NCBI GenBank assembly: GCA_024691265.1
Contig: JAILNT010000209.1
Location: forward strand, 1-39,624
Source: Treponema sp.
GTDB lineage: Bacteria; Spirochaetota; Spirochaetia; Treponematales; Treponemataceae
Reading direction: 5' to 3'
DNA: 39,624 nt
This document shows positions 1 to 39,624 of the stretch, piece by piece (within the stretch, counting starts at the first letter, position 1; each line of letters opens with the position of its first letter). The translations under genes and the position numbers were made by a program. A model generated the notes under the pieces. It was not told the origin of the DNA. It saw nothing but the letters and a program-made list of their open reading frames with translations, and ran no database searches.

Positions 1-25
1 GGGATAAATTAGCAGAAAAAGTTTT

Positions 26-3000
26 TTACTCTTTCTTTAAGTATGCTGTTTCATAAGCATTAGAAGTCTTAAAGGCTACTACAGATTCAACAGTTGCAGG
101 AGTTGCTGTAGAAGGAGAAGCTCCGTCTACAGACTGTACATTCTGTAAAACAGAAGTTGTCTCACTCGTCCAGTTATTACTTGACTCAAGTGAAATTGTG
201 TTTTCCTTGAGGGCGTAATGACCGCTTCCAACTGAAGGAATAATCATGAAGTCCCAAGAAGCAGAACTTGAAGAAGCAGGAGCAGCTGTTCTGTATGCAT
301 ACTTCACAGCATTTGCAGTATTTGCCTTGTTAAGATAAGTCATTGTAGGAACATAACTTTCCCCGTCATAGTATACAGAAATACTACCGTATGAAAGAGA
401 ACCATTATCGTCAACAACTTCTTCACTAGCAAAGTTATAGCTGCCTGAAGAATATTTTCCGAAGAGATAACACATCTCGCCATCTTCATTGTTGTACATA
501 ATATGAATATTGTTAGCTCCATCAATCTTCATGCTTACCTCTCCAGAACAAGTTTTTCCAGTAGAAATTCTCGTCCACTGACTTGCAAGCGAAGGCTCGC
601 TAGAAGAAGCTACAGCAACACGAAGCTCTGAATTATTACCGTCATAATAAGCAACTACAGGATAGCCCTCTGTTGTTACATCTATTGCAGCAGAAGAACC
701 TGCAGAAGAAGACTGGTCATCTGCAGCAGAGAAAGAAGTTAAATCAGCAGTTGCTTCTCCTCCAACAACATTCATATCACCCTTATAAATAGTCGCTGTA
801 ATACTACCAATATTGTCACTTGTTAAGAAGCTAACGGCTTTATCCCAACCAATTGTCGCAGCACTACCATTATCATCTGTACCAGATACAGCCGTAATAG
901 TTCTAAGCTCAATCTTGTAAGAACCATTAGTATTCAAAAGAATTGCTACAGTATCTCCTACTTCAGGATTCAAAGCACCATCATAGAAACTTAACCCACT
1001 ATAAGAAAGTGAAGTTGTACTATAACTATTTGCAGAAGTGATATTGGTATTTATTACAAAAATTTCTGTAGAATAAACAGCACTATTGCGATATGTTCTA
1101 GCTTTAGACGCATCACCTATATCATCTTTGGAAACTGCGGAATGAATGTAATCAAAACTTGCAAGAACATTGTTGTATACATTCACAACTTCCTTATATG
1201 TTTTTCCTGCTGTTACACCACTGACAGTATTACTCTGTGTAAATGTGTGCAACCTATCCTGTCCAGTATAGCCACCGTCAAGGACAACCCAACCATTTAT
1301 AGCTCCACTGTTATAATTAAATTTGCTTTCATCACTTATATCTACTACTGAATATTTGAGGCTTTCAGAAACATTGTCATACCAGATATTGTGCAAATAG
1401 TTACCATAACGGGCAGATTGAGGATTCTCGAACGAACCGAGGCGACGATTTACGTCATAGCTTTCAAGGCTATAGTACGATGTTTTGTTGCCGCTAGAAT
1501 CCAGATTGAATGTCGGGTTTCCATCAACAGTTGCCGTATATCCTGAATATGATGTTGAATTCGTCATAAAATCAGACGGCAAGTTGATTGAGCCTGAACC
1601 ACCGACAATATGAGTACTAGACATACCGTTTCTACCGAATGTACCACCCGAACCCTGATGTTCAGGAATGAATGTTATGTTGGCACCACCACTAGTTCCT
1701 TTCTGGTCAAATGCGATTCCTGTATAAACAGAAGGCTGATCATAGCATCGGAATACGGCAGATGAAATTCCACCCAAGCCCTTGTTTATCATTATGTTCG
1801 AATTCGACTGAGCAGCCCATGACGCATAGAGATTTCCATCTTTGTCGGCAGTCATTACCGGCTGCTGAAGCTCTGCACCGTCGCTAGTATTGTTGAAGTA
1901 ATTACCAAGATTCCATACGCTCAAATATCTATTATCTGCTGCAGTGTATTTTGTAGAACTTCCTCCCATCTTGAATTCTTCAGAATTATAAGCTTCACTA
2001 TCAGAATTACTGTTATTCAAAGATGAAGTTCCACATGTTACAGTCAAAGCCCCGGAACGAGCAGGCACAGTCATTGTAAATGAAGCCCTTGCTGTTGCAG
2101 AACTATTTGTAGCAGTATAAGAAGTTTCTGTATTATTAGAACCTACAGTCCATGTACCTGCTGTTCCAAAATTAAAGCCTTCAACAGTAAGAGTTTCACC
2201 CTCTGCAACTGCATAACGACCGATATAAGAACGATTCATTGTACCGCCAGAAATTGTATCTTCTCTTGTAATATCTGTGATATATGGAACTACACTAATT
2301 TTATAGTAATTAGTTTTTGTGTCAGAACTTGTTTGTGTACTGCTTGCATCACTTTCAAGAGCAGAATCTGAAACAGTCTTTGCCTGTGTTGCTTTTACAG
2401 CAATAACCTTGCTTGAAGCATTTCCAAAATATGCAGTATCAAGCAATAAAGTCCAGTTTGCAGTGTGTCCGCTCTGGCTAATCTCTCCATCATCTTCAAC
2501 AGTTAAATTATAACCGTTGCTTGAAAGGTCGCCATCAGAAGACCAGCTAGCAGATTTTGCTGTATAGCTACTTGTCGCTATATTTTCCCCAGCATAAGAA
2601 ATAGTTACAGAAGCAAGTCTCTGGTCATCATATATACTACCTGTTAGTTTTACTACACCTGAAACAGAAGGAATTGTTCCAAGGTCTATATGACCCATTG
2701 CTGTACTATCATTGTAATAAATAGAATTATCAGATGAACTTGTCCAGTAGAATGGATTTATAGAGCTTGTAGGATTAACTTCGTCAACAACATCAATTAT
2801 AAAGTCACTTACATAAAGAACACAGTTCTGGCTGTCTTTTCCCTGTGTTTTTTCTTCTGTAGCGTCCCAGAATGTAAATGACATTTGCTTTCCGCTGCCG
2901 TCTGTAGTAGATGAAAGCTCATCTTCAGAACTTACACCTGCAACCGTTGTGCTATCAAGAATAAAGCCATACATAGAATAGCTCATTCCATAATTTGTAA

Positions 3001-6000
3001 CATAATTTGAATTGTATGCAGCATCAGTGAAAGTTACAGAATTGCTATCAGAGAATGCAACTGTTGCACTAGTTGAACTAATAGAAGAAAGTGAAACGTC
3101 ACTATCAAGCAGAGCATCTCCGCTTCCTTCTACAGGACTTGTAGTTGTTGAACTTGCATCTTGCTTGAATACCATCTTCAAGCCATTATTACCGCCTGTA
3201 AACTCTCCAATAACAGCAAGTTTATCTTTAATAGCAAAGGCTGAATCATATCCATAGCTACTAGCTGCTGTTTTAAGAGTATTTGTTGAAGAATATTCGT
3301 TAGAAGAATCTACACTCATTGCATAGCCCTGGAATTCAGAAAGTGACCATGAATCATCACCATTCAAATCTGTTCCAAGATAAACTTTTGCAAGGCGAGG
3401 AACATTATTTACAATTTCCGCACTCTGAACATATTGAGAAACATTACCAGCTTCATCAAATGCAAGAATTACAAGGGAAACAGGACCGTCTGCCATATTG
3501 CCGGAATGAATTGAAGCTGTCCATGACCATGAAGAACCAGAACTCTTGAATGTTTCAGGCATTCCGTCTCCATCGTCTGTTGTTGAGAAATTCCATGAGA
3601 AGCCATTATTATAGCTTGCAGTAGCAGCTTCTGTTGTAGCATCAATAACCTGAGCATAAGGGAAAGCGGCTGTAGTTGCAGTTCCGTCTGTTGCAGAAGC
3701 AAATGTAACCTTACCAGTACTGCTATCGATTGCAGTAATTACACGGTAAAGACCTCCGATATAAATAAGTCCACCATTTCTTATATGGCTGTTACCTGTA
3801 ATATCTTCTGAATTTGAAGGGGTAAAGCTTGTTGTATCTTCCTGACTTCCTTCAATTCCGCTCTTTCCGTACATATAATAACTTGAAGAATCTTGTGTTA
3901 TTTCAAAACTATCAAGATTATCTTTTATAATTTCCTTGCTAGAAGAAAGCATAGGATCAAGAATGCACTCATTTCCAGAAGTTAAAACATCATCTTCACC
4001 ACGCATAAAGTAGAATACAATCTTTTCTACTCCAGAACCTGTATCTGTTGAAGTTCCGCTAATCTTATAAGAGAAATTAGAATCTTCAATATCTGTTCTT
4101 GTTGAAGCAGAAGCAAATGCTTCATCATTACCCTTTATAGAAGAAAGAGTTGGAGCCTCATTATCAATATAAAGAGAATAAGTTGCTGTTGAAGAATGTG
4201 CAGTACCACTTGTTGAATTATCATAGGCTTCAACAGTATATGTTACGCTTGAAGATGATTTATCTACTGGAATATAAATTATTGCAGTATTAGCAGTAGA
4301 TGAAGAATCCACATAATAATCAGTATTTACAGTAAGCTTAGAAGAATTCTTTTTTACTGAAATTGTACTTGTATCTATTCCAGATTCATCTGTAAATGTA
4401 GAAACAATATACCAGTCACCTTTCAAATACATTCCTGATGTATAAGAATTTGTTGCAGATGCTGTTGCATTTGTAAAGCTTGTTCCATCTGTATAGCTTG
4501 AGCCGTTATCATATTGAGCCAAAATAGAGCTATAAGTTGGAGCATTCTTATCAATATATATTGTATAAGAGCTAGACCAGGCACCAATTTTTCCAAGAGC
4601 ATTAACAGCACAAGCCCTTACTCTTATCTCTCTTATATCGTCACTATCGTCATCATCAGGGTCAAGACCATTATTTGTATTAATGCTTATATTCCATGAA
4701 GAAGAAGACTTTGAAGCCTTTATACCCCACCAGTTACTACTAGTTGTTTCACTAGTCCAGCCTGTTATTTCAGTTACATCAGAATTATTAGACTGAACAT
4801 TTGTTAAAAGACTTTCAGCATCAACAATAGTATATCCGTCAGCACAAGATTCAAGATAAGTTGAATCATCAGAATCGAAAGAACCGTCATTGTCGTAATC
4901 TATCTGAAGATAAACAGAATCAACTGTAGTAGTTCCGCTTGGAATTTCTATAGCACCAGAAAGTCTTATTGTACCACTTAATGTGATGTAAGATTTTCCA
5001 GAATCATAATCATCTTCAGTAGGATAAGTAAAGGTTGTTACAGGCTTATCAGCATCAGGATTATGCTTCAAGCTAGACTTTAGAATACTTGCATTTCCAA
5101 GAGCATCTTTTGCCCTGAAATATACAGGTATTGTATATATACCGTCTGAATAAGAGCTGTAATAACTATCACTATCATAATTTTCAAGACTTGGGTTACT
5201 AGAAGAATCCAATACAAATTCCCACTGTAAAACAGAAGTTGTTTTTGTATTTCCACCCCAGAAACCTGTTCCTGAGCTAAGAGCCAAAAGTTCTGTATCG
5301 CTTAAAGCCTGCTGTTCAGTTGTAGGAATCATGTATTCAATAGACTCTACAGTTGAACCACCTGTATCAGTAGAAGAACCTACAAGACTTATACTGCCTG
5401 TAACCTCTTCAGAAGAAGATGGGCTTGTGAGATTAATTGTAGGACCTGTATTATCCAACATGAATGTGAAAGAGTTACTTCCAGAAAGTCCACTATTATC
5501 ATAAGAAGTTACTTTTACTGTAATAGAACCCGTTGTAAATGAGCTTAAAGGAATATCCCTTATATACCAGCTTGCAGAAGTTGAGCTTGTTGTAGTGTCG
5601 AATTCATCGCTATCAACTGTATAAGATGAATAATCTGTGTCTGCAATCGTTGAAGCTGTTGTATAATACAAAACACTATCTGTACTTGTACTTGAAGTTA
5701 AAGTTGCAATAATGCCGGCAATACCGTTTGCATCACTAGCAGTTATCTTAAAGTCAACAGTATTTGTATCTCCACCAAGAACAAGACCTGTAGAAATAGA
5801 AGTTGAAACTTCTTCATTATCTACTGTTGTAACATAAACCGCACTGTCTACAGTAGGAGAATTACTGTCGGCATTGTAATTCAAAGCATCCGTATTATCC
5901 ACAGTAGACGTATCAGCAGAAAGATAAAGATAAGGAACATACTTTACAGTATAACTTGTTGAATCCTCTGCGGTAACGCTTTCAGCTTCTTTTCCTGTAT

Positions 6001-9000
6001 AGAACACAGCACCGTTATTATCTACTACATAGAAATATACAGTATGTGCTCCATCGTTTGTATCATAAGGAGTGAAAGTCCATTCACCAGTAGAGCTATC
6101 AAATGTTGTTATATCATAAGAAGCAGAAGCTACGGCAACCTTAGTTGTTATAGTTGTTCCGCTTGTTTCACTTGTAACAGAGCTTGAATCAATAGCTGTA
6201 AGCTGACTTGTTGTTGCAATAAATGTAGTTACAACAGAATTGTCAGAAGAATCATCATCTGAAATACTACCAGAAATTTGAGCATTTTCACCATTCTTTA
6301 AAACATAGCTATCATTATAACTAGAAAGGCTTGTTACCTTTATTGTAGGTCGGTCTGAATCCTGCTTTGTTATAACAGTTTTACTTGCAGTTCCTTCATT
6401 TCCAGCCTTATCAGTCATAGTAAGCCTAAATGTTACAGAGCTTCCATCACTAACTTTTGTTGTATCAAATACACTAGAAGTCCATGAATAGCTTGTAGAA
6501 CCGTCTGTAATAGAATATTCTTCAACTTCTTCACTGCTATCATCAAGAAGCTTTATCACTGTCCAGCTTGAAGAATCAGAAACATCTCCTGTTGTATATT
6601 CAAGCTTTATCTTACTAAGATTTGTATCTTTTGCAGTTCCTGTCAAAGTAAGGTCTTTATTAACCTGAATGCCATCTGTTGAAGAATCTGCATCTGTTAT
6701 AGTGCTAAATGAACCTGTTGGAGCTGTTGTATCATATTCCAAAGAGAAAAGATTTACATTTGTAGCATTTCCAACATTATCACTAACAGTTACGGCAACC
6801 GTCCCTGTTGAGAAATTAGCCTTTGGAATTACAAGAGTCCATGTACTATCTTCTTTTGTTGCTTTTACAGAACTATCTGTTTTTAATACAACACTTCCAA
6901 TTCCTGAAGAAACTTTTGAATCAGAATCAGCAGAAAGAGTCTGTTCTGTGTCGCTTGCTGTAAGCTTAACAGTAACAGATTCTGTACTGCTATTTACATA
7001 TTTTACAAATGAAGAAGAAAGACTTGTTTCATCATCTACAGATACAAGCTCAATATTATCAGAATCAGGAGCCTGAGAATCAAAATAAGCAACTAAAGAA
7101 GATGTCCAATATGTAATATTTCCTGCAGTATCTGTTGCACGGAAATAAATATAATTCTTTGCATAATCGCTTGAAAGAACTGCTGTTGCAGAACCATTCC
7201 ATGCAGTAGATGAAGAAGAACTTGAAGAGGACATTGTACTCCAGCTTCCGCTTTCATCATAACTAGCTTTTGTAGATACCTGATATTCTACAGAAGAAAT
7301 ACCACTAGTTGCATCTGTTACACCAGCTCTAATTGTTACAGAAGAATTCTTATACCAAACACGAGTTACAGTTTCATCGTTTTCAGTAGCCTCATCTGTA
7401 TAAGTATAAGCTGTAGTTGTTATTGTTGGAATAAGACTACTTGAAGATACACTTGAACTATCAGTTGAATCATAAGCAGTTGTTCCAAATACAGGAGCTA
7501 CAGTATCTATTGTAACTGACCGAGTAAGCTCTTTTGTTTTAAAAGCTACATCAGTAGCCGTAATTGTAAAGTCATAGCTTCTATCAGAAAGATTAAGTTT
7601 ACTTAAATCAAGCGACCAGTTATAGTCACTTGGTTCCGATGTTGCAGCAGTAAGACTTATAAGAGAATCTTCATCACTACTGCTTAAAGTTTGATTATTA
7701 CCATCTGCATCAGTGTAAGAAACAGAAATAGAAGCTAATTCATTAGTATCCCATGCTTTTCCAGTAAGAGTAATAGCTTCATTTGTAGTTACGCTTGCAC
7801 TATGACTTTCAGTTAAATTTGGAGCTGCTGTATCATATACAAAGCTCACAGTATCAGAAGTTGTTTCATGACCAAGATAATCTGTTGCAACTACATAAAT
7901 TTCAAAAGCACCCTCGCTATCTCCTAATGAAAGATTTTCAACTTTCCATGAAATATCACTACCAACAGTAGAAGAAAGAGTAACTTCCTCGCCGTCGTAT
8001 AATTTTGTACCAGATTTTGTAAGAGTATATTTTAAGCTCTTTATGCCAGAACCTTCTTCTGTGAAGGTTCCCTGTATTGTTTTTGTTGTAGAAGAAACAA
8101 TTTCATCTGCAGAAGGGCTTATAATACTAACTACAGGAGCTGTTGTATCAACAACTAAAGTAAATGTATAGCTTGTACTTCTTCCAGCCTTATCTGTTAC
8201 AGTTAAAGTATAAACATAGCTTCCATCTGTAGAACCATCATTTACAATTTCCCATGTATTATCAGAAAGTGTAAGTTCTGTTTCTTCATTGTTTAATGTA
8301 TAACTAATCTTAGAAAGATAAGTTTCTGTTACTTCTCCAGAGAAAGTAACTTTACCAGTTGAATAATATTTTTCGCCAGATTCAACGGTCGTATCAGTTA
8401 AGGCATTTACATCACTATCATATAATTTTACACCAGTGTCAGGCGTCATAGTAATTGTTGAAGAAGGAGTATCCATATCAACTGTAATAGCTTTTGATGT
8501 TGTTGTGGAATTTCCTGCAACATCAGTTGCTACAAAAGAAACAGTATGTTCACCTGCTGTTGTAATTTCAGATAAATCTACACTTGCAGACCAAGTTCCC
8601 TTACTTGTATTCATAGAAACCTGAGTAGCATTACTAGTATCTGTATCAATATAATATTTTATGCTTTCAATTCCACTTACTGTATCAGACATAGTTCCTG
8701 TAAATGAAATTGATTCTGCATCATCTCCACCTTTTTTATAAACAGCAGTGTTGTTTGTAACAATATCTGCACTTCCATCTATTGTAGATAATTTTATAAT
8801 AGGAGCCGTTGTATCAACATAATAACTAATAGAATATGTACTTGCTTGTCCGTAAGCATCTGTTGCCGTATAAACAACAGAATAATTACCATCAGCTTCT
8901 GGAACAGTTATTTTATCAGTAAGATTAAATGTAGTTGAATCATCTTCAGACTCTGTAACAGAAAGAGTACTTGTACCATCACCAGAAGAAGTTACAGTTA

Positions 9001-11590
9001 AACCTCCACTTCCATCTGTTATGGTTGCAGAAACGTCAAAACTAGAACTATATGTATTTCCGCTTGAAGGAGTTACATTACTGAATTCAGGTGCTCCGTC
9101 ATCAATAGCAACAGCAAATACAGAATCTTTAAGAGTTGCATAAGATGTTTCATTTGCTGTATCGGTAACAACAAATTTCAAATCATATAAAGCTTCAGAA
9201 AGAGAAGCAGAAGCAGAAGCAAAAGAAACATTAGAAAGAGAATATGAAGTTGAATTTATATTTTCCTTTGTAAATAAAGCTTTATATTCACTGTCAGCTT
9301 CAGAATGCTTTTTGTAATAAATTACAACAGAACTTATTCCGTCATCATCTGTAACTGTTCCTAAAAGTTGATTATTGCTTTTTGTTCCAAAAATATTTGT
9401 TACAGAAACATTTGAATCAGCATAAGCGGCTTTTATACCAGCTGCATCAGTAATTTCTTTATTTGCATTACTCAAAGTTACGCTAGGAGCATCTGTAGAC
9501 TGGTCAAGCTTGTAAGAACCTGTATAGCTTCCTGTATTTCCAGCCTTATCAGTTGCAGAAACTGTAAGAGTAAGAGTATCACCGTCATTAAAAGCAGTTG
9601 TATCTATACTAGAAGCAGAGAAAGTATAACCTGATGTTAAACTTTCAGAACTAGAATTACCGCTTGCATCTTTTAAAGTGTAGCTCACAGAAGTTATTCC
9701 AGATAAATCACTTATAGTTCCATTAAAATTGATTTTTCCGTTAAGACAAATAGAACTATTTCCATCTGAATCCGTAACAGTAACATAAGGAGTCAAACTT
9801 GAAAGGCTGACTTCAGGAGCTGTCGTATCAAGATGAATAGAACGGGAAGCTTCTGCAGAAGTATTATTACTAGAATCAGTTGCAGAAATAGCGATTGTAT
9901 AAAGATAATTTACATCAGAATTATCTGCTGTAAATTCATGATAGCCAGAACCCTTTGTAATATCCAATGTCCATGCATAATCATCAGAATAACTTGCAGT
10001 TGTGCTGCCTGTTATTGTTGAATAAGCAGAAGGAACAGTGCTTGAATCTTCACTTGTAATAGTAAGAGTATAATTTACAGTAACATCATCTTCACCAGAA
10101 GCCGGAACTGCAGTACCTGTAAAGGTAAGACCTGCGGTTGTGTTTATATAAGAAAGAGAAGCAGGGCTTTCAATCTTTACTGTTGGAGGATTACCAGAAG
10201 CACTTAATTTAAAGCCGTAATAACCAGAATTAGGCTCTAAATCCAAACTTCCAGTATCTTCACCAGAAATAAGAATTAAATATGTACTTCCTTCTGCAAG
10301 TTCTGTTGGTAAAGTAAGAGACCATGTATAGCTTTCTACAGAACCAGAAGAATAAGAAGAATTATTTGCAAAATTGTAAACAGGGAAATCTGTGCTTACT
10401 TCATGGTCATCTGTTGCAGCAAAAGATTCTGGGTCAGCAACTATATTTTCTATTTCTTCACTGCTTTCACTTCCTGTAACCTTATACCAGTAAGCTTTTA
10501 ATGTTGCAGGCTTAATATAATTACCATCTGCACCAGGGCTTACTGTAACAGTAACTTTCTGACCAGAAACTGCAGAAAGATTAGCAAGAGCAGACATATT
10601 TGCAGCAGAATAACCGGCAATAGCGTATGTAGGACTTGCATTTTTATCAAGTGTGAAATATGTTCCAGTCTGTTCTATGCTTGCAAGCTTAGTTTTAACT
10701 TCCGCAACTTCTGATTCACTAAGAGATTCTGTAGAGCAATCATAAGTTCCGTTAATAATTTCCATAAGCTCTGTAACAGTAACGCTTGAAAGCAAGCTAT
10801 CTTCACTATAATCATCATATAAATAGCAACTTGTAGACTGATTACCAGCTTCATCTGTTAATGTTATTTCACAATAATAAGGGCTTGTCTGTGCATCATC
10901 AGCAGAACCATAAATAGAATTATAGTTATCATAGATAGTACCTGTACTGCTATCAGAATATTTTGCAATTACAACACTTGTACCGCCGGCTGTGCTTACA
11001 TTTGTGCTTGTATAAGAACCGTATTCAACAGATTTATCTGCATTATATACAGCAACTTCCATTTGTGAGATTGTATGGTCATCTGCTATCTCACCTGTAA
11101 TTTTGAAAGTTTTTCCGTATGCAGTAGGATTAGAAGAATCAACAGAAGCAGGGCTCTTCAATATGAAAACAGGGGCTGTATTATCTATTTCAAATTTGCG
11201 TGAAACTTCACCTGAAGAACGACCTGAACCATCATAAGCTGTAATAGTTGCAGTCCATTCACCATCTTCAAGGTCACCTTTCTTAAAATCATAAGACCAG
11301 GTATTCCCCTTTATAGAAGCGTAAATTGCGTCTTTTGTATATGTAACGGAATTAGAAAGACTTGCATAACTTAATATAATTTTTACAGAAGTAACGCCTG
11401 TATCATCGTCACAACTTCCGGCAAGAGAAAAATCACCGCTTATAACAGAATTAAGTTCAACGGAAGTAATACTTAAAGTAGGAGATTCTGTATCAACTTC
11501 ATCTCCAAGACCAACTTCACAGGCAGAAAATACCAATGAAACAAGAGCAATAAGTATTGGTAAAACAAAAACTTTTTTAAGACCATACAT
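26..11590 (-). CDS. Giant Ig-like repeat lipoprotein (~3854 aa from the inferred start) with C-terminal IPT/TIG-like and beta-propeller-like region
   Basis: Single uninterrupted ORF (track 26..11635). Likely start MYGLKKVFVLPILIALVSLVFSAC, a lipoprotein signal with lipobox-like LVFSAC, preceded by AAGGGG. More than 15 modules with the DTTAP/DNTAP...SG.I..V.Y.L...A.D..GN Ig-like signature. The end contains PYITDI...GRYAVAEGETLTVEGFNFG (IPT/TIG-like) and repeated propeller-like blades. Confidence 0.88.
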   Translation of the reverse strand: MYGLKKVFVLPILIALVSLVFSACEVGLGDEVDTESPTLSITSVELNSVISGDFSLAGSCDDDTGVTSVKIILSYASLSNSVTYTKDAIYASIKGNTWSYDFKKGDLEDGEWTATITAYDGSGRSSGEVSRKFEIDNTAPVFILKSPASVDSSNPTAYGKTFKITGEIADDHTISQMEVAVYNADKSVEYGSYTSTNVSTAGGTSVVIAKYSDSSTGTIYDNYNSIYGSADDAQTSPYYCEITLTDEAGNQSTSCYLYDDYSEDSLLSSVTVTELMEIINGTYDCSTESLSESEVAEVKTKLASIEQTGTYFTLDKNASPTYAIAGYSAANMSALANLSAVSGQKVTVTVSPGADGNYIKPATLKAYWYKVTGSESSEEIENIVADPESFAATDDHEVSTDFPVYNFANNSSYSSGSVESYTWSLTLPTELAEGSTYLILISGEDTGSLDLEPNSGYYGFKLSASGNPPTVKIESPASLSYINTTAGLTFTGTAVPASGEDDVTVNYTLTITSEDSSTVPSAYSTITGSTTASYSDDYAWTLDITKGSGYHEFTADNSDVNYLYTIAISATDSSNNTSAEASRSIHLDTTAPEVSLSSLTPYVTVTDSDGNSSICLNGKINFNGTISDLSGITSVSYTLKDASGNSSSESLTSGYTFSASSIDTTAFNDGDTLTLTVSATDKAGNTGSYTGSYKLDQSTDAPSVTLSNANKEITDAAGIKAAYADSNVSVTNIFGTKSNNQLLGTVTDDDGISSVVIYYKKHSEADSEYKALFTKENINSTSYSLSNVSFASASASLSEALYDLKFVVTDTANETSYATLKDSVFAVAIDDGAPEFSNVTPSSGNTYSSSFDVSATITDGSGGLTVTSSGDGTSTLSVTESEDDSTTFNLTDKITVPEADGNYSVVYTATDAYGQASTYSISYYVDTTAPIIKLSTIDGSADIVTNNTAVYKKGGDDAESISFTGTMSDTVSGIESIKYYIDTDTSNATQVSMNTSKGTWSASVDLSEITTAGEHTVSFVATDVAGNSTTTSKAITVDMDTPSSTITMTPDTGVKLYDSDVNALTDTTVESGEKYYSTGKVTFSGEVTETYLSKISYTLNNEETELTLSDNTWEIVNDGSTDGSYVYTLTVTDKAGRSTSYTFTLVVDTTAPVVSIISPSADEIVSSTTKTIQGTFTEEGSGIKSLKYTLTKSGTKLYDGEEVTLSSTVGSDISWKVENLSLGDSEGAFEIYVVATDYLGHETTSDTVSFVYDTAAPNLTESHSASVTTNEAITLTGKAWDTNELASISVSYTDADGNNQTLSSSDEDSLISLTAATSEPSDYNWSLDLSKLNLSDRSYDFTITATDVAFKTKELTRSVTIDTVAPVFGTTAYDSTDSSSVSSSSLIPTITTTAYTYTDEATENDETVTRVWYKNSSVTIRAGVTDATSGISSVEYQVSTKASYDESGSWSTMSSSSSSSSTAWNGSATAVLSSDYAKNYIYFRATDTAGNITYWTSSLVAYFDSQAPDSDNIELVSVDDETSLSSSFVKYVNSSTESVTVKLTASDTEQTLSADSDSKVSSGIGSVVLKTDSSVKATKEDSTWTLVIPKANFSTGTVAVTVSDNVGNATNVNLFSLEYDTTAPTGSFSTITDADSSTDGIQVNKDLTLTGTAKDTNLSKIKLEYTTGDVSDSSSWTVIKLLDDSSEEVEEYSITDGSTSYSWTSSVFDTTKVSDGSSVTFRLTMTDKAGNEGTASKTVITKQDSDRPTIKVTSLSSYNDSYVLKNGENAQISGSISDDDSSDNSVVTTFIATTSQLTAIDSSSVTSETSGTTITTKVAVASASYDITTFDSSTGEWTFTPYDTNDGAHTVYFYVVDNNGAVFYTGKEAESVTAEDSTSYTVKYVPYLYLSADTSTVDNTDALNYNADSNSPTVDSAVYVTTVDNEEVSTSISTGLVLGGDTNTVDFKITASDANGIAGIIATLTSSTSTDSVLYYTTASTIADTDYSSYTVDSDEFDTTTSSTSASWYIRDIPLSSFTTGSITVKVTSYDNSGLSGSNSFTFMLDNTGPTINLTSPSSSEEVTGSISLVGSSTDTGGSTVESIEYMIPTTEQQALSDTELLALSSGTGFWGGNTKTTSVLQWEFVLDSSSNPSLENYDSDSYYSSYSDGIYTIPVYFRAKDALGNASILKSSLKHNPDADKPVTTFTYPTEDDYDSGKSYITLSGTIRLSGAIEIPSGTTTVDSVYLQIDYDNDGSFDSDDSTYLESCADGYTIVDAESLLTNVQSNNSDVTEITGWTSETTSSNWWGIKASKSSSSWNISINTNNGLDPDDDDSDDIREIRVRACAVNALGKIGAWSSSYTIYIDKNAPTYSSILAQYDNGSSYTDGTSFTNATASATNSYTSGMYLKGDWYIVSTFTDESGIDTSTISVKKNSSKLTVNTDYYVDSSSTANTAIIYIPVDKSSSSVTYTVEAYDNSTSGTAHSSTATYSLYIDNEAPTLSSIKGNDEAFASASTRTDIEDSNFSYKISGTSTDTGSGVEKIVFYFMRGEDDVLTSGNECILDPMLSSSKEIIKDNLDSFEITQDSSSYYMYGKSGIEGSQEDTTSFTPSNSEDITGNSHIRNGGLIYIGGLYRVITAIDSSTGKVTFASATDGTATTAAFPYAQVIDATTEAATASYNNGFSWNFSTTDDGDGMPETFKSSGSSWSWTASIHSGNMADGPVSLVILAFDEAGNVSQYVQSAEIVNNVPRLAKVYLGTDLNGDDSWSLSEFQGYAMSVDSSNEYSSTNTLKTAASSYGYDSAFAIKDKLAVIGEFTGGNNGLKMVFKQDASSTTTSPVEGSGDALLDSDVSLSSISSTSATVAFSDSNSVTFTDAAYNSNYVTNYGMSYSMYGFILDSTTVAGVSSEDELSSTTDGSGKQMSFTFWDATEEKTQGKDSQNCVLYVSDFIIDVVDEVNPTSSINPFYWTSSSDNSIYYNDSTAMGHIDLGTIPSVSGVVKLTGSIYDDQRLASVTISYAGENIATSSYTAKSASWSSDGDLSSNGYNLTVEDDGEISQSGHTANWTLLLDTAYFGNASSKVIAVKATQAKTVSDSALESDASSTQTSSDTKTNYYKISVVPYITDITREDTISGGTMNRSYIGRYAVAEGETLTVEGFNFGTAGTWTVGSNNTETSYTATNSSATARASFTMTVPARSGALTVTCGTSSLNNSNSDSEAYNSEEFKMGGSSTKYTAADNRYLSVWNLGNYFNNTSDGAELQQPVMTADKDGNLYASWAAQSNSNIMINKGLGGISSAVFRCYDQPSVYTGIAFDQKGTSGGANITFIPEHQGSGGTFGRNGMSSTHIVGGSGSINLPSDFMTNSTSYSGYTATVDGNPTFNLDSSGNKTSYYSLESYDVNRRLGSFENPQSARYGNYLHNIWYDNVSESLKYSVVDISDESKFNYNSGAINGWVVLDGGYTGQDRLHTFTQSNTVSGVTAGKTYKEVVNVYNNVLASFDYIHSAVSKDDIGDASKARTYRNSAVYSTEIFVINTNITSANSYSTTSLSYSGLSFYDGALNPEVGDTVAILLNTNGSYKIELRTITAVSGTDDNGSAATIGWDKAVSFLTSDNIGSITATIYKGDMNVVGGEATADLTSFSAADDQSSSAGSSAAIDVTTEGYPVVAYYDGNNSELRVAVASSSEPSLASQWTRISTGKTCSGEVSMKIDGANNIHIMYNNEDGEMCYLFGKYSSGSYNFASEEVVDDNGSLSYGSISVYYDGESYVPTMTYLNKANTANAVKYAYRTAAPASSSSASWDFMIIPSVGSGHYALKENTISLESSNNWTSETTSVLQNVQSVDGASPSTATPATVESVVAFKTSNAYETAYLKKE

Positions 11591-11705
11591 ACGCATAAAC
11601 CCCTTCACTACAAATAGCATTTTATAAATAAACAAGCGTGATAAACTCTCTACTTTCTATAACTCTTGTTTTATATTTTTATATATTTTCTATAATTAAT
11701 ATCTT

Positions 11706-14700
11706 TTAGAATACATTTACCCTTGCACCTACAGAAATCTGGAATACCATATTTTCAACACTTGAGTTACCCGAAGAAGAAATATCAGACGGGATAAACC
11801 AAAGCTGAGGTTCTGTGTAAAGTGAGAAAGTACGGAACATCTTTCTTCCGTAAATAGTCACCTTAGGGAATTCAAGCTGAGCTATAAGAGCTGAAAGAAT
11901 CTGAGCTTCTCCACTACCACTTTCATCAAAACGAGTAAAGTTTGCTCCTATAGCAAGAGAACTTGAAAGCCAGCTCCAATCCGGCCCAAATAAAGACCTG
12001 AAAGGCAAATAACCAACATTTGCAAGAATCTTAAGCCCCATTACATTGCTGCCACCGTATCTCATGTTAGTTTTGCGGAACATATTTCTTTGTGACTGTG
12101 TAAACTGTCCCCATTGAGCCTGAAGTTTTACGTTATCATCAAAGAAAGTTAATCCCACACCAACATTAAAGAGAGTTGCACCCCAGAATTGACTATCAAA
12201 ATACAAGCCCTGAATAAAGCCTGGAATCTCATAAGCTCCCTTATCACCTTTTCTTAAAGAAAGAGTTACTCTCTTTAAGCCGATATTGTCTGCTGCAAGA
12301 CCTGAAAATTCTAACTTCTGGTTATATCTTCCGCCTGCATCTGGAGCTATAAGTCTTACAGTAGGCTTTGTGTGGTCAATCTGAACAATGGCACGAGTTA
12401 CACTTGTTGCACCATCTATTGCAGTTGCCTTTACAAGTATGAAGTGGAAACCTTCTTTCATGTCTTCATTTTCGATTCTGTACTTCCATTCATTTTTGTT
12501 TTTAGCTACAGTTTTGAATGTTCTTCCATTGTCGAAACTGATTTCAATAGATTCAATTTCCTTTGTGCTTAAAAGCTCTTTTATTTCTTTCTTTTTAAGT
12601 CCAGCTTTTTCTTCTTCCGGAATATCATCTTCTGTGAATACATAACCTGCACGACCACGAAGATAAGGGCGGTTATAAGCAAAATCACCATAAACAAATT
12701 CATTAGAAGCAAAATTATCTATAGTTACCCAGCAACCCAAAGCCGTATATTCAATATTTTCTAAAGGAGAAAGTATTCTGTCTTTTTCAGTTACAGCTGC
12801 CACCTGAATTGAATGGATTCCATCTGTAAGAGAAACAGCATCAGGGCCTAAAGAAAACTTGTAATAACCAGATTCAGAAAGTTTTGTAACCGCAACAGGA
12901 ACGTTATCAACTAAAAGCTCAAGACTTCCAACTTCATGTTCACTTTCTACCTGACCATAAATATTGAAATCACCCTGCAAATGCTGTCCGTTCAAAGGAT
13001 AAAGCAAAGAAACTTCTGCCACAGGAGATTCTTTATCAAGCCCTACATTACGGCTTATACGAGTAATATTACCAGCAGCATCTGTTCCAACAAGTTCAAT
13101 GTTATAAACACCACTGTTCAAACTAGAAATATCAAAAGCCTGTGTGATAATAGAATCAGGTTTTAAATTTATACTCTTTAATTCTTCAGGAATTGCATTT
13201 CCTTCAAGACTGCTGATATTTACATAAAGAGTTTTTAACTCAAGGTTATCTGTTGTTTGACCAGAAAGGAAAATTGTTCCAGATGTTTTTGAACCGTCTA
13301 AAGGAAGTTCAAGATTAAGATAAGGAGAAGTATTATCTGTTGTAAGCATGCTTGAATAGAATGCTTTTATTCCGTACCAGTCTGTAATTCTTATAAATAC
13401 AACATGTGTTCCATCTGGTACGACATTTGTATCAAATGTATATTTCCATGTAATATCCTGTTTTTCATGACTGTATTCAGCTACAGCTTTATTATAAGTA
13501 TTTCCGTTATCAATAGAAATCTCTATGAGAGAAATACCGTTTTTATCACTTGCAGTACCTTCAAGAGTTACCATATCGCGTACAGTTGTACTAATAAGAG
13601 GTAATGTCATTTCCCCCTTAGGTTCTTCCAATGAAACTCTAAACGGACGCTGCACTTCATGACCTTTTACACCGTGTAAATCTTCTGCATAAACAGTTAT
13701 TACATGTTCATTGTCAGTAAGTGACTTTATAGGAATATCAATAGAATACTTAAAATCCATTCCGTCTAATTTCTGATATTCATTATCATCTATTTTCCAG
13801 TAAATCGAACAAGGACCATCATCATCATAAATAACACCTGAGATTACAAAATCCCTTGTCATTACGGCATTTTCTTCAGGTAAATGTATTTCTGACACCG
13901 GTAAATCAGATTCAGCATCGATTATAAAATCATACTTATTTATTTTTAGAACATTACCGCTTGCATCAGTAAAATCAAATTCCATGTCATCTTTCAAAGG
14001 ACTTGCACTTGTACCAACATACATATTTGGCATCATAGAAACTGCCATTGGAGTTCTCATATCTCCAGCATATTCAGCCATAGACACAAGACCTGCATCT
14101 TTTACAAGGAATGCAATTATATTTTCACCGTTTATAACATCTCCACTTTCAGGGATTATTACTTCGGCTTCCGGTGCAATCGTATCTTTTTGAACTGCTG
14201 TTGCAGCATAACCTGTTCTTCCACAGCTATTTGTTGCTCTAATATCAATTCCCAAAAGACCATCTTCAAGAGAAGATACATCAAGTTCTGTTCCAAAAGT
14301 TAATTCATAAGAAGCAGTTTTCGTAGCTGGAAGTTCTTTCCAATTCAAACCGCCGTCAAGAGAATATTCAAGCTTAGAAAGTTCTACAGTATCTGAAACT
14401 TTTCCAGAAAGCTGCACAGTATTCTGTATCCATCTTCCAGAAATTGGATTTTCAATAGATATAACAGGTTCATTTGTATTTACAGTAAAAGAAATTTCAT
14501 CTGTTGTATATTTTATTCCGTTCGCATCTTCTACAGTAAGAGAAATATTGTCATATACGCCGTCTTCTTTTGCAACAATATTTATTAAGCTGTCTGTTAC
14601 AGAAAGTTCAAGACCTTCGGCTTTTCCGTTTAATTGAGCTTTAACAGGAAGAGGAACATTTGCATAAGCTTCTATAGAATCATTGGCACGCATTAAAGCT

Positions 14701-17147
14701 TCATGTTTTATCCAATATACTTTATTAGAATTATCTATAAGCTCTGCATCTTTTTCCCTTACTACACTTATTGAAGCTACAACTCTTGCACTTGCACCGC
14801 TTTTTGTTTTTATGTCTGCAACAATACCGGTAAGACGAGAAGGAAGATTATAAAGATAAATCTTTGCTTCATAGCTTCCGTCATCATTCTTTACAAGCTC
14901 AGCTTTTCCATTTTGCATAGCGTCTCCGCCATGAGCCTCAGGTCCTGTAATAGAGTAGAGTACTTCTGTTATAACTTCATTTGTCTGAATATTTAATACT
15001 GCAACTTTATCAAGCTCTTTCTTTGACTGATAAGAAAGAGGAATAGTCATTCCGCTAAGATAGGTTTTTCCGCAAACAGTAGAAAACCAGGCTTTAATAG
15101 GGTTTGTTTCTTCGCTTGCAGATACAAAAGTTAGAGGTCTACTTTCATACTTCAAGCCCTGATTAGTTGTAACAACAACCTTTACACTTTCGCTTTTTCC
15201 TTCTTCTGAAGTTGTGTGAATCACAATAGAATTACCTGCTAAAGAAGCCTTTGCAAAAGGAGTTTCAGGAACAATTTCAACTTTTTCTGCTACTCCGCCT
15301 ACAAAATAGCCTGATATAGGGTGTTCTACATCACAAACAACAACACCTTCCGGGCTTACAGTACTATCAGAGAAAAATACATTTGTATCAAAAACAGAAA
15401 TATGAGTAAGGTCTTTTACATTTACTTCATATTTTTCTGTATAAATCTTTCCATTTATGTTCTTTGCATTAATTTCTATCTCAACAATTCCCCATGGACT
15501 ATTGTCGAAGGGAATATTTACATTTACTTTATTTACACCAGGCTTTAATACAATGTCGTTTTCTTCGCCTTTCTTTCCGTTACAAGTGAATGTATACCAA
15601 ACTCTTTCAAGACCATCAAAAGAAGTTACATCTGTTACAAGCTTTGCATTACTTTCACTTTCTATAAGCATTCCATCTGAGAAATCTGTATTGCCATCAG
15701 CATTAGAAATATATGCAGCAGAAATTAGCGGGTGCTCTTCAAGTACATTAAATAAAACTGTCTGCTCATGGCTTTCAACACCGTTTTTATCAATAGCAGT
15801 TACAGAAATTGAATGCTTTCCGTTAGTAAGTTCTGGAAGCAGAACAAAAAAAGCTCCTTCACTAGAAAGACTATTAACTTCGCCGCCATCTATTTTATAT
15901 CTGATTTCTGCAACACCATCATCATCTGTTGCAAGCCCTCTAAGATATGAATATTTAACTTTCTCATGTTCAATGTTCATATTTTCAAAAGGAGTCTGAA
16001 TAGAAAGAATAGGTCTGTCTAATTCCTGATTAAGAAGAATTTCGTGTTTTACTGTTGTTACGTTACCACTTTCGTCACTAGCCGTTACAATAAAATCCAT
16101 GCTTTTTTCTTTACGGCCAACAGTATCTACATCTTTTACCCAATAAGGATTACCCGGTACAAGCTCAAATTCTCCGCTTTCACTACCGAATCTCCATGTA
16201 AGTTTTTTAACGCCTAAAGTATCCTTTGCATAACCGGCTACAGTAAACTTTCCTTTATTTATACTGCCAGTTTTTGGATAAACAACTTTTACTTCTGGAG
16301 CAGTATTATCTATAAAATATAAGAAAGAATAGATATTTTCTGTGTCAAAATTATCAGAAGCCCTGAACCATATTACAGTAGGCCCATCAGGGAGCTTTGT
16401 TGTATCTACTGGAACTTTGAAATTCCAATGACTCTTTAATCCTTCTTCATTTACAGCCTTATATTTTTCTTCTTTGATTTTTGCAGGTAAAAATGTTTTT
16501 CCGCCATCAATGCTATAGCTTAAGCTTTTTATACCGTTACCATCTTTTACTTCTCCGGAAAGATTTATTTTTCCAGATACAAGCTGACCCATTGTATGAT
16601 TTGTTACCTGTGTTGTAGGTTGTCGTCTGTTAAGCTGCCAGCTAATATGATGAGCATGTCCCTTTAAGCCGTTTATATCAACGCCATAAGCATCTATTGT
16701 ATGAAGTCCTTCAAATAAATCATTAGTATCAAGATAATAAGACCAGAATTCTTTTCCTTCTGCTCTTACCGGATTTTCTGCATCACCATCGAGAATGAGT
16801 TCAACATATTCAACAGCATCATCATCAGCACAAACACCAACTATATTTAAGTTGCCTGTTACTTCCATGTTTTCAAGAGGATTTGCAATTTTTGTTACAG
16901 GTAAATCAGATTCAGGGTCTACATAAATATTAAAAGGTCCACCGTACTGAGTATTTCCACCCTTATCATCAACAGTAACTAAAATGTTATATTTTCCTGG
17001 CTTTTTATTTTCGAGGTCAAATTCTTCCTGCCAGCTATCCATTTTTTCAACATTTTTACTTTCAACCCTATTGCTTTTAGCCTGTAAAAAAACAGGTAAA
17101 CAAACCATCACCATAACCAATAAGAAGCAATTCTTCATTTTTTTCAA
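11706..17147 (-). CDS. Exported Ig-like repeat protein (1813 aa) with C-terminal outer-membrane beta-barrel-like domain
   Basis: N-terminal Sec signal MKKMKNCFLLVMVMVCLPVFLQAKS. Many Ig-like modules (DNTAPEV, SGEVKDGNGIKSLSYSIDGGKTF). Last ~190 aa show alternating amphipathic strands and end in ...QISVGARVNVF with a terminal Phe. Confidence 0.85.
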   Translation of the reverse strand: MKKMKNCFLLVMVMVCLPVFLQAKSNRVESKNVEKMDSWQEEFDLENKKPGKYNILVTVDDKGGNTQYGGPFNIYVDPESDLPVTKIANPLENMEVTGNLNIVGVCADDDAVEYVELILDGDAENPVRAEGKEFWSYYLDTNDLFEGLHTIDAYGVDINGLKGHAHHISWQLNRRQPTTQVTNHTMGQLVSGKINLSGEVKDGNGIKSLSYSIDGGKTFLPAKIKEEKYKAVNEEGLKSHWNFKVPVDTTKLPDGPTVIWFRASDNFDTENIYSFLYFIDNTAPEVKVVYPKTGSINKGKFTVAGYAKDTLGVKKLTWRFGSESGEFELVPGNPYWVKDVDTVGRKEKSMDFIVTASDESGNVTTVKHEILLNQELDRPILSIQTPFENMNIEHEKVKYSYLRGLATDDDGVAEIRYKIDGGEVNSLSSEGAFFVLLPELTNGKHSISVTAIDKNGVESHEQTVLFNVLEEHPLISAAYISNADGNTDFSDGMLIESESNAKLVTDVTSFDGLERVWYTFTCNGKKGEENDIVLKPGVNKVNVNIPFDNSPWGIVEIEINAKNINGKIYTEKYEVNVKDLTHISVFDTNVFFSDSTVSPEGVVVCDVEHPISGYFVGGVAEKVEIVPETPFAKASLAGNSIVIHTTSEEGKSESVKVVVTTNQGLKYESRPLTFVSASEETNPIKAWFSTVCGKTYLSGMTIPLSYQSKKELDKVAVLNIQTNEVITEVLYSITGPEAHGGDAMQNGKAELVKNDDGSYEAKIYLYNLPSRLTGIVADIKTKSGASARVVASISVVREKDAELIDNSNKVYWIKHEALMRANDSIEAYANVPLPVKAQLNGKAEGLELSVTDSLINIVAKEDGVYDNISLTVEDANGIKYTTDEISFTVNTNEPVISIENPISGRWIQNTVQLSGKVSDTVELSKLEYSLDGGLNWKELPATKTASYELTFGTELDVSSLEDGLLGIDIRATNSCGRTGYAATAVQKDTIAPEAEVIIPESGDVINGENIIAFLVKDAGLVSMAEYAGDMRTPMAVSMMPNMYVGTSASPLKDDMEFDFTDASGNVLKINKYDFIIDAESDLPVSEIHLPEENAVMTRDFVISGVIYDDDGPCSIYWKIDDNEYQKLDGMDFKYSIDIPIKSLTDNEHVITVYAEDLHGVKGHEVQRPFRVSLEEPKGEMTLPLISTTVRDMVTLEGTASDKNGISLIEISIDNGNTYNKAVAEYSHEKQDITWKYTFDTNVVPDGTHVVFIRITDWYGIKAFYSSMLTTDNTSPYLNLELPLDGSKTSGTIFLSGQTTDNLELKTLYVNISSLEGNAIPEELKSINLKPDSIITQAFDISSLNSGVYNIELVGTDAAGNITRISRNVGLDKESPVAEVSLLYPLNGQHLQGDFNIYGQVESEHEVGSLELLVDNVPVAVTKLSESGYYKFSLGPDAVSLTDGIHSIQVAAVTEKDRILSPLENIEYTALGCWVTIDNFASNEFVYGDFAYNRPYLRGRAGYVFTEDDIPEEEKAGLKKKEIKELLSTKEIESIEISFDNGRTFKTVAKNKNEWKYRIENEDMKEGFHFILVKATAIDGATSVTRAIVQIDHTKPTVRLIAPDAGGRYNQKLEFSGLAADNIGLKRVTLSLRKGDKGAYEIPGFIQGLYFDSQFWGATLFNVGVGLTFFDDNVKLQAQWGQFTQSQRNMFRKTNMRYGGSNVMGLKILANVGYLPFRSLFGPDWSWLSSSLAIGANFTRFDESGSGEAQILSALIAQLEFPKVTIYGRKMFRTFSLYTEPQLWFIPSDISSSGNSSVENMVFQISVGARVNVF

Positions 17148-17346
17148 ACCTTAAAATATCTTTAATTGCAAAAATGCTTAACTTGTATAAATATAATTAA
17201 TATTTAATTTTGTTTATTTAGATAGGGAACGATACTATATAACTTTTTTCTATTCTTGTAAACAAAATCTCCAATTTCTCCAACAAAATAATTTAATATT
17301 ATATTCTTAAAAGAATCTGCAAAAAACAGATTTTTTATGTCTAATT

Positions 17347-17369
17347 TCAGCCTTGATTTTGAAAAAGAA
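17347..17369 (+). repeat. 23 bp direct repeat copy 1 (TCAGCCTTGATTTTGAAAAAGAA)
   Basis: Exact match to 17527-17549. Confidence 0.85.
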
Positions 17370-17373
17370 ATAA

Positions 17374-17432
17374 TTGCAAGTTAAAGGGGTAATATCATGA
17401 ATAAATTTGAATAATACCCCCTTAAACCGCAA
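17374..17432. repeat. Imperfect long inverted repeat (stem-loop) between the direct repeats
   Basis: TTGCAAGTTAAAGGGGTA versus reverse complement of TACCCCCTTAAACCGCAA, 14/18 matching. Confidence 0.55.
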
Positions 17433-17526
17433 ATTTTAATAAAATATCACTTTTAAGCAGTCTCAACAGAATTTTGGCTTAACCTTCAAAACAAAAATAA
17501 ATTAGTCTTTCAATAAGCAAAAAAAA

Positions 17527-17549
17527 TCAGCCTTGATTTTGAAAAAGAA
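17527..17549 (+). repeat. 23 bp direct repeat copy 2, containing the -35 of sir2
   Basis: Exact match to 17347-17369; start-to-start spacing 180 bp. Confidence 0.85.
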
Positions 17550-17561
17550 TTGACATATCCT
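17533..17561 (+). promoter_or_regulatory. Sigma70-like promoter of the sir2 gene (TTGATT-17-TATCCT), -10 ends 6 nt before the ATG
   Basis: TTGATT 17533-17538, 17 nt spacer, TATCCT 17556-17561; ATG at 17568. Confidence 0.45.
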
Positions 17562-17567
17562 TTATTC

Positions 17568-18314
17568 ATGGCATCTACACAAGAACAAATTGAACAGCTG
17601 CAAAGATTCATAGATGAAAGCAGCAATATAGTATTTTTTGGTGGAGCTGGTGTATCAACAGAAAGCGGTATCCCAGATTTCAGAAGTGTTGACGGACTCT
17701 ATCATCAAAAATGGGACTATCCGCCAGAAACAATATTAAGTGCAACATTCTTCCATGAAAAAACAGCCGAATTCTACAGATTTTACAGAGAAAAGCTTAT
17801 TATAAAGGGTGTTAAACCAAATACAGCACATAAAAAACTTGCAGAACTTGAAGAAAAAGGAAAATTAAAAGCCGTTGTCACACAGAATATTGACGGACTT
17901 CATCAAATGGCAGGAAGTAAATGTGTATATGAACTTCATGGCAGCACATTAAGAAATTACTGTACAAACTGCCATGAAGCCTATGATATAGACTTTATAG
18001 CTAAAAGTGCAGAAAATGCAGACGGCATACCTCATTGTAAAAAATGCAATGCAATAGTAAAACCAGATGTTGTTCTTTATGAAGAAGGCTTAGACAATGA
18101 AGTTGTAGACGGAGCTATAAAAGCAATTTCAAATGCAGACATGCTTATAATAGGAGGAACTTCACTAACAGTTTATCCTGCAGCCGGTCTTGTTACCTAT
18201 TACAAGGGAAATAAACTTGTTGTAATAAACAGAGATGCAAATGCTAACGATGTTTATGCAAATCTTGTTATTCACGATTCAATCGGAAAAGTTTTAGGAC
18301 AGATAAAGGCATAA
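17568..18314 (+). CDS. cobB: NAD-dependent protein deacylase, Sir2 family
   Basis: GAGVSTESGIPDFRS, TQNIDGLHQMAG, YELHGS, CxxC...CxxC zinc site (CTNC/CKKC), IIGGTSLTVYPAAGL motifs. Confidence 0.93.
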   Translation: MASTQEQIEQLQRFIDESSNIVFFGGAGVSTESGIPDFRSVDGLYHQKWDYPPETILSATFFHEKTAEFYRFYREKLIIKGVKPNTAHKKLAELEEKGKLKAVVTQNIDGLHQMAGSKCVYELHGSTLRNYCTNCHEAYDIDFIAKSAENADGIPHCKKCNAIVKPDVVLYEEGLDNEVVDGAIKAISNADMLIIGGTSLTVYPAAGLVTYYKGNKLVVINRDANANDVYANLVIHDSIGKVLGQIKA

Positions 18315-18318
18315 AAAA

Positions 18319-18341
18319 ATACGGGGAAATATTCCCCGTAT
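18319..18341. terminator. Bidirectional intrinsic terminator between convergent sir2 and parB
   Basis: ATACGGGGaaatattCCCCGTAT perfect stem flanked by an A tract (T tract on the minus strand). Confidence 0.8.
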
Positions 18342-18350
18342 ATATTTATA

Positions 18351-19310
18351 CTAGTTTTCTTTATTTCCAACTAAAATATTATAAATACGCTCTAAATCAG
18401 AACGGCTAAAATAATCTATCTGTAAGCTGCCTCTTTCAAGGTTACCTTTTAATACAACCTTTGTTCCCAAAACATCAATAAACTTTTGCTCCATTGCGTT
18501 TATATCAGGGTCACGGGAAGCATTATTCATTGTATCTGTTATAGAAGAATTAGCATCACTCTTTTTTGTTTCAGAATTTTCAAGACCAGCAGAAGAAGAA
18601 TTATTCAAAAGAGAAGCTTCTTTTTCTGCATCACGAACAGACATGCCATTACCAACAATCTTTTCAAAAAGACCTTTCTGGGCTGTCATAGAAGCAACAG
18701 AAAGCAAAGCTCTTGCATGACCGGCTGATATCTTTCCATTTATTAAAGCACCCTGCATTTCTTCAGGAAGCTTCAAAAGACGCAAAGAATTAGCAATAGT
18801 AGAGCGTTTCTTTCCAACTCTTTTAGCAACATCGTCCTGGCTTAGGTTCCCCATCTGCATAAGATGATTATATGCATTTGCTTCTTCAATAGGATTAAGG
18901 TCTGCCCTTTGAATATTTTCAATAAGTGCAACTTCTAATTTTCTTACATCACTATAATGTCTAAGCTGAACAGGTACCTTTTCAAGCCCTGCAAGCATAG
19001 CAGCTCTAGTACGTCTTTCACCCGCAATTATATAAAAAGAACCGTCTCCGGCATCTTCAATAGTTATAGACTGAACAACGCCATGTTCTTTTATAGATTC
19101 TGCAAGTTCCTGTAAAGCGTCTTCGTTAAATTCCTGTCTAGGTTGATGAGGATTAGGCTTTAAAAGAGCTGGATTAACCCATAATTGCCCGTCATCATCT
19201 ACGTTTATCCCCGCAGGGAAAGCTTTATTTACTGTGGCATGTTCACTTTCAGTATTTTCTTCTTCTAAAAGAGCTCCTAGCCCTTTTCCTAAACCACTTC
19301 TTCTAGCCAC
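18351..19310 (-). CDS. parB: Chromosome partitioning protein ParB
   Basis: RRSGLGKGLGALLEE, NPHQPRQEFNEDALQELAESIKEHGVVQ, ITIEDAGDGSFYIIAGERRTRAAMLAG, HTH region; overlaps the parA stop. Confidence 0.95.
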   Translation of the reverse strand: MARRSGLGKGLGALLEEENTESEHATVNKAFPAGINVDDDGQLWVNPALLKPNPHQPRQEFNEDALQELAESIKEHGVVQSITIEDAGDGSFYIIAGERRTRAAMLAGLEKVPVQLRHYSDVRKLEVALIENIQRADLNPIEEANAYNHLMQMGNLSQDDVAKRVGKKRSTIANSLRLLKLPEEMQGALINGKISAGHARALLSVASMTAQKGLFEKIVGNGMSVRDAEKEASLLNNSSSAGLENSETKKSDANSSITDTMNNASRDPDINAMEQKFIDVLGTKVVLKGNLERGSLQIDYFSRSDLERIYNILVGNKEN

Positions 19311-20058
19311 GATTCATAACCTCTTTGGCAAGTTTCTCATAGCTTTTTGCACCAATGCATGAAGGGTCATATTTACAGATAGGAAGTCCATTAGAAGGAG
19401 CTTCAGACAATCTGATATTGCGAGGTATTATTGTTGAAAAAACAAGGTCTTTAAAATAAGATTTTACCTGACCAACAACGTCCTGAGCCAAACGTACACG
19501 GCTGTCATACATTGTAAAGAAAATGCCACCAATCTTAAGATTTGGATTAATGCCCTTCTGTACTTTTTTTACAGTCTGTAATAAAAGTGTTATTCCCTCC
19601 AAAGCGAAATACTCGCACTGCATAGGAACGAGTACGGCATCAGAAGCTGCTAATCCATTAAGGGTAAGGATTCCTAAAGATGGAGGACAATCTATCAATA
19701 TATAATCGTAAACATTCCTTAAAGGTGCAAGTGCATTCTTTAGATAATATTCACGGTCTTTTTGTTCAACAAGCTCTATTGCTGCTCCGGACAAATCTAT
19801 AGAAGCTGCTATTGCATCAAGATTAGCAACGTCTGTATGCTTTATAACCTGCTCCGAAGTTGCGGTTCCTGCCATGAACTCATATACTGTTGGCTTTTCT
19901 TTTGAAAGACCTACGCCGCTAGACATATTCCCCTGAGAATCGAAATCTACCAAAAGGACTTTTTTACCAGCAAGTGCTATATATGCTCCGATATTTATTG
20001 CAGATGTTGTTTTTCCAACTCCACCTTTCTGATTTACAAAAACAAAAACCTTACCCAT
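19303..20058 (-). CDS. parA: Chromosome partitioning ATPase ParA (Soj)
   Basis: Likely start MGKVFVFVNQKGGVGKTTSAINIG (deviant Walker A), DYILIDCPPSLGILT. The ORF track extends upstream to 20124 without support. Confidence 0.95.
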   Translation of the reverse strand: MGKVFVFVNQKGGVGKTTSAINIGAYIALAGKKVLLVDFDSQGNMSSGVGLSKEKPTVYEFMAGTATSEQVIKHTDVANLDAIAASIDLSGAAIELVEQKDREYYLKNALAPLRNVYDYILIDCPPSLGILTLNGLAASDAVLVPMQCEYFALEGITLLLQTVKKVQKGINPNLKIGGIFFTMYDSRVRLAQDVVGQVKSYFKDLVFSTIIPRNIRLSEAPSNGLPICKYDPSCIGAKSYEKLAKEVMNRG

Positions 20059-20138
20059 AATAACTAGTGTATCATTTTTTGTTTTTGAAGTATACACTAT
20101 TTTTTCACAAACTAAGCAAGACATTTTCAGGAGTCTTT

Positions 20139-21302
20139 ATGATTATAGCAGCCACATTTTCAAAGGCAACAGGCGAAGTAGAAACAAGATTAGGCAGAAA
20201 ATACATAAAAGCGAGATTTTTCTATAACAAGAATAAAGAATCTTACGATGCAGAATATTTTACAGAAAAGCAAGCCTTTCAGAAAACATTGACAAAAGAA
20301 GATTTTGATAAATTTTTAGAAGACGAAGTAGGGAAGTCTTTCAAGAATTGCGTTTACAGAAGTGAAAGCGAAGAAGTAACTTTACTAACTAATAAAAAGG
20401 GTAAAGTATCTAAGCTTGTAAAGCCTTTAATAAATGCAAAAAGCATAGCAAAAAAAGCTTTAGATAAAAGCGGTAACAGAAATCTAAACAGAACTAAAAA
20501 TTATATCTTACAGGAAGGAACAGTTTTTCCTTTTCTTGTAAAGCTTGGTGTTATGACAAAAGAGGGAAAAGTCATAGCCCAAAAATATGATAAATACAGA
20601 CAGATAAACAGATTTCTTGAATATATTGCAGATGTAAGCCCAGAACTTGAAGCCATAGCCTCAAATGGAAATACTATAAAAATTGCGGATTTTGGCTGCG
20701 GTAAGTCTTATCTCACTTTTGCAATATATCATTATCTTCATGAAATAAAAAAGCTGCCTGTTGAAATAATCGGCTTAGACTTAAAAGAAGAAGTTATAGC
20801 AAACTGTGCAAATCTTGCAGAAGAATTCGGCTATGATAAGCTTCATTTTTCAGTAGGCGATATTGCAAAATACAGCCATGATGGTTCTTTAGACATGGTT
20901 ATAACACTTCATGCCTGTGATACTGCTACAGATTATGCACTTGCTTTTGCGGTTGCCCATGATGCAAAAATTATTTTAAGCGTGCCTTGCTGCCAGCATG
21001 AAATAAATGCACAGCTTTCAGAACATAAGAAAGAAATTGACGAAGCTTTTGCACCTTTAATGAAGTACGGCATAATAAAAGAACGCTTTGCAGCTCTTTG
21101 TACAGATGCAATAAGGGCAGAAACCCTTGAGCAGGCAGGCTACTCTGTACAAGTGCTTGAATTTATAGATATGGAGCAAACTCCAAAAAATCTTCTTATA
21201 AGGGCTGTAAAAAAGCAAAAGTCCCCGGTTTCTGAAAAAGAAATATCAGTCCTAGAAAAAGCTTTGCATATTACACCTACAATAAGAAAGCTTATCAAGT
21301 AA
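20139..21302 (+). CDS. Class I SAM-dependent methyltransferase
   Basis: IADFGCGKSYLTFAIYHYL (motif I), DMVITLHACDTATDYAL; start MIIAATFSKATGEVETR preceded by CAGGAG. Confidence 0.8.
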   Translation: MIIAATFSKATGEVETRLGRKYIKARFFYNKNKESYDAEYFTEKQAFQKTLTKEDFDKFLEDEVGKSFKNCVYRSESEEVTLLTNKKGKVSKLVKPLINAKSIAKKALDKSGNRNLNRTKNYILQEGTVFPFLVKLGVMTKEGKVIAQKYDKYRQINRFLEYIADVSPELEAIASNGNTIKIADFGCGKSYLTFAIYHYLHEIKKLPVEIIGLDLKEEVIANCANLAEEFGYDKLHFSVGDIAKYSHDGSLDMVITLHACDTATDYALAFAVAHDAKIILSVPCCQHEINAQLSEHKKEIDEAFAPLMKYGIIKERFAALCTDAIRAETLEQAGYSVQVLEFIDMEQTPKNLLIRAVKKQKSPVSEKEISVLEKALHITPTIRKLIK

Positions 21303-21314
21303 ATTCACACCCCC

Positions 21315-21343
21315 TATCAATTCCCCTCTAAGGGGAGTTGATA
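21315..21343. repeat. Palindromic stem-loop downstream of the methyltransferase gene
   Basis: TATCAATTCCCC-tctaa-GGGGAGTTGATA, 11/12 paired, no strong T tract. Confidence 0.5.
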
Positions 21344-21401
21344 TAGAGTTTATAGGAAGTTATCAATTAGCGAAAAAGTCTATTTTATTACAAAATATAT
21401 T

Positions 21402-22253
21402 TTATAAAACATATTCTGCAATAAAGTCGCCTATACCGTCATGTTCATTATCTTTTCTTGTTACGTATGAAGCAATGTCCTGAATATAAGGAAGTCCGTT
21501 ACACATTGCAACACTATGATGAACCATTTTTATCATCGATTCATCATTCATACTGTCGCCAAAACCCATAGTTTGATTTTTATCAATACCGAGCTTTTCT
21601 GCAAGAATCATAATGGCTTCACCTTTTCCACAATTTGCCGGCATTACTTCAAGGAAGAATGGCTTACTTGTAAATACTACGGCTTTATCGCCAAGATTTT
21701 TTTTCAATATTTCCTGCAATACAGAAACTTTTTCAGGTTCACCAGGAATAACAAGCTTTATTTGTCCTTTTGCAAGGAATTCTTCAAAATCATCTCTAAC
21801 ACATATCTTTAATTTACAAAGGTCTGCGTCAAGTCTAGTCCATTCATTATCAACAGAAGGGTAAATAGTAGAAGCATCATATGTTTGACAAGCCAGTCCC
21901 ATTTTTTTTGCTTCATTATATGCATATAAAAGAATATCGCCTTCAACCGTTCTGTTATAAATTACCTTGCGTTCGTGCAAGTCAAATATAACAGCTCCAT
22001 TCATTGCAATTATATATCTTCCAAATTGTGTTCCGGCTATATTAAGCTGCCGGACAAAAGGTAAAATGCCATTTTCAGCCCTACCAGAACACGGAACTAT
22101 ATAGATTCCTTTCTGTGCAGCTTTCTGAAGCATTTCCACAGTATAAGGAGTTATAACTAAATCATGATTTAAAAGAGTATCATCTAAATCAAGTGCAATA
22201 ATTTTAACATCAACCTTAGAAGAAGGTAATTTTATAAGAGGATAACTAGCCAT
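21402..22253 (-). CDS. Cof-type HAD-superfamily hydrolase
   Basis: IIALDLDDTLLNHD, PCSGR, GFGDSMNDESMIK. Confidence 0.9.
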   Translation of the reverse strand: MASYPLIKLPSSKVDVKIIALDLDDTLLNHDLVITPYTVEMLQKAAQKGIYIVPCSGRAENGILPFVRQLNIAGTQFGRYIIAMNGAVIFDLHERKVIYNRTVEGDILLYAYNEAKKMGLACQTYDASTIYPSVDNEWTRLDADLCKLKICVRDDFEEFLAKGQIKLVIPGEPEKVSVLQEILKKNLGDKAVVFTSKPFFLEVMPANCGKGEAIMILAEKLGIDKNQTMGFGDSMNDESMIKMVHHSVAMCNGLPYIQDIASYVTRKDNEHDGIGDFIAEYVL

Positions 22254-22296
22254 AAGGCTACTTTATAGGGCTTTGGATATATTGGTCAAGTAAGAA

Positions 22297-22366
22297 GCGG
22301 ATAACGGGAGTCGGACCCGCGTAGCAGCCTTGGGAAGGCCGAGTAATACCGTTATACCATATCCGC
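22297..22366 (-). tRNA. tRNA-Gly(CCC)
   Basis: Cloverleaf: acceptor GCGGATA/TATCCGC, anticodon arm CGGCC-TTCCCAA-GGCTG, T arm GCGGG-TCCGACT-CCCGT; upstream TTGCAT-17-TATACT promoter on the minus strand. Confidence 0.9.
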
Positions 22367-22422
22367 AGAATGGAAAATCAGTATAGCAAATAATAAAAGT
22401 AAATGCAAATTAAAAATATTTC

Positions 22423-22451
22423 TTGCAAAATCGAAAAAGCGGCTGTATCAT
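22423..22451 (+). promoter_or_regulatory. Sigma70-like promoter TTGCAA-17-TATCAT driving a putative sRNA
   Basis: TTGCAA 22423-22428, 17 nt, TATCAT 22446-22451. Confidence 0.5.
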
Positions 22452-22457
22452 CATAAA

Positions 22458-22570
22458 TGTAAACTTATTAAAGACACCTCCTATCTTAGGTCTTAAAGTT
22501 TGCGTCTTTTCATTTTCTTTTTCTCACTTCTGATGCCGCCCAAACTGCTATTGGACGGCATCTCTTTTTT
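22458..22570 (+). ncRNA. Putative ~113 nt intergenic small RNA with a CACCUCCU segment
   Basis: Promoter-like element upstream, no ORF, stem-loop AAGA(ca)CCT-cctatctt-AGGTCTT, and a terminator hairpin GATGCCG(c)CCAA...TTGG(a)CGGCATC followed by TCTCTTTTTT. Confidence 0.5.
22532..22570 (+). terminator. Intrinsic terminator on the plus strand
   Basis: GATGCCGcCCAAactgctaTTGGaCGGCATC then TCTCTTTTTT. Confidence 0.75.
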
Positions 22571-22577
22571 ATGAGCT

Positions 22578-24713
22578 TTATACTTTGAAATTGTCTATTT
22601 GAGAACCAATTTTAGAAATAGAAGCTTTCATCTGTTCAACTATAGATTCAAGCATATATTTTATTGAAGAAATCTTTTCTGCATTAGTTGTCATAAGATT
22701 TACACTATCTTCCATATTGCCAGTAGAATCTTTTAAGCGGCGAACTTCTTCAAGTATAGCTTCGTTTCCAGACGACATTTCAGAAGAAGCCTGTCTGACT
22801 TCTGCAGTGCTGTCACTCATTTCGTGTAAAGCAAGGCTTATCTGTCGGCTTCCTTCCTGCTGTTCTTCCATTGCACTTTTTATCTGTCGAACAAGCTGGT
22901 CTGTTTCTTTTATGCTTGAAGTAACATTTCCAAATGTTTCTATTGTAGAAGCTGAAACTGTTACAACAGAACCAATAGACTCTTTTATCTTTGCAAGCTG
23001 TTCACCAATAGTTCTTGACTGTTCTGCGGAAGTTTCAGAAAGCTTTCTAATTTCGTCCGCAACAACACTAAAGCCTTTTCCTGCATCTCCTGCATGAGCG
23101 GCTTCTATTGCAGCATTCATAGCAAGTAAGTTTGTTTGGCTTGCTATACTTGCAATAGCTTCGTTTGCTTCAAGCAGCATTTCAGACTGAGCTTCTATCT
23201 GGCTAATTCTTTCATTTACTTCAGATTGCTGCTCATTTCCTGCTTTTACATGTTCTTCAAGTACCTCAAATGACGAAGCCATTTTTGCAACAGATTTATT
23301 AACGCTTCCAATATTTCCAATCATTTCTTCTACGGAAGCACTTGCCTGTGTTACTCCTGCTGATTGTGTTTCAATCATTTTTTCAAGAGAACCGATATTT
23401 GAAGAAATCTGATTTACAGCACTTGAAGTTTCATCAACACAAGCTACCTGACTGCCAAGCTGCCCATGAACCTGCTTTACATTATCCAAGATTTCTGTAA
23501 TAGCAGAAGCCGTATCTTCTAGTCCTAAATGTAATGTTCCTTCACTTTCATCAAGTTCAATTCTTGAAGCTTTTATATCCATCATAATATTTTGAAGCTT
23601 TTCAACGAATTTATTGAAGCCGCCTGTAAGCATTCCAACTTCGTCACGAGTAAGAACAGGTATTCTTTTTGTGAGGTCTGCTGTTCCTGATGAAATATCA
23701 ATAATACGCTTTTCAACCTTTCCTAAAGGTCTTAATGACATATAAATACTAAATTGGGCTGTTATTATCAATACAAGGGTAATAATTATTACACTTATAA
23801 CAAGAATGTGCTGAAGATTTACGGCTGTTGCATAAACCTGACTTTTAGGGATAACAAATAAAATTCCCCATGGAGTGCCCTGGACAGGTCCATAAACAAC
23901 AAGGTTTTTATTTTCTCCTGTAACCCAGCCTGCACCTCTGTTTCCTTTGCACACATCTTCTACAAGTGTATTAAGACCTGTAAAACCAAGCCCTAAAGAA
24001 TCCGCATTCTTAAAATTCGCCCTCATTACAATAGAATCATCTGGAGGATAAGCCATAACTTCCCCATCGTTATCTATTAATATTGCATAGCCATTTTCAC
24101 CAAGTTTTATTGCATTTATAGCTTTCATGAGTGTTGCATGACCTACAGAAGCGGCAAAAAAACCAATTCTCTTTTTATTTCTTGTTATACTTTTACAAAC
24201 ATAATAAACAGAATCTTCTGCACTAGTTCCATAAGGGTGGCTTATATACTGCTTTAAATCCCCGGATTTCATATTTTTATAAAAATCCAGATTAGAAACA
24301 TCTATAACCTTTCCATCATCGAAATAGCCAAGATTTGTTTCATAATCGCAATAGAGAACGCTTTCAAAATCTCCGCTTCTGGCTTTTTCATGAGCTACAA
24401 GCCAGTTAACCAAATCTTCTGTTGTAAAGCCTGGTGTTTTAGCAGCATCGGAAACTGTATACATGCGAAGCTGCTGCATAAACTTGCTGTTTCTATAAGC
24501 AAGTCCCTGAATCGTAGAATCGAGAAGCTCATTTGTAGTGTCTGTAAAGCTTCTTTCTAATTCCCTAGAAACAAAAATTAAACTTACTGCTACAAGCATA
24601 GACAGTAAAACAACGATTTCGGCTCCTAATATAAAGCCGATACGAACAGACATTTTTGTTTTTCTTTCTTTTTTTAGATTTGTTCTACTTTCCGTAGTTT
24701 TTTTTAAAAACAT
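22578..24713 (-). CDS. Methyl-accepting chemotaxis protein (dCache-like sensor, HAMP, MCP signalling domain)
   Basis: N-terminal TM, periplasmic sensor, HAMP-like [44 protein letters not shown], and the MCP hairpin [57 protein letters not shown] upstream of the 24713 start. Confidence 0.95.
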
Positions 24714-24757
24714 AAGCAACTCCTTATACTTAATGTATATCAGACACTTAGGAACGC

Positions 24758-24786
24758 ATTATAGAAAATAGAACAATATGGAGCAA
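24758..24786 (-). promoter_or_regulatory. Sigma70-like promoter of the mcp gene (TTGCTC-17-TATAAT)
   Basis: Reverse complement reads TTGCTC CATATTGTTCTATTTTC TATAAT upstream of the mcp start. Confidence 0.5.
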
Positions 24787-24815
24787 TACAAATAACTGCT
24801 TAATTTTTATAAAAA

Positions 24816-25265
24816 TTAAAAATTTACAGTACTTTCAACATTTCCTTCAGAATCGAACACTGTTAAAGTTCTTTCCTTATAATCACAAACGCTCTGAAGC
24901 TTGCCGTCTTCATTATAGACAGTCATTTTTATAGCCCGACCTGTTCTTCCAAAAAATTCTGTAACCTCTCTTGTTCCTGCAATCTTATTTTCACTATCAA
25001 GATAAAAATATGTAATAGTTACATAGCCTTTTACAATTTTTACGCTACCAATCAATACATTATTTTTATCATAAATATCAGTTCCAACAACCTTTCTGTA
25101 TTCTCCTTTAGTATCTATATTTCCGTCTTTATCAATGCTCTTTTCATAGAAAACATTGTCCATAAACTTAATTTTCCAGTTATCTCTGTAAAGGGTAATA
25201 TTAGAAATTGCCCAAACACAAACTGATACAAACAATAAACATGTACAAATAATAATCTTTTTCAT
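24816..25265 (-). CDS. Small exported hypothetical protein
   Basis: ORF with signal peptide MKKIIICTCLLFVSVCVWA and repetitive Y..D...I.....GYVTITYFYLDS beta-rich content; RBS AGAAGG. Confidence 0.7.
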   Translation of the reverse strand: MKKIIICTCLLFVSVCVWAISNITLYRDNWKIKFMDNVFYEKSIDKDGNIDTKGEYRKVVGTDIYDKNNVLIGSVKIVKGYVTITYFYLDSENKIAGTREVTEFFGRTGRAIKMTVYNEDGKLQSVCDYKERTLTVFDSEGNVESTVNF

Positions 25266-25343
25266 ATACACCTTCTTTATTTTATGTGGACTTAAAAAAT
25301 ATATTTAAATTCTAAAACCAAATAGTCTTTTTGACAATAAAAC

Positions 25344-25372
25344 TTGACAGCAACAGTTTTTTTAGATACATT
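25344..25372 (+). promoter_or_regulatory. Sigma70-like promoter of the ABC transporter operon (TTGACA-17-TACATT)
   Basis: TTGACA 25344-25349, 17 nt spacer, TACATT 25367-25372; RBS AAAGGGGAG before the ATG at 25426. Confidence 0.6.
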
Positions 25373-25425
25373 AGCTATGTTACTTTATAAAGATACAAGA
25401 TTCTTTAATAAAGGGGAGAATACTT

Positions 25426-26415
25426 ATGAAATTGACTAAAACTTTACTGGCAATGACTCTTGCGGCAACAAGCCTTGTATCATTAAATGCACAGGAATAT
25501 AAAATTGGAATTGCAAAAATCGTACAACATGTAGCTCTTGATTCTGTTGAACAAGGTGTAAAAGATGTTGTAGATGAATATGCAAAAAATAAGGGTATAA
25601 AAGTTAGCTATGACCTTCAAAATGCAAATGGCGACCAAAATACAGCCCGTCAGATTGCAAATAAATATAAGAATGAAAAAGTTGATGTAGCTGTAGGAAT
25701 TGCAACACCTATAGCAATAGCTATGGCTATGACCATGAAAGATACTCCTATAGTATTCGGAACTGTTACAAATCCTATAGAAGCTCACCTTGTAGACACT
25801 TTAGAGCATGGAAAAAATAATATAACTGGTATGAGTGATGCTATTCCAACAGAACAGCACATTAAATTATTTAAGGAAATTGCCGGTATAAAGACTTTAG
25901 GCTATATCTATACAAGTAGCGAAGCAAATTCAAAAAGTGCATTAGAGCTTGTAGAAAAGGGTTGTAAAGAAGCAGGCATTAAGCTTGTAACACAATCAAT
26001 TACAAATTCTTCTCAAGTTAAACAGGCAGCTCAAACTCTTGTTCGCCGTGTAGATGGTCTTTATCTTTCAACTGATAATACTGTATTCAGTGCTTTATCT
26101 GCTATTGTACAGGTATTTAATAAAGCAAAGAAGCCTATTTTTAGCGGAGACGTAACAGGAGCTATGAAAGGCGGTATTTTCATGGCTTCAGGTTTTAATT
26201 ATTATAAGGCAGGAAGAGCTACTGGTGAAATCGTTGTAAAGATTCTTGAAGGTGAAAAACCTGAAAATATTCCTGTAAGACTTATGACAGAAGCAAGCGA
26301 CAGTGATTTATTATTTGACACAGATGTTGCAAAAGCATGTAAAATAAATATACCAGAGAATTATTTGAAGCAGGCAAATATGATTTACTCTGCTGGAAAA
26401 TTAACTCAGAAATAA
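25426..26415 (+). CDS. ABC transporter substrate-binding protein, ABC_sub_bind/TrpX-like family
   Basis: Signal peptide; YKIGIAKIVQHVALDSVEQGVKDVVDEY, NANGDQNTARQIANKYKNEKVDVAVGIATPIA, PIVFGTVTNPIEAHLV; followed by permease and ATPase. Confidence 0.9.
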   Translation: MKLTKTLLAMTLAATSLVSLNAQEYKIGIAKIVQHVALDSVEQGVKDVVDEYAKNKGIKVSYDLQNANGDQNTARQIANKYKNEKVDVAVGIATPIAIAMAMTMKDTPIVFGTVTNPIEAHLVDTLEHGKNNITGMSDAIPTEQHIKLFKEIAGIKTLGYIYTSSEANSKSALELVEKGCKEAGIKLVTQSITNSSQVKQAAQTLVRRVDGLYLSTDNTVFSALSAIVQVFNKAKKPIFSGDVTGAMKGGIFMASGFNYYKAGRATGEIVVKILEGEKPENIPVRLMTEASDSDLLFDTDVAKACKINIPENYLKQANMIYSAGKLTQK

Positions 26416-26438
26416 AAAGATAAAGCAGGATTGTTTAG

Positions 26439-27347
26439 ATGGCTCAGGGAATACTTATTGAAGGTCTAATATATGGAATAATGGTTCTTGGCGTTTTTGC
26501 CACGTTCCGAGTATTGAACTTTTGCGATATGACGGTTGACGGCAGCTTTCCAATGGGAGCTTGTGTTCTTGCAGCCTGTATTGTCAAGGGTATTTCCCCA
26601 TCTCTTGCCCTCCTTATTGCAACTTTAAGCGGTATTTTAGCAGGGCTTGTTACAACAATAATATATACAAAATTCAAGATTCCTGATTTACTTTCAGGTA
26701 TTCTTACAATGACAATGCTTTATTCTATAAATCTTAGAATTATGAACGCTCCAACCCTTGACCTTTTAGGTTATGATACAGCTTTTACAAAGGGTTTTGC
26801 AGCGAATCTTCCTGATGAATGGGGTATTGTTCTAACCGTAATAATTTTTGTAGTTTTCATAAAGTTACTATTAGACGTTTTTTATCATACCGATATGGGT
26901 CTTACTATGGGAGCTTTAGGTTCTAATGCTCAAATGGTTATTTCCCAGGGCGTAAATCCGAATATATTAAGAGCTATTGGTATCTGTCTTGGAAATTCCC
27001 TTGCAGCTTTATCGGGTGCTTTATGGGCTATGTACCAGGGCTTTGCAGCTGTAGGAAGCGGAACGGGTGTTGTAGTAAGCGGACTTGCTTCTTTAATGCT
27101 TGGTGAATTCGTTTTAAAAAGCAATAAAATTGTATTACAAACATTAAGAGTTCTTATTGGTTCTATAATATATAGAGCACTTATGTATTTTGGAAGAAAT
27201 TACGGTTACATGATAGGAATGAAGAGTGATGACATCAATCTTCTCACAGGTATTTTAATTATCTTGTGTCTTCTTATTTCCCATGTTGATATAAGAAATT
27301 TTTTACAAAGTCATTTAACACACCCAGATAATAAAAAACAGGAGTAG
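26439..27347 (+). CDS. ABC transporter permease (TrpY/branched-chain-like family)
   Basis: Multi-TM protein: FRVLNFCDMTVDGSFPMGACV, GSNAQMVISQGVNPNILRAIGICLGNSLAALSGALWAMYQGFA. Confidence 0.9.
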   Translation: MAQGILIEGLIYGIMVLGVFATFRVLNFCDMTVDGSFPMGACVLAACIVKGISPSLALLIATLSGILAGLVTTIIYTKFKIPDLLSGILTMTMLYSINLRIMNAPTLDLLGYDTAFTKGFAANLPDEWGIVLTVIIFVVFIKLLLDVFYHTDMGLTMGALGSNAQMVISQGVNPNILRAIGICLGNSLAALSGALWAMYQGFAAVGSGTGVVVSGLASLMLGEFVLKSNKIVLQTLRVLIGSIIYRALMYFGRNYGYMIGMKSDDINLLTGILIILCLLISHVDIRNFLQSHLTHPDNKKQE

Positions 27348-27357
27348 AATAAACATT

Positions 27358-28152
27358 ATGCTTAAATTACAAGACATCAATATAATTTTTAATGCTCATA
27401 CTCCTGACAGAAATCACGCACTTAAAGATATTAATCTAAAGATAAACGAAAAAGATTTTATAACTGTTATAGGCAGTAATGGAGCTGGTAAATCTACTTT
27501 ATATAATGTAATTGCTGGCACTTTATACCCAACTTCCGGTTCAATTATACTTGAAAAAGATGGTGTAGAAAGAAATATCACAAAGGATAAAGAATATAAA
27601 AGAGCTTATTATATAGGACGAATCTTTCAAAATCCGCTTCTTGGAACGGCGGGAAAAATGACGCTTGAAGACAACATGATGATATGTAGTAAAAAAGGCT
27701 TTAAGGGCTTAAAAATCAGCATGAACAACAAAACGAGGTCATATTTCCGTGATGAACTTGCAAAGCTTGGTATGGGTCTTGAAAACCGTTTGCATGATAA
27801 TGTGGAACAATTCAGCGGCGGACAAAGGCAGGCTTTAACCCTTCTTATGGCTGTTATGTCTAAGCCTGATTTATTGCTTTTAGATGAGCATACAGCAGCC
27901 CTTGACCCGACTAATGCAGATATTGTTATGAAATTAACAAGGCAATTTGCAAAAGAATATAATCTTACAGTTATGATGATTACCCATAATATGCAGCATG
28001 CTCTTGATTATGGCTCTCGCCTTTTAATGATGGATAGCGGGCGTATATTACTGGACATTGATAAAGAAGAAAAAGCAAAACTTACAATGGACGACCTTGT
28101 AAAACAATTCAAAGATATAAAGCTTTCAAATGACCAAATGCTTTTGCAATAA
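27358..28152 (+). CDS. ABC transporter ATP-binding protein (TrpZ-like)
   Basis: Walker A GSNGAGKST, signature FSGGQRQALTLLMAV, Walker B LLLLDEHTAALDP. Confidence 0.95.
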   Translation: MLKLQDINIIFNAHTPDRNHALKDINLKINEKDFITVIGSNGAGKSTLYNVIAGTLYPTSGSIILEKDGVERNITKDKEYKRAYYIGRIFQNPLLGTAGKMTLEDNMMICSKKGFKGLKISMNNKTRSYFRDELAKLGMGLENRLHDNVEQFSGGQRQALTLLMAVMSKPDLLLLDEHTAALDPTNADIVMKLTRQFAKEYNLTVMMITHNMQHALDYGSRLLMMDSGRILLDIDKEEKAKLTMDDLVKQFKDIKLSNDQMLLQ

Positions 28153-28184
28153 AGATTTTTATTAAAATAAACGAAGCTAAAAGC

Positions 28185-28769
28185 ATGAGAAAGTATTTTG
28201 CTATTGTTCTCTTATTTTCCTTGGCTATTTTTCGCCTCTCTGCTAGTGATATATATTTTTATCCTGGTATAAATCTTGATGTCGCATTTTCTTATATAAA
28301 AGATGAAGATTTATCAGAAGACGATGATGTTTTTTATACTTCTTTTGGAATTGATGCAGGAATCGCTGCGGAGCTGAATATTTCAATAGATTCTCTTTTT
28401 TTAGGTGGCTATTATAAGTTTGGAGTTTTTGACTCTAGCAGAGTAAACAAGAAGCAGGAAAAAACTATATCATATTCAGGCTTTTATCAGGAATATTCTT
28501 TAGGCATAGGCTTGATTGAAGAAGATAGTGAAAATGGCACAAATGGAGCTTTTATGCTCTATCCCTTGATATTCAGAAATGGTTTCGCCTATGATGGTGA
28601 AGAATGTGATTCATTTATAAACTGGTGGAAATCAGGAATACAATGTTCTTATTCAATTTTTATGGTAGGAATCAATATAAACTGGGTTACAAGTATTGAA
28701 GGAGATTTTAGCTTTGACTTATTTCCTGATTATTATTTAGGAATAAGATATAGCCCTTTCTTCTTATAG
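28185..28769 (+). CDS. Hypothetical exported/outer-membrane-like protein (194 aa)
   Basis: Signal peptide MRKYFAIVLLFSLAIFRLSASD; alternating aromatic-rich strands; ends YYLGIRYSPFFL. Confidence 0.65.
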   Translation: MRKYFAIVLLFSLAIFRLSASDIYFYPGINLDVAFSYIKDEDLSEDDDVFYTSFGIDAGIAAELNISIDSLFLGGYYKFGVFDSSRVNKKQEKTISYSGFYQEYSLGIGLIEEDSENGTNGAFMLYPLIFRNGFAYDGEECDSFINWWKSGIQCSYSIFMVGININWVTSIEGDFSFDLFPDYYLGIRYSPFFL

Positions 28770-28789
28770 CAAAAAGGTGGTAAAAGGAT

Positions 28790-29887
28790 ATGAATAAGTA
28801 CGTCAAAAGATATGCTGTTGACGCATTAGGCGGTATGGCTTTAGGTTTGTTTTCTACTTTAATTGTAGGACTTATTATAAAGCAGATAGGTGGTTTCTTT
28901 CCTAAAGAAGGCTCTAATACCCTTGTTTATACAGGAATGTTTTTTACAAGAATAGGGCAGCTTTTAACTGTATTCACAGGAGCAGGTATTGCAGCTGGTG
29001 TTGCCCATGCCCTTGGAGCTCCAAAGCTTGCAATATATGGTTCTCTTCTTACAGGTACTGTAGGAGCCTATTCAACAAAATTTATTCAGGCAATTACAAG
29101 CGACAATCTATCGTTCATAGCAACAAATGGAGCTGTAACTCTTGCAGGCCCAGGAGACCCTTTAGGAGCTTTTGTAGCCGCCCTTATTGGTGCTGAACTT
29201 GGTCGTTTGATAGCAGGAAAAACCAAAATAGATATTCTTGTAGTTCCAGCTGTAACTGTAATTACAGGAACTATTGCTGCTGTAATATTTGGACCTCCTC
29301 TTGCAAGTTTTGCGTCATGGATAGGAGGCTTAATAAACATAACAACTGAATTGCATCCTTTCTTTATGGGTATTCTTGTTAGTGTAATAATGGGTTGTCT
29401 TTTAACTCTGCCTGTAAGCTCTGCTGCTATTGCAATAATGCTTGGTATGACAGGGCTTGCCGGAGGAGCTGCAACAGCAGGCTGTTCTGCTCAAATGATA
29501 GCTTTTGCCGTAATAAGTTTTCATGATAATGGCTTTAATGGTCTTTTTGCCCAGGGAATTGGAACTTCTATGCTTCAAATTCCGAATATTGCAAAGAATC
29601 CTAGAATATGGCTACCTGCTATAATAACAAGTGCAATAACAGGCCCTATTGCTTCATGTATATTGAAAATGGAGACACTTCCGGCTGGAGCTGGTATGGG
29701 TACAAGCGGACTTGTAGGACAGATTATGACTTTCCAGGCAATGGCAGGAAAGGAAAATGCCATTATCATTATTCTGAAAATGCTTGTAATCGATATTATT
29801 CTACCTGCAATTATTTCTTTTGCAATCTACAAGTTTATGAAGAAAAAGAACTGGATTAAAGACGGCGATATGAAGCTCGAATCATAG
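28790..29887 (+). CDS. PTS-type sugar transporter subunit IIC-like membrane protein
   Basis: Multi-TM Gly/Ala-rich protein, VDALGGMALGLFSTLIVGLIIKQIG, GAGIAAGVAHALGAP, ELHPFFMGILVSVIMGCLLTLPVSSAAIAI; resembles the PTS_EIIC_2 family. Confidence 0.72.
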   Translation: MNKYVKRYAVDALGGMALGLFSTLIVGLIIKQIGGFFPKEGSNTLVYTGMFFTRIGQLLTVFTGAGIAAGVAHALGAPKLAIYGSLLTGTVGAYSTKFIQAITSDNLSFIATNGAVTLAGPGDPLGAFVAALIGAELGRLIAGKTKIDILVVPAVTVITGTIAAVIFGPPLASFASWIGGLINITTELHPFFMGILVSVIMGCLLTLPVSSAAIAIMLGMTGLAGGAATAGCSAQMIAFAVISFHDNGFNGLFAQGIGTSMLQIPNIAKNPRIWLPAIITSAITGPIASCILKMETLPAGAGMGTSGLVGQIMTFQAMAGKENAIIIILKMLVIDIILPAIISFAIYKFMKKKNWIKDGDMKLES

Positions 29888-29907
29888 GCTTTCTAAAAAG
29901 AATTTAT

Positions 29908-29944
29908 GGCTGCAAATATAATAAGCTTTAAGCTTTTTGCAGCC
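29908..29944 (+). terminator. Intrinsic terminator downstream of the EIIC gene
   Basis: GGCTGCAAA...TTTGCAGCC stem followed by GGATTTTATTATT. Confidence 0.65.
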
Positions 29945-29971
29945 GGATTTTATTATTGTAATTTTTAAAAT

Positions 29972-30081
29972 AAAAAAGGTCTCAGAAAAACTTTCTAAGA
30001 CCGAGGTAGTAGGAAAATTATTATGGGGTTTAATCTATGAACCCTGTGAAATAAACATTAAGATTTTGATTACTCCACATA
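29972..30081 (-). ncRNA. Putative ~110 nt small RNA
   Basis: Minus-strand -10 TATAAT (30088-30093, weak -35) and terminator GGTCTtAGAAAgttTTTCTgAGACC followed by TTTTTTATTTT (29972-30002); internal GGGTT...AACCC hairpin; no convincing ORF. Confidence 0.35.
29978..30002 (-). terminator. Intrinsic terminator, minus strand
   Basis: GGTCTTAGAAAGTTTTTCTGAGACC followed by a T tract on the minus strand. Confidence 0.65.
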
Positions 30082-30130
30082 TTTATTATTATAATTCAGT
30101 TATTAAAAAAATCATGTTTTTAGGAAATAA

Positions 30131-30153
30131 AAAAGGGCTAACACACCTGTGAA
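30131..30153 (-). terminator. Intrinsic terminator downstream of tRNA-Arg/Ser
   Basis: Minus strand GGGCTtcacaggtgtgttAGCCC followed by TTTTTT. Confidence 0.7.
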
Positions 30154-30247
30154 GCCCTAAACAAAGAATAGAAAACGTTATTTCCTATATTCGGAAAAAG
30201 TTAAGCTAATTATAAACCCGTTTGAACAAACGTGCAAATAAAAAAAA

Positions 30248-30322
30248 TGAGACTGACACGACTTGAACGTGCGACCCCCACCTCCGCAGGGTGGTGCTCT
30301 AATCCAGCTGAGCTACAATCTC
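30248..30322 (-). tRNA. tRNA-Arg(GCG)
   Basis: Cloverleaf: acceptor GAGATTG/CAGTCTC, anticodon arm CCACC-CTGCGGA-GGTGG, T arm GCACG-TTCAAGT-CGTGT, D-loop GGAT, discriminator A. Confidence 0.9.
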
Positions 30323-30333
30323 AAAAAAAAAGC

Positions 30334-30417
30334 GGAGCGAGAGGGATTTGAACCCCCGATACCTTGCGGTATAACGGTTTTCAAGACCGCCGCGTTCGAC
30401 CACTCTGCCATCGCTCC
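30334..30417 (-). tRNA. tRNA-Ser(TGA)
   Basis: 84 nt class II tRNA with GGAGCGA/TCGCTCC acceptor, anticodon loop CTTGAAA, long variable arm; upstream TAGACA-18-TATATT. Confidence 0.93.
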
Positions 30418-30481
30418 AAAATGGAGTTTTAATATAGCATTTTTTATATAATAATGTCTAGTCCCCCTTGGATATAAAAAA

Positions 30482-30510
30482 ACAGCTCCGGAAGGAGGGT
30501 CCAGAGCTGT
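30482..30510 (-). terminator. Intrinsic terminator, minus strand
   Basis: ACAGCTCtggaccctccttccgGAGCTGT followed by a T tract on the minus strand. Confidence 0.75.
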
Positions 30511-30536
30511 AAAGTAGTGTGAAAAAAAGAGGAATG

Positions 30537-30555
30537 GAGAATGAATATCATTCTC
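30537..30555. promoter_or_regulatory. Fur-box-like perfect palindrome GAGAATGATATTCATTCTC
   Basis: 8 bp inverted repeat with 3 nt centre; 16/19 identity by eye to the E. coli Fur consensus GATAATGATAATCATTATC. Confidence 0.4.
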
Positions 30556-30631
30556 TTTGGTTTGTTCATCATAATAAACACTGCTATTCATAAATGGTAA
30601 CAAAAAAATTACATTTTTTATTTAAAATAAA

Positions 30632-30662
30632 AAAGCCATTCCTAGAATTAACTAAGAATGGC
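30632..30662 (-). terminator. Intrinsic terminator downstream of tRNA-Phe
   Basis: Minus strand AGCCATTCTTAGttaattCTAGGAATGGCT followed by TTTTTATTTT. Confidence 0.75.
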
Positions 30663-30673
30663 TGAATATTAAT

Positions 30674-30746
<73 letters not shown>

Positions 30747-30757
30747 ATAGGCTTTTA

Positions 30758-30786
30758 TTTATACCAATAATATTCATTCAAGTCAA
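30758..30786 (-). promoter_or_regulatory. Promoter of tRNA-Phe (TTGACT-17-TATAAA) overlapping the stop codon of the upstream hydrolase gene
   Basis: Minus strand TTGACT TGAATGAATATTATTGG TATAAA. Confidence 0.6.
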
Positions 30787-31328
30787 GACTGTTTCAACTC
30801 ACCTATAAAAACAAGCTTTTCAGATTCTGACAACTGGTTTGGATTTGTACCCTCTACATCTAAGGGGACAGCTAAACCTAAATCTTTATAATAGTTTTTC
30901 CAATAATCAGATATTTTGTTATTTTTATCTCCAAATTGCATTGGTATAGTAGAAAAAATAGGAAGAATTGCAGCTACATACTGTGAGCAATAAAATTTTC
31001 CATTATCAGGATAAAAGCTATCGTTATAATCTTTTCCTAAATGTTTTTCTGCTTCCGCTATTACATTTTCTACATTTATATCAGGGTAGCGGTAAACAAA
31101 TATTTCTCTTTTTTCTTCTTTCAAAAAAGAATGAAAATCTTGTTTTACAACTCCCTTTTTTCTTGTGGCATGATAAATTTTTCCGTTAAGATAAATACCA
31201 ACATGGCTATAGTTACTTGTTGTATCTATTATTACTTTGGAAAATTCAGAAGCATCTCTCATAAAAAGCAAATCGCCGGAAACTAATTCTTCTATGTTAA
31301 CTTTATTAGCATTAATTTTAATATTCAT
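30783..31328 (-). CDS. YiiX/NlpC-P60-like permuted papain-fold cysteine hydrolase
   Basis: GDLLFMRDASEFSKVIIDTTSNYSHVGIYLNGKIYHATRKKGVV (Ser-His-Val-Gly motif) and KFYCSQYVAAIL catalytic Cys. Start MNIKINANKV overlaps the 3' end of nrdG. Confidence 0.72.
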   Translation of the reverse strand: MNIKINANKVNIEELVSGDLLFMRDASEFSKVIIDTTSNYSHVGIYLNGKIYHATRKKGVVKQDFHSFLKEEKREIFVYRYPDINVENVIAEAEKHLGKDYNDSFYPDNGKFYCSQYVAAILPIFSTIPMQFGDKNNKISDYWKNYYKDLGLAVPLDVEGTNPNQLSESEKLVFIGELKQS

Positions 31329-31866
31329 TTTTCTTTTTACCTGTCCATCTTTCTTGTTCTGAAAGTATAGGTTCTGTAATTTTACCAGCCGATTCATCAT
31401 AAATGAGCATTGATTTACGACTTTCTATAATACGCTGATTAGAACTTCCCCTGAATCTTAGGCTTAAAGTTCTTTTTTCAAGAATGAAAGGACCATCTAT
31501 AAGGATATCAACATTTCTTAATAAATTAAGTCTGTTTTCGTCTTTAGCGGAAAGGAGTTCTTCCCATATAAAACCTGTATAGCAGGCAACTTCATAACCA
31601 GCTTCTTTTAAGAGTCTGGCTAATTCAGCAAATTCATTACTCTGATATAAAGGATCTCCACCGCTAAAAGTCACACCTTTACAAAGAGGATTTTTCTTCA
31701 CTATTGAAAAAATATCTTCTGGAGACATTATAGTTCCAACGTTAAAAGCATGAGTTTCTGGATTGTGACAAGCTTTACAATTATGAGCACAGCCCTGGGC
31801 AAAAACCGTAGTTCTTAATCCAGGACCATCAACAATGGAATCGCCTATGATACCTGCTATATACAT
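31318..31866 (-). CDS. nrdG: Anaerobic ribonucleoside-triphosphate reductase activating protein (radical SAM)
   Basis: CAHNCKACHNPETH CxxxCxxC cluster motif, GVTFSGGDPLYQ, next to nrdD. Confidence 0.95.
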   Translation of the reverse strand: MYIAGIIGDSIVDGPGLRTTVFAQGCAHNCKACHNPETHAFNVGTIMSPEDIFSIVKKNPLCKGVTFSGGDPLYQSNEFAELARLLKEAGYEVACYTGFIWEELLSAKDENRLNLLRNVDILIDGPFILEKRTLSLRFRGSSNQRIIESRKSMLIYDESAGKITEPILSEQERWTGKKKNEY

Positions 31867-31873
31867 AAATATT

Positions 31874-32068
31874 CTAGTTAAGTCCGTGCTTTACTCTATC
31901 ATGTTCTTCTGCACGCTTAGCATCATTAAAACGGTCTAGAGTACCAACAAGATAACCTGTAATGCGTCTGATTCTTTCAAATCCAACATCATGACCAAAA
32001 CCTGTATCCTCACGCTCTTCAACAGCTATAGAGCTAGGAATAACTTCATTTTCTACTGCTACTGTCAT
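31874..32068 (-). CDS. Stand-alone glycyl-radical domain of anaerobic ribonucleotide reductase (NrdD C-terminal part)
   Basis: FERIRRITGYLVGTLDRFNDAKRAEEHDRVKHGLN matches the NrdD C-terminal glycyl-radical signature (RxxGY...RFNxxKxxE...RVKH). Own RBS TAAGGAG upstream of the ATG. Confidence 0.85.
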   Translation of the reverse strand: MTVAVENEVIPSSIAVEEREDTGFGHDVGFERIRRITGYLVGTLDRFNDAKRAEEHDRVKHGLN

Positions 32069-32107
32069 AAAACCATCTCCTTAACTATTTTTGGTTATTT
32101 ATGTTAA

Positions 32108-34477
32108 TTAAAAATAACGAGCCATATTCAAAGGGAATTTCTTTCTAAGTTCAGCAATCTTTTCAGGAGAAAGACTTTCTCCCTCTCGTCTACCACATCT
32201 AGGGCAAACATCTCCGATTACACCGACATAACCGCATAATGGGTCTCTATCTACAGGGTGATTAACACTTCCGTAACCAATTCCAGCATCATGCATACAT
32301 CTAACTACGCTTTCAAAAGCTTCAACATTATTTGCTGTGTCCCCATCAAGTTCAACATAAGTAATATGTCCTCCATTAGTTAAAGCATGGTAAGGAGCTT
32401 CCTTGTTGATTTTTTCAAAAGCACTTATATGATAATAAACAGGTATATGGAAAGAATTTGTGTAATAGTTTCTATCTGTTACACCTGGAATTATTCCATA
32501 TCTTCTTTTATCTAATCTTACAAAGCGACCACTTAAACCTTCTGCTGGTGTTGCTATAAGTGCAAAATTCAAACCACGCTTTTCAGTTTCCCTATCAAGG
32601 TAATTTCTCATGTAGCCAACAATCTCAAGACCTTTTTTCTGCATATCATCACTTTCACCATGATGATGTCCATAAAGAGCAACAAGAGTTTCTGCAAGTC
32701 CTATAAAACCAACGCTTAAACTACCATGTTTTAATACTTCCTCTACTTTGTCCATTGGTCCAAGCTTTTCGCTACCAAGCCAAACACCTTGTCCCATAAG
32801 GAATGGATAATTATAAACATGCTTATTGCACTGAATCTTGAAACGGTCTAGCAACTGCTGCACAACAAGAGCCAGCATTCCATCAAGTTTCTCATAAAAA
32901 AGCTTTTCATCGTGCTTGCTTTCAATAGCAAGCCGAGGAAGGTTTATTGAAGTAAAAGAAAGATTGCCACGGCGAGGGGAAGTTTCATGCTCTCTGTCAT
33001 AAACATTACCCATAACACGAGTTCTACAACCCATATATGCAATTTCTGTTTCCGGGTGACCTTCCTTGTAATATTGTTTATTAAAAGGTGCATCGATGAA
33101 ACTGAAATTAGGGAATAATCTTTTTGCACTAACTTCACAAGCACGAATAAACAAATCGTAATTAGGTTCACCGGCATTATAGTTTATGCCATCTTTTACC
33201 CTGAAAATCTGAATAGGGAATATAGGTGTTTCCCCCATTCCCAATCCTGCATCTGTCGCATCAAGCATATTTTTCATAACCATGCGACCTTCAGGACTTG
33301 TATCAGTTCCGTAGTTTACAGAGCTAAATGGAGTTTGAGCACCTGCTCTTGAATGCATTGTATTCAAATTATGAATTAATGCTTCCATAGCCTGATAAGT
33401 TGCTCTGTTTGTTTCTCTATAAGCTTCTTTTAATGCAAATTTCTGAGCATTTTCTATAATTTTCTCAGAAAAACCTCGTCTGGTAAAAGCATTCTTTTCA
33501 GCCTGTAAAAATCTATTATCAACAGCAAGACATCTCTTAAATAGAGTTTCTGCTTCGATTTTTTCATCAATAGCTTTTATAACAGCCTTTATATCTGTTT
33601 TGCTTTCACCATCGCATTCTTTTGCTAAAGCATTGAAAGCCTTTACATCTGAATCTTTTTCATCAGCACTCATAGTCATAACTTCAAGAGCTCTGAATAT
33701 ATCAGCTGAATAAAAAGTCTTATAAGATTTTGCAACTCCAGGAGCAAGACCTCTATCAAAATCAACAATACTCTGACCACCATGCTGGTCATTTTGATTA
33801 GATTGAATTGCTATACAAGCTAAAGCTGCATAACTTTGAATACTGTTAGGCTCTCTTAAATAGCCATGTCCTGTACTAAATCCTCCCTTAAAGAGTGAAG
33901 AAAGCTCTATTTGACAACAAGTTGTTGTTAAAGAATAAAAATCAAAATCATGAATATGAATATAGCCGGAATGATAAGCGTCTGCCTGTTCCTTTGTAAG
34001 CAGATATTTTTCATAGTAGTCTTTAGCAGCTTCACTTCCATACTGAAGCATTGTTCCCATAGCTGTATCGCCATTAATATTGGCATTATCACGCTTTAGG
34101 TTACTTTCTTTTGAAGCAGAATTTGTAAGCTCATCAAAAGTACGCATGAGATGAGAATTCATCTCTCTATTATTTTTCCTTTTGTTTGCACAAGCTACAT
34201 ATTCTCTTAACACAGAATCATATCTACCATCTTTTTTCAGAAGAGCTTCTACACTTTTCTGAATCTGGTCACTCGATACACTCTCTAAAAGAGATGCTTC
34301 CAATTCGTCCACTAATTGTTTTATGACATCATTTCTAAAATCTGACTCAAGAACATTAGTGCCACAATTCCCATTTTCTGACTGAACAAAAGCCTTTACA
34401 ATCGAAGTTTCAACCTTATTTCTATCGAAATCTTCAGTACTTCCATCGCGTTTCTTAACTGTAATTGATTTCTCCAT
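32108..34477 (-). CDS. nrdD: Anaerobic ribonucleoside-triphosphate reductase large chain (ATP cone, catalytic barrel, Zn ribbon; lacks the C-terminal glycyl-radical segment)
   Basis: ATP cone SITVKKRDGSTEDFDRNKVETSIVKAF, LTTTCCQIELSSLFKGGFSTGHG, CGYVGVIGDVCPRCGRRE Zn site; ends ...FPLNMARYF. Start MEKSITVKK chosen (track ORF extends to 34525). Confidence 0.92.
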   Translation of the reverse strand: MEKSITVKKRDGSTEDFDRNKVETSIVKAFVQSENGNCGTNVLESDFRNDVIKQLVDELEASLLESVSSDQIQKSVEALLKKDGRYDSVLREYVACANKRKNNREMNSHLMRTFDELTNSASKESNLKRDNANINGDTAMGTMLQYGSEAAKDYYEKYLLTKEQADAYHSGYIHIHDFDFYSLTTTCCQIELSSLFKGGFSTGHGYLREPNSIQSYAALACIAIQSNQNDQHGGQSIVDFDRGLAPGVAKSYKTFYSADIFRALEVMTMSADEKDSDVKAFNALAKECDGESKTDIKAVIKAIDEKIEAETLFKRCLAVDNRFLQAEKNAFTRRGFSEKIIENAQKFALKEAYRETNRATYQAMEALIHNLNTMHSRAGAQTPFSSVNYGTDTSPEGRMVMKNMLDATDAGLGMGETPIFPIQIFRVKDGINYNAGEPNYDLFIRACEVSAKRLFPNFSFIDAPFNKQYYKEGHPETEIAYMGCRTRVMGNVYDREHETSPRRGNLSFTSINLPRLAIESKHDEKLFYEKLDGMLALVVQQLLDRFKIQCNKHVYNYPFLMGQGVWLGSEKLGPMDKVEEVLKHGSLSVGFIGLAETLVALYGHHHGESDDMQKKGLEIVGYMRNYLDRETEKRGLNFALIATPAEGLSGRFVRLDKRRYGIIPGVTDRNYYTNSFHIPVYYHISAFEKINKEAPYHALTNGGHITYVELDGDTANNVEAFESVVRCMHDAGIGYGSVNHPVDRDPLCGYVGVIGDVCPRCGRREGESLSPEKIAELRKKFPLNMARYF

Positions 34478-34493
34478 ATTTCCCTGTATAAAA

Positions 34494-34522
34494 GTATAAA
34501 CACCACATCTAGCGTCTGTCAA
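34494..34522 (-). promoter_or_regulatory. Promoter of the nrdD operon (TTGACA-17-TTATAC)
   Basis: Minus strand TTGACA GACGCTAGATGTGGTGT TTATAC upstream of nrdD. Confidence 0.55.
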
Positions 34523-34788
34523 CAATCCTAAACACTAACTGTACATTTCCAACATAGTTATCAACACTCTATTCTTTCGCAAAATAAAAATTTAAGCCAA
34601 AGAAAAAAATATCTTTCCACCATAAATTAGTTTTATGTACAAACAAACTCCATTTTTAAGGAATTTGTTATATGCCTTGAATATTTTTTATATATATTCT
34701 CATTCTATGGAATTTATCTTGAGCTGTTGTTAATTAATATATATGGGTGTCACTAGAAAAAAATCAATTATTCCTATACATTTAGAAT

Positions 34789-36321
34789 ATGCAAAATCCT
34801 TCCAGTTCGTATTTCGATTTTCTGTTAAAAAATGACAGCGGAGTACGTCTTCTAAGGTCAAGGTCCGCTCAGGTAACAATATCATTTTTTTATAACATAT
34901 TCAGAGAAAAACACTTACAAGTTGTGGAGGCTGACGAATTTGAAAGCATGCTTGTAACATTTCTCAATACTGATAACCCTGATGAAAAGGAGCTTGAAGA
35001 AGACGCAACAGAAAGTCTTGCAGCACAAAATCAAAACACACAGATAGAATATTTCTCAGATGTAGTTGAAAGAGCAAAGTTATATATAAATTACTGGTGT
35101 TCAGAAGAAAGGGCTTACCTAAGACGATATCATAACGCCCAAGGGCAAACAGTTATAGAACTCAATGCAGGGATAGAAAGATTATTTAACTGGCTTGAAG
35201 ATTGTGAACAAACAAGTTTTATAGGTACCGAATCTAGATTTAAGAATATTCTTCAACAGCTTAAAGATTTGAAGATTCACACTAATAAAGATGTAGACAA
35301 ACGTATTGCAGCTCTTCAAGAACAGAAAGATAAAATTGAAAGAGAAATTGAAACAATAAAAAAGACAGGAGAAATGGAGCTATACACCCCTGTTCAAATC
35401 TCTGAAAGACTTTCTGATATAAGTAAAAATTCAAGAGAATTGCTTAGCGATTTCAGACAGGTTGAAGATAATTTCCGTAAAATCATGCAGGATATTTACA
35501 AGGCTCAAAGCGAAGAAGACAGTTCTAGAGGACAGATTTTAGGTTATACACTTGATACTAGTAGAAAGTTAAGGGAATCCCCTCAGGGACAAACATTTCA
35601 ATCTTTCTGGAATTTTATTTCACAAGACAGGGATAACGAAATAAATAATCTTGTAAATTCTATTATTGAGAACTCTGTCAATAATAATTCTGAACTCTGG
35701 CATGACGATTTTATGCTTGAATTGAAAAAGTATCTTTATCAGGCAGGTCATAAAGTTGTTGAGCAAAACAGAACTCTTACAGAGAGAATAAATAAACTTT
35801 TGTCTAAGCAAGATTTAAATGAAAGACGGCAGATTAATGTTCTTACATCTCAAATCAAAAAAGGAATGTTAGAATATAAAGAAAAGCTCATAGCAGGAAA
35901 AAAAGAAGTGGAAGAAGATTTTATGTTCTTAGATGGAAAAGCTTCTCTTTCTTTTCCTCAAACCCGTTATGCAGTATTTCCAGAACACAGAAATAAAGCT
36001 GCTGATATCAAAGTATTTGATGGAAATCTTCTGGATTCTAATGTTTTTTCAAGTCTGCTTCATCAGTTTTATATTGATGATAAAGTCCTTAAAAAACATC
36101 TTTCAGATTTCAGACATAAAACAGATAAAAAACAATTTACTCTAAAAGATGTTATTGATGAGTATCCTATACAAAAGGGCTTATCGGAACTTATAGCATG
36201 GTTTGAACTTGCTATGCATACAGATAAAGTAGTTATAACAGACGATAAAAGAGACACTATTCAATATTCAAAGAACGGTACTATAAAATCAGTAACAGTG
36301 CCAAGGACAATTTTTTCATGA
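34789..36321 (+). CDS. jetA: Wadjet system protein JetA (DUF3375-like, MukF/kleisin-type)
   Basis: GVRLLRSRSAQVTISFFYNIFRE, TSFIGTESRFKNILQQLKDL, ISKNSRELLSDFRQVEDNFRKI, first gene of a JetABC-type operon. Confidence 0.88.
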   Translation: MQNPSSSYFDFLLKNDSGVRLLRSRSAQVTISFFYNIFREKHLQVVEADEFESMLVTFLNTDNPDEKELEEDATESLAAQNQNTQIEYFSDVVERAKLYINYWCSEERAYLRRYHNAQGQTVIELNAGIERLFNWLEDCEQTSFIGTESRFKNILQQLKDLKIHTNKDVDKRIAALQEQKDKIEREIETIKKTGEMELYTPVQISERLSDISKNSRELLSDFRQVEDNFRKIMQDIYKAQSEEDSSRGQILGYTLDTSRKLRESPQGQTFQSFWNFISQDRDNEINNLVNSIIENSVNNNSELWHDDFMLELKKYLYQAGHKVVEQNRTLTERINKLLSKQDLNERRQINVLTSQIKKGMLEYKEKLIAGKKEVEEDFMFLDGKASLSFPQTRYAVFPEHRNKAADIKVFDGNLLDSNVFSSLLHQFYIDDKVLKKHLSDFRHKTDKKQFTLKDVIDEYPIQKGLSELIAWFELAMHTDKVVITDDKRDTIQYSKNGTIKSVTVPRTIFS

Positions 36322-36962
36322 AAGATAATGCATGGGGTGCAGTTTGCGTAAAATTATTGCAAGGCCCAATTTATAGAACAGGTGCAAATGATAGCACATG
36401 GAATAGTCTTACAAGCTGGATAAAAGACATAAATGAATATTTTTCAAGATTAAATCTAAAAGTTACGGTAAATGACAATGACGGTTATGCTTATCTTGAG
36501 CAAATCGAAGATGCCGAAGATACAAATAAAATACCTCGCTTAATAAAGAAAGTTCCCTTAACTATAGAGCTTTCATTATTGTGTGTTTTACTTAGAGAAG
36601 CTTTAGATGATTTTGATGTATCGGAATCAGAAGACGCTTTTCTTGTTATGAAAGAAAGTGAAATAAAAGACATGATGATGCCTTATATGAAAAATATTCC
36701 TGACCAAACAAAAATATACAGGAAACTTGATGAATATTTGAATCAGCTTGTTCGTTTATCTTTTATAAGAGAAATAACAGACATAAAATCTGAAAATAAT
36801 AATCAGCAGAGAGATAGAGAATACGAAATCAGAAGAATTATAAAGGCTAAAATAGGACCTTCTTTTTTAGCTGAATTCAAAAAGCGTTTGAACAATATTC
36901 TTGATAATACAGAAAGCGGATATGAAGAAGTAATGAAAGAAGAGGTTTCTGAAGATGACTAA
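36318..36962 (+). CDS. jetB: Wadjet system protein JetB (DUF4194-like, MukE-type)
   Basis: 4 nt overlap with jetA; LNLKVTVNDNDGYAYLEQ, LTIELSLLCVLLREALDDFD; size and position fit DUF4194. Confidence 0.86.
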   Translation: MKDNAWGAVCVKLLQGPIYRTGANDSTWNSLTSWIKDINEYFSRLNLKVTVNDNDGYAYLEQIEDAEDTNKIPRLIKKVPLTIELSLLCVLLREALDDFDVSESEDAFLVMKESEIKDMMMPYMKNIPDQTKIYRKLDEYLNQLVRLSFIREITDIKSENNNQQRDREYEIRRIIKAKIGPSFLAEFKKRLNNILDNTESGYEEVMKEEVSEDD

Positions 36963-39624
36963 TGAATTATTTTCCTCAACTGGCTATAGAATGGATTTTT
37001 TTCAGATGTATAACTGGGGAGTATTCGATAAAGCTATATATACTGTTGACTGTAAAGGTAAATCAACTCTTCTTACTGGAGAAAACGGAAGTGGTAAAAC
37101 ATCTTTAGTAGATGCAATCATGACTCTTCTTGTTCCTCAAAATATGAGATATTACAATCAATCGTCTGGTTCAAACAGAAAACATGACAGAAACGAAGAA
37201 AGCTATGTTTTAGGTGCTTACGGAACAAGGCAGGAAGATAACAGTGAATATGCAAAAACTCAGACATTAAGAGATAATAGTACTTATTCAATACTCACAG
37301 CATGTTTTACAGATACAAGCTTACAAAGTTCTGTAAGTCTTTTACAGGTACGCTATTTTACAGGAGAAACTTTACAAAGAGTTTTTGCCCTTTCACGTAC
37401 AAAAGTGAGTATACAGGATATAAAAGACAGTCTTTCGAAAAGAAATCTTTCGATTGATAGAACTGCAAACTGGAAAAGAGTTCTTTCTGAAGATTTTGGA
37501 ACAATATTCTTTCAGGATAACTTTAAAAAATATTGTGATACTTATTCAGCTATATTCGGATTCAGGTCTGATAAAGCACTTCGCCTTTTTACTCAAATTG
37601 TAGGTCTAAAAGTTCTCGGAAATCTTACAGATTTTATCAGGGCAAACATGCTTGAAGAACATGATATTATTTCTCGATTTGACCAGCTGAAAGAAAACTA
37701 TACCAATTTGATGCAGAGTAATAACGAGATTCTAAAAGCAAAAGCTCAAATTGAATTACTAGAACCTATAAAAGAAAGCGGTGAAAATTATAGGAAACTC
37801 TTTGCAGAAAAAGAAAAACTTGAACAGTTAAAACAATGCTCTCCAATCTGGTTTACAAGCCAGGCAAGGGCTATTCTTTCTGATGACCTTGAAAATATAA
37901 GAGACACCTTACAAATAAATATAGATAGTAAAAAGAAAGAAGAAGAAACTCAGCAGGCTATTCAAGAAGAAATAGACGGAATAAAACTGTCAATTGCACA
38001 AAATGCTGTGACTCTCCGCTTGAAGTCTATAAAAGACAAGATGGAAAGCCTTGAAAAGGAAAAAAAGTTTGTTGATGATACTAAATCAAGTTATATTGAA
38101 AAACTGGATAAAGTAGGTATTGAACTTCCTTCTAATGCAAAAGCATTTAATGATACAAAAAAAACTATCGAAAATGCTATTGAAAGTGAAAATCAAAAGA
38201 AAGATAAATTAGATAAGCAAAGACTTGCCTTTTATGCTAATGATACAGGCACAGACAGTAAAATCGATTCTATCAAAAATGAACTTGCTTCTCTTGGAAA
38301 AAGAAAGTCAAATATTCCGCTTGAAAATATTGATATAAGAGCTTCAATTTGCAGAGCTTTATCGTATGAAGAATCTGAAATCCCATTTGCTGGAGAACTT
38401 CTCATGGTAAAAGAAAGCGAAAGTAAATGGGAAAATTCAATAGAAAAACTTTTACACAATTTTGCCCTTACGCTTTTGGTTAAGCCTGAAATTTATGAAG
38501 AAGTTACAGACTATATAAAAAATACCAATATGAATGGTAGAGTTGTTTATATAAAAACAGAAGATGAACTTGTTCTTGCAGATGATGATTCAACAGATGA
38601 AAATACTGTTCCAGGGAAAATAAAAGTAAGAGAAGAACATGAACTTGCATTATGGCTTAAATCTTATATACAAGCTCACTTTAATTATCTTTGTACAGAT
38701 GATACAAAAGAACTTGGTAAAACAAGTCATGCAATTACTTCGTCTGGACTTATAAAAAAAGGGCTTAAACATGAAAAAGACGATAGAAAACATATTGCAA
38801 ATGCTTCTCATGTATTAGGCTGGAACAACAGCTATAAACGGCAAAAACTTTCTTCAGACCTTGATGATTTAAAGAAAGCTAATGAAGAAAGATTAATAAA
38901 AGAAAAAGAAATAATAAATGAAATAACATCGATTGATGAAAAAATCCGTACTCTAAAAAATCTTGAAGATATAAAAGACTGGTCTTTTATAGACACAGAG
39001 TCTTATATAAAACAGCTTGATGATTTACAGCATGAACATGATGAAATACTCAATAGCGATATGAGTATAAAAGAATTACACAAAAAGCTTGAAATAAAAA
39101 CTGAAGAATATAAGAAAATTACAAACAGAATAAATACTCTTACAGGTATAATTGCTATTCTTCAGGATAAGCAAAAGCAAAAAGAATATAACCTTGGAAA
39201 ATACAATTCTACCTGGGAATTACTCAAGGGAAATGCTGATGATGAAGAAAATGACATTCAGAAAGAAGTCTTTTCTGCATTCGAAAAAGAGTATGAAAAA
39301 TACTTACAGGCAAAATCTATAGATGAACTTGAAAAGTTTAGTGCTCTTATAAATGATGATATTGAAACAAGAATGGAAGCTTGCGATAAAAAATCAAATG
39401 AGATAGCACAAGATTTTGTAAAAAAAATGAGCATAATAAAGAATCCTAGTCAAAAACTAAGAGAAAGCTATGGTGATTGGTCTAGTGATTTCTTAGATAT
39501 GGACGCATCTCCTGAATATTTAGACGAATACATTGCAGTTTATAATAGACTAAAGAAAGATGATTTACCTCAATATATTTCTCAATTTCAACAGTATTTA
39601 CATGAAACTATGAATGACAATATT
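36955..39624 (+). CDS. jetC: Wadjet system SMC/MukB-like ATPase JetC, truncated by the window end
   Basis: Open frame from ATG 36955 (overlaps jetB by 8 nt) apparently running to the window edge. Walker A STLLTGENGSGKTSLVDAIMTLLVPQ and long coiled-coil-like charged region. Absent from the ORF track, probably because it has no stop in the window. Confidence 0.87.
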   Translation, partial: MTNELFSSTGYRMDFFQMYNWGVFDKAIYTVDCKGKSTLLTGENGSGKTSLVDAIMTLLVPQNMRYYNQSSGSNRKHDRNEESYVLGAYGTRQEDNSEYAKTQTLRDNSTYSILTACFTDTSLQSSVSLLQVRYFTGETLQRVFALSRTKVSIQDIKDSLSKRNLSIDRTANWKRVLSEDFGTIFFQDNFKKYCDTYSAIFGFRSDKALRLFTQIVGLKVLGNLTDFIRANMLEEHDIISRFDQLKENYTNLMQSNNEILKAKAQIELLEPIKESGENYRKLFAEKEKLEQLKQCSPIWFTSQARAILSDDLENIRDTLQINIDSKKKEEETQQAIQEEIDGIKLSIAQNAVTLRLKSIKDKMESLEKEKKFVDDTKSSYIEKLDKVGIELPSNAKAFNDTKKTIENAIESENQKKDKLDKQRLAFYANDTGTDSKIDSIKNELASLGKRKSNIPLENIDIRASICRALSYEESEIPFAGELLMVKESESKWENSIEKLLHNFALTLLVKPEIYEEVTDYIKNTNMNGRVVYIKTEDELVLADDDSTDENTVPGKIKVREEHELALWLKSYIQAHFNYLCTDDTKELGKTSHAITSSGLIKKGLKHEKDDRKHIANASHVLGWNNSYKRQKLSSDLDDLKKANEERLIKEKEIINEITSIDEKIRTLKNLEDIKDWSFIDTESYIKQLDDLQHEHDEILNSDMSIKELHKKLEIKTEEYKKITNRINTLTGIIAILQDKQKQKEYNLGKYNSTWELLKGNADDEENDIQKEVFSAFEKEYEKYLQAKSIDELEKFSALINDDIETRMEACDKKSNEIAQDFVKKMSIIKNPSQKLRESYGDWSSDFLDMDASPEYLDEYIAVYNRLKKDDLPQYISQFQQYLHETMNDNI

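Follow-up and report, generated by a model that had tools for sequence, protein, structure and literature searches.

Glycyl-radical enzymes are usually seen as single chains, each bearing its own O2-labile radical, and to our knowledge the known exception to this one-chain arrangement is YfiD, a repair part. In class III (anaerobic) ribonucleotide reductase (RNR), the activase NrdG generates the glycyl radical on a one-piece NrdD and the radical then passes to a cysteine. One-piece NrdDs (Prevotella copri, 8p23; phage T4, 1h78; T. maritima, 4u3e) share with the locus reported here the ATP-cone, the barrel, the radical cysteine and the zinc ribbon, as well as the glycyl loop sequence and a neighbouring NrdG. 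In those enzymes the loop is covalently attached, whereas here it forms a separate subunit of 44-64 aa and NrdD carries a new, predicted C-terminal helix.

Among small glycyl-radical proteins, GrcA/YfiD and the phage T4 protein Y06I, a spare part for pyruvate formate-lyase (PFL; PMC8683613), are alike in being autonomous and in having an N-terminal extension. Their loop is of the PFL type (PF01228), whereas the one described here is of the NrdD type (PF13597), and GrcA/YfiD repairs an enzyme that owns a glycyl domain, whereas the partner here has none, which points to a constitutive subunit and not a repair part; neither a PF01228 domain nor a glycyl domain on the partner itself was found at our locus. 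The PFL-YfiD study considered that spares for other glycyl-radical enzymes might exist and validated just those of PFL (PMC8683613). Other RNRs are also divided. The split class II enzyme NrdJa/NrdJb of Pseudomonas (PMC4520616) is likewise encoded in two genes, but it uses a cobalamin radical and the part split off is not the radical-storage domain. Class I RNR (R1 and the radical-storing R2) likewise keeps radical storage and catalysis on separate polypeptides, but its radical cofactor and fold are unrelated, whereas the small partner described here is itself a piece of the glycyl-radical enzyme. Phage nrdD genes may also occupy more than one ORF (T4 group I intron, c-st intein, phiAS4 and 949; PMC3653736); these are interrupted by introns, inteins or unexplained breaks, whereas here the break falls exactly at a domain boundary and is conserved across phyla, and the paper on the phage genes does not mention the glycyl domain. 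In the open literature that we searched, we found no description of an NrdD in two pieces, of its glycyl domain as a separate entity or of a glycyl protein standing alone.

The window, by which we mean the whole stretch of DNA analyzed (39,624 nucleotides, a 39.6-kb contig of a Treponema sp. genome), carries on its minus strand the operon nrdD-grd-nrdG, made up in this order of nrdD (789 aa), a 64-aa glycyl-radical ORF (grd) and nrdG, which begins 7 nt past the end of the small ORF. The features are given below by their positions in the window.

32108..34477, minus strand: large chain encoded by nrdD (789 aa and a stop codon), which has the ATP-cone and the catalytic barrel and lacks the glycyl-radical loop (PRK07111 equivalog, 1026 bits)
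34175..34462, minus strand: ATP-cone domain of NrdD (PF03477, E 3e-13)
33026..33028, minus strand: codon of the cysteine presumed to carry the thiyl radical (MGCRTRV), which does not vary among 72 aligned relatives and aligns with MGCRTRV of P. copri NrdD
32195..32236, minus strand: zinc-ribbon cysteines of NrdD (CGYVGVIGDVCPRC)
32111..32179, minus strand: split-specific C-terminal NrdD tail (ESLSPEKIAELRKKFPLNMARYF), a predicted helix, kept in split NrdDs and found in no one-piece NrdD
32108-32110, 32099-32101 and 32081-32083, minus strand: three in-frame TAA between the ORFs (within 32081..32110)
32077..32082, minus strand: AAGGAG, Shine-Dalgarno sequence for the small ORF, whose ATG lies 8 nt downstream
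31874..32068, minus strand: glycyl-radical subunit, 64 aa, from domain matches
31955..31957, minus strand: codon of the putative radical glycine (Gly38 in RITGYLVGT), invariant in relatives, by homology with P. copri NrdD
31318..31866, minus strand: nrdG activase, radical SAM (TIGR02491, 146.5 bits, above the cut-off)

We consider it very likely that this locus encodes an obligate two-subunit class III RNR with the radical loop on the 64-aa partner, and we infer the activation and docking of that partner. The large chain has the NRDD catalytic domain, ATP-cone, radical cysteine and HxHD motif of a class III RNR, and the activase is close by, both at this locus (TIGR02491) and in relatives. In a profile match it covers positions 1-531 of the 562 in Pfam NRDD, plus the N-terminal ATP-cone, and HIHD, MGCR, the NxN flap and the zinc cysteines are invariant or nearly so in large chains (40 and 72 aligned relatives). 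Read from the ATG at 34477, the chain ends about 28 residues past the last zinc-ribbon cysteine; the original prediction was right that it stops after the zinc ribbon, but the length that it gave, 790 aa, includes the stop codon. A second copy of the glycyl-radical loop, which would have made the chain a one-piece enzyme, was sought throughout the 789 aa and none was found.

The small ORF matches NRDD positions 533-562 (E 1e-7), exactly the part absent from the large chain, and in NCBIfam it matches three NrdD models over their last ~35 positions, which agrees with its earlier assignment as an NrdD glycyl domain. Its sole PDB match is the C-terminus of P. copri NrdD, aligned at the radical-loop segment, and the domain matched is PF13597, not the PFL-type Gly_radical. 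The C-terminal glycyl-radical loop of a class III RNR is present, but it sits on a separate 64-aa protein. Across 23 aligned small proteins the radical glycine and FERIRRITGYLVGT are invariant. The N-terminus is poorly conserved, with G-x-(G/D/E)-(V/I/M)-x-F kept ahead of ERIRRITGY; the window's protein has the longest N-terminus in the aligned set and its relatives are mostly shorter there.

To survey the arrangement in other organisms we used the best 80 of 334 large-chain relatives in public bacterial genomes. The same split is present in 51 of these 80, a proportion that is not a prevalence because only the best 80 of the 334 relatives were kept; the remaining ones hold the loop in one chain. 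The fission suspected from the window alone is conserved across phyla among these best relatives and both parts are kept together, as would be looked for in a split RNR of the NrdJab kind. The carriers belong to the Bacillota (Faecalibacterium, Gemmiger, Fournierella, Faecalimonas, Lachnospiraceae, Ruthenibacterium and others) and, outside it, to the Spirochaetota and Kiritimatiellota/Verrucomicrobiota. Overall, many bacteria of the gut, and phages too, show this split. The 51 loci contain 52 small ORFs (two at one locus) of 44-60 aa, and 50 of them are followed within 900 nt by an NrdG cysteine motif. Because of the E-values and the recurrence at 51 other loci, the ORF pair is not a chance find. 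Within the order to which Faecalibacterium belongs, a profile of the small subunit matched 126 of 297 sampled genomes, whose layouts were split, one-piece or mixed; in the window's own phylum it matched just 3 of 246 genomes.

In the mechanism that we propose, the large NrdD chain would supply the ATP-cone, allosteric sites, catalytic barrel, radical cysteine and zinc ribbon, and the 64-aa protein the glycyl-radical loop. NrdG would activate the small protein, which may be diffusible, by taking H from Gly38. The activated subunit would then dock with its loop in the barrel beside the catalytic cysteine. Its C-terminal segment would keep it in place, as would the NrdD tail helix together with the G-x-(G/D)-V-x-F segment, and in each turnover the radical would move from glycine to cysteine to substrate and back. 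The substrate offered to NrdG would be small and flexible, and the ATP-cone could gate docking. Because the small subunit is not covalently attached, a copy cleaved by O2 could be swapped for a fresh one. In P. copri NrdD, dATP at the ATP-cone leaves the glycyl domain disordered, so an ordered/disordered switch is known (PMC11226230), and fission at precisely this mobile domain is chemically plausible. Split NrdD would be a natural and widespread case, in a DNA-precursor enzyme of strict anaerobes, of a radical subunit of just 44-64 aa. It offers a simple system in which radical installation (NrdG and the small protein) is separated from catalysis, and in which one can study the entry of the loop into the barrel and a possible repair of O2 damage through exchange of the subunit.

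The small ORF might instead be a mere GrcA/YfiD-like spare, standing in for the domain that O2 has damaged in a second, one-piece NrdD of the same cell, a reading that we consider unlikely. GrcA is an established precedent for PFL (PMC8683613), orphan NrdD-type domains occur beside one-piece NrdD in at least 24 genomes, judged by frame length, and the window's genome does have part of a one-piece NrdD. This part is an end fragment of another NrdD type at a contig edge, and its loop (RRVSGYLAEE) is different. In addition, the small ORF sits between a loop-less NrdD and nrdG, in a conserved order, and some split carriers are without any one-piece NrdD. Because the large chain has no glycyl domain, the small protein would be an obligate subunit and not a repair part; the analogy to YfiD/GrcA drawn in the original prediction holds for a small radical protein and fails for the spare-part role.

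A free-living cell requires an RNR. We found neither a class I/II large subunit (PF02867) nor another NrdD in six split carriers (G294, G296, G298, G301, G302 and G604), and likewise no other RNR catalytic gene in G318 and G574. Since no other RNR was found in several carriers, the split enzyme should be functional, with the caveat that these carriers are mostly metagenome-assembled genomes (MAGs) and may be incomplete. Isolates such as Fournierella massiliensis (G601) have a class I/II enzyme besides their split NrdD and no other NrdD. Because of the one-piece NrdD fragment, the split copy need not be the sole RNR of the window's genome.

All split NrdDs in the compared set bear extra tails and the one-piece NrdDs are without them. 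The common tail type, GExISPEKLxELRKxYP (pattern GE-x-(I/V)-(S/P)-x-E-(K/R)-(L/I)-x-E-L-(R/K)-(K/R)-x-(Y/F)-P), was predicted as a helix in both of our AlphaFold2 runs. A second class ends in T-x-GYHGDPxEExDRxPNPL (L039, L043, L079, L083, L175, L180-L183 and L186), and profile comparison indicates that the two classes share their first part, including the GRxEGE anchor (96%). Comparisons of the tail with the glycyl domain gave probabilities of 45% and 12%; the second tail is perhaps a decayed glycyl domain. The ~30-aa N-terminal extension of the small protein, earlier put forward as a docking segment, did not hold up, as it is not conserved. The tail helix appears to be the better docking candidate, and together with the G-x-(G/D/E)-(V/I/M)-x-F motif it may form a new interface.

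For structure prediction, AlphaFold2 was given a single chain read through the stops and a 72-row alignment of mostly one-piece relatives, in which some of the one-piece FERIRRI segment fell on columns of the tail. The resulting model folds as an NrdD (pLDDT 81.9, pTM 0.80), with RIRRIT as a strand and a pLDDT of about 62-76 in the glycyl loop; an earlier run with 40 rows gave a pLDDT of 74. The best Foldseek match was chain B of the ATP/CTP-bound P. copri NrdD (715 ordered residues), with a TM of 0.86 by target over 875 columns, a span that we attribute to alignment of the glycyl-domain part across the linker inserted there. The model is consistent with normal docking, and is biased towards it by the joined chain and the one-piece homologues.

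It is quite improbable that the tail of the large chain stands in for the glycyl loop, with the small protein acting as a regulator. GY is retained in some tails (e.g. TIGYHGDPNEERDRRPNPL), and the distinct tail class keeps G-Y followed by EE, but the window's tail has no such GY, L063 and L068 have GQ in its place, and the small protein keeps every radical-loop residue.

Returning to two subunits made separately, both window ORFs share one frame, and the 42-base stretch (14 codons) between them holds the three TAA and the Shine-Dalgarno. The shared frame would suit a joining of the ORFs in expression, by stop-codon read-through, frameshifting or intron removal, so that they act as one chain, but three stops lie in the way, and a spacer of 39 nt has no room for an intron; no Rfam intron was found. 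The frames of the relatives' small ORFs relative to nrdD (0/1/2) are distributed 17/15/20 (n=52), so just 17 are in frame, and the gaps run from 11 to 669 nt with a median of 77. A Shine-Dalgarno of at least 5 bases stands ahead of 50 of the 52. The small ORFs are under strong purifying selection, with a pN/pS of 0.088 (17 pairs), synonymous change being about eleven times commoner per site. Varied frames, independent Shine-Dalgarno sequences and purifying selection therefore make separate translation the rule and exclude ORF joining as a general explanation; we regard it as very unlikely in the window. The coding evidence gives good support to the small ORF being translated as a separate protein from its own Shine-Dalgarno, as first proposed, and to a genuine, conserved split that puts the radical glycine and the catalytic cysteine on different polypeptides. 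The probability is negligible that a one-piece nrdD was broken up by an error of sequencing or assembly or is decaying as a pseudogene: the source MAG is fragmented (452 contigs, 87.5% complete) and the ORFs, being in the same frame, are separated by stops alone, but the junction has three in-frame TAA and a Shine-Dalgarno, the small ORFs are under selection, the 51 other split loci vary in frame and spacing, cultured isolates (Faecalimonas umbilicata DSM 103426, Fournierella massiliensis DSM 100451 and [Clostridium] fimetarium DSM 9179) carry the split as well, and its recurrence in relatives refutes a sequencing error.

A tree of the NrdD core (77 rows) shows the split forms scattered over several clades, with 6 changes, at least 3 of them forced by well-supported branches. 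A single split clade was rejected by the AU test (p 3e-41, quick tree). The scatter and this test point to repeated fissions, re-fusions or transfer. On a long branch, the window NrdD clusters (99% SH-aLRT) with four further split NrdDs from spirochaetes. In one Oscillospiraceae MAG (L036), a single NrdD chain bears two complete glycyl-radical domains in tandem; it is possibly an intermediate, in which a duplication would be followed by loss of the first copy and separation of the second.

The contig was assigned to its genome because the ParB that it encodes is 54-63% identical to ParB of genomes of the same genus and because of the GC range of its sampled genes (33-40%). Genes for DUF3375 and DUF4194/MksE adjoin nrdD (34789-36962, plus strand) and may open a Mks/Wadjet-like condensin operon, which possibly continues beyond the contig end. 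The window also has two very long minus-strand ORFs, at 26-11635 (3869 aa) and 11706-17147 (1813 aa).

Free-standing NrdD glycyl domains occur in several other arrangements, and no description of orphan, glutaredoxin-fused or phage stand-alone forms was found in the open literature searched. Two small ORFs each are present in L052, G343 and G328, one NrdD and three small ORFs in G381, and an extra orphan small ORF in G574, G565 and G294. At least 24 genomes have an NrdD frame of one-piece length and a separate frame of ~95-137 aa bearing the glycyl domain. At 18 such orphan loci (L150-L167) we found ~90-aa proteins with an N-terminal region ahead of the same NrdD glycyl loop; the neighbours at five of these orphan loci resemble ordinary chromosomal genes, and two orphan loci lie near genes resembling sporulation sigma factors. 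Of the forms seen, these ~90-aa orphans make the strongest candidates for spare parts of NrdD. In many Spirochaetota, among them the window's genus, a different NrdD is split (L100-L111 and L115-L119); it lacks the loop, which lies on a downstream protein of ~175-235 aa that has a glutaredoxin-like C-terminal domain (CPNCPP). A free-standing spirochaete-like glycyl-loop ORF (VYSRVCGYFRPVSNWNKGKKEEF) is present in the genome of Victivallis vadensis (L168).

That the NrdD glycyl domain is an exchangeable module, used by many anaerobes as a stand-alone subunit, by some in spare copies, as a ~90-aa orphan spare beside one-piece NrdD, in the spirochaete glutaredoxin-like fusion and in phage copies that refresh or take over the host RNR, is a proposal that we find evenly balanced. 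The phage copies hint at an auxiliary gene, small in size, through which a phage could influence the host's supply of DNA precursors.

The small-subunit profile found 80 viral loci in IMG/VR (L188-L267), where the domain is nearly always a short ORF; 62 of the short viral ORFs have no NrdD within ~4 kb. In L195 (3974-4138) the stand-alone phage glycyl domain adjoins endolysin and terminase genes. Phage NrdDs without the loop and with a separate glycyl ORF of 87-97 aa are present in L287, L288 and L294, and NrdG follows the glycyl ORF in L287 and L294 (the same contig as L211). In Eggerthella phage EL753P1, an isolated phage (L268:2706-6137), NrdD ends after the zinc ribbon, and a separate glycyl-domain gene, whose frame is interrupted at the loop, is annotated as hypothetical.
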